A DNA stretch of 64,000 bases from Sulfitobacter sp. S190 (GTDB lineage: Bacteria > Pseudomonadota > Alphaproteobacteria > Rhodobacterales > Rhodobacteraceae): the NCBI RefSeq assembly GCF_025141935.1, contig NZ_CP081120.1, positions 2,998,501 through 3,062,500 of the forward strand, given 5' to 3'. Position numbers and translations under genes: made by a program. The notes under the pieces were generated by a model that was given only the letters and a program-made list of their open reading frames with translations, did no database searches and was not told the DNA's origin. Shown here in pieces: positions 1 through 64,000 of the stretch. Position 1 is the first letter of the stretch. Every line of letters begins with the position of its first letter.

Positions 1-1
1 G

Positions 2-883
2 GTCGAACAATACCAGCCGGACCTGCTGATCGTGGACAAGGAACCCACAGGCTTTCGGGGGGAGTTGCTCCCGACGCTGGAATGGCTGACCGAGCGCGGC
101 GCCTGCCGGATCGTCTTGGGCCTGCGCGATGTTCTCGACGAACCCGATGTGCTGGCCGCCGAATGGGCGCGCAAAGGCGCGGTTCAGGCGGCCGAGGCCT
201 ACTACGACGAATTCTGGGTCTACGGGGTCAAGGACATCTATGACCCGACCCATGGCTTGCCCCTGTCGGATGCCACGCGGGCGCGGATGCACTGGACAGG
301 CTATCTGCGCCGCGAGGTCACTGATGCCGAGGATGTGCCGGAAACCCCCTATATCCTGATCACGCCGGGTGGCGGTGGAGACGGGGCGGCAATGGTGTCG
401 CAGGTGCTCGACGCGTTCGAGGCCGACCCGACACTCGGCCCCGACGCTGTGCTGGTCTATGGCCCCTTCCTGTCCGGTGACGTGCGCGACACGTTCGATG
501 CGCGGGTGGCCAAGCTGGGGGGCCGTGTCACCGCGACCGGTTTCAACAGCCGTATCGAGGCGTTGTTTGCGGGCGCCCAAGGTGTCATCTGCATGGGCGG
601 GTACAATACCTTTTGTGAGGTGCTGAGTTTCGACCAACGGGCAGTGATCGTGCCGCGCACGGTGCCACGGCTGGAGCAATACATCCGCGCCAGCCGCGCC
701 GAAGAGTTGGGACTGGTGCGCATGCTCGACGACACGCGCGATGGCAGCGGCACCCAAGCCATGATCGAGGCCATCCGCGGCCTTCCCGATCAGCGCAAAC
801 CGTCTCAGGCGGGCGCGGATGGGTTGCTCGACGGGCTGGATGTGGTGGTGCGCCGTGGCCGCGCCCTGATGAAAAAGGACTGA
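2..883 (+). CDS. MurG-like glycosyltransferase, 5' truncated
   Basis: The reading frame is already open at base 2 and encodes sensible sequence (ending DLLIVDKEP) before the first GTG at 32, so the true start lies outside the window; 293 residues are present. The C-terminal half has the GT-B features of family 28 transferases: a glycine-rich ITPGGGGDGA stretch opening the nucleotide-sugar domain, then MGGYNTFCEVL and a donor-binding segment ending in an IVPR loop. It probably transfers a sugar from a nucleotide donor at the cytoplasmic membrane. It resembles the protein at 3747-4883, so the cluster carries two paralogous MurG-type enzymes. Four bases separate it from the next gene. Substrate unknown. 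Confidence 0.8.
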   Translation, partial: VEQYQPDLLIVDKEPTGFRGELLPTLEWLTERGACRIVLGLRDVLDEPDVLAAEWARKGAVQAAEAYYDEFWVYGVKDIYDPTHGLPLSDATRARMHWTGYLRREVTDAEDVPETPYILITPGGGGDGAAMVSQVLDAFEADPTLGPDAVLVYGPFLSGDVRDTFDARVAKLGGRVTATGFNSRIEALFAGAQGVICMGGYNTFCEVLSFDQRAVIVPRTVPRLEQYIRASRAEELGLVRMLDDTRDGSGTQAMIEAIRGLPDQRKPSQAGADGLLDGLDVVVRRGRALMKKD

Positions 884-887
884 TCCC

Positions 888-2114
888 ATGCCCAAGCTCG
901 CCGTTGTCGTCAAAGGCTGGCCGCGCCTGTCGGAAACCTTCATCGCGCAGGAACTTGTCGCTCTCGAAGAGGCGGGTCTCGCCTTCGACATCTGGTCCCT
1001 GCGCCATCCGACCGACAAAAAGACCCATCCGCTGCATGACCGGCTGCAGGCGCAGGTGCGGTACCTGCCCGAATATCTGCACCTTGAACCGCGCCGCGTT
1101 CATACCGCGATGGGGGCCGTGTGCGCCCTGCCCGGTTTTGACGCGGCCGCCGAGGCCTATGCCGCCGATCTGGCGCGGGACGACACCGCCAACCGCCGCC
1201 GCCGCTGGGGGCAGGCCTGCGTGCTGGCCCACGAGGCCGGGTCGGATCTGCAGGCGCTTTATGCCCATTTCCTGCATACCCCTTCGTCTGTCGCGCGGTA
1301 TGCCGCGATCCTGCTGGGCATACCGTGGTCCTTTTCGGCCCATGCCAAGGACATCTGGACATCTCCGGAGTGGGAGCTGCGCGAAAAACTGTCGGCGCAA
1401 AGCCACGGGGCCGCTTTCGGCGCAACCTGCACGGCTTTTGGCGCGGAACATTTGCAAGGTCTGGCCGATGATCCGGCCCGTGTCGATCTGGTGTACCACG
1501 GTCTGGACCTCGGCCGTTTCCCCGATGCCCCCGACCGCGCGCCGCGCGCGAAAGGTGCGCCGCTGGCGCTGATGTCCGTCGGACGGCTGGTCGAGAAAAA
1601 GGGGTTCGACAACCTGATTGATGCGCTCGCCCTGTTGCCCGAAACGCTCGACTGGCATTTCACACACATCGGGGGTGGCACGCTCAATAGCGAGATGCGC
1701 GCGCGTGCCGAAGCGGCGGGGGTTGCGGCGCGCATCACGTGGCGCGGTGCCTGTGACCAACCCGAGGTGATTGCGGCGATGCGCAAGGCCGATCTTTTTG
1801 TTCTGCCGTCGCGGGTGGCGGCAGATGGCGACCGCGACGGGCTGCCGAATGTCCTGATGGAAGCGGCCAGCCAGAAACTTCCGATCCTGTCGACGCCCGT
1901 GTCGGCGATACCGGAATTCATCGATACTGGTGTCCATGGCCTGCTGAGCGATGATGCGCCCGCTGCGCTTGCCGACAATATCATGCGGATTGCCGATGAC
2001 CCCGCATTGGGGCCCCGTCTGGCCGAAGCGGCCCACGACAGGCTGCACGCAGAATTCACGATGATGCCGGGCATCAAGCACCTGCACCGCCGCCTGCAAG
2101 CTCTTTTAAACTGA
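888..2114 (+). CDS. GT4-family glycosyltransferase
   Basis: 408 residues. It opens with KGWPRLSETFIAQEL, typical of GT4 enzymes such as those of colanic-acid and other exopolysaccharide pathways. The C-terminal domain contains LMSVGRLVEKKGFDNLI (start of the donor domain) and then LPSRVAADGDRDGLPNVLMEA, which holds the E-x7-E-type donor-binding region; IPEFIDTGVHGLL follows. It should act as a retaining cytoplasmic glycosyltransferase in assembly of a lipid-linked or surface glycan. The stop codon overlaps the start of the next gene by one base (TGATG), which indicates translational coupling. Acceptor and sugar cannot be read from the sequence. Confidence 0.85.
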   Translation: MPKLAVVVKGWPRLSETFIAQELVALEEAGLAFDIWSLRHPTDKKTHPLHDRLQAQVRYLPEYLHLEPRRVHTAMGAVCALPGFDAAAEAYAADLARDDTANRRRRWGQACVLAHEAGSDLQALYAHFLHTPSSVARYAAILLGIPWSFSAHAKDIWTSPEWELREKLSAQSHGAAFGATCTAFGAEHLQGLADDPARVDLVYHGLDLGRFPDAPDRAPRAKGAPLALMSVGRLVEKKGFDNLIDALALLPETLDWHFTHIGGGTLNSEMRARAEAAGVAARITWRGACDQPEVIAAMRKADLFVLPSRVAADGDRDGLPNVLMEAASQKLPILSTPVSAIPEFIDTGVHGLLSDDAPAALADNIMRIADDPALGPRLAEAAHDRLHAEFTMMPGIKHLHRRLQALLN

Positions 2115-3169
2115 TGCATCTGGCCTTTTACGCTCCCTTCAAACCGCCCGATCATCCGGTGCCTTCGGGCGAACGGGCGATGGCGCGGGCCTTGATCACC
2201 GCGCTGGAAGGGATTGCCGACACCGTCACGCTCGCCAGTCGGTTTCGCAGCCGCGACGGGGCGGGCGTCAGTGCGCTGCAAAAGGAATTGCGTACCGAGG
2301 CGGACGCGCTGATCCCCGATCTGGTCGCCCGCGGGCGGCAGGCGGGTTGGCACGCGTGGATCAGCTACCACAACTACTACAAAGCGCCCGACCTGTTGGG
2401 ACCGGCCGTCGCCCATACGCTCGGCATCCCCTATCTGCTGGTCGAGGCCACCCGCGCACGCAAGCGGCTGAACGGACCGTGGGATGCTTTCGCCCGCGCC
2501 GCCGAAGCGGCAAGCGATGCGGCCCGCGTCATATTCTACTTCACCGAGCACGATGCGGAATCCCTGCTCGAACTTGCGCCCGCACATCAATCGGTCATGC
2601 CCCTGCGCCCGTTTCTGGCCCGCGAAGATCTGCCGCCGGCAACGAACGGCGGCGACATGGTAACCGTCGCAATGATGCGACCAGGCGACAAACTGGCGTC
2701 TTACGAGCTGTTGGCAGACACGCTTGCCCTGCTGGAAGGGGACTGGCGGTTGCGCATTGCGGGTGACGGTGACGCGCGCGCGCAGGTCGCAGCCCTCATG
2801 GCCCCTTTCGGGGATCGCGTCGAACTGCTGGGCCAATGTGATGCCACGACCGTCGAGACGCTATATCAAAACGCCTGTGCCCTGTTGTGGCCGGGCGTGA
2901 ACGAGGCATTCGGAATGATCTATCTCGAGGCGCAGGCGTACGGCCTGCCCGTGATCGCGCAGGACAGGCCCGGCGTGCGGGACGTCTTGCTGCCCGCATC
3001 CTACCCCGCCCCCGAAGAGGGGGCCGCAGGGCTGGCCCGCCTTGCCAGCCATACCCTCGCGAACCCGCCTGACCGCGATGCCCTGCGGGCTTATATATAC
3101 GCCAATCACCTTCTTGGGTCCGCCCGCACCGCGTTGGGCGCGGGTCTTGCGCAGGCAGGTGTCACATGA
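2114..3169 (+). CDS. GT4-like glycosyltransferase
   Basis: 351 residues. The N-terminus (HLAFYAPFKPPDHPVPSGER) fits the acceptor domain of a GT-B enzyme. The C-terminal domain has VTVAMMRPGDKLASYELL and then WPGVNEAFGMIYLEAQAYGL, which is the donor-phosphate-binding E-x7-E motif of GT4 enzymes, followed by PVIAQDRPGVRDVL. It is coupled at both ends, with a one-base overlap upstream and a four-base ATGA overlap downstream, so it belongs to the same operon as its neighbours. The donor sugar is unknown; the family call is firmer than any pathway role. Confidence 0.82.
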   Translation: MHLAFYAPFKPPDHPVPSGERAMARALITALEGIADTVTLASRFRSRDGAGVSALQKELRTEADALIPDLVARGRQAGWHAWISYHNYYKAPDLLGPAVAHTLGIPYLLVEATRARKRLNGPWDAFARAAEAASDAARVIFYFTEHDAESLLELAPAHQSVMPLRPFLAREDLPPATNGGDMVTVAMMRPGDKLASYELLADTLALLEGDWRLRIAGDGDARAQVAALMAPFGDRVELLGQCDATTVETLYQNACALLWPGVNEAFGMIYLEAQAYGLPVIAQDRPGVRDVLLPASYPAPEEGAAGLARLASHTLANPPDRDALRAYIYANHLLGSARTALGAGLAQAGVT

Positions 3170-3747
3170 TCCGGCTGGGGCTTTTGCGGCACGGGCATAC
3201 GCCGTGGAACCGCGCGGGGCGCATACAGGGGCGCAGCGACATCGCGCTCGACCCGGACGCGGCGGCCGATCTTGCCAAACTGCGCCTGCCTGAGAGTTTT
3301 GCGGACGCCGATCTGTGGTCGAGCCCACTTTTGCGCGCGGCGCAAACCGCCCGCATCGTGGCCGGGCGCACCGCGCAGACTGACCCTGCGTTGATCGAAA
3401 TGAATTGGGGCACTTGGGAAGGCCTGCACGGGCGTGACCTGCGCGCCGATCCGGCCAGCGGCTTTCGCGACATCGAACAGTGGGGGTGGGACTATACCCC
3501 GCCCGACGGCGAAAGCCCCGCTGCCCTGCGCGCACGGCTTGTCCCTTGGGCAAACGGATTGACGCGCGATACGCTGGCGGTATGCCATATCGGGGTGATG
3601 CGGGTGTTGCTGGCGCACGCGACAGGCTGGAATTTCGACGGGCCAGCCCCTTTCGCGGTCAAGCGCAACCGCATTTACATCATTGAACTCGACGGTGCGG
3701 ATTGGCACATGCGGCCGGAGCCCGTTCGATTGGAAGAAGCCTGCTGA
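3166..3747 (+). CDS. histidine phosphatase family protein
   Basis: 193 residues, the usual size for a small phosphoglycerate-mutase-like phosphatase. The catalytic RHG motif is near the N-terminus (LLRHGHTPWNRAGRIQGR), the acidic catalytic region is around IEMNWGTWEG, and the second active-site histidine is in CHIGVMR. The family hydrolyses phosphomonoesters through a phosphohistidine intermediate. Placement between two glycosyltransferases, with ATGA overlap upstream and a one-base overlap downstream, suggests it removes a phosphate from a sugar phosphate or glycan intermediate. That substrate is inferred from position only. Confidence 0.85.
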   Translation: MIRLGLLRHGHTPWNRAGRIQGRSDIALDPDAAADLAKLRLPESFADADLWSSPLLRAAQTARIVAGRTAQTDPALIEMNWGTWEGLHGRDLRADPASGFRDIEQWGWDYTPPDGESPAALRARLVPWANGLTRDTLAVCHIGVMRVLLAHATGWNFDGPAPFAVKRNRIYIIELDGADWHMRPEPVRLEEAC

Positions 3748-4883
3748 TGCGCGTGATGATTGTCGTAACCCACCTGCTGGGCACTGGTCACCTGTCGCGG
3801 GCGCTGACGCTGGCGCGGGCGTACAAGAAGGCCGGCCACAGGGTGATGGTCGTATCGGGGGGTATGCCGGTCCCCGTGCTCGATACCGGCGATATCGATA
3901 TTGGCCAACTGCCGCCCGTGCGTTCGGATGGGGTCGACTTCGCACGCTTGTTGACCGCAAACGCCAGCCGCGCAAGCGCCCAGTACATGCAGGCCCGCAG
4001 CACGCTGCTGGTGGCGCATCTGGTGCGGTTCCGGCCTGACGTGATCATCACCGAACTTTTCCCCTTCGGGCGGCGCATTCTGGCAAAGGAGTTTACCGCG
4101 CTGCTGGAAAAAGCGGTGGTGCAGTTAAATCGCCCCGTCATCTGTGCTTCGGTGCGCGACATCCTTGCCCCCCCGTCCAAACCCGCCAAAGCGGCAGAGA
4201 CCGAAACGCTCATCGGCGATTTCTATGATGCGGTGCTTGTGCATTCGGACCCCACGCTCACCCCGCTGAACGACAGCTGGCCTGTGTCGGACGATCTGCA
4301 GCGCCATCTGCAATACACCGGTTTCGTGGCGCCTCCGCCCGCCGCGGCACAGGCCGACGGTATCGGGGCGGGCGACGTGCTGGTCAGCGCAGGGGGCGGG
4401 GATGTCGGGGCATATATTTACGAGACCGCCTTGCAGGCCGCACGGTTGACGCCTGAACTGCGCTGGCGATTGCTGGTCGGCGGCAGCAAGAGCGCGCAGC
4501 ATGTCGAAACACTCGCCGCCACGGCGCCGCAGAATGCGATCGTCGAAGCCGCCCGCCCCGATTTCAGGCAAATGCTTCTGCATGCGCGCGCGTCTGTCTC
4601 GATGTGTGGCTACAACACGGCGCTGGATATCTTGCAGGCCGGCACCCCGGCGGTGTTCATCCCGTTTGACGAAGGATCCGAGGTCGAGCAGAGTTTGCGC
4701 GCGCGCGCCCTGAGCAGGCAAGAAGGGCGCTGCCTTTTGGCCCGGTCTGATCTCACCGCAGAGCGTCTTGCCGCGGCGGTACGCGATTTACCCCAAGGTC
4801 CCTTGTCCAATGACACGCTATTCAACGGGGCGCAAAGGACGGTCGAGATCACCGATTGGTTGCGGGCACAGACCAATGACTGA
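3747..4883 (+). CDS. MurG-like glycosyltransferase
   Basis: 378 residues from the ATG at 3747, which overlaps the preceding stop by one base. A longer frame from 3702 would run 45 bases into the phosphatase gene and is less likely. The N-terminus VMIVVTHLLGTGHLSRAL is the glycine-rich GTGH loop of MurG-type enzymes. The C-terminal donor domain has VLVSAGGGDVGA and SMCGYNTALDILQAGTPAV, followed by FIPFDEGSEVEQSLRA. It is similar in architecture to the truncated first gene of the window. It probably adds a nucleotide-activated sugar to an acceptor on the cytoplasmic face of the membrane. Confidence 0.83.
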   Translation: MRVMIVVTHLLGTGHLSRALTLARAYKKAGHRVMVVSGGMPVPVLDTGDIDIGQLPPVRSDGVDFARLLTANASRASAQYMQARSTLLVAHLVRFRPDVIITELFPFGRRILAKEFTALLEKAVVQLNRPVICASVRDILAPPSKPAKAAETETLIGDFYDAVLVHSDPTLTPLNDSWPVSDDLQRHLQYTGFVAPPPAAAQADGIGAGDVLVSAGGGDVGAYIYETALQAARLTPELRWRLLVGGSKSAQHVETLAATAPQNAIVEAARPDFRQMLLHARASVSMCGYNTALDILQAGTPAVFIPFDEGSEVEQSLRARALSRQEGRCLLARSDLTAERLAAAVRDLPQGPLSNDTLFNGAQRTVEITDWLRAQTND

Positions 4884-5643
4884 CTGGTCGCCCGTCTCCC
4901 GCGAACTGGCGGCACTGCGCGCCGATGGCGTGCCGCTTGCGATATGGTGGCGTGACGACGATGCCGTTTCTGCGACGCCCGCGCTTGATCGTCTCGACGC
5001 CTTGTCCGCGCAGCTTGACCTGCCGGTGCATATTGCGGTGATCCCTGCACATGCAGACCGCACGCTGGTGGACCGTGTCGGCGATGGCGCGCGCCTGCGC
5101 CCGCTTGTCCACGGCTGGGCCCACGAAAACCATGCGCCCGAAGGGGCCAAGAAGGCCGAGTTCGGACACCCGCGGCATGACGCTGCCGACGACTCCCGCC
5201 GTGCCCTGCATCGGTTGAGCGGCCTTTTCGGCGCGACGCTGCACCGGCTTTTTGTGCCGCCATGGAACCGCGTGACCCCCACGCTTTTTCCCGATCTCGC
5301 GACGCAGGGATACCTTGGCATCTCCACCTTTATGCCACGCGAGACCGTCTTTGCCGCGCCGGGGTTGCAGATCATCAATACCCATCTCGATCCGATCTTC
5401 TGGCGCGGCACCCGTGGTCTTTTGCCCGAAGACGCGCTGGTCCAGACGTTGGCCGGTCTGTTGGCAGACAGGCGCACCGGCGCGACAGACGCGACCGAGC
5501 CGTTTGGGCTTTTGACCCATCATCTGGTGCATGACGCCGACATCTGGCGCTTTACGCAGACCTGCCTTTCCCATCTGCTCGACGGGGGCGCCACGCCTGC
5601 CGATCTGAGCCCTTTCAAGGATACCCCGCATGAGCAGACTTGA
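4876..5643 (+). CDS. polysaccharide deacetylase-like protein
   Basis: 255 residues from the ATG at 4876, overlapping the upstream stop by eight bases. An in-frame upstream extension to 4768 is rejected because it lies inside the glycosyltransferase. The acidic cluster WWRDDDAVS, the histidine-rich LVHGWAHENHAP, the FVPPWNRVTP loop and the late THHLVHDADIW resemble the divergent polysaccharide-deacetylase fold (NodB-like or DUF2334-type), in which an Asp/His/His triad binds the metal. It may remove an acetyl group from the glycan built by its neighbours. There is no signal peptide, so it appears cytoplasmic. Assignment is to the fold, not to a tested activity. Confidence 0.7.
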   Translation: MTDWSPVSRELAALRADGVPLAIWWRDDDAVSATPALDRLDALSAQLDLPVHIAVIPAHADRTLVDRVGDGARLRPLVHGWAHENHAPEGAKKAEFGHPRHDAADDSRRALHRLSGLFGATLHRLFVPPWNRVTPTLFPDLATQGYLGISTFMPRETVFAAPGLQIINTHLDPIFWRGTRGLLPEDALVQTLAGLLADRRTGATDATEPFGLLTHHLVHDADIWRFTQTCLSHLLDGGATPADLSPFKDTPHEQT

Positions 5644-6106
5644 ATCCTTCAGACGCCGTTTGACGGCACAGATTGACGGGCTGAACTGGGCCGCCCGCCA
5701 GATCGACGGGCTCAACGGGGATGTTCTGGAACTAGGGCTGGGCAATGGCCGGACGTATGACCATCTGCGCCAGGAGCTGCCGGAGCGTCGTATCAGGGTG
5801 ATCGACCGGGTGATGAACGCCCATCCCGCGTCCACGCCGCCCGCGTCCGACTTTCTGCTGGGCGAAGCCGAGGACATGCTGGGCCGACTGGCGGGTGAAG
5901 GGGCGCGGATGGCTTTGGCGCACTATGACTTCGGTTTCGGGGTCAAGGAGAAGGACGTGGCCGAAGGCGCGCGGCTGTCACCTTTTATCGCGGCCTTGAT
6001 GGTGCCGGGCGGTCTGGTGGTATCGCAACAGCCGCTGGTGGGCTTTACCCAGATCACGGGCCCGGACACAATCGATCCCGACAGATACCTGTTCTACCGC
6101 GCCTGA
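5630..6106 (+). CDS. class I SAM-dependent methyltransferase
   Basis: 158 residues. The glycine-rich motif I (DVLELGLGNGRTYDHL) is followed by an acidic motif II (RVIDRVMNAH), the expected start of a class I methyltransferase SAM-binding domain. The protein is short for the fold, and the region after MALAHYDFGFG is reduced. It overlaps the deacetylase-like gene by 14 bases and ends the plus-strand glycan operon. Its last 13 bases overlap the 3' end of the convergent BKACE gene. It might methylate the glycan or its lipid carrier; no acceptor is evident. Confidence 0.72.
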   Translation: MSRLESFRRRLTAQIDGLNWAARQIDGLNGDVLELGLGNGRTYDHLRQELPERRIRVIDRVMNAHPASTPPASDFLLGEAEDMLGRLAGEGARMALAHYDFGFGVKEKDVAEGARLSPFIAALMVPGGLVVSQQPLVGFTQITGPDTIDPDRYLFYRA

Positions 6107-6930
6107 GCGGGGCGCAGACCGAGCATCTGACGTGCCTGCGCGGGGGTCGCGACGGGACGGTCGTATTTGGCACATAAATCGGCGGCGCGGGCGATCAGCG
6201 CGGCGTTCGAGGGGGCGAGGGTTTCGCGGTCGAGCCGGACGTTGTCTTCGAGGCCCGCGCGGGTGTGCCCACCGGCGGCGATGGCCCATTCATTGAGGTG
6301 GATCTGGTTGGGTCCGATGCCCGCGGCACACCAGAGCGCATCCGGAGACAGCCTCTCTAACGTCTTGATATAAAAATCAAATGTTTCGCGATCCGCGGGC
6401 ATTGCGTTCTTCACACCCATGACGAACTGGACGTAGAGGCGGCCCGGTATCCGGCCGTCCCGGTTCATTTCGGCGGCTTTGTGGATATGGCTGAGATCGA
6501 AGGCCTCGATCTCGGGCTTCACGTCGTATTTCACCATCTCGGCGGCCAGCCAATCGACAAGGTCGGGCGGATTTTCATACACGCGGGTGGGGAAGTTGTT
6601 GGAGCCGACAGACAGGCTCGCCATATCGGGGCGCAGGGACAACATTCCTCCGCGCTCGTGGCCCGCGCCGGACCGCCCGCCGGTCGAAAATTGTACAATC
6701 ATATCAGGGCAGTGGCGTTCGACCCCTTCCTTGAGGGCGGCAAATTTCTCGGGGTCGGAGGACGGGGTTTCATCATCGTTGCGCACGTGGGCATGGCAGA
6801 TGGAGGCCCCCGCCTCGAAGGCGGCTTGGGTGCTTTCGATCTGCTCGGACACGCTGATCGGGACGGCCGGATTGGCGGATTTGGTGGGCACCGATCCGGT
6901 GATGGCAACGCAAAGAATGCAAGGGGTCAT
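6094..6930 (-). CDS. BKACE family (3-keto-5-aminohexanoate cleavage-type) protein
   Basis: 278 residues from the ATG at 6930. Extending to 6975 would read through the upstream tandem repeat, so the shorter start is preferred. In this numbering the zinc-binding HAHVR histidines fall at residues 46 and 48, where they lie in characterised Kce. The N-terminus (ILCVAITGSVPT) and the SVGSNNFPTRVYENPPDL segment also fit the family. BKACE enzymes condense a beta-keto acid with acetyl-CoA and split off acetoacetate. The beta-keto acid substrate varies between subfamilies and cannot be read here. The gene stands apart from the operon it converges on. Confidence 0.88.
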   Translation of the reverse strand: MTPCILCVAITGSVPTKSANPAVPISVSEQIESTQAAFEAGASICHAHVRNDDETPSSDPEKFAALKEGVERHCPDMIVQFSTGGRSGAGHERGGMLSLRPDMASLSVGSNNFPTRVYENPPDLVDWLAAEMVKYDVKPEIEAFDLSHIHKAAEMNRDGRIPGRLYVQFVMGVKNAMPADRETFDFYIKTLERLSPDALWCAAGIGPNQIHLNEWAIAAGGHTRAGLEDNVRLDRETLAPSNAALIARAADLCAKYDRPVATPAQARQMLGLRPAQAR

Positions 6931-6946
6931 GGCGGCTCCGTCGGGG

Positions 6947-6990
6947 TGTGCACAAACTGTACACCGGTTGTGCACAACGCGTACACCGCT
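6947..6990. promoter_or_regulatory. tandem 22-bp direct repeat (putative operator) upstream of the BKACE gene
   Basis: Two abutting copies, 6947-6968 and 6969-6990, match at 18 of 22 positions. Each begins TGTGCACAA and carries GTACACCG, giving a loose inner symmetry GTGCAC-N5-GTACAC. The pair fills the gap between the stop of the small membrane-protein gene (6991) and the BKACE start (6930). A 22-bp period is two helical turns, so two dimers could sit on the same face. I infer an operator for the BKACE gene; the regulator is not evident in the window. Confidence 0.6.
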
Positions 6991-7173
6991 TTAGCGCCAG
7001 TCCATCGCCCGCAATACCGCGTAGGTGGCGGGCAAGGACGCCAGAGCCGCAAGCCCGCCCGCGGCAAGCAGCGGGGTCCAGAAGAAATATCCCGCAAGGA
7101 TCAACGCAACGGTGGCGACGCCGAAGAGCGTGGTGAAAACGACGCTGTAGATGGCGAAAGCAAAGTGAATCAT
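6991..7173 (-). CDS. small hydrophobic (membrane) protein
   Basis: 60 residues from the ATG at 7173, which is preceded on the minus strand by a purine-rich GGAGGATAGC-like region and GAAAGGGGCC. Two hydrophobic stretches (FAIYSVVFTTLFGVATVALILAG and LAAGGLAALASLPATYAVL) predict two membrane helices joined by a short loop, with the charged end AMDWR. No family is recognised. The same frame is open to 7341, but the upstream extension is Arg/Cys-rich and looks non-coding. It is divergent from the DUF3072 gene. Confidence 0.5.
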   Translation of the reverse strand: MIHFAFAIYSVVFTTLFGVATVALILAGYFFWTPLLAAGGLAALASLPATYAVLRAMDWR

Positions 7174-7279
7174 GACGGCCCCTTTCGGGGAGGAGGATAG
7201 CACGCACGCCCCGCGCGTCACCCGTTCGGGAACCAATCGCCGCGCCGCGCATTGGTTAACGGAACACAAGGAGAACATC

Positions 7280-7477
7280 ATGGACAACCCGAAAGAGAAC
7301 CCGACCGGCAATGCGATCAAGGACCCGGAGGATTGGGTCACCGGAGACGAACCGATGACCGGCGCGCAGGCGAGTTATTTGAAGACCCTGTGCGAGCAGA
7401 ACGGCGAGGAGTACGAGGACGGGCTGACGAAGGCAGAGGCGAGTGAGCGGATCGAGGCGTTGCAAGGGGCGGAGTAA
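7280..7477 (+). CDS. DUF3072 family small protein
   Basis: 65 residues from the ATG at 7280, with an AAGGAG ribosome-binding site at 7268-7273. The core MTGAQASYLKTLCEQNGEE, followed by the GLTKAEASERIEAL helix, is the DUF3072 signature. The protein is acidic and soluble with no membrane segment. Function unknown. It stands alone, divergent from the small membrane-protein gene and upstream of a long inverted repeat. Confidence 0.8.
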   Translation: MDNPKENPTGNAIKDPEDWVTGDEPMTGAQASYLKTLCEQNGEEYEDGLTKAEASERIEALQGAE

Positions 7478-7508
7478 ACGTCGCGCGGCGTTCGCGGTGG
7501 AGGGAAAG

Positions 7509-7582
7509 CGTAGGGTGTGCATTCATGCGCACCATCGCGCGGGTTGATGGGGTGGCCGGTGCGCATGAATGCGCACCCTACG
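7509..7582. repeat. 25-bp-arm inverted repeat (REP-like hairpin)
   Basis: The left arm (7509-7533, CGTAGGGTGTGCATTCATGC then GCACC) and right arm (7558-7582) are reverse complements except for one base, around a 24-base spacer. The arms themselves contain the self-complementary core GCATTCATGC/GCATGAATGC. It lies between the stop of the DUF3072 gene and the 3' end of the RelA/SpoT-domain gene, so the transcript would form a long hairpin at a convergent boundary. It could be a member of a dispersed repeat family, a bidirectional terminator, or a remnant of a small mobile element. Genome copy number is needed to decide. Confidence 0.75.
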
Positions 7583-7663
7583 GGTGGTTGTGGTTGAGCG
7601 CTGCGCAGGAGCGGAGGGGCGGGAAGCGGCAAAGTTTGCGGGATGTTCAAACCGTAACAGATG

Positions 7664-8692
7664 CTAGGAAAGTTTCATCAAACCTTCCCTTATGAAATCG
7701 ACAAACGCCCTAGCGTCGGAAAAGTAGTTCCTAAAGGCATCACGGATATTCGCCTCACTTTCGCCCCTCACAAGTACGATATCTGCGTCTTCACCAAACT
7801 CTCTTTCGAGATCATCGTAAGCCTCAATTGCCTTGTTCACATTTTCATACGCCCTTAGCTGAAGCGCATCTTCCTCCTCGCTCAAGTCAAAGCGAAAAAT
7901 CAAGATAGTATTCTTTTTGAAGTTGATGCCACGATCGGAAGTGCCACGCAGATTATCGAATGTCTGAAGTAAACCTAGGCGTCGATCAGCCGTGCGAAAC
8001 TCAGTTATCAACTTTTTGTCAGAAAGTTCCGAGCAGCAGGATTTCTGGCCCTCTACCGTTCGAGCTATGATCTCACTTGAGAGCTGGAAGTAACGCAAGT
8101 AATGCGACTGAGCGTCATCAAATTTGATTCGGTTAGAGGTTATCAGATCCGCAACTTCGACGGCAGTAGCCCAAGCATGTTGCGGCAGAGTTCGATATTG
8201 GATTTCAAGTTTTAGCCCATTCCAGGGTTTGCCCCCGACTGAATTAACTGAGTATTGATAAACGTCGTGTATGCCGCGATAGCCTGTCGATTTCGGCTTT
8301 TGTATATAGTCAAATTTCTGCGGGTCATGATTCAGATGATGTTTCCAGCGAGCACTGTGCATTGAACTTCTCACAGCGTGCAGATCCTCTACGTTGTTAA
8401 AGACCATTCTGCAGCCTGCAATATCGTGCATCGAGGAAAGCGGCATGTTGGGTTCACGCACCAGTTTATCAAGAATCGTATTTCTGCGTTTCAACCTCTG
8501 ACCAACCGATGTAGCGATTCCTTTCGAATGATTTCGAATATTCGCTTGGAAAGTATTCAAAATGTAAGCATGTGAAGCACGAAAGTTTTCGAGAACCCGA
8601 TTATCTTCGGATGTCGCACAATCCTTCACGATCCTTTTTCCGGCTGACCGTATTCTGCTGTTCGTGTATTTAGGACGGGCAAAATTAACCAT
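7664..8692 (-). CDS. stand-alone RelA/SpoT-domain protein
   Basis: 342 residues. Core synthetase motifs are present in order: MHDIAGCRMVFNNVEDLHAV, the substrate loop KPKSTGYRGIHDVYQY, and LEIQYRTLPQHAWATAVE with the conserved Glu and Gln. There is no N-terminal HD hydrolase and no TGS or ACT region, so it is neither a long Rel nor SpoT. The C-terminal 140 residues are not recognised. Relatives include small alarmone synthetases and toxic enzymes (ToxSAS, CapRel-type) that pyrophosphorylate nucleotides or tRNA. The gene is visibly AT-richer than its neighbours and uses AT-ending codons, suggesting horizontal acquisition. An AAGGGA site precedes the ATG at 8692. No separate antitoxin gene is apparent. 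Confidence 0.82.
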   Translation of the reverse strand: MVNFARPKYTNSRIRSAGKRIVKDCATSEDNRVLENFRASHAYILNTFQANIRNHSKGIATSVGQRLKRRNTILDKLVREPNMPLSSMHDIAGCRMVFNNVEDLHAVRSSMHSARWKHHLNHDPQKFDYIQKPKSTGYRGIHDVYQYSVNSVGGKPWNGLKLEIQYRTLPQHAWATAVEVADLITSNRIKFDDAQSHYLRYFQLSSEIIARTVEGQKSCCSELSDKKLITEFRTADRRLGLLQTFDNLRGTSDRGINFKKNTILIFRFDLSEEEDALQLRAYENVNKAIEAYDDLEREFGEDADIVLVRGESEANIRDAFRNYFSDARAFVDFIREGLMKLS

Positions 8693-8886
8693 AATTGCGT
8701 TCCCTTCTTCTCTAATGGGACCCTGTGCAACCGAAGAGCAGGAGGTGCAGCCGGTTCTTAGAGTTCTTGCCCAAGTTCTGCAGTTCGGTCAAAGAGCTTT
8801 CTGCCACCACAACCGGAGTGGGACCGCGCCCCGCTGCGCGGGACTCTCATCCCACCGTCTTTCATCAGCTTGGAAAACGGACAGCC
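8693..8886. other. intergenic region with hairpin between lepA and the RelA/SpoT-domain gene
   Basis: This holds the leader of the RelA/SpoT gene and the 3' flank of lepA. Around 8816-8856 there is a bulged hairpin: outer stem GTGGGA/TCCCAC and inner stem CCGCGC/GCGCGG around CCCGCT. No T-run follows it, so a classic terminator is not supported. Two short minus-strand frames here (one ending at 8712, one starting near 8867) lack recognisable homology. The segment's GC content differs from the RelA/SpoT gene. I cannot assign it. Confidence 0.35.
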
Positions 8887-10686
8887 TTAGCTGTCCATTT
8901 TCAGGGCGCTGATGAAAGCTTCCTGTGGAATATCCACTTTCCCGAACTGCCGCATCTTCTTCTTGCCGGCCTTCTGCTTGTCCAGCAGCTTGCGTTTGCG
9001 CGTCGCGTCGCCGCCGTAGCATTTGGCGGTCACGTCCTTGCGCATGGCGGAGAGGGTTTCGCGGGCGATGACCTTGCCGCCGATGGCCGCCTGGATCGGG
9101 ATTTTGAACATGTGGCGGGGGATGAGGTCCTTGAGCTTTTCCACCATCGCGCGGCCGCGTTGTTCGGCGCGGTCGCGGTGCACCATCGTGGAGAGCGCGT
9201 CGACGGGTTCGTCGTTGACGAGGATGCTCATCTTGACCAGCGCGTCGGTGCGGTAGCCGATCATCTGGTAGTCGAAGGAGGCGTAGCCCTTGGTCACCGA
9301 TTTGAGCCGGTCGTAGAAGTCGAAGACCACCTCGTTGAGCGGCAGATCGTAGACCACCATGGCGCGGGAGCCTGCGTAGGTCAGGTCTTCCTGTATGCCG
9401 CGGCGGTCCTGGCAGAGTTTGAGCACATCGCCGAGGTATTCGTCGGGCACGAGGATCGTCGCCTTGATCCGCGGCTCTTCGAGGTGGTCGACATGGGTCA
9501 GGTCGGGCATGTCGGCGGGGTTGTGCAGCTCGATCATCGTGTCGTCGCGCATGTAGACGTGGTAGATCACCGAGGGCGCGGTGGTGATAAGCTCGATGTT
9601 GTATTCGCGTTCAATCCGGTCGCGGATGACCTCGAGGTGCAAAAGCCCCAGGAACCCGCAGCGGAAGCCGAAGCCCAGCGCGGCGGATGTTTCCATCTCG
9701 AAGCTGAAGGAGGCATCGTTGAGTGCGAGTTTCTCGATGGCGTCGCGCAGGTCTTCGAACTCGGCGGAATCCACGGGGAAGAGCCCGCAGAACACCACGG
9801 GCTGGGCCGGTTTGAAGCCCGGCAGCGCGTCTTCGGTGCCTTTTTTCTCGGTCGTGATCGTGTCGCCCACGCGGGTGTCGCGCACCTGCTTGATGGAGGC
9901 GGTCAGGAAGCCGATTTCACCCGGCCCCAGTTCGTCGATTTCGGTCATGGCGGGGCGGAAGACACCGATGCGGTCCACGTGGTGGGTGGTCCCGTTCGAG
10001 AGCATCTTGATCCGGTCGCCCTTTTTCAGCTTGCCGTCCATGATGCGCACCAGAACGATCACGCCGAGGTAGCTGTCGTACCAGCTGTCCACCAGCATCG
10101 CCTTGAGCGGGGCGTCGCGCTCGCCCTTGGGGGCGGGCAGGTTGTGGACGATGGATTCGAGCGTTTCGACGATGCCCTGCCCCGTCTTGGCAGAGACCTG
10201 AATGGCGCCGGTGGCGTCGATGCCGATCACGTCCTCGATCTGTTCCGCGACGCGGTCGCAGTCGGACGCGGGCAGGTCGATCTTGTTCAGGACAGGCACG
10301 ATTTCGTGGTCGGCGTCAATGGCGTGGTAGACGTTGGCGAGCGTCTGCGCCTCGACGCCCTGGGTGCTGTCGACGACCAGCAGCGAGCCTTCGACCGCGC
10401 GCATGGAGCGGGAGACCTCGTAGGCGAAGTCAACGTGACCGGGGGTGTCGATCAGGTTGAGGACATAATCCTCGCCATTTTGGGCGGTATAGTTGATGCG
10501 GACGGTCTGCGCCTTGATGGTGATCCCGCGTTCGCGTTCGATGTCCATGCTGTCGAGCATCTGGTCCTTCATCTCGCGCGCGGAGACGGTGTTCGTTTCC
10601 TGAATCAGGCGATCGGCCAGCGTGGATTTCCCGTGGTCGATGTGCGCCACGATCGAGAAGTTCCGGATGTGTGAAAGCGGTGTCAT
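8887..10686 (-). CDS. lepA: elongation factor 4 (LepA)
   Basis: 599 residues, the usual length, from the ATG at 10686 ([20 protein letters not shown]). Longer in-frame starts to 10827 add an Arg/Pro-rich non-conserved extension and are rejected. GTPase motifs are G1 [10 protein letters not shown]2/switch I with [12 protein letters not shown]3 DTPGHVDF and G4 NKIDLP. The LepA-specific C-terminal domain includes [19 protein letters not shown] near the end. EF4 binds ribosomes and affects translocation and initiation under stress. It is transcribed alone, divergent from the porin gene. Confidence 0.98.
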
Positions 10687-11007
10687 GGGCCTGATATGTA
10701 GGGGTTTGGGGGGCTGGTCAAGCAGTGATGTGCGCGGTGCGGCGACGTGGCAAAGCGGGCGCGGCGCCGCCCTGCCCGCGCGTCGCCTGCGCGGCGGCAT
10801 CGCGCAGCACGGTTGCGGGAGTTTCACGGTTATGTCGCTTTGCGGGTTTGCGGACTATCGCGGGCCGGTGCCGCGGGTTACGCTGGAGCAATCACGCCGC
10901 CGCGATCAGACGTGCACATCCGTGACTTGCATCTTTGGAACCGAATGGTCCATTACTTGCCCTGCACCGATTTCGCGCCGCGGCGCCCTTCACACAGGAG
11001 AATCTTC
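10687..11007. other. divergent intergenic region between lepA and the porin gene
   Basis: 321 bases with no convincing gene. It must carry the promoters of lepA (minus) and of the porin (plus). A very GC-rich segment around 10750-10800 contains self-complementary GCGCGGCGCCGC. A porin ribosome-binding site (AGGAG, 10996-11000) is clear. No good sigma70 boxes could be picked by eye. Confidence 0.4.
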
Positions 11008-12096
11008 ATGGCTTTGACCGTCCGAAAACTCACCTATGCGCTGCCCTTTGCCGTATTGGTCCCCGCAACCGCCCACGCGCAGGACGCGTCTCCGTGGGAC
11101 TTTTATGGCCAGCTGAACCTCGGCATCATCAATGTCGACGATGGCAGCGATACGGAAACCAGCTTTACCGACAACGACAACTCCAACAGCCGCTTCGGGC
11201 TGATCTTTAGCCAGGATCTGGCGAACGGAGGGCAATTCCGGTTCCACTTCGAAACCGCCGTCGGGTTCACCGGATCCAGCAGCATCACCCGCGAGGACAA
11301 TGATTTCGACGCCAATTACCGCCGCACGGAATTGCGCAAGTTCGAGATCATCTATGACACGCCCAACATTGGCCGGTTCAGCTTTGGCCAGGGGTCGATT
11401 GCGACCGATAGCGTGGCCGAAGCCGATCTGTCGGGCACCAGCGTGATCGCCTATTCCAGCCTGCAGGATCAGGCGGGCAGCCAGATTTTCCGTGGCCCGG
11501 ACGGCAGCGATTCAGGGGTGACGGTCGGCAACGCGTTTTCCGCCTTTGACGGGGGCCGCCGGTTCCGGCTGCGGTATGACACGCCCGAATACAACGGTTT
11601 CGTGTTCTCGGTGTCGGGCGGCGAAGAAGTGCTGGCCAGCGGCAATGACGATGAATTCTACGACGCGGCGATCACCTACAACCGTGATTACGGCGACTAC
11701 AAGGTGTTGGGGCGCGTGGGCTATTCCATCCGCGACAGCGACGAGGAGCTGCTGCTGGGCTCTACCGCGGTTCTGCATGAACCGACGGGCCTGAGCCTGC
11801 ATGTGGCGGCCGGCCGTCAACAGGAAGGCGAGGCGAATTACGTATATGTCAAAGGTGGCTACCAACGCGACTGGTTCGCGGTGGGCCGCACGTTTCTGTC
11901 GGTCGATTACTATCGCGGCGATGATTTCGACACCATCGGATCGGAAAGCACGTCTTACGGGATCGCCGCGGTCCAGAAGCTCGACGCCTATAATGTTGAG
12001 CTCTATGCCAGCTACCGCACTTTCGAATACGAAGGCGGCGCATCGGCGGTCGATGATATCGACGTGACCTTTGTCGGGGCGCGCTGGAAGTTCTGA
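11008..12096 (+). CDS. outer-membrane porin
   Basis: 362 residues from the ATG at 11008, eight bases after an AGGAG site. A signal peptide (LPFAVLVPATAHAQDA) is followed by a mature start DFYGQLNLGIINVDDG, typical of general porins. Alternating hydrophobic strands follow (for example FRLRYDTPEYNGFVFSVSGG), and the protein ends in WKF with the terminal Phe needed for BAM-dependent insertion. It should form a beta-barrel diffusion channel. Monocistronic, with a terminator immediately downstream. Confidence 0.88.
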   Translation: MALTVRKLTYALPFAVLVPATAHAQDASPWDFYGQLNLGIINVDDGSDTETSFTDNDNSNSRFGLIFSQDLANGGQFRFHFETAVGFTGSSSITREDNDFDANYRRTELRKFEIIYDTPNIGRFSFGQGSIATDSVAEADLSGTSVIAYSSLQDQAGSQIFRGPDGSDSGVTVGNAFSAFDGGRRFRLRYDTPEYNGFVFSVSGGEEVLASGNDDEFYDAAITYNRDYGDYKVLGRVGYSIRDSDEELLLGSTAVLHEPTGLSLHVAAGRQQEGEANYVYVKGGYQRDWFAVGRTFLSVDYYRGDDFDTIGSESTSYGIAAVQKLDAYNVELYASYRTFEYEGGASAVDDIDVTFVGARWKF

Positions 12097-12125
12097 TTAA
12101 CCGAAAATTTGCGGAAACCTGACAC

Positions 12126-12159
12126 AAGGGGGTGCGGCACGGCGCCCCCTTTGCGTTTT
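12126..12159 (+). terminator. rho-independent terminator of the porin gene
   Basis: A stem of AAGGGGG paired with CCCCCTT (12126-12132 with 12145-12151, extended by GC pairs) is followed by TTGCGTTTT, beginning 30 bases after the porin stop. Confidence 0.65.
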
Positions 12160-12271
12160 CGTGAATTGCCCCGTTGGCGATATTGCGCCATATTGCACTC
12201 ACGAGGCAGAGCAGTGTTGCATCCAATACGGGGAAAACCCCGACGCGACACGCGCAAAAAAAGGCAGTGAT

Positions 12272-12637
12272 ATGAAATCAGTTCTGATGGGGCTGGCAGC
12301 CCTGAGTGTTCTTGCCGCCTGTGGTGGTGGCAATCGCGATGTTGCAACGCGCGCCAGTTTCATGGCCCCCAGCAGCACACTCTATGCCACAGGACCGGTT
12401 CAGCGGGCCTGTCTGGCGCAGGACCGCCGTGCGGCCAGCAAGGCGCGCTGCGGGTGCGTTCAGGCGGTCGCAGACCGTGCGCTGAGCGCGGGCGAGCAGC
12501 GCCGCGGCGTTCAGGCGTTCAAGGACCCCCACAAGTTGCAGGTCTGGCGGCAGTCCGACCGCGCCAGTGACAACGCCTTCTGGCGCACGTGGAAAGCGTT
12601 CGGTCAGGATGCCGCGCGCCAGTGTCGCGCCACCTGA
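12272..12637 (+). CDS. small lipoprotein, conserved in Rhodobacterales
   Basis: 121 residues from the ATG at 12272. The signal peptide ends in a lipobox LAAC with the lipidated Cys at residue 17, so it should be a membrane-anchored periplasmic lipoprotein. The mature part has QRACLAQDRRAASKARCGCV with three cysteines and ends in ...AARQCRAT. I recall similar small lipoproteins in this order, some labelled arginine transporter without support. No enzymatic motif is visible. Confidence 0.72.
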   Translation: MKSVLMGLAALSVLAACGGGNRDVATRASFMAPSSTLYATGPVQRACLAQDRRAASKARCGCVQAVADRALSAGEQRRGVQAFKDPHKLQVWRQSDRASDNAFWRTWKAFGQDAARQCRAT

Positions 12638-12650
12638 GATCGGGCGTTCG

Positions 12651-13115
12651 TCAGATTTGCGGCTGGGTCGGTTCGCCGAACCGGTCGGTCAGACGTTTGA
12701 TGATCTGATCGCGGGCGGCGCGGAATTGCGTCAGCTTGGCGTCGCGCCCTTCGCCGATGCCGGTCGGGTCGAGGATGGGCCAGTATTCGACATCCAGATG
12801 AAAGAACCGCGTCAGCTCAAGCGCCCTGCGTTGGCTGGCCGGGGACAGGGCGATCACCAGATCGAATGACGACAAATCATCGCCCCACTGTTCCATTTCA
12901 TCAAAGCTGCGCGAGCGGTGCCGCGACAGTTCGACATCCATTTCCTGACACACCGCGATCGAGAAGCCGTCGATTTCGAGATCGTTCTTGACCCCCACCG
13001 ACTGCACATAGGTTTCGGTGCCGTAGAATTTCTTCATGATGCCTTCGGCCATGGGGGACCGGACGGCGTTGTGATCGCAACAAAAGAGCACCGATTGAGG
13101 CAGATCCTTTTCCAA
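12651..13115 (-). CDS. low-molecular-weight phosphatase family protein
   Basis: 154 residues. The P-loop C-x5-R-S signature is present as CDHNAVRSPMAEG near the N-terminus, and the acid motif DPTG sits near the C-terminus. This fold covers LMW protein-tyrosine phosphatases and arsenate reductases. The P-loop reads CDHNAVR rather than the classical CxGNxCR, so the second cysteine of tyrosine phosphatases is replaced by Val. It lies two bases downstream of the UPF0262 gene and is the last gene of the hisD-UPF0262-phosphatase group. The physiological substrate is unknown. Confidence 0.85.
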   Translation of the reverse strand: MEKDLPQSVLFCCDHNAVRSPMAEGIMKKFYGTETYVQSVGVKNDLEIDGFSIAVCQEMDVELSRHRSRSFDEMEQWGDDLSSFDLVIALSPASQRRALELTRFFHLDVEYWPILDPTGIGEGRDAKLTQFRAARDQIIKRLTDRFGEPTQPQI

Positions 13116-13117
13116 CC

Positions 13118-13597
13118 TCAGCCCCCGAAGTGCAGCACGCAGATCAGGGTAAAGAGGCGGCGCGCGGTGTCGATGTCGATCTCGGCCTTGCCCTCCAGCC
13201 GTTCCTGAAGCACGCGGCTGCCCTCCATGTGGATCCCGCGCCGCGCCATGTCGATAGTTTCGATCTGGGCGGGGGGCAGTTTTTTCACCGCGTCGAAGTA
13301 GCTTTCGCAGATCTGGAAGTAATCCTTGACCACTTGCCGGAACGGCCCGAGCGACAGGTGGAATTCGGCCGCTTTTTCGGCGTCTTCCGTGCTCACGTCA
13401 AAGACCAGCCGCTTGTCACGGATCGACAGGCCCAGATGATAGGGCCCCGGCGGGACAGGCCGCGCATCGCGCACCGGCAGCACGAAAGAATTGTCTTCGA
13501 GCAGGTCGAACATGGCCACTTTGCGCTCTTGCTCGATCTCGGGCGTGGGCGGCGGCAGGTTCGCGTCGTCAAGGACGATATGGGTAATGGTGGACAT
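13118..13597 (-). CDS. UPF0262 family protein
   Basis: 159 residues. It matches the conserved alphaproteobacterial UPF0262 family over its whole length; landmarks are ITHIVLDD at the start, FDLLEDNSF, the segment GPYHLGLSIRDKRLVFDV and the C-terminal GRARRLFTLICVLHF-like end. Soluble, with no known activity. It sits between hisD (82 bases upstream) and the LMW phosphatase gene, an arrangement common in this class. Confidence 0.9.
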   Translation of the reverse strand: MSTITHIVLDDANLPPPTPEIEQERKVAMFDLLEDNSFVLPVRDARPVPPGPYHLGLSIRDKRLVFDVSTEDAEKAAEFHLSLGPFRQVVKDYFQICESYFDAVKKLPPAQIETIDMARRGIHMEGSRVLQERLEGKAEIDIDTARRLFTLICVLHFGG

Positions 13598-13679
13598 GGG
13601 AATGGCGCGGGCTCCAAGGGCTTGAGCCGTTTTGTAGCCCAGCGCCGGGGGGCTGGCAATCGCCCCCGACGTGACGTTT

Positions 13680-14981
13680 TCAGCCGTTGAGTTTGCGCAG
13701 GCGGGCGGTCACCGACAGGCCGTGGGCCTCGAGGCTTTCGGAGGCGGCGAGGGTTTCGGCCCCCGGCCCGATGGCGCGCAGGGCTTCGGGCGTCATCCGT
13801 GCCAGCGTCGTGCGCTTCATGAAGTCGAGCACCGACAGCCCCGACGAGAACCGCGCGGAGCGGGCCGTGGGCAAGACGTGGTTGGGCCCGCCGATGTAGT
13901 CCCCGATCGCCTCGGGCGTCCATTGGCCCAGAAATATGGCGCCCGCGTGGGTGATTTGGTCGGCCAGCGCCTCAGGGTCGGCCACGCACAGTTCGAGGTG
14001 TTCGGGAGCGATCCGGTCCGACAGGGTGGCCGCCGTTTCAAGGTCCGGCACGGTGATGATCGCGCCGTAGTCCCGCCAGCTGGGCCCCGCGATATGTTTG
14101 CGTTGCAGCGTTTGCAGATGCCGGTCCACCGCCGCGGAAACCGCTTTGCCCAGAGCGGGATCGGTGGTGATCAGGATCGACTGGGCGCTTTCGTCGTGTT
14201 CGGCCTGGCTGAGCAGGTCGAGCGCGATGAAGTCGGGATCATTGTCGCCATCCGCGATCACCAGAATCTCGGACGGCCCCGCGATCATGTCGATGCCGAC
14301 CTTGCCGAAGACACGCCGCTTGGCCGCCGCCACAAAGGCATTGCCGGGCCCGGTGATCTTGTCCACAGGGGCGATCGTGTCGGTGCCGTAGGCCAGCGCG
14401 GCCACGGCCTGCGCGCCGCCGATGCGGTAGATTTCGTCGACACCCGAGATTTGCGCCGCCAGCAGCACCAGCGGGTTGAGCACGCCATCGGGTGTGGGCA
14501 CAACCATCGCGAGCCGCCCGACGCCCGCCACCTTGGCCGGGATCGCGTTCATCAACACAGAAGACGGGTAGGACGCCAATCCGCCCGGCACGTAAAGCCC
14601 TGCCGCGGATACCGCCGACCAGCGCCAGCCCAGCGTCGCGCCTGCCGCGTCGGTCCAGCTTTCGTCGGCGGGCAACTGGCGGGCGTGATAGGCGCGGATG
14701 CGGTCCGCGGCCAGTTCCAGCGCCGCGCGTTCGGCCTGCGAAACCTCTTCGACGGCGGCCGAAATTTCTTCGGCCGATATGCGCAAGGCTTGCGGCGTCA
14801 GGGCGACCCGGTCGAATTTCTCTGTCAGATCGATGACCGCGGCATCACCACGGGTACGCACATCCGCAATGATGTCGGCCACGATCTGATCGACATCGGG
14901 GCTGTCTTCGCGCTTGGCGCTCAGCAGAGCGGCAAAGGCCGTTTCGAAATCGGCGGCGGTGGCATCGAGGGTGACGGGCAT
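13680..14981 (-). CDS. hisD: histidinol dehydrogenase
   Basis: 433 residues from the ATG at 14981, with an AGGAG site just upstream. A longer frame to 15050 is rejected. HisD oxidises L-histidinol to L-histidine in two NAD-dependent steps, the last reactions of histidine synthesis. Hallmarks are YVPGGLASYPSSVLMN, GAQAVAALAYGT, the GPSEILVIAD loop, and SQAEHD and IAPEHLELCV, which contribute zinc-binding and catalytic Glu/His residues. No other his genes are in the window, so the pathway is scattered. The downstream neighbours UPF0262 and LMW phosphatase are probably cotranscribed. Confidence 0.97.
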   Translation of the reverse strand: MPVTLDATAADFETAFAALLSAKREDSPDVDQIVADIIADVRTRGDAAVIDLTEKFDRVALTPQALRISAEEISAAVEEVSQAERAALELAADRIRAYHARQLPADESWTDAAGATLGWRWSAVSAAGLYVPGGLASYPSSVLMNAIPAKVAGVGRLAMVVPTPDGVLNPLVLLAAQISGVDEIYRIGGAQAVAALAYGTDTIAPVDKITGPGNAFVAAAKRRVFGKVGIDMIAGPSEILVIADGDNDPDFIALDLLSQAEHDESAQSILITTDPALGKAVSAAVDRHLQTLQRKHIAGPSWRDYGAIITVPDLETAATLSDRIAPEHLELCVADPEALADQITHAGAIFLGQWTPEAIGDYIGGPNHVLPTARSARFSSGLSVLDFMKRTTLARMTPEALRAIGPGAETLAASESLEAHGLSVTARLRKLNG

Positions 14982-15086
14982 GCAAAGGCTCCTGCACTGC
15001 GGGCGGATCATGGGCGCGTCCGAGGTAGCGGGCTTTGCCCACCGCCTCAAGAGGGGTGCGTCACCAAGCGCGCACCCTGTCGGGCC

Positions 15087-15557
15087 TCAATTGGGATGGC
15101 GGGGCAATTTCCGGCTGGGCGCCACGTAGGGCCGCGTCACATCACGCAGTCCCACCTCGAGCGCTTCGACCTGCAGGCGGATGGCCCCATCGCCCGCCAG
15201 CGTCAGCGTCACGTGGCCCGACGGCGCATCCGTCTGCTCGAATGCGATTTGCAACAGCGACAGAACCGTATCGGGATCGCCCTTGGGGATGCCCTGGCTC
15301 GCCACACCCTGCACGTTGGAAAACACCAGAACCGATTGCACGCGCTCGGCGGCATGGCGTGTCTGGCCCTCGTCCTCCCAACGCACCCGGTTGAGCAGCA
15401 GCGCAAAGCGGCGCGCCGCCCTGTCCCACTGCATCTCGGAGGCGGGAAACACCGCATCCTGCGCAAGGCTCGAGATAACCTCGAGATCGCCGGCATCCAT
15501 CGCACCAAGGTTCAGCGGCTGCTCTGCACCGTCTTCGAATGTCGCGTCCTGGGCCAT
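15087..15557 (-). CDS. DUF2948 family protein
   Basis: 156 residues. The sequence LNLGAMDAGDLEVISSLAQD, then MQWDRAARRFALLLNRVRWE and VLVFSNVQGVASQGI, is characteristic of DUF2948 proteins, which lie between murA and hisD in Rhodobacterales. The start overlaps the murA stop by one base, so translation is coupled. It is soluble, of unknown function, and was probably kept here by cotranscription with cell-wall and histidine genes. Confidence 0.9.
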   Translation of the reverse strand: MAQDATFEDGAEQPLNLGAMDAGDLEVISSLAQDAVFPASEMQWDRAARRFALLLNRVRWEDEGQTRHAAERVQSVLVFSNVQGVASQGIPKGDPDTVLSLLQIAFEQTDAPSGHVTLTLAGDGAIRLQVEALEVGLRDVTRPYVAPSRKLPRHPN

Positions 15558-16825
15558 TATTCCTTGATCCGTTCAATGTCGGCACCGATGCCGCGCAGTT
15601 TCGTCACCACATGCTCATACCCGCGATCGAGGTGATAGACACGCGAAACCGTTGTTTCACCCTCGGCGGCCATTCCCGCAAGGATCAGCGACACCGATGC
15701 GCGCAGATCGGTTGCCATCACCGGGGCACCGCGCAGCCGGTCGACACCGGTGACGATCGCGCGCCCGCCCTGCACATCGATATCCGCCCCCATGCGGATC
15801 AGTTCCGGCGCATGCATGAACCGGTTCTCGAAGATTTTTTCCTCCAGCGTCGACACCCCGTCGGCGGTGCACAGGAGCGCCATCATCTGGGCCTGCAGAT
15901 CGGTCGGAAACCCAGGGAAGGGTTCGGTCGTCACGTCCACGGCCTTTACCCGGTCGGCACGGCGGCGGACCTTCAGACCGGCCTCTGTCTCGGTCACGTC
16001 GATACCGGCGGCATCCAGCTTTTCGCAAAACGCCCCCACCAGATCGATGCGGCCACCCAGACACTCCACCTCGCCGCCGCAAATCGCCGGTGCTAGCATG
16101 TAGGTGCCCAGTTCGATCCGGTCGGTGACCACGGGATGAGTGGCGGCACCGAGCCGGTCAACGCCCTGAATGGTGACGGTCGATGTGCCGTCGCCGTCGA
16201 TCTGTGCACCCATGCGGCGCAGGCAATCGGCCAGATCGACGATTTCGGGTTCGCGCGCGGCGTTGTTGATGACGGTGGTGCCCTTGGCGAGGGTCGCGGC
16301 CATCATGATGTTTTCCGTCGCGCCGACCGAGGCGAACGGGAAATCGATGACCGCGCCGCGCAAGCGCCCCCCCGCCGCCTTGGCGTACAGATATCCATCG
16401 CGCAGATCGATGTCGGCCCCCATCAGCGCCAGCCCGTCGGTGTGGATGTCCATGGGGCGTGCACCGATGGCACAGCCGCCGGGCAGCGACACCTCGGCAT
16501 ACCCTTCGCGCGCGAGCAGCGGGCCCAGCACGAGGTTCGACGCGCGCATCTTGCGCACGATGTCATATTCGGCCCGGGTATTGATTGTGCCGTGGCAGGA
16601 CATGGCCAGCACACGGCCTTCCTGCAGGGACGTGACTTCGGCCCCCAGCGACTGCAGCAACTGCGTCATGGTGCGGATGTCCGACAGGCGCGGCGCATTG
16701 GTCAGGGTCAACGGCTCTTCGCTCAGCAATGTGGCGGGCATCAGCGTCAGGCAGGCGTTCTTGGCGCCCGCAATCGGTATTTGCCCGCTCAGCGCGCCGC
16801 CGCCCCGTACCAGAATCGAATCCAT
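15557..16825 (-). CDS. murA: UDP-N-acetylglucosamine 1-carboxyvinyltransferase
   Basis: 422 residues, full length. MurA transfers enolpyruvate from PEP to UDP-GlcNAc, the first committed step of peptidoglycan synthesis in the cytoplasm. Lys22-Asn23 are in GAKNACL. The PEP/fosfomycin-reactive cysteine is Cys118 in [13 protein letters not shown], and C-terminal [12 protein letters not shown] and RIRGAD-type motifs are present. A Cys rather than Asp at 118 predicts fosfomycin sensitivity at the target level. It is two bases downstream of a small hypothetical gene and overlaps DUF2948. Confidence 0.98.
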
Positions 16826-16827
16826 CG

Positions 16828-17016
16828 TCAGCTGTCCTTGTCCTGTGCGCCTGTCCGGGCGGTTGTGTCGCCCGCCCCATCACCCTGGTCCGTGCGGGCG
16901 CGTGATTGCGCCTTGCGACGCGCCATATTGGCCTTCAGCGCCTGTTTCAAGCGCGCCTCTCGGGCCTGTGCCTTGACGGTCTTTGATGAGGGTCGGGACG
17001 GTGTTTGCTCTGCCAT
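16828..17016 (-). CDS. small basic protein upstream of murA
   Basis: 62 residues, very rich in Lys, Arg, Ala and Ser, with a predicted helical segment [20 protein letters not shown]. It has no hydrophobic segment. It is two bases upstream of murA and very probably cotranscribed. The sequence looks like the conserved short DUF-less protein seen in front of murA in related genomes. The low-complexity composition limits confidence. Confidence 0.65.
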
Positions 17017-17110
17017 GGGGCCTGTCTATCGCAGGGCGCCGAATTGGTCCAGATTTGCGCGGAATTTGGGTTGCGTGGGGCCACAAATGGGTCTAATCAC
17101 CCCGCACCGG

Positions 17111-17186
<76 letters not shown>

Positions 17187-17305
17187 GTTTCCCCCACCCG
17201 ATTCTGTTCCACGATACGGGCCGCCGCATGCGGGGCTTCATCTTGCCCTTAAACTCAATTCTAGGGGCCGCAAACGGGTGCCGACGCGGGCGTGGGCGCG
17301 CTCGG

Positions 17306-18640
17306 TTACAGCCCGTCGATCAACGTGATGCCGGGGAACGCCAACAGCAGGGCTAGCGCAACAATCTGCAGACCGATGAACGGCAGCAGCGCCTGGAAAA
17401 TCTCGCCGAGAGATATGTCGGGGGGCGCCACGCTCTTGAGATAGAAGGCCGCGGGGCCAAAGGGTGGGGACAGGAAGCTGACTTGCATGTTCATCGCGAA
17501 CACCACACCGAACCACACCGGATCATAGCCAAGCGACACCACGATCGGCACGAAGATCGGCATCGTCAGCAGCGCGATACCCACCCAGTCAAGGAACATG
17601 CCAAGGACAAACAGGATCGCCATCATAAACAGGATAATGACCATCGGTTCTTCGGAGATACCGGTGATCAGCTGCGACACAAAGCGAATGCCACCCATCA
17701 GGTTGAACACGCCCACGAGCGCGGTGGCGCCGATACCGATCCAGACGATCATGCCGACGGTGGCCAGTGTCTGGCGCGCGGCGCCGATGAGCAGGTTCAG
17801 CGAAAACTCACCCCGCACCACCGTAGACAGCGTCACGCCCAGCACGCCTACGGCGGATGCTTCGGTCACGCTGGCGATCCCGCCGTAGATCGAGCCGAGC
17901 ACGAAGAACACGACAAGGCCGGGCAGAAACAGACCTTTGAGCAGGCGCATCTTTTCGGACGCGGGGATGTCGCCCTGTTCGGGGATGGGCGCGAGCGCGG
18001 GGTTCATATAGGCGCGGGCGAGGATGTAGAGCACGTAAAGCCCCGCCAGCATCAGACCCGGCACAAAGGAGGCGGTAAACAGATCGCCGATGGAGACGTT
18101 GGCGGTCAGCCCATAGACGATCAGCACGATCGACGGCGGGATCATGGTGCCGAGCGCGCCGCCTGCACAGCACACGCCGATCGCGAGCTTTCGGTCGTAG
18201 CCCAGCCGCAGCATCTGTGGCAGGGCCAGTAGCCCCAGCAGGACGACTTCGCCGCCGATGATGCCGGACATGGCGGCGAGGATGACGGCCACCAGCAGGG
18301 TCTGGATCGCCACACCGCCGCGCAAACGGCCACCCACCAGACGCATCGCATCGAACAGATCGCGCGCGATGCCCGACCGATCGAGGATTGCGGCCATCAG
18401 TACGAACATCGGCACCGATACGAACACAAACGAATTCACGAAGCTGAAAATGCGACTGGTGATCAGCGGCACCGCCATCGGCCCGAACCAGCCCAGTGCA
18501 AAGATCAGCGCCACCAGCAGCGTCACGAAGGCAAGCGGCATACCGGTGAGCAGCAGCAACAGCAGCGAGGCAAACATCGCGAAAGTTGCCCATTCGATCC
18601 CCATCGCCTTGAGGTCGAGCAGCGTCGAGAGCCATTCCAT
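17306..18640 (-). CDS. TRAP transporter large permease (DctM)
   Basis: 444 residues with about twelve hydrophobic segments. Family marks are LLLLTGMPLAFVTLLVA near the N-terminus, GGVAIQTLLVAVILAAMSGIIGGE, and CCAGGALGTMIPPSIVLIVYG. It forms the sodium-coupled translocation channel of a tripartite ATP-independent transporter in the inner membrane. It is one base downstream of the small permease. With the kinase gene at the operon head, the likely substrate is gluconate or a similar sugar acid. Confidence 0.95.
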   Translation of the reverse strand: MEWLSTLLDLKAMGIEWATFAMFASLLLLLLTGMPLAFVTLLVALIFALGWFGPMAVPLITSRIFSFVNSFVFVSVPMFVLMAAILDRSGIARDLFDAMRLVGGRLRGGVAIQTLLVAVILAAMSGIIGGEVVLLGLLALPQMLRLGYDRKLAIGVCCAGGALGTMIPPSIVLIVYGLTANVSIGDLFTASFVPGLMLAGLYVLYILARAYMNPALAPIPEQGDIPASEKMRLLKGLFLPGLVVFFVLGSIYGGIASVTEASAVGVLGVTLSTVVRGEFSLNLLIGAARQTLATVGMIVWIGIGATALVGVFNLMGGIRFVSQLITGISEEPMVIILFMMAILFVLGMFLDWVGIALLTMPIFVPIVVSLGYDPVWFGVVFAMNMQVSFLSPPFGPAAFYLKSVAPPDISLGEIFQALLPFIGLQIVALALLLAFPGITLIDGL

Positions 18641-18641
18641 G

Positions 18642-19193
18642 TCAGTCGTCCTTCTTGCGCAGATAGGCCAGAGACAGCACTGCGAATTGCACGGTCATCA
18701 CCACGAGGATGCCCAGCAGGAAAAGTTTCAGCAGCCCCGGTGTCGGCGGGTTCCACGCGGAGCCCGATGTCTCCAGCCGGAAGTCGCCCGCGGGGGTCCA
18801 GATCGCGCGCTGCACCCCTTTCCACGCGGCCCATGTGAACATGGCGGTCGCGAGAAAGCAGGTGATCGAAATGGCCACGTCGAACAGCCTGCGCAGACGC
18901 GGCGACAGAAAATCGTAGATTAGCACCACGCGGATGTGCGCGTTGCGGGCCACGGCATAAAGACCGCCGTAGACGAAGGCGCTGGCGGTCAGGAAAATCA
19001 CCGTTTCATGGGCCCAGACGGTGGGCGCGTTGAGCACGTAGCGCAAGAAGATCTCGACCACGAGGATGGCGGCGGCGACCAGCAGGCCGATGGCGAACAC
19101 GATGCCCAGCCGGTCGATGATGCGGCCCATGGCCCCTGCGTGCGGGTCGGGACCCGGATCGCGGTGCAGTTGTTCGATGATTTCTTCGGCCAT
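18642..19193 (-). CDS. TRAP transporter small permease (DctQ)
   Basis: 183 residues from the ATG at 19193; longer starts add an Arg/Gly-rich stretch overlapping a hairpin and are rejected. Four membrane helices are predicted, with the DctQ core VVEIFLRYVLNAPTVWAHET followed by a second half ending in LAYLRKKDD. It pairs with DctM in the membrane complex. It is separated from the upstream binding-protein gene by 78 bases that contain a strong hairpin. Confidence 0.92.
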   Translation of the reverse strand: MAEEIIEQLHRDPGPDPHAGAMGRIIDRLGIVFAIGLLVAAAILVVEIFLRYVLNAPTVWAHETVIFLTASAFVYGGLYAVARNAHIRVVLIYDFLSPRLRRLFDVAISITCFLATAMFTWAAWKGVQRAIWTPAGDFRLETSGSAWNPPTPGLLKLFLLGILVVMTVQFAVLSLAYLRKKDD

Positions 19194-19231
19194 GTCGGCG
19201 CCCCCTCCCCTTGCGCGTGTGCGGCGCATGT

Positions 19232-19261
19232 GCCCCGCCCCGCGCACAGGCGGGACGGGGC
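19232..19261 (-). other. intercistronic hairpin after the TRAP binding-protein gene
   Basis: A 12-bp stem with one mismatch (19232-19243 with 19250-19261) closes a six-base loop. It lies between the stop of the binding-protein gene and the small permease and has no T-run. Such hairpins commonly protect the upstream message or allow partial termination, giving more binding protein than permease. Confidence 0.6.
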
Positions 19262-19271
19262 ATCATCTTGC

Positions 19272-20297
19272 TTATTGCGAGATCATACCCTGCGAGACGA
19301 GGTATTCCGTCAGCGTATCATAGACGCGCTGTGCATTGTCGGACTGGCTGGCGACCTTGCTCCATTCGCCCTGCGCGATGGTGCGGAACTTGGTGCGCTC
19401 GGCGGCCGACCAGTTGTGCACGGTGATGTCGGGGTTGGCGTTCGCTTCGGCCACGGCCAGCGTGTCGTTGGCGGCCAGTTTGCCCACCATGTTGTGCGCA
19501 AAGTCACGCACCGACACTTCCATGATCGCCTGCAGATCGGCGGGCATGCTGTCCCACTTTTCCTTGTTCATCGACACTTCGACCAGCGGCATGGAGTGGA
19601 AGCCGGGGTAGACCGGATGCGTTGCCACATCGTGCATGCCCTGTGCGTGGTTGGTCGAGAACACGGTATAGTCCGCCGCGTCGATCACGCCCTTGTCGAG
19701 CGACGTGAACACTTCGGAGCCGGGCAGGTTTACCGGCGCGGCACCCGCAGCGGCGAACACCTGTTGCACAAGCCCTTCGGGGGCGCGCATTTTCAGACCC
19801 GCCAGATCGTCGACACCTTCCAGAGGCACCTTGGAGATGAACGATTCCAGACCCGGTGTGGTCGCGCCGATGAAGTGCAGACCGTAGGGCGCGAGGATGT
19901 CGCGCATCAGCTCGTTGCCGCCACCGTATTCAAGAAAAGCGAACATTTCGTAGGGCGAGGACCATGCGCCAACGGGGTTGGCGATCAGGCCGAAGGCGGC
20001 ATCCTTGCCGGTGAAATAGGACGTGTCGGTGATGTGCCCGTCGATGATGCCCGCGGCGACGGCATCCTGCGTTTCGGTGTGCTGCACGATGGAATTGACC
20101 GGCAGCATTTCGATGGTCACGCGGCCACCGGTCAGTTCTTCGACCGATTGCGCCCATTCGACCTTGAGCTCGAAATTGGGGTTGCCTGCGGGGTCGGACG
20201 ACTGGAACCGCAGGGCGTAGTCCTGCGCGGTGGCGGCGGTGGCCAGACCCATTGCCACGACGGCGGCGGCGGTGAAGGATTTGAAGGTAAGCGACAT
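19272..20297 (-). CDS. TRAP transporter substrate-binding protein (DctP)
   Basis: 341 residues from the ATG at 20297, which has a GAGGAG site. A signal peptide (SFTAAAVVAMGLATAATAQ) exports it to the periplasm. The mature start YALRFQSSDPAGNPNFELKV, the VEELTGGRVTIEMLPVNSI region, and LAGLKMRAPEGLVQQVFAA with the substrate-carboxylate-binding Arg define a DctP protein. It delivers substrate to DctQM. It lies 17 bases downstream of the gluconokinase gene, which points to gluconate or a related aldonate. Confidence 0.93.
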   Translation of the reverse strand: MSLTFKSFTAAAVVAMGLATAATAQDYALRFQSSDPAGNPNFELKVEWAQSVEELTGGRVTIEMLPVNSIVQHTETQDAVAAGIIDGHITDTSYFTGKDAAFGLIANPVGAWSSPYEMFAFLEYGGGNELMRDILAPYGLHFIGATTPGLESFISKVPLEGVDDLAGLKMRAPEGLVQQVFAAAGAAPVNLPGSEVFTSLDKGVIDAADYTVFSTNHAQGMHDVATHPVYPGFHSMPLVEVSMNKEKWDSMPADLQAIMEVSVRDFAHNMVGKLAANDTLAVAEANANPDITVHNWSAAERTKFRTIAQGEWSKVASQSDNAQRVYDTLTEYLVSQGMISQ

Positions 20298-20314
20298 TGA
20301 GTTTCTCCTCATTT

Positions 20315-20848
20315 TCAATGATCGGTTTTCGGGGCGGACAGGGGCAGACCCAGTGTCCGGATGGCGTGTTCAACGGCGGCATTCACCGCCGCCTTTGACG
20401 GGGCCACATCAATGTGCGTGGCGCCTTCGTCGGGGGTTGGCGGGTCGAGCGTTGCAATCTGGCTGTCGAGTAGAGACACCGGCATGAAGTGATCCGTGCG
20501 GTTGGTGATCCGCTGTTCCAGCAGGGCGCGATCGCCGTGCAGAAAGACGAAATGCACCCGTCCGATACGTTTGCGCAGCAAATCACGGTAGCTGCGCCGC
20601 AACGCCGAACAGGCCAGCACGACCGGCCCGTTTGCGCGCATCTTCTCCGCCTCGTCCGACAGGCGCGTCAACCACGGCATCCGCTGGCGGTCCGACAGCG
20701 GCACCCCCCGCGCCATCGCGGCACGGTTTTCGTCGGAATGGAAATCATCCGCTTCGAGATATTGCGCATCGAGGTTTTCGGCCAAGGCACGGCCCACGGA
20801 CGTCTTGCCGACGCCGCATACTCCCATGATGACGAATGCCGTGTGCAT
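20315..20848 (-). CDS. gntK: gluconokinase
   Basis: 177 residues from the ATG at 20848. An in-frame extension to 20986 crosses the promoter palindrome and is rejected. The P-loop is GVCGVGKTS, followed by YLEADDFHSDENRAAMARG and PLSDRQRMPWL, which are classic GntK motifs; ACSALRRSYRDLLR and the HFMPVSLLDSQ segment complete the match. It phosphorylates D-gluconate to 6-phosphogluconate, feeding the Entner-Doudoroff or pentose phosphate route. It heads a minus-strand operon with the three TRAP genes and is divergent from a LacI-type regulator. Confidence 0.95.
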   Translation of the reverse strand: MHTAFVIMGVCGVGKTSVGRALAENLDAQYLEADDFHSDENRAAMARGVPLSDRQRMPWLTRLSDEAEKMRANGPVVLACSALRRSYRDLLRKRIGRVHFVFLHGDRALLEQRITNRTDHFMPVSLLDSQIATLDPPTPDEGATHIDVAPSKAAVNAAVEHAIRTLGLPLSAPKTDH

Positions 20849-20886
20849 TTGCGCGTCCACCTGTCCTCTCCCGTTCGCAATTTGGT

Positions 20887-20906
20887 AAATGATTGCGCAA
20901 TCATTT
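20887..20906. promoter_or_regulatory. perfect 20-bp palindrome, putative LacI-family operator
   Basis: AAATGATTGCGCAATCATTT reads the same on both strands. It has the central CpG and 14-20 bp size typical of LacI/GntR-family operators. It lies 39 bases upstream of the gluconokinase start and 68 upstream of the regulator start, so one site could control both divergent units. I infer repression relieved by gluconate or its phosphate. Confidence 0.8.
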
Positions 20907-20973
20907 GTCAAACAATCCTTTCGAAATTCTGGATACGGGCCTAAACTGCCATACGAATATGGGGAATAACGGC

Positions 20974-21984
20974 ATGCGGAAACCAACGCTCAAGGATGTT
21001 GGTCTCGAATCAGGGGTTAGCGCAATCACGGTATCGCGGGCGTTGCGCGATCCCGAGCGGGTGTCGCCGGAGCTGCGGGCGCGGGTGAAGGCGGCGGTCG
21101 ACAAGCTGGGCTATGTGCCGGATGCGGCGGCGTCGACGCTGGCGTCGAAGCGCTCATCGATCATCGGAGTTTTGGTGCCGTCCTTTTCCAACCAGGTGTT
21201 TTCGGACGTGCTCGCCGGGGCCAGTAGCGTAATCGAGAACACCCGGTTTTCCATGCAGATCGCCAACACCGGCTATAGCCCGCTGACCGAACAGGCGCTG
21301 ATCCCGAAGTTCCTGACCCTGAAACCGGCGGGGCTGATCCTTGCGGGTGTCGACCAGACCGATGCGTCCCGGCAGATGCTGGACGGGGCCGATTGCCCGA
21401 TTGCGCAGGTCATGGACACTACGGATGATCCGATTGACGTGATCATCGGCTTTTCAAACGCCCGTGCGGCCGCCGATGCGGTCGAGCATATGGTGGCACA
21501 GGGGTTCCGGCGCATCGCGTTTCTGGGCACCCGTATGGATCCGCGGACCCAGCAGCGTCTGGAAGGCTATAGATCGGTGATGGAGCGGCACGGTCTGTAC
21601 GATCCGGCGTTGATCGTGACCACGCCGCAGAAGTCCAGTGTCGAGATCGGGCGACACCTGCTGGGCCAGTTGATGGGCGATGTGCCCGATTGCGATGCGG
21701 CCTTTTGCAACAATGACGATGTGGCGGTGGGCGTGTCGCTGGAATGCCAGCGCCGCAACATCCGGATACCGGACCAGATGGGCCTGTGCGGCTTCAACGA
21801 TCTGGGCACCACGTCGCAGATGCTGCCCGCGATCACGTCGATCTATACGCCGCGGGCCGACATCGGGGCGCGCGCGGCGCAGTATGTGCTGGAGCGCAAC
21901 GCGGGGGCGGAACCGCCGCAGACGCGTTCGATCGATCTGGGGTTCGAGTTGCGCATCCGCGCGTCAACCCGCAAACGCGGCTGA
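20974..21984 (+). CDS. LacI-family transcriptional regulator (gluconate-type)
   Basis: 336 residues from the ATG at 20974, preceded by GGGGAATAACGGC; ATGs at 20959 and 20893 are alternatives. The N-terminal helix-turn-helix and hinge are present: PTLKDVGLESGVSAITVSRAL followed by LRDPERVSPE and LASKRSSIIGVLVPS. The effector-binding domain follows, with DVAVGVSLECQRRNIRIPDQ and GLCGFNDLGTTSQM. It resembles GntR-type gluconate repressors. Its divergent position, and the palindrome between it and gntK, indicate control of the kinase-TRAP operon and probably of itself. Confidence 0.93.
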   Translation: MRKPTLKDVGLESGVSAITVSRALRDPERVSPELRARVKAAVDKLGYVPDAAASTLASKRSSIIGVLVPSFSNQVFSDVLAGASSVIENTRFSMQIANTGYSPLTEQALIPKFLTLKPAGLILAGVDQTDASRQMLDGADCPIAQVMDTTDDPIDVIIGFSNARAAADAVEHMVAQGFRRIAFLGTRMDPRTQQRLEGYRSVMERHGLYDPALIVTTPQKSSVEIGRHLLGQLMGDVPDCDAAFCNNDDVAVGVSLECQRRNIRIPDQMGLCGFNDLGTTSQMLPAITSIYTPRADIGARAAQYVLERNAGAEPPQTRSIDLGFELRIRASTRKRG

Positions 21985-21998
21985 GGGCGCGGGCGCGT

Positions 21999-22020
21999 GC
22001 CCACCCGTTCTGGGTGGGGC
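21999..22020. terminator. possible bidirectional terminator hairpin
   Basis: GCCCACCC and GGGTGGGGC pair around GTTCT, 14 bases after the regulator stop and nine bases before the 3' end of the convergent hypothetical gene. No T-run follows, so it may act with Rho or only as a barrier. Confidence 0.35.
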
Positions 22021-22029
22021 GCTCGCCAG

Positions 22030-22416
22030 TTAAACCCGGCGATCGACAGGGGTGGTCGGGGCCGCCTGTGCTTCGGCCTGCGCGGGCGCGATGGCCGCGA
22101 TCAGCGTTTCATTCCGGCTGCTTTGCAGAGACCATTCCGCAAAGCGGCGCATGCGGGCCTCGGCGGAATCGTCAAAGGAGGTGTCCTCCATCTGCGCGGT
22201 GACGGCCGATTGGGTCACGGGCGACCGGCTCACGGGCGCCTCGCGCGGGGCCGCTGTGTCAGTGCGCGATGCACCGGAATTGTCGCGCGGCGCGGTGGTG
22301 GTGGTTTCAGGCTCGGGGTCGGCCTTGGAGTCTTTGGATCGCTCCGGTTCGGCCGGTTTTGCCGATTGATCGGAGGGTGAGGGGCGCGTGAATGGCCCGA
22401 TGGAAGAAATAAGCAT
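22030..22416 (-). CDS. hypothetical acidic, low-complexity protein
   Basis: 128 residues. The first two thirds are Ser/Thr/Pro/Ala/Glu-rich and probably disordered. A predicted helix, FDDSAEARMRRFAEWSLQSS then RNETLIAAIA, occupies residues 80-107. No signal peptide, no membrane segment and no recognised family. It is convergent with the LacI regulator. Codon use matches the surroundings, so it may be genuine, but it could be lineage-specific. Confidence 0.5.
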   Translation of the reverse strand: MLISSIGPFTRPSPSDQSAKPAEPERSKDSKADPEPETTTTAPRDNSGASRTDTAAPREAPVSRSPVTQSAVTAQMEDTSFDDSAEARMRRFAEWSLQSSRNETLIAAIAPAQAEAQAAPTTPVDRRV

Positions 22417-22505
22417 GTCTGCTCCGTCAGATGAAAGCGCCCGCCACCCATCGTCGGTAACGGATAATTAACGCCTTGTCGGGTTCTGACAACGCAAGAA
22501 GTGAA

Positions 22506-23933
22506 TTAACGGTTAACGCCGTCGACACCGGCGGCCTGCAGCGCGGCGCACATCTCGGTTGCGCGGCGCAGATCGGCGCGCAGATGCTCTTCGAGCCCGG
22601 CGGAGGGACCGGCCCGCAGGATCGCCGACGGATGGATGGTGACGAGAACCGGACGGCCATCGAGCCCTTTCTCGACGCGCCCGCGCCGCGCGGTGATGCG
22701 GCTGCCGTCGCCGGTGAGCGCTTGGGCCGCGCTGCCGCCAAGGGCGATCAGGAGCGCCGGCTGCACCGCGTCGATTTCGGCGGTCAGCCAGACGCGGCAG
22801 GCCTCGATCTCGGACGTATTGGGGTTCTGGTGAATCCGGCGCTTGCCGCGCGGCTGGAATTTGAAATGCTTGACGGCGTTGGTAACATAGGCCGCCGCGC
22901 GGTCGAAACCCGCCTCTTCGGCCAGCCGGTCAAAAAGCTGCCCCGCAGGTCCGACAAAAGGACGGCCCGACAGATCTTCGGTATCGCCGGGCTGTTCGCC
23001 CACCACCATGATCATCGCGTCTTGCGGCCCTTCGCCCCCGACGGCCTGCGTGGCCGCCGCCGACAGCGGACAGCGTTTACAGGCGTGGATGTCGCGGGCC
23101 GCATCACGGTCGGGCAAGCGGTCGAGAATGCGTTCGGCCCGCAAGGGCGGCAAGGTTGGCGCATGGGCCTGCATCTGCGCCACACGCGCTTCGGCGTTGG
23201 CGATCAGACCGGGGATCAGATCGGCCTCGGGCAGGTTTTTCCAGTATTTCTTGGGCATCTCGGACTGCATCGCCTTGATCTTGAGGCGGGCGGGATTGAA
23301 GATGTTCGCGTAGTAGGTCTTCCACAGCTCTTCGGTTTCGTCCGAGAGGTCGAGACGTTCGCTGGCAACGGCCTCGAACGACAGATCGCCCCCCTCAAAG
23401 CGCATGGTGACTTCGGGCGTGACGATGACCCAGTCCATATCGCCGAAGCGGCGTTGGAAAAAACCGCCGATCAGTTCTTCTATGCGGTGGTCCGGTTCAA
23501 ACCAGCTGAGGAATTGGCGGCGGTTGGCCCCCGGTTTCGACACGTCGCGAAACCGTACGAAGGCCTTCATCTTGTGCATATCGCGGCGGATGTTCTTTGC
23601 CAGCTCCTCGAGCCGGGCGATGTCGGGATCGGCGCGATTGCTCAGCAGTGCCGCATTGCCCCTGCAGCGCAACAACACGCGGTAGAGCAGTTCATGCGCC
23701 CCCTCGGCACGGCTGGCACAGACCTGCCGCGCGAGTTGCACGAAACCCGATGGCACCGAAATGTCGCGCGGGGCGGGCAAGGCGGCGCCGTCCTGCGCGA
23801 AAAGACCGGTCTGCCCGCCCTCCATCATCCATTCGACCTGATCGGCCGGAATGTCATTGCTGGCAAGGGCGCGGGCGGCGGTGCGCCATGCCTCGAACGT
23901 CCCCAGCCGCGGCAGGTGGGGCGCGTAAATCAC
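22506..23933 (-). CDS. UdgX-family uracil-DNA binding protein with N-terminal DUF4130 domain
   Basis: 475 residues in two parts. The N-terminal ~250 residues match DUF4130 (AHELLYRVLLRCRGNAALLS, then FVRFRD and FERRFGDMDWVI-like sequence). The C-terminal ~200 residues are a UDG-fold domain with paired cysteines ACKRCPL, the GEQPGDTEDLSGRPFVGPAG loop, the KRRIHQNPNTSEI R-loop and a VTIHPSAIL end. In UdgX the His of KRRIHQ forms a covalent bond with the sugar after uracil removal, leaving protein tightly bound to DNA; that His is present. The cysteines suggest a 4Fe-4S cluster. It is coupled by a four-base overlap to the radical-SAM gene, a known pairing. Confidence 0.93.
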   Translation of the reverse strand: MIYAPHLPRLGTFEAWRTAARALASNDIPADQVEWMMEGGQTGLFAQDGAALPAPRDISVPSGFVQLARQVCASRAEGAHELLYRVLLRCRGNAALLSNRADPDIARLEELAKNIRRDMHKMKAFVRFRDVSKPGANRRQFLSWFEPDHRIEELIGGFFQRRFGDMDWVIVTPEVTMRFEGGDLSFEAVASERLDLSDETEELWKTYYANIFNPARLKIKAMQSEMPKKYWKNLPEADLIPGLIANAEARVAQMQAHAPTLPPLRAERILDRLPDRDAARDIHACKRCPLSAAATQAVGGEGPQDAMIMVVGEQPGDTEDLSGRPFVGPAGQLFDRLAEEAGFDRAAAYVTNAVKHFKFQPRGKRRIHQNPNTSEIEACRVWLTAEIDAVQPALLIALGGSAAQALTGDGSRITARRGRVEKGLDGRPVLVTIHPSAILRAGPSAGLEEHLRADLRRATEMCAALQAAGVDGVNR

Positions 23934-25165
23934 AGCAGGGACAGCTGTTCAGGCGGCGGCGCAAAGCGGGCGCGCAGATTGGCCGCATCCGTCAGGCCCC
24001 CGGGCGACCAGTCCCGCGCCACGATGAACGGTTTCGCCTTTTTCACAAGCGCCCCCATGCGTGTGAGGTCCCCGTAGCCCAGCGCCCCGTTGCGGCGGGC
24101 GGCCAGTATGCGGCCCACCGATTTCGTGCCGAACCCCGGCACCCGCAGCAGCATGTCGCGCCCCGCGCGGTTCACATCGACCGGAAAGGCGTGGCGGTTG
24201 GCAAGCGCCCACGCCAGTTTGGGGTCAATGTCGAGATCGAGCATACCGCCGTCGGAGGCGGCCGCGATTTCATCGGCCTGATAGCCGTAGAACCGCAGCA
24301 GCCAATCGGCCTGATAGAGCCGGTGTTCGCGTTGCAGGGGCGGTTTGATCAGCGGCAGTTTCGCCGTGCTGTCGGGGATTGGCGAGAAGGCGGAGTAGTA
24401 AACCCGCTTGAGTTTGTAGGAACTGTAGAGCCGCGTCGAGCTTTGCAGGATCGTGGCGTCATTAGCCCCGTCCGCCCCGACGATCAGCTGTGTCGACTGG
24501 CCGGCGGGGGCGAATTTCGCGGCCTTGCGGCCCGTGTGCGTGCGTTCACGGGCGGCCTGCTTGCGCAGTTGCACCTTGCCCATGGCGCGGCGGATTTCAT
24601 CGGGGTTCTTTTCGGGGGCGTAGGTGTTCAGCCCGCGGTCGGTCGGCAGTTCGATGTTCATCGACAGACGGTCGGCGTAAAGACCCGCCTCCTCGATCAA
24701 TTCCGGCGCGGCGTCGGGGATCGTCTTGAGGTGGATATAGCCGCGGAAGTGATGCACCTGCCGCAAAACGCGCGCGATGCGCACCATGTCGGCCATCGTA
24801 TCATCGGGTGATTTGATGATGCCGGAGGACAAAAACAGCCCCTCGATATAATTGCGGCGGTAGAATTCGGTCGTCAGATGCACGACTTCCTCGACAGAGA
24901 AGCGCGCGCGCGGCACCTGAGACGACACGCGGTTGATGCAGTAGGCGCAATCGTAGATGCAGAAATTCGTCATCAGGATCTTGAGCAGGCTGATGCAGCG
25001 CCCGTCGGGCGCGTAGGCGTGGCAGATGCCAGAGCCTTCGGTGCTGCCCAGCCCCTTGCCGTCGGCAGAGCTGCGCCGTGTGGTGCCGGACGACGCGCAG
25101 GACGCGTCGTATTTTGCTGCATCGCTCAACAGGGCGAGCTTTTCCTTGAGATCCATCTTTGCCAT
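23930..25165 (-). CDS. putative DNA modification/repair radical SAM protein
   Basis: 411 residues from the ATG at 25165; an extension to 25387 reads antisense through the CreA promoter and is rejected. The radical-SAM cysteine triad is CIYDCAYC. Surrounding TNFCIYDCAYCINRVSSQVP and the YIEGLFLSSGIIKSPDDTM region match the radical SAM family always found next to UdgX (TIGR03916 type). A helix-hairpin-helix-like segment RVPGFGTKSVGRILAARR near the C-terminus suggests DNA contact. It probably acts on a DNA lesion or modified base together with UdgX; the reaction is not established. Confidence 0.93.
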   Translation of the reverse strand: MAKMDLKEKLALLSDAAKYDASCASSGTTRRSSADGKGLGSTEGSGICHAYAPDGRCISLLKILMTNFCIYDCAYCINRVSSQVPRARFSVEEVVHLTTEFYRRNYIEGLFLSSGIIKSPDDTMADMVRIARVLRQVHHFRGYIHLKTIPDAAPELIEEAGLYADRLSMNIELPTDRGLNTYAPEKNPDEIRRAMGKVQLRKQAARERTHTGRKAAKFAPAGQSTQLIVGADGANDATILQSSTRLYSSYKLKRVYYSAFSPIPDSTAKLPLIKPPLQREHRLYQADWLLRFYGYQADEIAAASDGGMLDLDIDPKLAWALANRHAFPVDVNRAGRDMLLRVPGFGTKSVGRILAARRNGALGYGDLTRMGALVKKAKPFIVARDWSPGGLTDAANLRARFAPPPEQLSLL

Positions 25166-25271
25166 GGATGTTCTTATAATGTTCTTAACGGGATTCGCGC
25201 AAGCGGTTGACCCCTGCGACATATTTTCCTTTTCCGGCGGAACCCCGAAGGCACGCGCGGCGTTTAGCGGT

Positions 25272-25736
25272 ATGACAATGATCCCTCTCCGCACGCTGTG
25301 CGGCCTTTTCGCCTTTTCCGCCCTTTCTGCCCAAGCCGATGTCGTTGGCAACGTCGACGTCGACTGGTTGGGCAATGACATCATCATCGAGGCGCTGGAA
25401 GATCCCGAAGTGCAGGGCGTTACCTGTCACCTGACCTATTTCGAGCGCGGCATCATCGACCGTCTGCAAAAGGGCAACTGGTTCGAGGATCCGTCCAATT
25501 CCGCGATTTCGTGCCGCCAGACCGGCCCGATCACGGTGGGTGACATCGACCGGGGCCGCGAGGGCGAGGATGTATTTCGCGAGCGCCGCTCCATCGTATT
25601 CAAGACAATCCGCGTAAAGCGTATCTTTGACGCGGATAACAACACGCTGATTTACGTCAGCCACGCACGCGATGTGCAGAACGGGTCGGCCAAAATGGCG
25701 ATTTCGACCGTCCCGCTTTACCAGCAGGGGCAGTGA
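25272..25736 (+). CDS. creA: CreA family protein
   Basis: 154 residues from the ATG at 25272. A signal peptide (LCGLFAFSALSAQA) is followed by DVVGNVDVDWLGNDIIIEA, then VTCHLTYFERGIID and a Cys pair, matching the CreA family. Members are periplasmic proteins of unknown function; E. coli creA neighbours the CreBC two-component system, but none is here. It is divergent from the radical-SAM gene and 31 bases ahead of the HAD gene. Confidence 0.9.
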   Translation: MTMIPLRTLCGLFAFSALSAQADVVGNVDVDWLGNDIIIEALEDPEVQGVTCHLTYFERGIIDRLQKGNWFEDPSNSAISCRQTGPITVGDIDRGREGEDVFRERRSIVFKTIRVKRIFDADNNTLIYVSHARDVQNGSAKMAISTVPLYQQGQ

Positions 25737-25767
25737 TTGCCCCCTTCTCATGACGTCAGGATATGAC

Positions 25768-26415
25768 ATGAAAGCTATTTTCTTCGGCTCTTTGAGCGTT
25801 TTGGCAGACACATCGGAAATGCAGCGCGAGGCGTTCAACGATGCGTTCAAGGATGCCGATCTGGATTGGTCCTGGGACGCCGAGATGTACCGTGATCTGC
25901 TGGAGAAATCCGGCGGGCGGGCGCGGATCACGGAGTATGCGCGCACCAAGGGCGTGCGGGTCGATTCTGCGGCACTGCACGCGCGCAAGTCGGAGCTGTT
26001 CCAGAAACGTCTGCGTCAGGGCGGGATCGAAGTGCGGCCGCTGACGCGGGAGCTGATGGCCTATGCCCGCGTCGAAAACCTGCAGACCGCGTTTGTGTCC
26101 ACCACATCCAAGGCAAATATCGACGCCTTGTTCGAGGGGCTGGGCGGGCGCGAGGCGCTGGGGCTTTCGCTGGTCACGTCGGGTGACGATGCGGTGGCCA
26201 GCAAGCCCAATCCCGAGATCTACAAACTGGCGCTGGGGCGGCTGGACCTGATGGCGGCCGATGTGATCGCGGTGGAGGATAATGTCGAGGGCGTGCAGGC
26301 GGCCGAGAACGCGGCAATCCGTTGTCTGGCGTACCCCAATGCAAATACGCAGCACAATGATTTCGGCGACACGCCGATGGCCGAGGACTGGTTGCGCCGC
26401 CGCGCGGCGGCCTGA
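25768..26415 (+). CDS. HAD-superfamily protein lacking the nucleophile motif
   Basis: 215 residues from the ATG at 25768. The fold is that of CbbY/phosphoglycolate-phosphatase HADs: the cap starts after ADTSEMQREAFNDAF, motif II is in AFVSTTSKANID, the motif III Lys is in ASKPNPEIYKLAL and motif IV is in IAVEDNVEGVQAAENA. Motif I, normally DxDGT, reads FFGSLSVLADT, with Gly7 and Leu9 where the nucleophile and acid aspartates belong. Phosphatase activity by the usual route is therefore unlikely; a binding or regulatory role is possible. I recall similar FGS-type N-termini in related genomes, so this may be conserved, not a mutation. Confidence 0.82.
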   Translation: MKAIFFGSLSVLADTSEMQREAFNDAFKDADLDWSWDAEMYRDLLEKSGGRARITEYARTKGVRVDSAALHARKSELFQKRLRQGGIEVRPLTRELMAYARVENLQTAFVSTTSKANIDALFEGLGGREALGLSLVTSGDDAVASKPNPEIYKLALGRLDLMAADVIAVEDNVEGVQAAENAAIRCLAYPNANTQHNDFGDTPMAEDWLRRRAAA

Positions 26416-26515
26416 CGTCGGCAAGTGCACGCTTCCGTCGCCCGACGCACCCATTGCACCACGCGCACGATCCGATAGCATGGTGACAATCAACAAAATG
26501 ACGGGCGGCAGCAGC

Positions 26516-27658
26516 ATGACACTCAGCAGACGGAATTTCACATTATTCGGCCTTGGCACGGTGGCGCTTGCCGCCTGCGGGGCCGCGCCGGTCACGCGGT
26601 CTGCGGGTGGGGGCGGTTTGCCGGCCGATCTGCGCCCGACCCCCAACGCGGCCTATGATGCGTGGGTTGCGGGGTTTCGTGCCCGTGCCCCGCGACAGGG
26701 CATATCCGACAGCACATTGGCGGCGGCGTTTCGCGGGACGGGGTATTTGCCCGGCTGCGTCAAACGCGACCGTAACCAGACCGAGTTCAAGCGCAGTCTG
26801 GAGGATTACCTCTCGATCGCGGCGTCGGACGAGCGGGTGTCGAAGGGCCGCGCGGCCTTTGCCCGCAACGCAAACACGCTGCGCACGCTGGAGGGCCAAT
26901 ACGGTGTCGATGCCAACATCATCTGCGCGATCTGGGGGTTGGAGAGCTTTTTCGGGGAAAGGCGCGGCGATGTGCCGGTGATTTCGGCGACATCGACGCT
27001 GGCCTTTGACGGACGGCGCGGTGCGTTCTTCGAAAAGCAGCTGGTGGCGGCGCTGAAGATCCTGCAGAACGGCGATATCACACCGGCGCGCATGACCGGC
27101 AGCTGGGCAGGCGCGATGGGCCACACGCAGTTCATCCCCACATCCTATCAGGCGTTTGCGGTAGATTTCACCGGTGACGGCCGGCGCGACATCTGGTCCG
27201 AAGACCCCACGGATGCGCTGGCCTCGACGGCGGCGTACCTGCAGCGCAACGGCTGGCAGCGCGGCGTGCGGTGGGGTGCGGAGGTTGGCAGTGGCGCAGC
27301 GCAGGGCCGCATCATCCAGCCGCAGGCAGGCGGGCCGCGCTTTGCCGTGACGCGCAATTTCAACGTGATCAAACGCTACAACAACTCGGACGCCTATGCG
27401 ATCGGGGTGGGCCATCTGGCCGATCGCATTGCGGGCGGTGGACCGCTGCGCACGCCCTTCCCGCCGGACGAGAACGGGTTGACCAAGGACGACCGCGTGC
27501 GGCTGCAACAACGCCTGACCGCGCGGGGCTTCGACACCGGTGGCAGCGATGGCGTGATCGGACCCAAGAGCGAGGCGGCGATCCGCGCCTACCAGACAAG
27601 CATCGGGCAACCGGCCACGGGCCGCCCCTCGCCCGCGCTGCTGCGCACGCTTGGATAG
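26516..27658 (+). CDS. lytic murein transglycosylase (MltB-type) lipoprotein
   Basis: 380 residues from the ATG at 26516. Tandem Arg (SRRNFTLFG) then a lipobox LAAC predict a Tat- or Sec-exported lipoprotein. The SLT_2/MltB catalytic domain includes the catalytic Glu in IWGLESFFGERRGD, the AMGHTQFIPTSYQAFAVDF block and RDIWSEDPTDALASTAAYL. A C-terminal PG_binding_1 repeat follows (LQQRLTARGFDTGGSDGVIG, then AIRAYQ). It cleaves peptidoglycan glycan strands, releasing 1,6-anhydro-muropeptides, in cell-wall turnover. Monocistronic. Confidence 0.93.
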   Translation: MTLSRRNFTLFGLGTVALAACGAAPVTRSAGGGGLPADLRPTPNAAYDAWVAGFRARAPRQGISDSTLAAAFRGTGYLPGCVKRDRNQTEFKRSLEDYLSIAASDERVSKGRAAFARNANTLRTLEGQYGVDANIICAIWGLESFFGERRGDVPVISATSTLAFDGRRGAFFEKQLVAALKILQNGDITPARMTGSWAGAMGHTQFIPTSYQAFAVDFTGDGRRDIWSEDPTDALASTAAYLQRNGWQRGVRWGAEVGSGAAQGRIIQPQAGGPRFAVTRNFNVIKRYNNSDAYAIGVGHLADRIAGGGPLRTPFPPDENGLTKDDRVRLQQRLTARGFDTGGSDGVIGPKSEAAIRAYQTSIGQPATGRPSPALLRTLG

Positions 27659-27693
27659 CACATAGACCGTCCGCGCGCCGCGTGTGCGGACGG

Positions 27694-28956
27694 TTATACC
27701 GCGTCGGTGATTTCGCGCATGGCGTGCAGGAACTGTGCCACTTCAGCTTCGGTGTTGTAGTGGCACATCGAGACACGGATTGCGTTTTGCAGGCCCAGCG
27801 GATCGAGGATGTTTCCCGAATAGTGATCGGCCTTGCGGGTATGGGTGCGGATGCCCCTTTCGCGCAGTTGTGTCACCACATCGGGCGCTTGCATGCACGC
27901 AACGGCGATGGTTACCAGACCTTCGCGCCGCGGGTTGTCGACGCCGCCGATGATCGTGATCCCCGGCAGATCCGCGAGCCCCGTCTGATTTCCGACCCCG
28001 TGGATCATGGCATCTGTCAGGGTTTTTTCGTGGGCATGGATCGCCTCTCCTGCGGCCACGATGCGGGCGCGCCTGTCGGAGGCCGCGGAGACCTCTCCGC
28101 CGAGCCAGTCGAAATAATCCACCACGTCCGAAAACGTCACGTAGGCGCCCGTGTCGCGGGTGCCGAATTCCCACGGATCGCCGGGTGCGTCGATGAGGTG
28201 TTCGTGGCTGAGCGCATCGAGCCGTTCGGAAACCCACGCCACCCCGTAGCCGTGGCGCGAGAAGACCTTGTAGGGCGAGACCACATAGCCATCCACGTCG
28301 TAGCTGGCGATATCGAGCCTGCCGTGTGCCGCGTGCTGGATGCCATCCACGATGATGATGCATTCGGGGGCGGTTTTGCGGATGGCGGCGGCAATCCCGG
28401 CGACATCGACGCCCATGCCCGTCACCGGCGACGTGTGCAGGATGGTGGCAACGCGCGTGTCGGGCGTGATGTCGGCGGCGTATTGCGCGGGATCGACCGA
28501 ACCTGTCGTGTTGTCGTGGGTCACCAGAACATGCGCTTTGCCCGCGATCTGCGCCCAATGCTGTGCCGCGCTTCGGGTGGCGGGGTGCTCGAGGGTGCTG
28601 CCCAGAACCTGCCCATCGCCGGTGCCGACAATTGCCGTGCGGATCAGGCGGAACAAAAGCTCGGTCCCGCTTTCGCCGACGAAAAACTGGCCCTGGGGGG
28701 CGTTGAAGAACACCGCCATATCCGCCTTGGCCTTGGCGATCAGCGCAACAAGGGCGTGGGATGCCGGATTGTCACGCCCTTGATTGTCGGGGATCGCCGC
28801 GAATTTCGCGGACGTGTCGACCACGGATTTCAGGGTCAGCGCCCCACCCGCGTTTTCGAAAAACACGCGCGGGCCCTCAAAGGGGCACGTGTCGACATGC
28901 GCAAAGCGGTCGCGGATGTCGGTCAGAAGTGCTTCGGTGATGTTCGGTGTGTCCAT
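27694..28956 (-). CDS. aminotransferase class V-fold PLP enzyme (cysteine desulfurase-like)
   Basis: 420 residues. The fold is that of class V PLP enzymes: FFENAGGALTLKSVVDT near the N-terminus, SGTELLFRLIRTA, the HTSPVTGMGVDVAGI segment, Asp/His contacts IIVDGIQHAAHG, and the Schiff-base Lys in VVSPYKVFSRHGYG. Members include cysteine desulfurases and isopenicillin-N-epimerase-like enzymes, so the label desulfurase should not be taken literally. It lies 166 bases downstream of the amidase gene on the same strand and may belong to the amine-use region, for example in amino-group removal. Confidence 0.8.
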   Translation of the reverse strand: MDTPNITEALLTDIRDRFAHVDTCPFEGPRVFFENAGGALTLKSVVDTSAKFAAIPDNQGRDNPASHALVALIAKAKADMAVFFNAPQGQFFVGESGTELLFRLIRTAIVGTGDGQVLGSTLEHPATRSAAQHWAQIAGKAHVLVTHDNTTGSVDPAQYAADITPDTRVATILHTSPVTGMGVDVAGIAAAIRKTAPECIIIVDGIQHAAHGRLDIASYDVDGYVVSPYKVFSRHGYGVAWVSERLDALSHEHLIDAPGDPWEFGTRDTGAYVTFSDVVDYFDWLGGEVSAASDRRARIVAAGEAIHAHEKTLTDAMIHGVGNQTGLADLPGITIIGGVDNPRREGLVTIAVACMQAPDVVTQLRERGIRTHTRKADHYSGNILDPLGLQNAIRVSMCHYNTEAEVAQFLHAMREITDAV

Positions 28957-29122
28957 TGTCGGTCTTTCCGCAGATATTTGGGTGCTGTGCCTGTGGCGGT
29001 CCGTTTTTATAGGACGCAGAATTGCTTTGGTCCATGAAGGACGGCTTGATGTGCCGCGCGCAGATCAGCACTGTCGGTGGCCCCGGTTTGGCCGGTGCCG
29101 GTGATCGGGGGGATTTCGGGCC

Positions 29123-30805
29123 TCATGACGTGCTGTCGGGTGCGGTGCGGTAGGGGCCTGTGGCCTCAAAGGCGCAGGCCAGCGCGAGCAGGGACGTGTC
29201 GTCATAGGCGCGGCCCGCGAAGGTCAGACCGACGGGCATGCCGGTGTCGTCCATCGTGCCCATTGGCACGGTGACGGTGGGGATGCCAAGGTGCCGGATC
29301 GCGAGGTTGCCATTGGCGACCCAGACGCCGTTGCGCCACGCCAGATCGGCGGAGGCCGGATCGGTGTCGGCATCCGATGGGCCCACATCCGCCACCGCCG
29401 GAAAGATCACCGCATCGAGGCCAAGCGCATCCATCCAGTCCTCCAGATCGATGCGGCGGGTTTCCTCCAGCCCGCGCAGGCCCTCTGCGAGGGTCGGTAT
29501 GTCCGTGAAGCTTTGGCGCGGGTGCGCACGCGCGTGAGCGGGGTAATCGGCGATATCGTCATCGAAACCTGTATATCTGTCGGGCAGGCTGCCGGGGGGC
29601 GGCGGAAAGATTTTGGAGCCGTCCACATCGGCGAGGCGCGACAGGTCGGGATCGTTGTTGGCCCTGAGAAAATCATCCCAGGCCCAGACCGAAAGGTCCG
29701 TGATTTCGTGGTGCAGGTAGGCGGCGGGAAGGATACCGCGGGTGCCGATCTTGGGTGCGTCGGGCCGGTCGCCTTCGTAGTTCGAGACGGCGGGAAAATC
29801 GACGGTGACGACGGTAGCCCCCGCATTTTCGAGCGCCCGTTTTGCGGCGCTCCACAGGGTGATGACCGACGCGCGGGTTTCGATTTTCTGCCCCGTGGGG
29901 CCGCCGATGCCCGGATCGGGGCCTGTACCGGCGTGGGTGTCGCGGTTGATGTACATCGCGGGGATGCCGAAGCGTTTGCCCGACAGGGACGCCCCCGCAA
30001 GCGCCGTGTAGCGGACCGGACGCACCTGCGTGGCGGCGGGCAGCGACACCCAAGGCTGCGCGCGCCAGAAATCACCCCGCGTTTCGGGATCGTCGGTCAC
30101 CAGAACGTCGAGCACTTCGAGCATGTCGGCCATGCTGCGCGTGTGGGGCACGACAACATCCATCGTCGGCACAAGAGGCCAGTTTCCCCGCACCGAAATG
30201 ATGCCGCGGCTGGGGGTATAGGCGCACAGCGCGTTGTTGGAGGCCGGTGCGCGGCCGCTGGACCAGGTTTCTTCGCCCAGACCGAAGGCCGCGAAGCTCG
30301 CGGCGGTTGCGGTCCCCGATCCGTTGGAGGAGCCCGAGGCGAAGGCCGCGGTGAGATAGGCGGCATTGTAGGGCGACAGGGCCCGTCCGTAGAGGCCGCG
30401 CTGCATGCCACCGTTGGCCATGGGCGGCATATTGGTGAGACCCAGAAGTATGGCACCAGCCGCGCGCAGGCGGGCGATTGCGAAGGCGTCGTCGGTCGCG
30501 ACAAGATCGGCAAAGGCGGGCGAGCCTGCGGCGACGGTCAGGCCTTTGACCTTGAAGCTGTTCTTGGCGGTGTAGGGGATGCCATCGAGCGGACCGCGTG
30601 TTTGGCCCGCTTTGCGCCTCGCATCGGAAGCTGCGGCCTCGGCGCGCGCGGCGGGATCAAGCACCGGCACCGCATTCAGGCAAGGGCCGTTGCGGTCGTA
30701 TGCCGCGATCCGGTCGAGATAGGTTTCCACCAGACCGAGGGATGTCGCGGCACCGCTTTCCAGCGCATCGCGCAAATCCGCGATGGACGCCTCGACGACG
30801 TTCAA
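29123..30805 (-). CDS. amidase signature family enzyme
   Basis: 560 residues. The Ser-cisSer-Lys triad can be placed: Lys in IPYTAKNSFKVKG, cis-Ser in ASGSSNGSGTATAAS and the nucleophile Ser in GEETWSSGRAPAS, where GGS of the classical motif is changed to WSS. The family hydrolyses amides. The start overlaps the stop of the deacetylase gene by four bases, so the two are cotranslated. This suggests a second deacylating step on an amide-bearing amine or polyamine, an inference from context. No signal peptide. Confidence 0.88.
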   Translation of the reverse strand: MNVVEASIADLRDALESGAATSLGLVETYLDRIAAYDRNGPCLNAVPVLDPAARAEAAASDARRKAGQTRGPLDGIPYTAKNSFKVKGLTVAAGSPAFADLVATDDAFAIARLRAAGAILLGLTNMPPMANGGMQRGLYGRALSPYNAAYLTAAFASGSSNGSGTATAASFAAFGLGEETWSSGRAPASNNALCAYTPSRGIISVRGNWPLVPTMDVVVPHTRSMADMLEVLDVLVTDDPETRGDFWRAQPWVSLPAATQVRPVRYTALAGASLSGKRFGIPAMYINRDTHAGTGPDPGIGGPTGQKIETRASVITLWSAAKRALENAGATVVTVDFPAVSNYEGDRPDAPKIGTRGILPAAYLHHEITDLSVWAWDDFLRANNDPDLSRLADVDGSKIFPPPPGSLPDRYTGFDDDIADYPAHARAHPRQSFTDIPTLAEGLRGLEETRRIDLEDWMDALGLDAVIFPAVADVGPSDADTDPASADLAWRNGVWVANGNLAIRHLGIPTVTVPMGTMDDTGMPVGLTFAGRAYDDTSLLALACAFEATGPYRTAPDSTS

Positions 30806-31833
30806 CTGGCGCCCTCGAACCCTTGCAGGACGTTGACGGTGTTGACGCCGATCTCGGCGATGTCATAGCCGCCTTCCATCACGAATAGCGTCGGCAGGCC
30901 CAGCGCCGCGATGTCCGCGCCGTAGGTGGCAAAATCATCCGATGCCAGTTTGAAAAAGCTGATCGGATCGGTTTCGAACGTGTCGACACCCAGCGAAATG
31001 ATGAGCTTGTCCGGCGCGAATTCGGCAATGCGCGACAGGCCATCCGCAAGTGCGGCGCGCCATGTGCCGAAATCCGTGCCGGGGGGCATCGGATAGTTCA
31101 CGGTATAGCCCTGCCCCGCGCCGCTGCCGCGTTCGTCTGCGTGGCCCAGAAAATGCGGGAAGGCGTGCATCGGATCCCCGTGCAGCGAGACAAACAGCAC
31201 GTCGTCGCGGGCATCGAATATGTCTTGCGTGCCGTTGCCGTGGTGGAAATCAACGTCGAGAATGGCGACACGTTCGGCGCCCGTGTCGCGCAGATGCTGC
31301 GCAGCGACCGCGGCGTTGTTCACAAAGCAGTAGCCGCCGTACATATCGATTGCGGCATGGTGACCGGGCGGGCGGCAGAGCGAAAACACCGCGCGCGCCC
31401 CGTCATTGAGCCGCTGCGCCCCCGTCAGCGCCACTTGCGCGGCGGCGTATGCGGCCTCCCATGTACCGCCCGATATCGTGGTTTCGCAGGCCAGCGCATA
31501 GTATCCCAGCCGCCCTTCGACATGGGTGGGGATGCGCCGCGACATGCGCCGCGCGGGCCAGACCATGGGCATGGCTTCGCCCTTGAAGCCCTCGGCCTGC
31601 CAGTCGTCCCACGCGGTTTGCAGAAATGCGATGAAGGCGGGATCGTGGATGGCCAGTATCGGGTCCATGCCGAAATCGTCAGGGGCGCTGACGGGGCCGA
31701 GGTTTACCGCGCGCACGCGGTCGATGATGTCGTCGGCGCGGGAGGGACGTTCGAACGGCTCGACAAGCTCACCGCCGTAAAGCTCGGTTTTCGAGTTCCG
31801 CAGTTTGTGCCGTTCGGTGAAGATCGTTTCCAC
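30802..31833 (-). CDS. acetylpolyamine amidohydrolase / histone deacetylase family
   Basis: 343 residues. Hallmarks are the general-base histidine pair in RPPGHHAAIDMYGGYCFVNN, zinc ligands in LDVDFHHGNGTQD (Asp, His) and SLGVDTFETDP (Asp), and the catalytic region VMEGGYD. Bacterial members of this length are mostly acetylpolyamine amidohydrolases, which release acetate from N-acetylputrescine or related amines. It directly follows the PotABCD-like transporter genes on the same strand, consistent with uptake then deacetylation. A hairpin separates it from the binding-protein gene. Confidence 0.92.
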   Translation of the reverse strand: METIFTERHKLRNSKTELYGGELVEPFERPSRADDIIDRVRAVNLGPVSAPDDFGMDPILAIHDPAFIAFLQTAWDDWQAEGFKGEAMPMVWPARRMSRRIPTHVEGRLGYYALACETTISGGTWEAAYAAAQVALTGAQRLNDGARAVFSLCRPPGHHAAIDMYGGYCFVNNAAVAAQHLRDTGAERVAILDVDFHHGNGTQDIFDARDDVLFVSLHGDPMHAFPHFLGHADERGSGAGQGYTVNYPMPPGTDFGTWRAALADGLSRIAEFAPDKLIISLGVDTFETDPISFFKLASDDFATYGADIAALGLPTLFVMEGGYDIAEIGVNTVNVLQGFEGAS

Positions 31834-31852
31834 GGGGGTCCCCTTTCAAAGT

Positions 31853-31883
31853 GCGACGGCGGCCCCCGTTCAGGAGCCGCCGC
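31853..31883 (-). other. intercistronic hairpin after the ABC binding-protein gene
   Basis: GCGGCGGC pairs with GCCGCCG(T)CGC (right arm 31876-31883, left arm 31853-31863) in the gap between the binding-protein stop (31902) and the deacetylase start (31833). No T-run. The position matches the hairpin after the TRAP binding-protein gene and may stabilise upstream message. Confidence 0.55.
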
Positions 31884-31901
31884 AAGTTTGCCAGCGGTGG
31901 C

Positions 31902-32930
31902 CTAGTTCTTCAGATTGGTCCAGATCTGGTCATAGACGGCCTGTGTCTGCTCATCACACACCGCGATAAAGGCCCCCGCGCCCGCGGTTTCAGGCGGGTT
32001 GGATTCAGGCAGTGTTGCCAGCGCGGGGTCGAGGAATTCGGCGGCCCCGTCCACCCCCAGACCGTAGCGGGCATAGTTGGACACGGCCGCGATGTTTTCC
32101 GGCTCCAGCAGGAAATCCATGAAGGCGATTGCGCTGTCGCGGTTCGGCGCATCCTTCAACAGCACCACGTTGTCCATCCAGACGACATAGCCCTGCGTCG
32201 GGAAGGCGTAGGTGATGCTGGCGCGGTCTGCGCGGGCCTTGGCGCTGAAGCCGTCGTAGATCATGCCGGCGGACACGTCGCCGGAGACCAGCACCTCGCG
32301 GGCGGTGTCGGAGTTGAAGGACGCCCAGTGCGTCTTGGCCTCTTGCAGCATGTCGTTGAGCGCGCTCAGCCTTTCGCGGTCGGTGTCGCATTGCGGAAAG
32401 CCCATGTGCAGCGAGGCCAGCGCCATGACTTCGCCCTGACTGTCGAGCATGTTGATCTTGCCCGACAGTTCCGCGGGCGGGTTGAACAGGATGTCGGTGG
32501 TGTTGATTTCGCCATCGTAGTCATCGGTGTTCACCGAAAACGAGGTCGAGCCCCACTGGTACGGAATGGAGTGTTTGCGACCGGGATCGAACGCGGGGTC
32601 GGCCCAGGCGTCCGAGATGTTGCCCTTGTTGGACAGCTCTCCGTCGGCGATCGTGTCCAGCAGGCCTTCGTTCGCCATGATCTGGACCATGTAGTCGCCC
32701 GGCACGGCCACGTCATAGGTGCCCATGCCGCCCGCCTTCAGGGACGCCAGCATCGCCTCGTTGGAATCGTATGTGTCCATCGTCACGGTGATGCCGGTTT
32801 CGGCGGTGAATTTTTCGAGCAATTCGGCGGGCATGTATTCGAACCAGTGATAGATCACGAGTTCGCCCTCGGCCAGTGCCGAGGTCGCCAGCATGCCAAG
32901 CGCCATCGCGGATGTTGTCAGTGTCTTCAT
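31902..32930 (-). CDS. polyamine-type ABC transporter substrate-binding protein (PotD-like)
   Basis: 342 residues from the ATG at 32930; the much longer open frame to 33698 is out of register with the permease gene and non-coding. The signal peptide is TSAMALGMLATSALAEG. The mature start ELVIYHWFEYMPAELLEKFT is typical of PotD/PotF, as are YDVAVPGDYMVQIM and AIAFMDFLLEPENIA. It should bind a cationic di- or polyamine in the periplasm. It is 17 bases downstream of the permease gene. Confidence 0.92.
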   Translation of the reverse strand: MKTLTTSAMALGMLATSALAEGELVIYHWFEYMPAELLEKFTAETGITVTMDTYDSNEAMLASLKAGGMGTYDVAVPGDYMVQIMANEGLLDTIADGELSNKGNISDAWADPAFDPGRKHSIPYQWGSTSFSVNTDDYDGEINTTDILFNPPAELSGKINMLDSQGEVMALASLHMGFPQCDTDRERLSALNDMLQEAKTHWASFNSDTAREVLVSGDVSAGMIYDGFSAKARADRASITYAFPTQGYVVWMDNVVLLKDAPNRDSAIAFMDFLLEPENIAAVSNYARYGLGVDGAAEFLDPALATLPESNPPETAGAGAFIAVCDEQTQAVYDQIWTNLKN

Positions 32931-32947
32931 TTGGTAGCTCCCTATCG

Positions 32948-33754
32948 TTATTTGGTATTGTCCGACTTCGCGACGAAGTAGGAGATCGTCACCATCACGA
33001 TCGAGAGGCCAAGAAGCATCGTAGAGATCGCCATGATGTTGGGCTTGAGCCCTTGTTTCACCGACCCGAAAATCGCCGTCGGTAGGGTTTCGACACCCGC
33101 GCCCTTCACGAAATTGGTGATGATGAAATCGTCGAGGCTGACGATGAACGCCAGCAGGAAGCCCGAAATGATGCCGGGCATCATCAAGGGCAGGAGGATG
33201 CGCCGGAACGCCTGTGCCTTGGTGGCGTAGAGGTCCATCGCGGCGTGCTCGAAAGTGTCCTCGATCCCCTGCATCCGCGCCTGTATCGGCAGGTAGGCAA
33301 AGGGGATGCAAAAGGCGACATGCGCCACGAGGATCGTCAGGTAGCCGCGGGTGAAGCCGATGGAATTGAAAAAGATCAGCGTGGCCACGGCCAGCACGAT
33401 TTCGGGCACCATGATCGGCAGGGTGATCAGCCCCAGCGACAGCGTTCGGGAGCGGAATTTGCCCCCCCGCACGATGGCGGTTGCCGCGGCGGTGGCGATG
33501 GCGGTTGCCAGCGTTGCGGCAATCAGCGCGATCGAGAAGGAGTTGAGCGCGGCCCGCTGGAACTTCGCGCTTTCTGGCCCGACGAAAACGTCGATGTACC
33601 ACCGCAGCGACAGGCCTTCCCATACCGTGATCGAGCTTGATGCGTTGAACGAATAGACCGTCACCACCACGAGGGGGGCATAGAGAATGGTCAGGCACAC
33701 AAGTGTGAGGAAACGAAAACCGGTGTAGGTTTTGACGTCTGTGTTCGCGCTCAT
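32948..33754 (-). CDS. ABC transporter permease (PotC-like)
   Basis: 268 residues from the ATG at 33754. Six membrane segments are predicted. The EAA loop for ATPase contact is [20 protein letters not shown], followed by [20 protein letters not shown] and [11 protein letters not shown], closely like PotC. The start overlaps the stop of the partner permease by four bases. It forms half of the polyamine translocation pore. Confidence 0.93.
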
Positions 33755-34677
33755 GTCGGGGCCCCTGCGCGGCGCTGCTGGCGTGCGAAAACCAGCAAGA
33801 GCAGCATCACCAGCGTGAGAAGGATCATCGATGCCGCCGCCCCGAACGGCCAGTTTCCGGCGTTGCCCTTGAATTGCTCTTCGATGAGCGAGCCGATCAT
33901 GAAGTTCTTTGCGCCCCCCAGCAGATCGGGGGCAAGAAACGCACCGAGGCTTGGCACGAAAACAAGGATGCAGCCCGCGATCACACCGGGTTTGACCGCC
34001 GGCAGGACAATGCGGCGCAGCGTCGTCCACTTGGTGGCGTAAAGGTCAGCGGCGGCTTCGGACATGTTGAAATTGTACCGCTCGACCGAGGCGTAGATCG
34101 GCAGCACCATGAACGGCAGGTAGCTGTAGAACAGGCCAAGCTGCACGGCGAGGTTGGTATTGATGATCTGCAAGGGTTCGCCGATCAGCCCGATGCCGAC
34201 GAGGAAATCGTTCATCGGCCCTTCGTCGCGCAGCAGGAACTTCATCGATACGGTGCGGATCAGCAGGTTGACCCAATAGGGGATCGTGATCAGGAACACC
34301 CATAGCGCGCGGGTGCTGGCGGGACGCGTCGCGATGTAATAGGCGGTCGGGAACCCGATGATCAGCGACAGGATCGTGGCCAGCCCCGCCTGCCAGATCG
34401 ACCGCCAGAAGATGGTGATGTAGGTCCATTGCAGGGTGGGTTCGCCATCACCGAACAGGCCCCGATCAAAGAAGAACTGGTCATAGGCCGCGAGCGTGGG
34501 ATCCCAGATCACCCCGCCGCGGAACTCCTTTGTCAGAAACGAATAGATCGCCATCACGCAGACGGGTGCCAGCACGAAAACGACAAGCACCAGCCACGAT
34601 GGCATCAAGAGCCAGTGACGCGCCCCTGCGTAGGTGTCGGAGGCAGCACTGCCGCCGGACGCCGCACCGCCCGCCAT
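33751..34677 (-). CDS. ABC transporter permease (PotB-like)
   Basis: 308 residues from the ATG at 34677. Membrane helices begin at [20 protein letters not shown]. The EAA-type loop is [20 protein letters not shown], then [20 protein letters not shown], matching PotB. It is coupled to the ATPase gene by a one-base overlap and to the second permease by four bases, giving the order potA-potB-potC-potD. Confidence 0.93.
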
Positions 34678-35768
34678 CAGTCGACCAACAGGCGTGCGGC
34701 ACCTGCTTCCATGTTCACGAAGGCAGCGCTCCCCGGAGCGATGATGCGCCGGTTGCCGCGTTCGGTGTTGGAGGTGCGCACGGTGATCTTTGGGCCGCCG
34801 TCGAGATCCATCAGCGTGGTGATGTCGGTGCCGATGTAGATGTTTTCGCGCACCACACCGCGCAGGCTTTCGGCGTGTCTGGCCTCTTCCGACAGCACCA
34901 GCCGTTCGGGCCGGACGGACAGGTGCACCTGCGCGCCGACGCTGACCCCGTCCACGGCTTCGCAGGTCAGCGCGTGGCCTCCGCCGATGTGGCATTGAGC
35001 GCGGCCCGCGTCGATCTTGTCTACCGAGACTTCGAGCAGGTTCGTATCGCCGATGAAATCGGCCACGAACATGTTGCGGGGCTGTTCATAGATATCCCGC
35101 GGCGCCCCGAGTTGTTGCAATCTGCCCGCGGACATGACCGCGATTCGATCCGACATGGTCAGCGCTTCTTCCTGATCATGGGTGACAAAGATGAAGGTGA
35201 TGCCGGTTTCGCGCTGGATGTGTTTCAGTTCGATCTGCATCGCCTTGCGCAGCTTCAGGTCGAGCGCCGAAAGTGGTTCATCCAGCAGCAGGACCTTGGG
35301 CGACGGGGCCAGAGCACGCGCGAGCGCAACGCGTTGTTGCTGCCCTCCGGAGAGTTGCGCGGGCTTGCGTTTGGCGAATTGCGACAGCTGCACCAGCTCG
35401 AGCATTTCACCCGCCCGCCGTGCCGCTTCGGCGCGCGATGCGCCCTTCATTTCAAGCCCGAAGCCCACATTTTCGAGCACCGTCATATGCGGAAACAGCG
35501 CGTAGTTCTGAAAGACGGTGTTCACGGGACGTTTGTGCGGCGGAAGCGTCTTTATCTCGTCGCCGAAAAGGTAGATGCCGCCTTCGGTCACATCCTCGAA
35601 CCCCGCGATCATGCGCAGCAGCGTTGTCTTGCCGCAGCCCGATGGCCCCAGAAGGGTGAAGAATTCGTTGTCCCGAATGCCGAGGGAGATTTGCTCCAGC
35701 GCGGTAAAGTCGCCATAGCGTTTCACGGCATCGCGCACATCGACAGCAATCTGAGCGTTCTTGACCAT
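34677..35768 (-). CDS. ABC transporter ATP-binding protein (PotA-like)
   Basis: 363 residues from the ATG at 35768; an upstream extension to 35891 crosses the putative LysR site and is rejected. Walker A is GPSGCGKTTLL, the signature is LSGGQQQRVALARAL, Walker B is VLLLDEPLSALD, and the H-loop His is in FVTHDQEEAL. A C-terminal TOBE-type domain (residues ~270-360) is present, as in PotA. It powers import of the polyamine-like substrate. First gene of the transporter operon, divergent from the flavin monooxygenase. Confidence 0.95.
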   Translation of the reverse strand: MVKNAQIAVDVRDAVKRYGDFTALEQISLGIRDNEFFTLLGPSGCGKTTLLRMIAGFEDVTEGGIYLFGDEIKTLPPHKRPVNTVFQNYALFPHMTVLENVGFGLEMKGASRAEAARRAGEMLELVQLSQFAKRKPAQLSGGQQQRVALARALAPSPKVLLLDEPLSALDLKLRKAMQIELKHIQRETGITFIFVTHDQEEALTMSDRIAVMSAGRLQQLGAPRDIYEQPRNMFVADFIGDTNLLEVSVDKIDAGRAQCHIGGGHALTCEAVDGVSVGAQVHLSVRPERLVLSEEARHAESLRGVVRENIYIGTDITTLMDLDGGPKITVRTSNTERGNRRIIAPGSAAFVNMEAGAARLLVD

Positions 35769-35871
35769 CAATGCCCCCTGTTCGCAGGAATGGTAACGGG
35801 GCGTTCCGGAATTTGTCACCTCAAAAATAGCGAAGCGTGGCTTAGGAACAGCCTTGGGTAAAGCGCGGCAC

Positions 35872-35888
35872 CTTAGCTCTGGCCTAAG
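35872..35888. promoter_or_regulatory. CTTAG-N7-CTAAG palindrome, putative LysR-type site 1
   Basis: CTTAG (35872-35876) and CTAAG (35884-35888) flank seven bases and contain the T-N11-A signature of LysR-family sites. It lies 78 bases upstream of the monooxygenase start and 103 from the PotA-like start. A related half-site GGCTTAGG is at 35839-35846. The same 17-bp arrangement recurs at 39348-39364 next to the LysR gene. Confidence 0.65.
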
Positions 35889-35966
35889 CAACGCTAATGC
35901 AGATCATTCTTTTCGGCGCCTGTTCTTTGGGCAATTCTGCGCATGTCTGTCGGGGAGGGCCATTCG

Positions 35967-37244
35967 ATGTCAGTGGAAAAAATCGACACACTTGTCGTTG
36001 GTGCGGGACAGGCAGGCATCGCGCTGAGCGAGCATCTTGCCCATCAGGGTGTCCCGTTTGTGGTGCTCGAGAAGAGCCGTATCGCCGAGGCGTGGCGCAC
36101 GTCGCGGTGGGACGGATTGGTCACTAACGGCCCAGTCTGGCACGACCGGTTTCCCAACCTCGAATTCCGCGGTAACGCGCCGGACGAATTTGTCGGCAAG
36201 GATCGTGTGGCCGCGTATATCGAGGAATACGCCCGCATGGTGGATGCCCCCGTCCGGACGGGGGTGGAGGTGTTGCAGGCGGTTCCCCTGAAAGGCCGCG
36301 CGGGGTTTCGGGTGGACACATCCGAAGGTGTGATAGAGGCCACGCGGATTGTCGCGGCCACCGGCGCGTTCCAGCATCCGGTCATCCCGCCGATCGTGCC
36401 GCAGGACGCAGGCGTGACACAGATACATTCGGCCGCTTACCGCAATCCCGATCAGTTGGCCGAAGGGGCGGTGATGGTCGTGGGGGCGGGATCGTCCGGG
36501 GCGCAGATTGCCGATGAGCTGAACCGCGCGGGGCGCAGGGTTTTCCTGTCTGTCGGTCCGCATGACCGCCCGCCCCGCCGCTACCGCGGGCGCGATTTTG
36601 TCTGGTGGCTGGGCGTGCTTGGCCTGTGGGACATGGCCGCGCAGGCGCCCGGAACCGAGCATGTGACCATTTCGGTCAGCGGCGCTTACGGCGGGCGCAC
36701 GATGGATTTCCGGCGGCTCGCAAGCGAGGGCGTGACCCTGCTGGGCCGGACCGAAGGCTTTGATGATGGTGTGCTGTCCTTCGCCGATGACGCGCGCAAG
36801 AATGTCGATGCGGGGGATGCCAATTACGCCCAGATGCTGGATGCGGCCGATGCCTATGCGCAGGCGATGGGGCTCGATCTGCCGCCCGATCCGGACGCCC
36901 GCGCAACTTGGCCCGACCCTGCGTGCCTGACAGACCCGATCCGGGCGCTGGACCTTGCGGCAGAAGGGATCACGACGATCATCTGGGCGACCGGATACAA
37001 GCAGGATTTCAGCTGGCTCAAGGTCGATGCATTCGACGACAATGGCGCGCCGATCCACCAGCGCGGGGTGTCGCGGGAACCGGGCCTCTATTTTCTGGGG
37101 CTGCCGTGGCAGTCGCGCCGCGGCTCGACCTTCCTGTGGGGCGTTTGGCATGATGCGAAATTTGTCGCGGACCAGATTGCCATCCAGCGCGCCTATGCCG
37201 ACTATGACGGTGAAGCGGCTGTCGTTCCGACCGCCGCAGAGTGA
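35967..37244 (+). CDS. flavin-containing monooxygenase (CzcO-like)
   Basis: 425 residues from the ATG at 35967, preceded by GGGGAGGG; an ATG at 35943 is the alternative. An FAD Rossmann motif DTLVVGAGQAGIALSEHL opens the protein, an NADPH motif VVGAGSSGAQIADELNRAG follows near residue 170, and the ATGY motif is in IIWATGYKQDFSWL. The family adds one oxygen to N, S or C nucleophiles. It is followed closely by RidA and DUF1028 genes, so it may oxidise an amine to an imine or hydroxylamine that RidA then processes; this is inference. Confidence 0.88.
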   Translation: MSVEKIDTLVVGAGQAGIALSEHLAHQGVPFVVLEKSRIAEAWRTSRWDGLVTNGPVWHDRFPNLEFRGNAPDEFVGKDRVAAYIEEYARMVDAPVRTGVEVLQAVPLKGRAGFRVDTSEGVIEATRIVAATGAFQHPVIPPIVPQDAGVTQIHSAAYRNPDQLAEGAVMVVGAGSSGAQIADELNRAGRRVFLSVGPHDRPPRRYRGRDFVWWLGVLGLWDMAAQAPGTEHVTISVSGAYGGRTMDFRRLASEGVTLLGRTEGFDDGVLSFADDARKNVDAGDANYAQMLDAADAYAQAMGLDLPPDPDARATWPDPACLTDPIRALDLAAEGITTIIWATGYKQDFSWLKVDAFDDNGAPIHQRGVSREPGLYFLGLPWQSRRGSTFLWGVWHDAKFVADQIAIQRAYADYDGEAAVVPTAAE

Positions 37245-37266
37245 TCTTTTCCAGAACGGAGCCCGC

Positions 37267-37683
37267 ATGGCACATACCCGCATCCGCAAATTCAATACGG
37301 GCGACACCTACCCCGAGCAAAACCTCGACAACGATCTGTGCCAGGCAGTCGTCACGCAGGGTGGAAAGACCGTCTGGTTGCGCGGCCAATGCCCTCAGAA
37401 CCTTGAGGATGCGCAAAATATCGACAGCCACGACCCCGTGGCGCAAACCCACAAGGTGATGCAGAACATCCGGCAGTTGATCGAGGAGGCGGGCGGTTCG
37501 ATGGAGCACCTTGTCAAGGTGGTCGTCTATATCACCGACGTGCGCCACCGCGAGGCGGTCTATCGCACGATGGGCCAGTACATCAAAGGCGTTCATCCTG
37601 TGTCGACAGGGCTGGTTGTGCAGGCGCTGGCCCGACCGGAGTGGCTGGTCGAGATCGACGGCACCGCGGTGATCCCGGAATGA
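37267..37683 (+). CDS. RidA family protein (enamine/imine deaminase-like)
   Basis: 138 residues from the ATG at 37267. Landmarks are TVWLRGQCPQNLEDAQNIDS, the trimer-interface segment IRQLIEEAGGSMEHLVKVVV and YITDVRHREAVYR. The usual substrate-binding Arg near the C-terminus falls in a variant segment LARPEWLVEIDGTAVIP. RidA proteins hydrolyse reactive enamines and imines from PLP or flavin enzymes. It is 22 bases after the monooxygenase gene and overlaps DUF1028 by four, so the three form one operon. Confidence 0.9.
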   Translation: MAHTRIRKFNTGDTYPEQNLDNDLCQAVVTQGGKTVWLRGQCPQNLEDAQNIDSHDPVAQTHKVMQNIRQLIEEAGGSMEHLVKVVVYITDVRHREAVYRTMGQYIKGVHPVSTGLVVQALARPEWLVEIDGTAVIPE

Positions 37684-38354
37684 CATTTTCGCTGGTTGCC
37701 CGTTGTGCCGAGACCGGGATGTTCGGATTGGCGATTTCATCGTCCTCGCCCGCCGTGGCAGCGCGCTGTGCCTATGCCCGCGCGGGCGTCGGTGCGGTGG
37801 CATCACAGAACGTGACGGACCCGACCCTCGGCCCCTTGGCGCTTGATCTGATGCAGGGAGGCATGGGCGCGGGCGAGGCCATCGCGGGTGTGCGTAATCT
37901 GGGCAAGTTCATCGCGTACCGGCAGGTTCTGGCGGTCGACAAGACAGGGGCCACGGCGATCCATTCGGGGCCGAATTCGCTGGGCATCTGGACGCAGGCG
38001 CAGGGGCCCGATGTCGCGTCGGGGGGCAATATGCTGGCCAACGCGCGCGTTCCGCAGGCCGTCGTGGACGGATTTCTGGAGAGTGACGGCCACCTTGGCG
38101 ACCGTTTGATCGCGGCGATGCGTGCCGGTCTGGCTGCGGGTGGCGAAGCGGGGCCGCTGCATTCGGCGGGCCTGCTGATGGTCGACAAGGTCGCCTGGCC
38201 GGTCGCCGACCTGCGTTGCGACTGGACCGAAGACTGCCCGATCGAGAACATCGCGACGGCCTGGGAAATCTATAAACCGCAACTGGATGCCTATGTGCAA
38301 CGCGCCCTCGACCCACGCGAGGCTCCTTCCTACGGTGTTCCGGGGGACGAATAG
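37680..38354 (+). CDS. DUF1028 family protein
   Basis: 224 residues from the ATG at 37680, which overlaps the RidA stop by four bases. MTFSLVARCAETGMFGLAIS, then GVGAVASQNVTDPTLGPLAL and SGGNMLANARVPQAVVDGFL, are diagnostic of DUF1028. The family has an Ntn-hydrolase-like fold and is often beside RidA and peptidase or amidase genes in amino-compound catabolic operons. The activity is unproven; the linkage favours amide-bond hydrolysis. Confidence 0.9.
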   Translation: MTFSLVARCAETGMFGLAISSSSPAVAARCAYARAGVGAVASQNVTDPTLGPLALDLMQGGMGAGEAIAGVRNLGKFIAYRQVLAVDKTGATAIHSGPNSLGIWTQAQGPDVASGGNMLANARVPQAVVDGFLESDGHLGDRLIAAMRAGLAAGGEAGPLHSAGLLMVDKVAWPVADLRCDWTEDCPIENIATAWEIYKPQLDAYVQRALDPREAPSYGVPGDE

Positions 38355-38413
38355 AGCGCCCGCGCCGCAAAATCGGCGTGGATCAAATCGGATGCTTCAC
38401 CCATAGTCGGCAC

Positions 38414-39352
38414 ATGCCTACGCGTTTCACCCTCAGACAGCTTGAATATTTCGTCACCGTTGGCGAGCAGGGATCGATCGCGCAGGCGAGTGCGCAGCTC
38501 AATGTCTCCTCGCCGTCCATTTCAGCCGCCATTTCCCAGCTCGAAGTCGAATTCGGCCTGTCGCTGTTTGTTAGAAAACATGCCCATGGTCTGAACCTGA
38601 CGCAGGCGGGTCGGCAGTTCATGGGGCAGGCCCGCAAGGTTCTGGCCGAGGCGGACAATCTCAACCGGCTGGCCGGGTCGATTTCGGGAAACGTACGCGG
38701 CCCGCTGAGCATCGGGGGGTTGTTGACGTTTGCGCAGGTACTGCTGCCCGCGCTGCGCCGCGGGTTCCAGCAGAAACATGTGGATGTGCAGGTGTCGCAA
38801 ATCGAATGCGATCAACAGACGCTGATCGAGAAACTGCGCCGTGCCGATATCGACTTGGCCCTGACCTACGATCTGGAAGTGCCGCCCGATCTGGAGTTTA
38901 TCCCGCTTCGGTCCCTGCCGCTTTATGCCGTTGTCGCCGCGGATCATCCGCTGGCGAAGCGCAAATCGGTCACTGTGACGACGCTGGCCGACTACCCCAT
39001 GGTCCTGCTCGATCTGCCGATCAGCCGGGACTATTTCCTCAGCGCCTTTGAGCAGGCGGGCGTCGCGCCCAATATCGTCGAACGAACGCGGGATCTGGCG
39101 GTGATGCGGTCGCTGGTGGCCAATGGTTTCGGGTTCTCGGTTGCCAACATCCGCCCCCATTCGGACGTGTCGCCGGACGGGCGTGCGCTGTGCTTCATTT
39201 CGCTCAAGGGGGCGCCACGGCCCCTGTGTCTGGGCGTTCTCGTCACACAGGGCGCGCGGCATATTCCGGCGGTCAATGCGTTCATCGAGCATACCTCTGA
39301 CAAGACGGCGACGTGGGGATATCCGGGGTTGCCGATTACCGGCACCACTTAG
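38414..39352 (+). CDS. LysR-family transcriptional regulator
   Basis: 312 residues from the ATG at 38414. The N-terminal winged HTH is TLRQLEYFVTVGEQGSIAQA followed by SAQLNVSSPSISAAISQLEV. The effector domain contains GPLSIGGLLTFAQVLLPAL and the LDLPISRDYFLSAF region. It is transcribed with, or 60 bases after, the monooxygenase-RidA-DUF1028 genes and sits directly upstream of the flavoprotein operon. A 17-bp palindrome overlapping its own stop codon recurs upstream of the monooxygenase, so it probably regulates both blocks, with an amine-derived inducer. Confidence 0.93.
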   Translation: MPTRFTLRQLEYFVTVGEQGSIAQASAQLNVSSPSISAAISQLEVEFGLSLFVRKHAHGLNLTQAGRQFMGQARKVLAEADNLNRLAGSISGNVRGPLSIGGLLTFAQVLLPALRRGFQQKHVDVQVSQIECDQQTLIEKLRRADIDLALTYDLEVPPDLEFIPLRSLPLYAVVAADHPLAKRKSVTVTTLADYPMVLLDLPISRDYFLSAFEQAGVAPNIVERTRDLAVMRSLVANGFGFSVANIRPHSDVSPDGRALCFISLKGAPRPLCLGVLVTQGARHIPAVNAFIEHTSDKTATWGYPGLPITGTT

Positions 39353-39364
39353 CCCCACCCTAAG
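39348..39364. promoter_or_regulatory. CTTAG-N7-CTAAG palindrome, putative LysR-type site 2
   Basis: CTTAG (39348-39352) and CTAAG (39360-39364) flank seven bases, exactly as at 35872-35888. The left half contains the LysR stop codon. It lies 84 bases upstream of the flavoprotein GTG start, nearly the same spacing as site 1 to its gene. A further TTAGCCTAAG is at 39387-39396. Confidence 0.65.
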
Positions 39365-39448
39365 CTATGGTTCCGCAACCCTGACTTTAGCCTAAGCCGA
39401 TTTTCTGTCACCACTGATGCAACGCCCTTCCACACAGGAGATTTCCGC

Positions 39449-41518
39449 GTGCGCGATCCCCGCTACGACATCCTTTTCGAGCCTACGCAAATCGGTCCGC
39501 TCACGGCCAAGAACAGGTTCTATCAGGTGCCCCACTGCAATGGCGGCGGATACCGGGACCCTTCGGCGGCGGCGGCGATGCGCGGGTCGAAGGCAGAGGG
39601 CGGCTGGGGCGTTATTTTCACCGAGCAATGCGAAATGCATCACACGTCGGAGATCACGCCGTTCATCGAGTTGCGCCTGTGGGAGGACAAGGACATTCCG
39701 ATGCTGCGCAAGATGTCCGACCGGATGAAGGAATATGGCGCACTTGCGGGTATCCAGCTCGCGTATTCGGGGGTGAACGGTCCGAACCTCTATACCAAGG
39801 AAGTGCCGTTGGCGGTGTCTGCCCAGCCTATCCGCACCTTCACCAATGATCCGGTGCAAGCGCGCGCGCTCGACAAGACCGACATCAGGGATTTGCGCCG
39901 CTGGTTCGTAAACGCGGCCAAACGCTCCAAGGTGGCGGGGTTTGATCTCATTTGTCTGTACGGCGCCCACGGGTTCGGCATTTTCCAGCATTTCCTCAGC
40001 CGCGCCACCAACCACCGCACCGATGAATATGGCGGCAGTCTGGAGAACCGCGCACGGTTTGTGAACGAGGTCATCGCCGATGTGCGCGACGCGGTGGGCG
40101 ACAGCGTGGGGATCACGCTGCGCGTGTCGCTAGACGAGACAATCGGCGATTTGGGGTTTTCCAATGCCGAGGTCCGCGAGTTCGTCGACATGAACCGCAA
40201 TCTGCCCGATCTGTGGGATCTGGCGCAGGGCACGTGGGAAGAATGCTCCGGCCCGTCACGTTTCAAGGAAGAAGCCGCACAGCACGCGTTGGTCAGCGGC
40301 ATCCACGAGTTGACGGACCGGCCAATCGTGGGCGTTGGCCGCTTTACCAGCCCCGATGTCATGGCGCGGATGATCAAGAGCGGTACGCTGGATTTCATCG
40401 GGTGCGCGCGGCCGTCGATTGCCGATCCGTTTCTGCCCAAGAAGATCGAGGAAGGCCGGATCGAGGACATCCGCGAGTGCATCGGCTGCAACATCTGCGT
40501 GACGGGGGACATGACCATGTCGATCAGCCGCTGCACGCAGAACCCCACATTCATGGAGGAGTGGCGCAAGGGGTGGCACCCCGAGCGGATGAACCCGAAA
40601 GGCGGCAGTGCCAATCTGCTGGTGGTGGGGGCCGGTCCGGCCGGGCTTGAGGCGGCGCGTGCTGCGGCGGAACGCGGCTATGACGTGGCGCTGGCCGAGG
40701 CAGGCACGGTGCTTGGCGGGCGGGTGGCGCGTGAACGTCATCTGCCGGGGCTGAGCGCATGGGGGCGTGTCGCCGATTACCGTGAATACCAGCTGAGCCA
40801 GAAGGCCAACGTGGAAAGCTATCTCGACAGCGCGCTTGATGCAGAAAGCATTCTCGAATTCGGGTTCGAAAACGTCTGTATCGCGACAGGCGCGGCCTGG
40901 CGGCGCGACGGGGTGGCGCGCCAGCACGTGGTGCCCTTTCCCGCCGATGCGGCGATGCCGCTGTTCACGCCGGACGACCTGATGGCGGGGGCCAGCCCTG
41001 CGGGAGATGTCGTGATCTACGACGACGATCATTATTACATGGGTGGTGTTCTGGCCGAATTGCTGGTCAAGAAGGGCTGCGGCGTGACGCTGGTGACACC
41101 GGCCGCCTATGTCAGCGAATGGACCCTCAACACGCTGGAGCAACACGAAATCCACCGCCGCTTGGCCAATATGGGCGTCACAATCGAGCTGAACCGTGGC
41201 GTGACGGCGATCGAAAAGGGCCACGTCCAGACGAATTGCATGTTCACGGGCGTGGTTCGCCCGCTTGCCTGTGACGGGGTGGTGATGGTGTCATCGCGGG
41301 TCGAAAACAACAGCGTCTATATGGCGTTGAAGGCCCGCGAGGCGGAGTGGGCGGATGCGGGCATCAAATCGGTGAAGGTGATTGGCGATGCGAATGCCCC
41401 CGGCCCCATCGCGTGGGCGACCTATGCCGGTCACCGGTATGCCCGCGAGCTTGACGGTACCGAGATCGGTGACGCGCTGCCGTTCCGGCGTGAAATCACA
41501 CAGCTTGCGCAAGACTGA
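39449..41518 (+). CDS. trimethylamine dehydrogenase-like FMN/FAD/4Fe-4S oxidoreductase
   Basis: 689 residues from a GTG start at 39449, with AGGAG at 39436-39440. The N-terminal old-yellow-enzyme TIM barrel (FEPTQIGPLTAKNRFYQVPH to IGCARPSIADPF) binds FMN. The 4Fe-4S ligands are in CIGCNIC...SRCTQNP (CxxCxxC then a distal C). A C-terminal NAD/FAD-type double domain starts at NLLVVGAGPAGLEAARAAAE. This is the architecture of trimethylamine and dimethylamine dehydrogenases and of DgcA-like N-demethylases. It probably oxidatively demethylates or deaminates a methylated amine; the substrate is unknown. Its stop overlaps the decarboxylase start by one base. Confidence 0.92.
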   Translation: MRDPRYDILFEPTQIGPLTAKNRFYQVPHCNGGGYRDPSAAAAMRGSKAEGGWGVIFTEQCEMHHTSEITPFIELRLWEDKDIPMLRKMSDRMKEYGALAGIQLAYSGVNGPNLYTKEVPLAVSAQPIRTFTNDPVQARALDKTDIRDLRRWFVNAAKRSKVAGFDLICLYGAHGFGIFQHFLSRATNHRTDEYGGSLENRARFVNEVIADVRDAVGDSVGITLRVSLDETIGDLGFSNAEVREFVDMNRNLPDLWDLAQGTWEECSGPSRFKEEAAQHALVSGIHELTDRPIVGVGRFTSPDVMARMIKSGTLDFIGCARPSIADPFLPKKIEEGRIEDIRECIGCNICVTGDMTMSISRCTQNPTFMEEWRKGWHPERMNPKGGSANLLVVGAGPAGLEAARAAAERGYDVALAEAGTVLGGRVARERHLPGLSAWGRVADYREYQLSQKANVESYLDSALDAESILEFGFENVCIATGAAWRRDGVARQHVVPFPADAAMPLFTPDDLMAGASPAGDVVIYDDDHYYMGGVLAELLVKKGCGVTLVTPAAYVSEWTLNTLEQHEIHRRLANMGVTIELNRGVTAIEKGHVQTNCMFTGVVRPLACDGVVMVSSRVENNSVYMALKAREAEWADAGIKSVKVIGDANAPGPIAWATYAGHRYARELDGTEIGDALPFRREITQLAQD

Positions 41519-42858
41519 TGAAGGCGTTTCCATTTCCCGCATCAAACGTGACGCGTATCCTGGAATGGACGCGCAGGCGGATATTGGGCGGGCCGGACCC
41601 CAAGCATGGCGCACAAAGCCATGCGGCGCTTGAACCGGTTCTGGGGGGATCGATCACGCCGCAGGGGATCGGCGGCGCGGCGGCGTTTGCGCTTTTCACC
41701 GATACGATTGTGCCGTCGACGCGGCCCTTCGGGCATCCCACATCGCTCAGCTTTGTGGCGTCTGCGCCGACGGATGCGTCGCTGAGTTTTGACGCGGCAC
41801 TGGGCGCTGCGGGGATTTTCGCGGGCAATTGGGACGGTGGTGCAGGCGCGATCCACGCCGAAAACCAGACGCTGGAATGGTTGGCGGGCCTTGCCGGATG
41901 GGGCGACAGCGCCGGTGGCGTTTACGTGGCGGGTGGCACGTTGGGAAACCTGAGCGCCCTGCACGCGGCGCGCGACTGGAAAGCGCGGCGGATGGCGCGC
42001 CCGGACCGGTGGGCGATCCTGTGCTCGACCGAGGCGCACAGTTCGATCCGGGCTGTGGCGCGGGTCATGGATGTTGATGTGATCGAGGTTCCGCCCGACG
42101 AAACCGGGCGCATGAGCGGTGCGGATGCAAGCGCGGCCTGTGCGCCGCACGTCTTTGCGATTGTGGGCAATGCGGGTGCGACCAACAGCGGTGCGGTGGA
42201 CGACATTGCCGGTCTGGCCGAGCTTGCCCACGCGCGTGACCTCTGGCTGCATCTGGACGGCGCTTACGGGCTGGCCGCCCTGTCGGACCCCAATACGCGC
42301 CCGGTATTCGACGGGATCGAGCGCGCCCACAGTTTCACCGTTGATCCGCACAAGTGGCTTTTTGCCCCCTATGACAGCTGTGCGCTGGTGTACCGGAACG
42401 CCGCGGATGCCGCCAATGCGCACGGTCAAAGCGCGGAGTATCTGGACGCGGTGGACAAGACCCACTGGAACCCCTCCGATTATGCGCTGCACCTGACCCG
42501 GCGCGCGCGGGGGCTGCCGTTCTGGTACTCGCTGGCGACCCACGGCACCCGCGCCTACGGCGATGCCATCGCCAAGACAATCGCCATCGCGCGCGATCTG
42601 GCCGACGGCATCGACAAGATGGCGGGGCTTGAGCTGGTCCTTGGTCCGCAGCTTTCGGTGGTGCTGTTTCGCCCGACCGGCATGAGCGACGCGCAGATGG
42701 ACCAATGGGCAGAGGCGCAGCGCCGCTCCGGAGCGCTGCTTTGTTTGCCAACCACGTGGCGGGGCCAGAAAGTATTCCGTCTGTGCATCGTCAATCCGCA
42801 AACGAGCGTTGCGGGTGTACTGGAGACATTGGGCACGCTGACCACGGAGGCCGGATGA
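41518..42858 (+). CDS. PLP-dependent decarboxylase (aromatic/glutamate decarboxylase family)
   Basis: 446 residues. The group II decarboxylase signature is present: the PLP-Lys in SFTVDPHKWLFAPYDSCALVY, Asp contact in DLWLHLDGAYGLAAL, TEAHSSIRAVARVMDVDVIE and GGTLGNLSALHAARDWK. It would remove the alpha-carboxyl from an amino acid or catalyse a decarboxylation-dependent transamination. It overlaps its upstream neighbour by one base and its downstream neighbour by four, so it acts in the same pathway as the flavoprotein and the deacetylase. The substrate cannot be read. Confidence 0.9.
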   Translation: MKAFPFPASNVTRILEWTRRRILGGPDPKHGAQSHAALEPVLGGSITPQGIGGAAAFALFTDTIVPSTRPFGHPTSLSFVASAPTDASLSFDAALGAAGIFAGNWDGGAGAIHAENQTLEWLAGLAGWGDSAGGVYVAGGTLGNLSALHAARDWKARRMARPDRWAILCSTEAHSSIRAVARVMDVDVIEVPPDETGRMSGADASAACAPHVFAIVGNAGATNSGAVDDIAGLAELAHARDLWLHLDGAYGLAALSDPNTRPVFDGIERAHSFTVDPHKWLFAPYDSCALVYRNAADAANAHGQSAEYLDAVDKTHWNPSDYALHLTRRARGLPFWYSLATHGTRAYGDAIAKTIAIARDLADGIDKMAGLELVLGPQLSVVLFRPTGMSDAQMDQWAEAQRRSGALLCLPTTWRGQKVFRLCIVNPQTSVAGVLETLGTLTTEAG

Positions 42859-44003
42859 TGGGCCGGACGCTCGAAATTCTCGAAAGGCTGGTGGGGTTCG
42901 CGACGGTCAGTCACGACAGCAATCTTGATCTGATCGACTGGACACAAGATTTGCTGGAAAATGCGGGCTTCGAGGTCACACGCATCGGGTCACCGGAGGG
43001 CACGAAAGCGGGGCTGTTTGCGCGGATCGGTCCGCGTGCCGATGGCGGTATTTGTCTGTCTGCGCACACCGATGTCGTGCCCGTCGACGGGCAGGTCTGG
43101 ACCCGCGCGCCGTTCAGGTTGAGCGATGAAGGTGCGCGGGTTTTTGGGCGTGGTACGACGGATATGAAGGGCTTTCTGGCCTCGGCCTTGGCGATGGCCG
43201 AACGCGCGGGATCGGCCAATTTGTCCGCGCCGCTCAGTCTGTGCATCTCCTACGACGAGGAAATCGGTTGCGTGGGCATTCGCCAGATGATGCCCGAGGT
43301 GGCAAGACACATCGGGAAACCGCGCCTTGTGATCGTGGGGGAACCCACGTCGATGCAGGTTGCGACAGGCCACAAGGGCAAGACCGCCCTGCGCGTGACC
43401 TGCCACGGACAGGCGGGGCACAGTGCGTTGGCACCGCAGTTTGTGAACGCCATCCACGTGGCCGCCGAGATGGTCGAGGGGCTGCGCCGCCTTCAGGCCG
43501 TGCTGGCCGACGGCCCGCGCGATGACGCCTATGCGGTTGCCTACTCGACCGTGCATATCGGCAAGATCGCGGGCGGTCAGGCGCTCAACATCGTGCCTTC
43601 GGATACGCATCTGGATGTGGAGTTCCGGCATCTGGCCGAAACGCCCGCGGAGGATATCGTGGGCCGGATCACCGATCTCGCCCACCGGGTCAGCAGATCG
43701 TTTCCCGACGCGCCTGCGATCACTGTCGAAAAGGTAAATGCCTATCCCGGGCTGGAGACCGATGTGCGGCAGGATGCGGTCGCCTGGGCGGCGCAGTTGG
43801 CTGGTGCAACTAATACCGTCAAGGTGCCGTTTGGAACCGAGGCGGGGTATTTCGCACAACTGGGGCTATGCAGCGTCGTGGTCGGGCCGGGGGATATGGC
43901 GGCCGACGGGCACAAGCCGGACGAAGGGTTGAGCAAGACAGAACTGGCGGCCTGCGATGCGATGATGGACAATATACTGGGTGCCCTGACCTCGCGGCGT
44001 TGA
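42855..44003 (+). CDS. argE: M20-family deacetylase (acetylornithine deacetylase-like)
   Basis: 382 residues from the ATG at 42855, in ATGA overlap with the decarboxylase. Metal and catalytic sites are LSAHTDVVPVDGQVWT (His, Asp), GRGTTDMKGFLAS (Asp) and SYDEEIGCVG (Glu-Glu), with a dimerisation-domain His in HGQAGHSALAP. ArgE hydrolyses N-acetyl-L-ornithine. The operon has no arginine genes, so here it more likely deacylates an N-acyl amino acid or diamine intermediate. The argE symbol reflects family resemblance only. Confidence 0.88.
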   Translation: MMGRTLEILERLVGFATVSHDSNLDLIDWTQDLLENAGFEVTRIGSPEGTKAGLFARIGPRADGGICLSAHTDVVPVDGQVWTRAPFRLSDEGARVFGRGTTDMKGFLASALAMAERAGSANLSAPLSLCISYDEEIGCVGIRQMMPEVARHIGKPRLVIVGEPTSMQVATGHKGKTALRVTCHGQAGHSALAPQFVNAIHVAAEMVEGLRRLQAVLADGPRDDAYAVAYSTVHIGKIAGGQALNIVPSDTHLDVEFRHLAETPAEDIVGRITDLAHRVSRSFPDAPAITVEKVNAYPGLETDVRQDAVAWAAQLAGATNTVKVPFGTEAGYFAQLGLCSVVVGPGDMAADGHKPDEGLSKTELAACDAMMDNILGALTSRR

Positions 44004-44013
44004 GTTTGGGACA

Positions 44014-44946
44014 TCAGCGCGATTTGTTTCTGACGTGGCTGAGGCGCTGCTCTGCCTCGTGCAGGTGATCAAGGAGGATCGTGCAGAAGGCATCCGGGGC
44101 ATCGATTTGGGGGTAGTGGCCAACCTCGGGCAAAACCTCGCGCCGCGCCGAGGGCATGTAGTCCTGGACGGTTTCAAGCTGCGCCACAGGGAAGATCCGG
44201 TCCTGCTCGCCCCAGACGACGCGCGTGGGAATCTCCAACGCCTCAAATTGCCGCGCTTCGCGTTCAAACACGTCCATTTCCTTGACCTTGAGCGGTGTCG
44301 CTATGCCCCGAAGGGTTCGGACAAAGGCGCGGTGCGCCCCCGGCAGCCGCGAAAACGCATCGACCTCGTCCACCAGCGCCCTGGTCCGTTTTGCTTTCTT
44401 GTGCACGGCGATCCGGACCCCGAAGGCGTTTGTTGCACGTTGCGGCCGGCTCATCACTGCGCCCAGTCCGGGGATCGTCGGAACCCGCAGGAACGGATGG
44501 ATATGCGTGCCGAAACCGCCCGGATTGGCGCACACCGCGGATGCGTAGCGCTCGGGATGCCGTGACCCGTGCCGGATGAGCAGGCTCGCCCCGAGTGAGG
44601 ATCCGACCATATGCCCTTTGTCGATGCCCGCAGCGTCGAGAAAGGCGTGAAACATGGGCACGAAGAACGAAAGCGCACGGTAGTCCACATCCGGTTTGTC
44701 GGAATGGCCGAAGCCGGGCAGATCAAACGCGACGACGCGGTATGACGCAGCAAGCGTGGGCAGGATATCCCGCCAGATTTCGATCGATGCCGCAAGGCCG
44801 TGGACCAGAACGACGGGAGGCGCGGAGGGGTCGGCCCCCTGCGGCGTGCCGGTATCGAGCACGCGTGTTGTGATCCCGTCGCGCAGCGCGATGCGGTTTG
44901 TTTCAAAGCCCGCGATAGGCTGCGTCGGCTCGATAAGTGATGGCAT
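44014..44946 (-). CDS. alpha/beta hydrolase
   Basis: 310 residues. The fold markers are VVLVHGLAASIEIW (oxyanion HG), VVAFDLPGFGHSDKP, the nucleophile elbow GSSLGAS, the acid in VVWGEQDRIFP and the catalytic His in EVGHYPQID. It has no signal peptide. It is divergent from the PadR-type regulator across an inverted repeat, so its expression is probably controlled by that regulator, as for hydrolases handling small aromatic or acyl substrates. Ester specificity is unknown. Confidence 0.88.
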   Translation of the reverse strand: MPSLIEPTQPIAGFETNRIALRDGITTRVLDTGTPQGADPSAPPVVLVHGLAASIEIWRDILPTLAASYRVVAFDLPGFGHSDKPDVDYRALSFFVPMFHAFLDAAGIDKGHMVGSSLGASLLIRHGSRHPERYASAVCANPGGFGTHIHPFLRVPTIPGLGAVMSRPQRATNAFGVRIAVHKKAKRTRALVDEVDAFSRLPGAHRAFVRTLRGIATPLKVKEMDVFEREARQFEALEIPTRVVWGEQDRIFPVAQLETVQDYMPSARREVLPEVGHYPQIDAPDAFCTILLDHLHEAEQRLSHVRNKSR

Positions 44947-44970
44947 ATCCGCCCCCGATAGATAATAAAA

Positions 44971-45006
44971 GACAGGTCATATTTGACTTGTTGTATCGAA
45001 CCTGTC
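44971..45006. promoter_or_regulatory. inverted repeat GACAGGT/ACCTGTC in the hydrolase-PadR promoter region
   Basis: GACAGGT (44971-44977) and ACCTGTC (45000-45006) are perfect complements separated by 22 bases. The intervening sequence is AT-rich, with a possible -35 TTGACT at 44983-44988. It lies in the 79-base gap between the divergent hydrolase and regulator starts and could be the PadR-type operator. It does not match the classical ATGT-N8-ACAT PadR site. Confidence 0.5.
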
Positions 45007-45025
45007 AAGCCTATACCAATCGGGC

Positions 45026-45541
45026 ATGTCAATTCGTCACGCCATCCTCGGGCTTCTCAGCGAAGGCCCCATGACGGGATATGAAATCGCCAAGCGGTTC
45101 GAGCATTCTCTGAGCCGCGTCTGGCCCGCACGGCCCAACCAGATCTATACCGAGCTAAACCGGATGGCGGACGCGGGGCTGATTGCGGAGATCGGGCGCG
45201 AAGCCCGCAATGCGCGCCGCTACGAGATATGCGAGGCCGGCCAGACCGCGCTGCGCCACTGGATGCAGCAGGACCTGCCCGAAGGGGGCGGGCTGAGGTT
45301 CGAGCCTTTGTTGAAAGCGAACTTTCTATGGACCCTGCCACAGGACGCGCGGGCCGCTTGGCTGGCGCAGCAACGGCAGTTCTGGGAGGATCAGATTGCG
45401 TGGCTTGACGCACAGGCCAAACATCTGCCGCCCGACCACACCGATACCAGCGGGGCCGTCACGAGCCGCCGCCAAGCGGCAGCAACGGGCCGCCGCATTT
45501 ACGGCGCGATGAAGGATTGGGCGACCGCGATGATGTCGTAG
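45026..45541 (+). CDS. PadR-family transcriptional regulator
   Basis: 171 residues. The N-terminal winged helix is diagnostic: SIRHAILGLLSEGPMTGYEI, then AKRFEHSLSRVWPARPNQIY and TELNRMADAGLI. A C-terminal helical dimerisation domain follows (PADR1_C-like, with LAQQRQFWEDQIAWL). PadR proteins usually repress a neighbouring gene until a ligand binds. It is divergent from the alpha/beta hydrolase, the likely target. Convergent with the histidine kinase gene downstream. Confidence 0.93.
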   Translation: MSIRHAILGLLSEGPMTGYEIAKRFEHSLSRVWPARPNQIYTELNRMADAGLIAEIGREARNARRYEICEAGQTALRHWMQQDLPEGGGLRFEPLLKANFLWTLPQDARAAWLAQQRQFWEDQIAWLDAQAKHLPPDHTDTSGAVTSRRQAAATGRRIYGAMKDWATAMMS

Positions 45542-45660
45542 CAGCGCGCCCTGCCCCGGTCACCGGCGTTCGCGTTCATGACCATTCCGAGGCCAGTTGC
45601 ACAGCAGTATGGGTAAGAGGCTTCGTCGGACATCTCCGCGTTACGCCAACCGACGAACCG

Positions 45661-48168
45661 TCAGTCGCTTTCCAACGCGCGTGCGGTCGACTTCCAGACG
45701 TCGACCAAGTCTCCCCGAGCCGCGACGATGAAATCAACGTCACCTCGTTTGGCCGCTGTCTCGATCGCGCGGAGGGCTTCACGAAACGGACCGGCGCCGA
45801 AAACCGCAGCGCTTCCGGCTACTTTGTGGGTCCGTGATGCGATTTCGGCGAGATCGGAGGCGTCGTGCGTCGCGAGCCAGTCAATCAGGTCTTCGGCTTC
45901 CTGTTCAAAGCGCGACAGCAGCCTTTCGAACGTCTCGTTTCCAAGACTATCTCGCGTTTCCGACATATGGGCGGCATCGAGCATCGCCCCAACAGGGGTG
46001 TGTTCTTTCATGGTGCCGACGCGGTTGATCATCGCTCTCAACGCGTCGCGGGACAAAGGTTTGGTCAGGATCTCATCCATTCCGTCGGCAAGGAACTTTT
46101 GTTGCTCCTCTATCATGGCATTCGCAGTCAGCGCCACGATCGGGGTCTTTGCCGCCAGCCCACTGCCGCCCCGAATGGCGCGTGTCGCGGCGCGGCCGTC
46201 CATGACGGGCATGCTGATGTCCATCAGGATCAGGTCAAAGCACTCTTTCGCCGCTGCACTGACGCCTTCGGCACCGTCATTGGCCTCTGTCACGATATGC
46301 CTGTCCGATTGCAGCATCTCGCGCGCGACGATGCGGTTGACTTCGTTGTCCTCGACCAGAAGGACGTTGAGCGGTGCGGTGGCGTGAACGTCGTCAACCT
46401 CGGGTGTGTGCTGCGTTGGCGCGGTGGTTGCCTCGACCGGAATAGAAACCCAGAATGTGCTCCCCTTTCCCAAGGTGCTGTCGACCCCGATTTCACCGCC
46501 CAATGCGTTTATGAACCGTTTGGCAATGCTGAGACCCAAACCGGTTCCGTCGACATTGCGGTCATAGGCCGTGTTGCCCGTGACAAAGTCGTCAAACACG
46601 CGCTCTGCAAGATCTTGCGACAGTCCGGGGCCGGTATCCGTGATTTTGACCCTCAGTTCCGTGGCGTCGGGCGTGCCTGTGTTCTTGATCGAGACATCCA
46701 CCTTGCCACCGGTCGTGAATTTCACGGCATTGCCGATCAGGTTCATCATCACATGCTGGAGGCGGTCGTGATCGGACAAGATCCAATGCACCGGGTGCCC
46801 ATGCCAACTCCATGACAACGATGTGCCGTTCTTGGCCGCGGCGCCGCTCTGGTTGTCGATAATGTCTTGAAGAAGCTCGGAAATGTTGACCGGTTCAGAA
46901 CGGGTGCTGAGCTTGCCGGCGTCATAGCGCGTGATGTCGAGCACATCCGAAATATGGCTCATCAACAAACGTCCGGAGGTTTCCATATGGCCAACGTACC
47001 GATCCTGGTCCGCGTCCAGCTTGGTATCGCGCAGCAGGTTCATGTTTCCGAGCAGACCATTCAGCGGGGTCCTGATTTCGTGGCTCATCGTGGACAAAAA
47101 GTCGGTTTTCAGTTTTTCACCGGCGAGTGCTTTGTCACGGGCCGCAACCAGTTCAGCCTCCGCTGCAACGCGGTGCGAAATATCACGCAAGAAGGCGATG
47201 AATATCTCACCCTGATCGGTCGTTGCAGACTGGATTGCGAGCTCGACGGGGAAAACCTGCCCGTCGTGGCGTTTGGCCTCCAGTTGTACGCGTCCTTTGC
47301 CGACAACGCGCTTTTCGCCCTTGTCGCGCATACGCTCCATGCCGGCGTCATGTGCGCTGCGCAAATGGTCCGGAACGATGACAGAACCGATGTCTTTTCC
47401 CAAAACATCCGCTTCCTTGTAGCCAAAAATTGCTTCGGCAGCCGGGCTGAATTCGAGAATGTCGCCATTTGAATCGCAGACGATCACACCGTCGAGCGAT
47501 GTGCTCATCACGGTGGTCATGCGCGTGGACGTCTGGCGGTTCTCGCGTTCGCGTCGATAGATGCGCGCGTTGAGGCGGTTTAGAAACAGAACGGTGAGGG
47601 TCAGCACTGCAATCAGCGCGGCGATGGCAATTGCCAATTGCGTCACCGTGCGGGCCATGGCCTGCCTTTGCTCATCTGCGACCTGTGCGAAGGTATCGAG
47701 GCCGGAATTCGCCAGTGCGCGCGTGACAGGGGCTGTGGCGCGCGTCAGGGCCGCAAGATCCGGCAATCGGGCGATGAGCTCGTCATCCGGACCGTCAATG
47801 ATCACAACGGCGTCGTCGAGAAATGCGAGCAGGTCGTCAAGATACTGGCGTGAGGTCGGGTCGGCGCGCAGCCCTTCGAAAACCGTGGCTTGCTCGAGGG
47901 TCGTGACACGGCTGAAGAAAACATCGAACTCCTGACGCAGCTTCGCCAGATCGATAGGGTCGGCCGCGACTTCATTCTGGAAATCGATGAATTCGACCTG
48001 CGACTGCACCAGAGACCATTGCACGTTGTCGGATTGTGCCGACTCCAGAACGCGAATTTCGCGCGCGACGTTGAAGGTCAGAATCGCAATGGCGAGTATG
48101 GCGACGCCCCCCGCAATCAGGGCAAAGGCCCTGCCCCGGATCGCGCGTTTGGGTAGGTCTGTCGACAA
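45661..48168 (-). CDS. hybrid sensor histidine kinase with PAS, REC and Hpt domains
   Basis: 835 residues from a TTG at 48168 preceded by AAAGGA; another TTG at 48261 would overlap the upstream gene by 53 bases. Two membrane helices (AFALIAGGVAILAIAILTF and IAIAALIAVLTLTVLFL) bracket a ~140-residue periplasmic helical domain. A PAS domain (DGVIVCDSNGDILEFSPAAE) leads to HisKA with His363 in STMSHEIRTPLNG, an HATPase domain (GTGLGLSIAKRFI), a receiver with Asp650 in LILMDISMPVMDG and a C-terminal Hpt with His781 in RTHKVAGSAAVFG. It is a complete phosphorelay ending in Hpt, so it can pass phosphate to a separate receiver such as those at 49949 and 50674. It is downstream of, and probably cotranscribed with, the periplasmic protein gene. 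Confidence 0.95.
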   Translation of the reverse strand: MSTDLPKRAIRGRAFALIAGGVAILAIAILTFNVAREIRVLESAQSDNVQWSLVQSQVEFIDFQNEVAADPIDLAKLRQEFDVFFSRVTTLEQATVFEGLRADPTSRQYLDDLLAFLDDAVVIIDGPDDELIARLPDLAALTRATAPVTRALANSGLDTFAQVADEQRQAMARTVTQLAIAIAALIAVLTLTVLFLNRLNARIYRRERENRQTSTRMTTVMSTSLDGVIVCDSNGDILEFSPAAEAIFGYKEADVLGKDIGSVIVPDHLRSAHDAGMERMRDKGEKRVVGKGRVQLEAKRHDGQVFPVELAIQSATTDQGEIFIAFLRDISHRVAAEAELVAARDKALAGEKLKTDFLSTMSHEIRTPLNGLLGNMNLLRDTKLDADQDRYVGHMETSGRLLMSHISDVLDITRYDAGKLSTRSEPVNISELLQDIIDNQSGAAAKNGTSLSWSWHGHPVHWILSDHDRLQHVMMNLIGNAVKFTTGGKVDVSIKNTGTPDATELRVKITDTGPGLSQDLAERVFDDFVTGNTAYDRNVDGTGLGLSIAKRFINALGGEIGVDSTLGKGSTFWVSIPVEATTAPTQHTPEVDDVHATAPLNVLLVEDNEVNRIVAREMLQSDRHIVTEANDGAEGVSAAAKECFDLILMDISMPVMDGRAATRAIRGGSGLAAKTPIVALTANAMIEEQQKFLADGMDEILTKPLSRDALRAMINRVGTMKEHTPVGAMLDAAHMSETRDSLGNETFERLLSRFEQEAEDLIDWLATHDASDLAEIASRTHKVAGSAAVFGAGPFREALRAIETAAKRGDVDFIVAARGDLVDVWKSTARALESD

Positions 48169-48208
48169 GCTGGTGTCCTTTGAAAGCGCGCCTTGCGGCT
48201 TGTTAGGG

Positions 48209-48712
48209 TTACTGAACGATTTCCAGTCTGTCGAGTTGCCAGATACTCCGGGAGTAGACAACTTCGGAGCGGTAATCGGCGTTGCTGTCGTATGGATAGA
48301 TGACCCAAAGAGGCCCCTTGTCGCGTACGGTCATTTCTTCACCGTCCATCAGGTAGGCGATGATCGGGCCGCCTTCGACGGCGTCGGACACAGGGATTTC
48401 GACGGCATAGTCGTTGATGGCCGTCGCAACCAGTGTGCCATCTTCAACCCCCAGCTCGGCCATCAAATCTGCCAGTGACACGCCTGTGAAGGTGTGGACC
48501 CCGTCGGTCCAGATCGTACTGGTTTCGAACGTGGTTTCGGGGAGCGCGCGCAGCATGCCCATGTCCAGCGCCAGAGTGCTCTCTCCGGAAGACGTGGTGA
48601 TGTCGCCTGAAATGCTCAGCAGTGGTGTAGGCTGATTGTCTGCCAAAGCGGAGTGGGACAAGCCTATCGCCAATGCGGCGACGGATGCGAAACGAACGAT
48701 TGTCTGAAACAT
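48209..48712 (-). CDS. periplasmic molybdopterin-oxidoreductase-fold protein without cysteine
   Basis: 167 residues with a signal peptide (VRFASVAALAIGLSHSALA). The body (LRALPETTFETSTIWTDGVH, FTGVSLADLMAELG, KGPLWVIYPYD and a SIWQLDRLEI end) fits the Oxidored_molyb (sulfite-oxidase) domain as a single small domain. It contains no cysteine, so the Mo-ligating Cys of sulfite oxidases is absent and it is unlikely to be a molybdoenzyme. It lies 40 bases upstream of the kinase gene and may sense a ligand for it. A 20-bp palindrome lies 73 bases upstream of its start. Confidence 0.78.
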   Translation of the reverse strand: MFQTIVRFASVAALAIGLSHSALADNQPTPLLSISGDITTSSGESTLALDMGMLRALPETTFETSTIWTDGVHTFTGVSLADLMAELGVEDGTLVATAINDYAVEIPVSDAVEGGPIIAYLMDGEEMTVRDKGPLWVIYPYDSNADYRSEVVYSRSIWQLDRLEIVQ

Positions 48713-48785
48713 GAAAGGGTTCCTTGCGTTGAACCAGTGTTATTGCACCCGCAGCGCAAAATCGCATTTGGGCAAACGGATACCG

Positions 48786-48805
48786 ACCTATCCGAACGGA
48801 TAGGT
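48786..48805. promoter_or_regulatory. 20-bp palindrome, copy 1 (sensor operon)
   Basis: ACCTATCCGAACGGATAGGT: nine-base arms, perfectly complementary, around AA. It is 73 bases upstream of the periplasmic sensor-protein gene (minus strand) and 29 bases past the galU stop. Two other copies lie at 49845 and 50564, each in front of a gene of the same system. Length and ACCT...AGGT ends resemble the lux box of LuxR-type HTH proteins, which fits the LuxR-type regulator at 49949. Confidence 0.8.
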
Positions 48806-48834
48806 CCGCGCGTCGCGACACCCGAAGAGTGATG

Positions 48835-49722
48835 TTACGCGACCAGACGGAATGGCTGGCGCTTTTCGTTGAGGAAGGCGGCGTATTCGCTTTGCAGGTC
48901 CGCGCGGTCCATGGCGAAGGCTGTTGTCGCTTGCACGTATCCCTGCACCGATCCGCAATCGAACCGCTGCCCGTCGAAGGTGAACCCATGCACGCCAACC
49001 GTTGAGACATCCGCGTTTATCGCATCTGTCAGTTGCAACTCGCCGCCCGCGCCGGGGCCGAGATTGTCGAGCTGATCGAAGATTGATCGGTCCAGAATAT
49101 ATCGGCCGATAACGGCCTTGGTAGATGGCGCCAAATCCGCGCGCGGTTTTTCGATCAAGCCCAGCGCTCTGGACACGCGGCCCTGTTCGGATGCCACATC
49201 AAGCACACCGTATTTGCTGATGTCGGATCGGGGCACATCCATCGTCGCCACCATGTGGCCGCCCAGTTCGCGGTGCACCTCGACCATCTGGGCCAAGGCA
49301 CCTTTTTCGCTTTTGATCACGTCGTCGGGAAGGATCACGGCAAAAGCTTCATCGCCGATCAGTTTACGGGCCTGACGCACCGCGTGGCCCAGACCCAAAG
49401 GCTGCGATTGTCGCAGTAAGGTCAACGCGCCTTCGGCCATGCGCGTGCAGTCCAGCGCGGCCAGAGCTTCTGTTTTGCCTGCCGCTTGCAGCCGTGTCTC
49501 AAGAGCGGCGGCGGTATCGAAATAGTCCTCCAACGCGCCTTTTCCTGCGGCCGAAACGAAAATGAATTCCTCCACCCCGGCATCGCGGGCTTCGTCCACA
49601 GCGTATTGGATTAACGGGCGATCCACCAAGGTGATCATTTCCTTGGGAACAGATTTTGTCGCCGGCAGAAAGCGCGTGCCCATTCCGGCGACGGGGAAAA
49701 CAGCTTTGCGGATATGTGTCAT
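48835..49722 (-). CDS. galU: UTP-glucose-1-phosphate uridylyltransferase
   Basis: 295 residues. The nucleotidyltransferase start KAVFPVAGMGTRFLPATKSV is followed by PKEMITLVDRPLIQYAVDEA, FVSAAGKGALEDYFD, and the GELQLTDAI motif near residue 230. It makes UDP-glucose from UTP and glucose-1-phosphate, the donor for glucans and other polysaccharides. It sits between the sensor operon and the LuxR-type regulator. A palindrome at 49845 is 122 bases upstream of its start, so it may be co-regulated with the exopolysaccharide operon, to which it would supply donor sugar. Confidence 0.96.
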   Translation of the reverse strand: MTHIRKAVFPVAGMGTRFLPATKSVPKEMITLVDRPLIQYAVDEARDAGVEEFIFVSAAGKGALEDYFDTAAALETRLQAAGKTEALAALDCTRMAEGALTLLRQSQPLGLGHAVRQARKLIGDEAFAVILPDDVIKSEKGALAQMVEVHRELGGHMVATMDVPRSDISKYGVLDVASEQGRVSRALGLIEKPRADLAPSTKAVIGRYILDRSIFDQLDNLGPGAGGELQLTDAINADVSTVGVHGFTFDGQRFDCGSVQGYVQATTAFAMDRADLQSEYAAFLNEKRQPFRLVA

Positions 49723-49844
49723 GTGAATGCTTTCATCGTATTTCGGTTGGGCCGCTTATGGGCCCACACCGCTCTTCCGATCTACATAGCGGACGGACAC
49801 GCACAGGGCGCATGCGGGTCGGGCGATAACCAATTGGGCGCGCG

Positions 49845-49864
49845 CCCTACCCGAATGGGTAGGG
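49845..49864. promoter_or_regulatory. 20-bp palindrome, copy 2 (response regulator / galU)
   Basis: CCCTACCCGAATGGGTAGGG: same 20-bp design as copies 1 and 3 with compensating changes in both arms, so the symmetry is kept while the sequence changes. It is 84 bases upstream of the LuxR-type regulator start and 122 bases from the divergent galU start. This suggests autoregulation and possibly galU control. Confidence 0.78.
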
Positions 49865-49948
49865 ATGACCGGCGATTCCCCTTTTCCGACCGCCATCCTA
49901 ACGTCATAGTTGTGGTGTAGTTCGCCTCCAAAGGCCGAGGAAAATAAC

Positions 49949-50563
49949 ATGAGAATCCTAATCGCTGACGATCACGACCTCTTGCGGGATACTCTTGTGA
50001 TGTTTCTGGAGAACGCAGGCGGAATCGAAACCGAAGCGGTGGGTACCTACGGCGACGCGATTGCCATGATCGACGCCGGTCCTGCCTTTGATCTGGTCCT
50101 TCTCGACTTTAACATGCCGGGCATGAACGGGTTGGACGGGCTCAAATCCGCGCTGACCCACGGGGATGGCCAGCGGGTTGCGCTGGTGTCCGGTGAAGCC
50201 AGCAGAAAAATTGCGGAAGACGCGCTCGAGGCGGGGGCCGCCGGGTTTGTGCCCAAATCGCTCCCCGCAAAGTCGCTGGTCAATGCCGTCAGGTTCATGG
50301 CGATGGGGGAGCAGTACGCCCCGATCGATTTCATGACCGCGGAAGAGGAAGTGGAAGAAAATCCGCTGGCAGCGAACCTGACCGAACGCGAACTGCAGGT
50401 TCTGAAGGGGCTGACCGAAGGCAAGTCCAACAAGGAAATCGCCCGCGACCTCGATATTTCGGAACCCACCATCAAGCTGCATATGAAAACGCTGTACCGC
50501 AAGGTCGGCGCTGCCAACCGCACACAGGCGGCACTGATCGCGCGCGAGGCGGGATTGTTCTGA
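49949..50563 (+). CDS. LuxR/NarL-family response regulator
   Basis: 204 residues from the ATG at 49949, with GAGG upstream. Receiver: acidic pocket ILIADDHDLLR and phosphoacceptor Asp53 in LVLLDFNMPGMNGLDG, with a Lys in GFVPKSLPAK. The C-terminal LuxR HTH is LTERELQVLKGLTEGKSNKE followed by IARDLDISEPTIKLHMKTL. It is the natural output for the hybrid kinase's Hpt. I propose it binds the three 20-bp palindromes of this region, one of which precedes its own gene and one of which immediately follows its stop codon. Confidence 0.95.
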   Translation: MRILIADDHDLLRDTLVMFLENAGGIETEAVGTYGDAIAMIDAGPAFDLVLLDFNMPGMNGLDGLKSALTHGDGQRVALVSGEASRKIAEDALEAGAAGFVPKSLPAKSLVNAVRFMAMGEQYAPIDFMTAEEEVEENPLAANLTERELQVLKGLTEGKSNKEIARDLDISEPTIKLHMKTLYRKVGAANRTQAALIAREAGLF

Positions 50564-50583
50564 ACCTATCCGAACGGATGGGT
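50564..50583. promoter_or_regulatory. 20-bp palindrome, copy 3 (partner-switch / exopolysaccharide operon)
   Basis: ACCTATCCGAACGGATGGGT differs from copy 1 by one base, which leaves a single weakened pair (T:A to T:G). It starts at the base after the response-regulator stop and is 90 bases upstream of the receiver-phosphatase gene that heads the operon to 59.4 kb. Confidence 0.8.
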
Positions 50584-50673
50584 TAACCACACGATTGCCC
50601 CCGCGAACCAACCTTTCGCGCGGATGATCCGAGCCTCTACGGCTGCTACGTCTCCGCTCGAAGGAGATGAACA

Positions 50674-51948
50674 ATGCCGGCACCACACTGCACAGTAAAT
50701 ACAGATGATCCGTCGGTCGCATTGGCACCGATCGCCGGTGCGCGTGTGTCGGACGCCGACGCAAGGTCGGGAGCGCCCGCGTTGAAGGTGGTCGTCGCTG
50801 AAGACAGCGAATTGCAGCGATTGTTCCTGTGCAGCCTCATCAATAGTCTGGGCTTTGATGCGATTGAGGCCGAAGACGGCCGCGCGGCATTGCGTCTGAT
50901 CCGGCAGTCGGGTGCGCAGATCGTGATTTGTGATCTCGAGATGCCCAACCTTGACGGCATCGGGCTGACACGCGAAATCAGACAGCTTGGCCTCGACCAT
51001 TATGTACATGTCATCATGGTGACGGGTGCGGACGAAACCGATATCCGCGACGAGGCGCTGCTGGCGGGGGTGGATGATTTCATCACGAAAGGCAGCAGCA
51101 CTGCGATACTCAAGGCCCGCCTGCGCACCGCGACACGTCTTATCGCCCACGCGGCGGAGCTGGCGGAACGTAGCAATATTCTGAAAGAGACCAACGCGCG
51201 GATCGAAGAAGATCTGCGCGCAGCGGCAGAGGCGCAACGCCAGCTTTTGCCAACCCTGCGAGACGACATCCTGGGCTTTAGCGTGGCGTCGGCGTTCGTG
51301 CCGTCCGCTATCGTGTCCGGTGACATGTTCGGCTGCTTTGAACTCGAGAACGGAAATCTTGGTTTCTACGCAATCGATGTGTCAGGACACGGTGTTCACG
51401 CGGCCTTGTTGTCGGTCGCGATTGGCCACCTGGTGACGCCCGAATACTTCCAAAGTCAGGCATTTGACGATCACGGCTCGGCCGATCCTGCGGCCTTGGT
51501 CGCGGCGTTGAATGTCCGGTTCAGCGCGTCGGACACTGATGACTACTTCACCATGTTCTGCGGCATCATCGATACGTCCAGCGGCCAGCTTGCTTACTGT
51601 CAGGCTGGGTATCCGTCACCATTTTGTGTCAACGGTGCGGGTGTTGGCGAACCGATCGGCGATGGTGGATTTCCGGTGGGGTTGATTGCCAGTGCCCGCT
51701 ATGCGACCGACGTTCACCAGATCGAAGTTGGCGGCGGTTTGGTCATCTGTTCGGACGCGGCATGCGAGGCCGAAAACGCCAATCGCGAATTCTTTGGCAG
51801 CGGTCGGGTTTACGCGGTGGCGCAAACGATCGCCACGGCCAGACCCTGCGATATCCCCGGAAAAATGGTCAGCGCGCTTACCCAGTGGCGCGGTGGAAAA
51901 CCCCTGGAAGACGACCTTACTGTCGTCACCCTTAAACGGAGGTCATGA
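50674..51948 (+). CDS. response regulator-PP2C (SpoIIE/RsbU-type) phosphatase
   Basis: 424 residues from the ATG at 50674, with AAGGAG at 50661-50666. Residues ~38-155 are a receiver with Asp87 in IVICDLEMPNLDG and a Lys in DDFITKG. A coiled-coil linker follows (AAELAERSNILKETNARIEE). Residues ~200-424 are a SpoIIE/PP2C domain with metal-binding Asp217 (IVSGDMFG) and Asp235 (FYAIDVSGHGVHAALLS) and the late PLEDDLTVVTL. It should dephosphorylate a STAS-domain partner when its receiver is phosphorylated. The next gene encodes such a STAS protein. Confidence 0.95.
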   Translation: MPAPHCTVNTDDPSVALAPIAGARVSDADARSGAPALKVVVAEDSELQRLFLCSLINSLGFDAIEAEDGRAALRLIRQSGAQIVICDLEMPNLDGIGLTREIRQLGLDHYVHVIMVTGADETDIRDEALLAGVDDFITKGSSTAILKARLRTATRLIAHAAELAERSNILKETNARIEEDLRAAAEAQRQLLPTLRDDILGFSVASAFVPSAIVSGDMFGCFELENGNLGFYAIDVSGHGVHAALLSVAIGHLVTPEYFQSQAFDDHGSADPAALVAALNVRFSASDTDDYFTMFCGIIDTSSGQLAYCQAGYPSPFCVNGAGVGEPIGDGGFPVGLIASARYATDVHQIEVGGGLVICSDAACEAENANREFFGSGRVYAVAQTIATARPCDIPGKMVSALTQWRGGKPLEDDLTVVTLKRRS

Positions 51949-51949
51949 G

Positions 51950-52294
51950 ATGATCCATACAACCCCGCAAGACATGGGCATCACAGCGATCCGCCCCGGT
52001 GTCGACCGCCTGACGGCCGCAAACGCCAAGACCTTCAAGGACGATGTGACCCGGTTGATTGATCGCGGGTCAGCGCAGTTGGTCATCGATTTCAACGACG
52101 TGACCTTCGTGGATTCCTCCGGCCTTGGCGCGCTTGTCGGTGTGCTCAAAAAGATCGGCCATCGCGGTGATCTTGCCGTGTGCGGGCTGAATTCCGATGT
52201 GGCCCAGATGTTCAGGATCTGCCGCATGGATCAGGTGTTCAAGACCTTTGGTACTGTCGAAGGTGCCGTTGCGAAGATGGCAGAAGACCTGTGA
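51950..52294 (+). CDS. STAS-domain anti-sigma factor antagonist
   Basis: 114 residues from the ATG at 51950, one base after the phosphatase stop, with a GGAGG site. The phosphorylation-loop signature is VIDFNDVTFVDSSGLGALVG, with Ser56/Ser57 in the DSSGLG motif. Proteins of this type (SpoIIAA, RsbV) are phosphorylated by an RsbW-like kinase and reactivated by a PP2C phosphatase; both partners are its immediate neighbours. It probably binds the kinase or a downstream effector of polysaccharide synthesis. Confidence 0.94.
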   Translation: MIHTTPQDMGITAIRPGVDRLTAANAKTFKDDVTRLIDRGSAQLVIDFNDVTFVDSSGLGALVGVLKKIGHRGDLAVCGLNSDVAQMFRICRMDQVFKTFGTVEGAVAKMAEDL

Positions 52295-52707
52295 TCCGAC
52301 AGAGCTTTCATATGCGCAACGATCTTGGCGATGTGGACCGAGTGGTGCTGTCGATGAAGGCCAGCGTGCAAGGGGCGCTTGGCGCATCCAGCCTCGTGAA
52401 GTTCGAGATCAGCCTGTCCGAAGCGCTGACCAATCTGGTGAAGCATGCGCGCACAAGCGACCGATCCGCGCCGATCGACATCGAGCTGGACGAAACCGAC
52501 ACCAGCGTTCGTGTCGAGATGTTCGACCCTGTCGGCGCACAGCCCTTTGATCTGCGCGACCATGCCCGACCCCTCGCTTCCGTTGATCCACTGGCCGAGA
52601 GCGGCCGTGGGCTCGGCCTTTTTCTTCAGTGCTCGGACGACGTGGATTACGGCCCCAAGGCCGACCGCATGTGTCTGTCACTTTCATTTTCGAAATCAGG
52701 AGACTGA
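52291..52707 (+). CDS. RsbW/SpoIIAB-like ATP-binding kinase (anti-sigma type)
   Basis: 138 residues from a GTG at 52291 that overlaps the STAS stop by four bases. HATPase_c signatures are FEISLSEALTNLVKHA (N-box, Asn47), FDPVG (residues 79-82 region) and SGRGLGLFL (G-box, residues 104-112). It lacks a HisKA domain, so it should act as a serine kinase on the STAS protein. Classical members also sequester a sigma factor; no sigma gene is near. It completes a three-gene partner-switch module. Confidence 0.92.
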   Translation: MIRQSFHMRNDLGDVDRVVLSMKASVQGALGASSLVKFEISLSEALTNLVKHARTSDRSAPIDIELDETDTSVRVEMFDPVGAQPFDLRDHARPLASVDPLAESGRGLGLFLQCSDDVDYGPKADRMCLSLSFSKSGD

Positions 52708-52711
52708 TCTT

Positions 52712-54442
52712 ATGACCCGATCCAAATCCGCGCCTTGGCTGTTGGCTGGCGCCGCATCGTTGTTTGCATTCTTTCCGTTGTCGAACGGGCGGGCGCAGGA
52801 CGTTGATGCCAGTGCATCAACGCTGACGCTTGATGGTGTATCCGTAGAGGGCGAGACCTATCGCAGTGTGACGATCACATCCGCGGCGCCCCTGTCTGTC
52901 CGGTTTGGCGATATGGTTCAGGCACAGACCTGCGCGCGCGGTCCGATGGGACAATCGCGTGTTCATTCCGGGCGCAACGGGCAACTGACGCCGCGCGAAT
53001 TCGAAATGGCCAAGACGGCATGGTCCTATTTCGAGAGCAGCTATCAGTCTGAAACCGGGCTGGTGAATGCCGTCGGCTCTTTCCCGTCCACGACGCTGTG
53101 GGACACGGCATCCTATATCAGTGCCATGGTTGCGGCGTACGAGCTATGTGTGATCGACAAGCGCACGTTTGATGACCGCGCCAACCGTCTGATCAACACC
53201 CTGCGCAACCTGACGCTCTATCGCGGTGAGGCGCCCAACAAGGTGTACAACGCAGCAACCGGTGAAATGGTGGATTATGCCAACCAGCCGGGCGAAATCG
53301 GGATGTCAGCGAATGACATCGGTCGTCTTCTGGTCTGGCTCCAGATCCTCAAGGAGCGTCATCCGCATCTGGCCAATGGCGTCGACAACGTCCCTATGCG
53401 TTGGAACTTCTGCAATCTTATCAACGAAGACGGTCGCATGTTCGGGTCTTTCACGCAATCGGATGGCGATACGCGCTATGTGCAGGAAGGGCGTCTTGGC
53501 TATGAGGAATATGCCGCCAAGGGCTTCGCGCTGTGGGGCTTTGACGTAGATCGCGCGATGTCGCCCGAGTCGTTGAATTTTGTCGAGATTTTCGGCGTCC
53601 GTGTGCCCTATGACGGGCGTGATCCGCGCGTGTTCAAGAACCAGAACTACGTGCTCACGGAAGGCTACATACTTGACGGTCTGGAGTTGGGTTGGGATCT
53701 GCCGACAGATCGCAGCAATGACGGTATGGTGGCCAGCAATGGTTGGCGCGCCGAATTTGCCCAACGCATTTATCTCGTGCAGCAGCGCCGGTTCGAGCAG
53801 ACCGGTGTGATCACCGCCCGCTCCGAACACCAGGTCGAAGGCAGCCCGTATTTCGTTTACGACAGCATCTTTGCGGATGGGTATCCGTGGAACACGCTCG
53901 ACCCGACAGGAGAGTACCAGCCGGACCGCGCGGCAGTTTCCGCAAAAGCGGCCGTGGGGATGTGGGCGCTGTGGGACACGGATTATACCGACCTGTTGTT
54001 CGAAGCCGTCGCTGATCTGTCCGAGCCTGATCGCGGGTTTTATGAAGGTCTTTATGAAAACGGCAACGGGTATATCCCGCTCCAGACAGCCAACAACAAC
54101 GGCATCATTCTGGCGGCACTTTTGTACAAAGTGCAGGGTCCGATCCTGCAGCGTGTGAACCAAAACACCCAGGTCTGGGACACTGCATTCATCGGCACGG
54201 ATATTCGTGACAACAAATGCCACCCCAACCGGATGGTCGAAGAAGTGCCGTGCTGTGCCTGCGGCAACGCCAACCAGATCGCTCCTGTCATTCCGGTGGA
54301 GGACTTCGTTTACTGCCGTCCTGTTACCGGGGGCCAAGACATCGGGGCTACCGAATGCAGCACGGTGGAACACAACCTGCCCCTTCCGCAGGTGCGCAAG
54401 GTACTGCCCTCCAGCTGTTCGATCCCGGTGGCAGACCGATGA
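52712..54442 (+). CDS. secreted DUF3131 protein with cysteine-rich tail
   Basis: 576 residues from the ATG at 52712, five bases after the kinase stop. A signal peptide (WLLAGAASLFAFFPLSNGRA) exports it. Residues ~95-510 form a DUF3131 domain with FEMAKTAWSYFESSYQ, then TGLVNAVGSFPSTTLWDTAS and a glutamate/aspartate-rich core, resembling (alpha/alpha)-barrel glycosidases. The last ~75 residues are Cys-rich (DNKCHP, PCCACGN, YCRP, ATECS, SSCS), probably disulphide-bonded. It may trim, modify or bind the polysaccharide in the periplasm. Paralogous to 57413-58738. Confidence 0.88.
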   Translation: MTRSKSAPWLLAGAASLFAFFPLSNGRAQDVDASASTLTLDGVSVEGETYRSVTITSAAPLSVRFGDMVQAQTCARGPMGQSRVHSGRNGQLTPREFEMAKTAWSYFESSYQSETGLVNAVGSFPSTTLWDTASYISAMVAAYELCVIDKRTFDDRANRLINTLRNLTLYRGEAPNKVYNAATGEMVDYANQPGEIGMSANDIGRLLVWLQILKERHPHLANGVDNVPMRWNFCNLINEDGRMFGSFTQSDGDTRYVQEGRLGYEEYAAKGFALWGFDVDRAMSPESLNFVEIFGVRVPYDGRDPRVFKNQNYVLTEGYILDGLELGWDLPTDRSNDGMVASNGWRAEFAQRIYLVQQRRFEQTGVITARSEHQVEGSPYFVYDSIFADGYPWNTLDPTGEYQPDRAAVSAKAAVGMWALWDTDYTDLLFEAVADLSEPDRGFYEGLYENGNGYIPLQTANNNGIILAALLYKVQGPILQRVNQNTQVWDTAFIGTDIRDNKCHPNRMVEEVPCCACGNANQIAPVIPVEDFVYCRPVTGGQDIGATECSTVEHNLPLPQVRKVLPSSCSIPVADR

Positions 54443-55587
54443 CCGCGGCGCATAAACCCCGTCTTGTCTGGTTTGACGCCAACCGCGTGTTTGCGGCCTT
54501 CGGTGTCGTTCTGATCCACTCCTCCACCGACTTCGGCGGGCAGGCGTTTGCGGACGCGGATCAGGCGCAGCGCATCGTGCCGGTGTTCCTGCGGTCTTTG
54601 GGTGAGTTTTCGGGATCCGAGATGTTCTTCATGTTCTCGCTGTTCCTGATGGCGATGCGCGTGGACAAGAAAATGCCGACCTATGGCAGCGCGATTGCGG
54701 TTCAGGCCAAACGCCTGTTGGTGCCCTTTGCGTTCTGGGTGGTGTTCTATGCATTCTTCCGACTGTTCAAGGCGGATACGTTCAACTACGCGCCCTACCT
54801 TTGGGACCAGTTGGGGCAGCTCCAAAGCTGGCTTGGCTACTTCATCCTCGGCAAATCGCAGTATCACATGCACTTCTTGCCGACTTTGTTCGCGCTGTTC
54901 CTGTTCTATCCGGTGATGCGGTCAGCGACCCGTTACCCTATCCTTGGCCTGACCGTCGTCGTCACCATCGGCGTGATGAACAACGTCCAGGGGTTCGTGT
55001 GGGGATTGGACCTTGACCCCGTATTGCGCGACTACGTTATCTGCGCGCTCAAGATCTTTGGGTATGTCGGGTACGGCATGGCGGCATTCGCGATCTACGG
55101 TTTGTGGAATGACGGTATCCCGCGCGGTGAATCGCGGTTGATCCGCCGCTGCGGGTTCTACTTTGCGATCCTCGCCTACCTCGCGACGTTGCCGTTTTTC
55201 AACGTGGCGTTTGAAACCGGATCATGGGGCGTGCGCGAGGGCTGGGACTACTACGGCCACTTCTTGATGCCGATCTGTGTGTTCCTCATCTTTATCGGCG
55301 GTCAGTATTTGCAATGGTCTCCGCGCTGGACCTTTCTGGCGAGCTATACGTTTGGCGTCTACCTCGTGCATCCGCTGGTGATCGATCTGTTTGACATTGC
55401 CGTCTTCGGAACTGGCCTGTCACGATCCATGAACCCATGGTTGATAGTCATCGCGCGCTTTGCATTTGCTTTGCCTGCATCCTTTGCACTCGCCTACGTG
55501 CTGTCGCAGCTCAAATCCCTCGCATGGACAATCGGACTGGGCCCAACCCCTTGGGATGTCGTGCGCTCCAAACGGGCGGAGGCGTGA
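54439..55587 (+). CDS. membrane acyltransferase family 3 protein
   Basis: 382 residues from the ATG at 54439, overlapping the DUF3131 stop by four bases. About ten membrane helices are predicted. The conserved N-terminal FDANRVFAAFGVVLIHSS includes the His required by acyltransferase-3 enzymes, and MFFMFSLFLMAM and ASYTFGVYLVHPLVIDLFD are also characteristic. Such proteins transfer acetyl or succinyl groups to exopolysaccharides. It overlaps the glycosyltransferase gene, so the product is probably an O-acylated polymer. Confidence 0.93.
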   Translation: MTAAHKPRLVWFDANRVFAAFGVVLIHSSTDFGGQAFADADQAQRIVPVFLRSLGEFSGSEMFFMFSLFLMAMRVDKKMPTYGSAIAVQAKRLLVPFAFWVVFYAFFRLFKADTFNYAPYLWDQLGQLQSWLGYFILGKSQYHMHFLPTLFALFLFYPVMRSATRYPILGLTVVVTIGVMNNVQGFVWGLDLDPVLRDYVICALKIFGYVGYGMAAFAIYGLWNDGIPRGESRLIRRCGFYFAILAYLATLPFFNVAFETGSWGVREGWDYYGHFLMPICVFLIFIGGQYLQWSPRWTFLASYTFGVYLVHPLVIDLFDIAVFGTGLSRSMNPWLIVIARFAFALPASFALAYVLSQLKSLAWTIGLGPTPWDVVRSKRAEA

Positions 55588-57410
55588 GCGTGGACGATTA
55601 TTTCGCGAAGTACGAAGACCGCCTGCCTCAGGCCCCATTGGAATATTCCGCCACCCGTGAGCTGGTTTGGCAGTTTCTGGCGACGGTCGCGTTGGTGGTT
55701 GGCGCCTGGTACATCTGGTGGCGCTGGACGGCATCGCTGAACACAGAGGCAATGTGGTTTGCCGTGCCTTTGGTCATCGCTGAAACCTGTGCCTTCATCG
55801 GGATGGTTTTGTTCGTCTTCAATCTTTGGAAGGACGAACCCCTAGAGATACTCGATGCGCCGGCCAGATTGATCGATATCGCACCTGACCACCCCGATGG
55901 CGCGCGCCCGATCTCGGTCGATGTGATGTTTGCGACGTACAACGAAGACCCGGAACTGGTTCTGCTCGGCATCAAGGACGCGCAGAACATCACCTATCCG
56001 CACCCGATTGATATCCGCATTCACGTGCTGGACGACGGGCGTCGGGACAAGATGCGAAAAATCGCGGAGGCGGCGGGCGCCAATTACATTTCACGCGACA
56101 CCAACGAAGGGTTCAAGGCTGGCAATCTGCGCCATGCGATGGAACAGACCTGTGGCGATTTGCTGGTGATTTGTGACGCCGACACGCGGCCATTTCCGAC
56201 CATCCTCGAAAATACGCTAGGCTATTTTCGCGAGCCGAAAATGGCGTGGGTCCAGACGCCGCAGTGGTTCTACGATCTGCCGGACGGGCAACCCTTCGAT
56301 GAAATGCTGCAGGGCCGTTTCGGTGCCAAGGCCGGTTCATTCGGGCGCGGGCTGCAAAAGATCATCGGTCCCGTGCAGCTGGGCACCGACCCGTTCGTGA
56401 GCGACCCTAAGATGTTTTACGATATCATCCAGCGCCGCAGAAACTGGGCCAATGCCTCGTTCTGCTGTGGGGCGGGATCCATCCACCGCCGTGAGGCCGT
56501 CATGGAGGCCGCCTTGCGCAGCTTTGGCAAGCAGGTCGAAAAGCGTACCCATGCCACCGAAGAAATGATCACCGTGGCGAGCAAGGAACGCGAAATCGCG
56601 CCGGATATGATGGACGCGATCCGCACCGAAGCGGCAACGACGGAAATTCTGACACCGTATCGGTTCCACGTGTCCGAGGACATCTACACATCCATTGTGC
56701 TGCACTCGGACCGCGAGCGTGGCTGGAAATCGAGAATGCATCCGATTGTCGAAAGCAAAATGCTGTCTCCGCAGGATTTGCTGACATGGACCGTGCAGAG
56801 ATACAAATATGCCGGCGGCAGTCTGGATATTCTGGTCAATGACAACCCGATCTTCGGGCGGGGGCTGACGTTTGCGCAACGCGTGATGTATGCGGCGACG
56901 TTTTATTCCTACCTTGCGCCGATCTGGAACCTCGTTTTTCTGGTGGCACCCGCGATTTATCTGTTTACCGGCGTGTCGCCGGTGGCGGCCTATTCGTCCG
57001 AATTCTTCTGGCACCTGATCCCGTTTCTGGTGACCTTGGAGCTGGCGATGATGGCGGGCACGTGGGGCATATCGGGATACGCGGCCAAGGCCAGTTATCT
57101 GTCGTTCTTCCCACTGGGTGCGCGGGCAATCTGGTCGGTGATGCGCGGCCAAACGATTTCGTTCAAGGTCACCCCAAAGGTGCGCCAGTCGGGAAATTTT
57201 CTCGCCCTCGTGCGCCCGCAGATTGCCGTTGTCATTGCGACAGTCGCGGCCACGATCTGGGCCTGCATCGCTCTGGCCCTTGGCACCACATCACATTCCG
57301 CCACGGGGGTCGTGTCCAACGTCCTTTGGGGTTTCAACAATTGCCTGGCGATGGCCGGCATCATCAGCGCGGCCCTCTGGGTGCCAGGCGCGACTGACGA
57401 AGGCGACTAA
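55584..57410 (+). CDS. cellulose synthase-like membrane glycosyltransferase (GT2)
   Basis: 608 residues from the GTG at 55584 (GTGA overlap); the GTG at 55590 is an alternative. Two N-terminal helices precede a GT2 domain with Asp150-Asp151 in HVLDDGRRDK, Asp198-x-Asp200 in VICDADTRPF and Glu365-Asp366 in HVSEDIYTS. The product-binding QxxRW motif reads Gln405-RYK-Tyr409 (QRYKY). Four or more C-terminal helices form the presumed channel. There is no PilZ domain, unlike BcsA, so c-di-GMP is not expected to bind it directly. It probably polymerises UDP-glucose or a related donor while secreting the chain. Confidence 0.93.
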   Translation: MSVDDYFAKYEDRLPQAPLEYSATRELVWQFLATVALVVGAWYIWWRWTASLNTEAMWFAVPLVIAETCAFIGMVLFVFNLWKDEPLEILDAPARLIDIAPDHPDGARPISVDVMFATYNEDPELVLLGIKDAQNITYPHPIDIRIHVLDDGRRDKMRKIAEAAGANYISRDTNEGFKAGNLRHAMEQTCGDLLVICDADTRPFPTILENTLGYFREPKMAWVQTPQWFYDLPDGQPFDEMLQGRFGAKAGSFGRGLQKIIGPVQLGTDPFVSDPKMFYDIIQRRRNWANASFCCGAGSIHRREAVMEAALRSFGKQVEKRTHATEEMITVASKEREIAPDMMDAIRTEAATTEILTPYRFHVSEDIYTSIVLHSDRERGWKSRMHPIVESKMLSPQDLLTWTVQRYKYAGGSLDILVNDNPIFGRGLTFAQRVMYAATFYSYLAPIWNLVFLVAPAIYLFTGVSPVAAYSSEFFWHLIPFLVTLELAMMAGTWGISGYAAKASYLSFFPLGARAIWSVMRGQTISFKVTPKVRQSGNFLALVRPQIAVVIATVAATIWACIALALGTTSHSATGVVSNVLWGFNNCLAMAGIISAALWVPGATDEGD

Positions 57411-57412
57411 TC

Positions 57413-58738
57413 ATGAGTTTCAAGACACACCTTATCAAGGCCCGCAGCCATCTGATTTTTCTCTTTGCATTGGGGTGCGGTCTGGTGCTGGTCACGACAA
57501 TCGACCGACGCGAAAATGAACAGGCAGACACGCAATCAGGAGCCACTGCAATGGCACACTTCGAAGAGGTCACGCCGCTGCCTTTGGCAATCACGGGCAC
57601 ATCGTCGCCCGAGGATTTAGCCTATGCAAAGATGGCGTGGCAGTACTTTGTGAACAACACGGATCCAAACACCGGGCTGGTCAATTCGACGGACAACTAC
57701 CCATCCACGACAACGTGGGAAACGGGGTCTTACTTCGTCGCCACTCTGTCAGCCAATCGTCTGGGCCTGATCGACGACGCAGAGACCATTGCCCGTATTG
57801 ATCTGGTGCTTGAGACGCTGATGGACATGCGCCTGTTCGACGATGCGTTGCCAAACAAGGCCTACAATGTGCGCACTGGCGATTTGGTCAACTACGCAAA
57901 TGAACCCGTGGAACGGGGCTTGGGTTGGTCTGCTTTGGACATTGCGCGCATGGTGGCGGCCCTTGGCCATGTGAACGCCAACTACCCCGAATTGGCAGCC
58001 AAGACCGCCAAAGTGATGGACCGTTGGGACCTGTCCTTGATGGTTGAAGATGGCCAGTTGATCGGCGGCAATATCGCGGACGGCGACCTGCGCTATGATC
58101 AAGAGGGGCGCGTTGGATACGAACAATACGCGGCCAAGGCGATGATGCTGTTCGGTTTCGACATGTTCCGCGCCTATGATGCAGAGAAAAATTTGATGGT
58201 GCGCGAGGTCGAAGGCCAACCGATCCCCGTTGACACGCGCCTGCACCGCAATGTCACGCCCGCCTTTACAGTCAGCGAACCCTATCTGTTTGACGGTCTG
58301 GAGTTCGGATTTGATGCGCGATCAGCCCGTTTCGCAAGCGCCATCTATGCCGCCCAGGAGGCGCGGTATCGCAACACCGGTATCCTGACCGCGGTCAGCG
58401 AATCCCACATCGATGTCGCGCCGTATTTTATTTATTCGTCCGTTTGGGGCGGTGGCGCAGACTGGGCCGTCATGTCATTCAGTGGTGAACGGTTGGACAG
58501 CAAGCGCACCATCACCACCAAGGTTGCCTTTGCCTGGGACGCCTTGTTCGGCACGGAATACACCAGCGACCTCGTGGCCGCGATTGCGCCGCTGGGTGAT
58601 CCGGACCGCGGGTGGCCCGAAGGCATCTATGAGGCCGACGGCACGACCAATTCATCCGTAACCGTGAACACAAACGCGGTTGTTCTGGCCGCATTGGCGT
58701 TTCGCGCCAACGGTCCACTGATCCGGGCTGGCCAATGA
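57413..58738 (+). CDS. DUF3131 protein (second copy)
   Basis: 441 residues from the ATG at 57413, two bases after the glycosyltransferase stop. An N-terminal hydrophobic segment (LIFLFALGCGLVLVTTI) is a signal anchor or signal peptide. The DUF3131 domain parallels the 52712 protein: YAKMAWQYFVNNTDPNTGLV and PSTTTWETGSYF align with its first half, and both have TRYVQEGRLGYEEYA / RYDQEGRVGYEQYA. It lacks the cysteine-rich tail. The pair probably performs related steps on the polymer. It overlaps the next gene by four bases. Confidence 0.88.
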   Translation: MSFKTHLIKARSHLIFLFALGCGLVLVTTIDRRENEQADTQSGATAMAHFEEVTPLPLAITGTSSPEDLAYAKMAWQYFVNNTDPNTGLVNSTDNYPSTTTWETGSYFVATLSANRLGLIDDAETIARIDLVLETLMDMRLFDDALPNKAYNVRTGDLVNYANEPVERGLGWSALDIARMVAALGHVNANYPELAAKTAKVMDRWDLSLMVEDGQLIGGNIADGDLRYDQEGRVGYEQYAAKAMMLFGFDMFRAYDAEKNLMVREVEGQPIPVDTRLHRNVTPAFTVSEPYLFDGLEFGFDARSARFASAIYAAQEARYRNTGILTAVSESHIDVAPYFIYSSVWGGGADWAVMSFSGERLDSKRTITTKVAFAWDALFGTEYTSDLVAAIAPLGDPDRGWPEGIYEADGTTNSSVTVNTNAVVLAALAFRANGPLIRAGQ

Positions 58739-59427
58739 TGCGCTTTATTTTGTCAGTCATTGTTCTCGTCGGATCGGCGTTGCAGCTTGGGGCGTCGCCA
58801 TGCGTTTCCCCGACGTTCGATATCCCCTTTCCCGGCGCGACGGATGTGACGTCGCATGTGACGGATCTGCCGTCTTCGGCATTTCCGGCGTTCTGGCAAA
58901 AAGGGCGTGTTGATGGGTACGCCTATAAGATATTTGCCAACGCAACAGGGGTACTGCGAGGGGGGGATCCGGATATGCCCTGGGCAATCGAGATCATGTG
59001 CGACGCATCGGTTGAGACATGTGCACTCACGCAAACAGGAACGCCACCCCAACCTGCCACACGTGTCGCAGAGCGGTTGGGCCAATGCCTGGTTTCACCC
59101 CTCCCGATGAGTGAAGCGGCCGAAAAACCGGATCAAATGACCTCACAATCGAATTCCCCGGAACCGATTGCGGCGGCAACGGTAGAAGCCACGACTGAAG
59201 AGCGCGCGTCGCCTTGCGGGCTTGCTGTGGTGGATGAGCTGACGGACATCGCGACGATGCAGCGACTTCTGGTATTGCTCGGCGAAGATCCTGGTCCGGT
59301 GGATGGGTTCCTTGGGCCGAAATCCTTTGCCGCGATGAATGCCTTTGTAAGCAACGCAGGATGGGGTACCTCCATCCCCGAACTCGTTAATGTGCTGTCG
59401 GAACGGCATTGTTCACAGACACACTAA
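58735..59427 (+). CDS. secreted protein with C-terminal peptidoglycan-binding-like domain
   Basis: 230 residues from the ATG at 58735, overlapping the DUF3131 stop (ATGATG, alternative start 58738). A signal peptide (FILSVIVLVGSALQLGAS) is followed by a ~100-residue domain with DIPFPGATDVTSHVTDLPSS and cysteines at CVSP, MCDAS, ETCAL and GQCLV. A Ser/Glu/Thr-rich linker leads to a C-terminal PG_binding_1-like repeat (MQRLLVLLGEDPGPVDGFLG then KSFAAMNAFV). It may anchor the polysaccharide machinery to the wall. Last gene of the operon; the same frame stays open after its TAA. Confidence 0.75.
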   Translation: MMRFILSVIVLVGSALQLGASPCVSPTFDIPFPGATDVTSHVTDLPSSAFPAFWQKGRVDGYAYKIFANATGVLRGGDPDMPWAIEIMCDASVETCALTQTGTPPQPATRVAERLGQCLVSPLPMSEAAEKPDQMTSQSNSPEPIAAATVEATTEERASPCGLAVVDELTDIATMQRLLVLLGEDPGPVDGFLGPKSFAAMNAFVSNAGWGTSIPELVNVLSERHCSQTH

Positions 59428-59801
59428 ATTGCCCAGAGAGCCGATAACCCTAAGAACTACGCAACGCAGAGAGAGAAAATCTCAGAACATCTTTCGGGAG
59501 AAGAACAGCGAGAGTTTGACGGAAAAAGCAACGGCAACGGAGATCCGCCCGAAGAGTATGTGGACTTGGAGGATATCTTACTCGAGCCCTTGCCTACCTA
59601 AAGCGCTCCATCTGAACAGCGAAAAGAATGGTTTTTTCTTCTGTCAGGATTCCCAGTTCTATCATGAAAGCCAGTTCTCATCGCTGTACGTCGTCAAGAA
59701 TTAGGCCGGACCGCATGTGCGAAAACGCAGGCATTACACCTATTTGCAAGGTTATGGTCCGAAATTCGCATTCGTATGGCTCATGACATTATTTGATAAC
59801 T
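59428..59801. other. intergenic region downstream of the exopolysaccharide operon
   Basis: 374 bases with lower GC. The frame of the preceding gene is open again from 59428 to the TAA at 59599-59601 and reads as an acidic peptide (for example NPKNYATQREKISEHLSGEE, ending LEDILLEPLPT) without its own start or family. A 104-codon frame at 59390-59704 looks like a shadow. No clear terminator was seen. Confidence 0.4.
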
Positions 59802-59878
59802 TGGCGATCCCTGAAGGACTCGAACCCTCAACCTGCTGATTAGAAGTCAGCTGCTCTATCCAGTTGAGCTAAGGGACC
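59802..59878 (-). tRNA. tRNA-Arg (UCU anticodon)
   Basis: 77 bases with encoded CCA. Acceptor GGTCCCT/AGGGATC (one G:U pair), D arm GCTC-AACTGGATA-GAGC, anticodon stem GCTGA/TCAGC around CTTCTAA (anticodon TCT), T arm GAGGG-TTCGAGT-CCTTC. It decodes AGA and AGG. Confidence 0.96.
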
Positions 59879-59912
59879 GCTCAGCAGGTTATGCGCTATG
59901 GCTGCGCAGCCA

Positions 59913-60800
59913 TCAAGGGGCCATCGCGCCTGCGGGTAATGCGGCAAACCAGTCGGGCAATGTGGTTTTGAATTTGAAGGCGATGAACTGACTGCGCACG
60001 ATCGCGTGCTTGGTGATGCGTGCAGGTGCTGCGATTTGCGCGGCATAGGCCTTTGCACTGGCGGCTTCCCAAGGAATATGCGGAAAGGCTTCGGCCTTGG
60101 CGTATTGCGCGCGGGCACGTTTGGTGGCAGTACGCCATGCCTCGCCCGGCAGGCCTTTGCCTTCGCCGCGCGCGATAGCCTTGCGGTGGACGTTCGACGC
60201 AACAAGCGCGTCCGTATTGGCGAATTTGAGATGCGCGAGGTATACGCCACACGGCAGATCATAGGGGTAGCTTTCAATCCGGCGGCGGGGAACAGACACG
60301 CCATGCAGGTCGAGATGGGCCCCATTCCGGACGGCGAAGGCCTTGCTGTAGTGACCCGAAAACACGGCAGTACGGCGATGATCGAACACATTGGCGTCGT
60401 CGTCGAGAGGGGCGTCGGTCGCCATTTCAAATACGTTGAGGCCGAGGGCGAAGACAGTATTGCCTTCGCACGCGTGGAACAGGGCGCCGAAGTCTTTGTA
60501 GCGGTTAGGGTCGATCTGTATGATCTCGTCCGCATCGGTTCTGATGACCCAATCGTAGATTTGGGAGAGCGCGTCCTGGAAACCGTTGAGCATTTTGTTC
60601 CGGGTTGCATCAAAATGGCTGACGTCGTCGCGCGGGATCACGATGATATTTGCGGCGGGACAAAGTGATGCAATTCTTGGGTCAGCACCGTGCACGACGA
60701 TGAAGAGGTTTTGCGCACCGAGGTGGTGTTTGTAATGCATGTACCATTGTTTGATGGCCCAGTAGTCGCGGTAGACCATCGTCAAAGCGCAGATTTTCAT
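59913..60800 (-). CDS. glycosyltransferase family 2-like protein (Glyco_tranf_2_4)
   Basis: 295 residues. The N-terminus KICALTMVYRDYWAIKQWYM with HYKHHLGAQNLFIVVHG is typical of the Glyco_tranf_2_4/GT92-like family. A DxD-type metal-binding motif occurs in DWVIRTDADEIIQIDP, and VYLAHLKFANTDALV carries a late conserved His. No membrane segment. It may decorate a surface glycan. It lies between the 5S rRNA and tRNA-Arg genes on the same strand; an AT-rich 160-base gap upstream probably carries its promoter. Confidence 0.85.
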   Translation of the reverse strand: MKICALTMVYRDYWAIKQWYMHYKHHLGAQNLFIVVHGADPRIASLCPAANIIVIPRDDVSHFDATRNKMLNGFQDALSQIYDWVIRTDADEIIQIDPNRYKDFGALFHACEGNTVFALGLNVFEMATDAPLDDDANVFDHRRTAVFSGHYSKAFAVRNGAHLDLHGVSVPRRRIESYPYDLPCGVYLAHLKFANTDALVASNVHRKAIARGEGKGLPGEAWRTATKRARAQYAKAEAFPHIPWEAASAKAYAAQIAAPARITKHAIVRSQFIAFKFKTTLPDWFAALPAGAMAP

Positions 60801-60960
60801 ACCGAAGGACTATCCTTTGCTGGCTATAACCTGCAAAGGGTATTTGTTGTTGTCGGTATTTTTGTTGGTTTGGTGTTTTCAAGCCGCCGGGTGTGTAGTG
60901 TATTTTTGGGCGGATTGTTTTGTTATCGTTAAGAGAGATACACATTTTTTGATCTTATTA

Positions 60961-61078
<118 letters not shown>

Positions 61079-61162
61079 AAATAAAATCAAAAAATGTCCA
61101 AGCCGAGTACGGCTAATGTGTGTGTATGCTTTTGTTCTGGTAACAGTCTTTCTGTTACTGGA
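61079..61162 (-). other. 23S-5S spacer with processing hairpins
   Basis: GTAACAG-TCTTT-CTGTTAC (61141-61159) and AGCCG-AGTA-CGGCT (61102-61115) form two hairpins in the transcribed spacer just after the mature 23S end. They are likely RNase processing signals. No tRNA lies in this spacer. Confidence 0.55.

Positions 61163-64000
<2,838 letters not shown>

Follow-up and report, generated by a model that had tools for sequence, protein, structure and literature searches.

The alphaproteobacterial regulators of exopolysaccharide and development include CgrA of Rhodospirillum centenum, a LuxR-type response regulator. Operators of the regulator NarL have a 7-2-7 layout and a degenerate consensus of the TACYYMT type. 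In Escherichia coli, NarL combines a receiver with a GerE helix-turn-helix (HTH) domain, and according to the available part of PMC4549865 its inverted repeat is read by an HTH dimer. Single NarL sites activate at 65, 55 and 32 bp from the -10 element, as stated in the available part of PMC9314961. Another short palindrome is the lux box, a 20-bp site with the ends ACCT...AGGT, whose letters we took from the accessible portion of PMC4444344. Our literature search extended mostly to papers outside subscription journals; among these we found no description of the motif analyzed here or of the system it accompanies, also when the latter was sought via DUF3131.

The window, i.e., the whole 64,000-nucleotide stretch of Sulfitobacter sp. 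S190 DNA analyzed in this work, encodes a NarL/LuxR-type response regulator (RR) at 49949..50563 on the plus strand, which we propose as the binder of three palindromes. By description it resembles CgrA, likewise a LuxR-type response regulator. The Pfam receiver and HTH domains (PF00072 and PF00196) both scored above cut-off, an architecture shared with NarL, and the NarL structure 1a04 matched along residues 3-200. Nevertheless, we rejected the RR as a NarL orthologue: it reached 104.8 bits against a NarL equivalog cut-off of 250, and the register of its site differs. Compared with a NarL example site, TACCCCTAAAGGGGTA (16 bp, from the part of the source available), the family site CCTATCCNNNNGGATAGG differs in both sequence and register, with TA...TA two bases closer. 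Furthermore, the targets here are polysaccharide genes, unlike those of NarL. The RR is a NarL/FixJ-type regulator but not NarL, and its operator is of the same general kind with a sequence of its own.

The original prediction had also pointed to a resemblance with the lux box in length and ends. This kinship was not supported. In the letters given in the accessible portion of PMC4444344, 14 of 20 bases equal the palindrome, but the identity breaks at the best-conserved CC/GG core: the mismatches fall on positions 5, 7, 8, 11, 14 and 16 of the 20-mer, three of which (7, 8 and 14) hardly vary in the family matrix. A Pfam scan of the RR found no autoinducer domain, only the receiver, the HTH and a sub-cut-off match to sigma70 region 4. 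With a receiver present, no autoinducer domain and a different core, we rejected the RR as a quorum-type LuxR acting on a lux box.

Results

The three palindromes are putative operators without assigned strand. Copy 1 (ACCTATCCGAACGGATAGGT, 48786..48805) lies upstream of the molybdopterin-fold/kinase operon on the minus strand, copy 2 (CCCTACCCGAATGGGTAGGG, 49845..49864) in the gap that separates the RR gene from the divergent galU-like gene, and copy 3 (ACCTATCCGAACGGATGGGT, 50564..50583) directly after the RR stop codon, ahead of the phosphatase operon. Read directly from the sequence, each stands where it had been predicted, and the distances of 73, 84 and 90 bases to the ATG codons at 48712 (minus), 49949 (plus) and 50674 (plus) are arithmetically right. 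When the window was dinucleotide-shuffled 100 times, the palindrome pattern never matched. Within the 6 contigs (3.97 Mb) of the genome, the three window copies were the only mismatch-free occurrences of the degenerate 20-mer. Up to two mismatches added two further places (none for the reversed-pattern control), and these were rejected as additional targets, both lying within ORFs. A looser 18-mer gave two genome places without mismatch (copies 1 and 2) and three with one mismatch (two besides copy 3); when up to two were allowed it was at background, with 30 places genome-wide versus 41 for the reversed control. Scattering across the genome, named in the original prediction as evidence against it, was thus not found: the three strict copies stand alone.

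Copy 2 had been said to carry changes mirrored in both arms, taken as a mark of selection for a dimer site. Two changes are indeed mirrored (the outermost pair and the T/A pair 6/15), but the one at position 12 is not. As a mark of selection their support is modest, and we rejected them as strong proof, since complementarity across 203 family sites was little above expectation (0.44 versus 0.32 expected for the outer pair, 0.78 versus 0.74 for pair 6/15 of the 20-mer). At G000:C1:3131926-3132081, three half-matching copies of the motif are spaced by exactly 69 bases, which suggests an unrelated tandem repeat.

RR homologues, sought at E<=1e-40, were found in 150 of 295 family genomes. From 60 of the listed matches, 80 named loci and the window, 141 in all, we obtained 131 loci with distinct RR proteins. 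These were picked by RR similarity, a choice of which the family-wide scans alone are free, and their site counts are not independent because the loci are related. Between -8 and +3 kb of the RR, exact CCYAYCC-N4-GGRTRGG occurred at 112 sites in 70 of the 131 loci, versus a mean of 0.2 and a maximum of 5 for 104 exact palindromes with permuted arms in the same loci. With one mismatch allowed, there were 201 sites in 97 loci (permuted-arm controls: mean 4.1, maximum 37 sites), so that the motif is present at many orthologous loci, where its absence had been expected to speak against the prediction. The family consensus is CCTAYCC-N4-GGRTAGG, and named carriers include Sulfitobacter, Yoonia, Salipiger, Ruegeria, Loktanella, Octadecabacter and Phaeobacter. 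At up to one mismatch, a site was present in 24 of 26 loci with at least 75% RR identity, 29 of 35 at 70-75%, 37 of 49 at 65-70%, 6 of 11 at 60-65% and 1 of 10 at 50-60%. The 34 of 131 loci in which this search found no site count against the operator reading; one of them, L067, has an RR 78% identical and retains only eroded remnants. Among the 45 commonest recognition helices, grouping against motif presence yielded no clean single-residue rule, and three helix groups (6, 3 and 2 loci) had no site at all, though similar helices had one.

Sites cluster just upstream of the RR gene, just past its stop codon and ahead of the molybdopterin-fold gene. Sites are especially frequent at the position of copy 3, with 46 in the +600 bin. 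Counting both strands, a gene start was called no more than 320 bp from 159 of the 203 sites. In crude gene calls, in which families include fragments and some antisense ORFs, a site stood within 320 bp upstream of 55 of 78 molybdopterin-fold genes, 30 of 45 wzz-like genes, 16 of 37 Wzx genes and 4 of 7 phosphatase genes; for ORFs of the WecG, Wza and kinase families the counts were 25 of 76, 16 of 88 and 5 of 112. The RR family itself had a site in front of just 29 of 96 genes, which counts against the operator reading.

The link between motif and RR was supported by an unbiased scan of the 295 genomes and weakens with RR divergence. In 46 genomes the exact 18-mer CCTAYCC-N4-GGRTAGG was present, at 68 places in all, versus 9 for the reversed control; at least 41 of the 68 had an RR match within 10 kb. 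By hand counts, 40 of the 46 motif genomes contain an RR homologue (E<=1e-40) versus 110 of the 249 others (p=4e-8). Of the 27 distal places, 21 were examined with their neighborhoods. Five adjoin system genes, two of them in a polysaccharide cluster of genome G006 and one each in G243, G170 and G128. The G006 cluster lies on a contig other than that of the RR and has two exact sites, therefore regulation in trans is likely there. The remaining 16 are not beside system genes and count against the operator reading; one of them (G043, locus L244) precedes a different LuxR-type regulator. Three of the six other distal places were viewed in 3-kb loci: those in G010 and G073 precede that same other regulator, and the one in G156 lies between ribosomal-protein genes. 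G055, the only other genome in the sample from the genus of the window, has neither RR match nor motif.

Loci L040, L045 and L244, which belong to other genera, have a similar palindrome immediately in front of this different LuxR-type response regulator. The latter is a possible second user of the motif, and the sequence is therefore not exclusive to the RR.

The promoter layout was compared in 55 orthologous sensor-operon promoters, with the mirrored side of the palindrome as control. A third half-site, TATCC, lies at +14 from the dyad in the orientation of the first arm (48778..48782, minus strand, in the window); with up to one mismatch it was found at +14/+15 in 51 of 55 promoters versus 5 of 55 on the mirrored side. 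It is followed at +22 by a conserved TGCCC element (48770..48774, minus), a peak of information content, which was found with up to one mismatch at +22/+23 in 39 of 55 promoters and in at most 7 at any offset on the mirrored side. A putative extended -10 element, TGCAATAAC (48739..48747, minus), lies about 51 bp from the palindrome center. Its general form TGNCATA occurred with up to one mismatch at +49/+50 in 24 of 55 promoters; no offset on the mirrored side had it in more than 3. The window promoter has TATCC, TGCCC and, with one mismatch, TGNCATA. Among 31 wzz-type promoters the extended -10 signal did not appear, which counts against the operator reading.

The first target had been described as a sensor/kinase operon. 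This operon is there, but its first gene encodes a small Oxidored_molyb-domain protein of 167 amino acids (48209..48712, minus, by domain match), our proposed co-sensor, and the kinase comes second. The latter is a hybrid histidine kinase with PAS-HisKA-HATPase-REC-Hpt domains (45661..48261, minus, as the listed ORF, whose true start may lie further downstream). The N-terminus of the Oxidored_molyb-domain protein looks like that of an exported protein. Sulfite-oxidase-like molybdenum enzymes carry a metal-ligating cysteine. In the 78-member Oxidored_molyb family no conserved cysteine was found, the fullest cysteine column having 7 of 77 residues. The 167-residue protein is therefore probably no enzyme of that type and more likely serves in binding or sensing. 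The divergent gene at 48835..49722 (minus) encodes a GalU-like UTP-glucose-1-phosphate uridylyltransferase (TIGR01099, 301.4 bits, just below the cut-off of 326.8). Its suggested role as a target is plausible but weak: among the 96 loci where an RR gene was called, 19 have a WecG/galU pair diverging from it, but a site lies within 320 bp of only 3 of 32 galU-family ORFs.

On the output side, the plus-strand operon of the window starts with a receiver-SpoIIE (PP2C-type) phosphatase (50674..51948, by domain match), followed by a STAS-domain protein (51950..52294) and an RsbW-like HATPase_c_2 protein (52312..52707). Together these form a partner-switch module heading a polysaccharide operon (50674-52707). 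Downstream (52445-58738), two DUF3131 proteins (52445..54442 and 57413..58738) bracket an Acyltransferase 3 family protein (54217..55587) and a cellulose-synthase-like family 2 glycosyltransferase (55437..57410); for the first DUF3131 protein, the acyltransferase and the glycosyltransferase, the coordinates are those of listed ORFs, and the true starts are probably later. Just past the operon, at 59805-63997 on the minus strand, lie tRNA, 5S and 23S rRNA genes. The ORF at 61296 was rejected as a gene, being inside the 23S gene.

Of the 131 loci, 58 are of the Wzx/Wzz type, with a site in 57 of them, and 8 of the phosphatase/DUF3131 type, with a site in 7 (the exception is L067). The 65 loci of neither type had a site in 33 cases. 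The name wzz-like is tentative, because one such protein has no Pfam family and another only a sub-cut-off GNVR match. In the window's genome, neither a Wza query nor a wzz-like query, the latter run without positive control, found a match. As a control, the Wza query matched in 5 of 8 genomes; the unmatched ones were the window's genome, G015 and G123, and the latter two likewise have phosphatase-type loci (L069 and L067). In the best reading, the output of many relatives is a Wza/Wzx/Wzz-type cluster and that of the window's genome is the phosphatase/STAS/DUF3131/cellulose-synthase-like operon. Given these two locus types and the lack of Wza matches, the circuit, i.e., the regulator and its operators, seems to have been retained while the polysaccharide made has changed. 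On the RR protein tree, phosphatase and Wzx/Wzz loci taken alone require at least two changes, and the phosphatase label against all others requires three; support is low (26 of 128 branches starred), and the tree does not settle the direction and number of output changes.

Discussion

We consider it likely, with good confidence, that the palindrome is the operator of the RR at 49949-50563, placed upstream of three promoters that serve the sensor operon, the RR gene (perhaps also galU) and the exopolysaccharide output, and that the whole forms a self-reinforcing switch. The palindrome is very probably the docking site of the RR, because many marine relatives show the same arrangement. The phosphoacceptor pocket is intact: D7, D8, D53 and K103 are invariant in 131 of 131 RR homologues. 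Among the 12 commonest gene families of these loci, the RR alone has a recognized DNA-binding domain (f6 and f9 have no Pfam match). Within its own genome, three regulators match the RR at E<=1e-8, namely itself and two with 31-35% identity.

Mechanistically, the hybrid kinase probably sits in the membrane and probably receives its input from the small molybdopterin-fold protein. It may phosphorylate the RR via its Hpt domain. Phosphorylated RR is predicted to dimerize on the palindrome, with one NarL-type HTH per arm. The RR would then drive the sensor operon, its own gene, perhaps together with divergent galU, and the exopolysaccharide output operon; the outcome would be a self-reinforcing polysaccharide switch.

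We lean toward activation rather than repression by the RR, because the palindrome lies about 51 bp from the putative -10, inside the activating range of 32-65 bp for NarL; it is a similar distance to those given in the available part of PMC9314961. Alternatively, the RR might bind as a repressor, with the signal lifting the repression. Repression by NarL from sites close to the start point is described in the accessible text of PMC4549865, but in the sensor-operon promoters the palindrome and the third half-site stand upstream of the putative extended -10 and do not overlap it, and we regard repression as rather unlikely. A different DNA-binding protein, encoded elsewhere, could read the site, given that 6 of the 46 motif genomes have no RR match (hand count) and that in some genera the motif precedes a different LuxR-type regulator. 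However, the motif co-occurs with the RR across genomes and becomes rarer as RR identity falls, and this other regulator has no close homologue in the window's genome, where its sole match at E<=1e-10 is the RR itself at 27% identity. The PadR gene of the window (at 45026), present in 1 of 131 loci, was rejected as the binder, and altogether we find another binder improbable.

Activity as an RNA hairpin, be it a terminator or an attenuator, is very improbable. A stem of 7-9 bp can pair and copy 3 lies directly 3' of a stop codon, but the arm sequence itself is fixed beyond what complementarity demands, most sites lie near called gene starts on either strand (the 159 of 203 above), and none of the three window copies is followed by a T run. 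C-A cells (22) and T-G cells (23) are about equally frequent at the variable pair 5/14, therefore no wobble preference exists, and these pair counts led us to reject the hairpin. That the palindrome is a functionless scattered repeat or a mobile element, as three near copies inside 1.8 kb could suggest, we can practically discount: there are just three strict copies genome-wide, and the promoter placement recurs over dozens of genera with diverged flanks.

What we describe is a new regulon of an ordinary, known kind of genetic control. Evenly balanced, in our judgment, is the wider proposal of an undescribed polysaccharide regulon across the Roseobacteraceae and their kin, consisting of a hybrid kinase, a cysteine-less molybdopterin-fold co-sensor, one RR and an asymmetric operator of three half-sites, in which the RR and the operators persisted while the whole output was exchanged from a Wza/Wzx/Wzz type to the partner-switch/DUF3131/cellulose-synthase-like type. 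It would provide a readable operator for a widespread, apparently uncharacterized switch of surface polysaccharide, and hence of attachment and biofilm, in an abundant group of marine bacteria, and sequence alone would suffice to list candidate targets. The control circuit, moreover, looks to have stayed while the biosynthetic module under it was swapped. In locus L229 (G006, contig 43), a Wza homologue at 7261-8433 has in-frame stops in its aligned stretch, and the cluster retains two exact sites.
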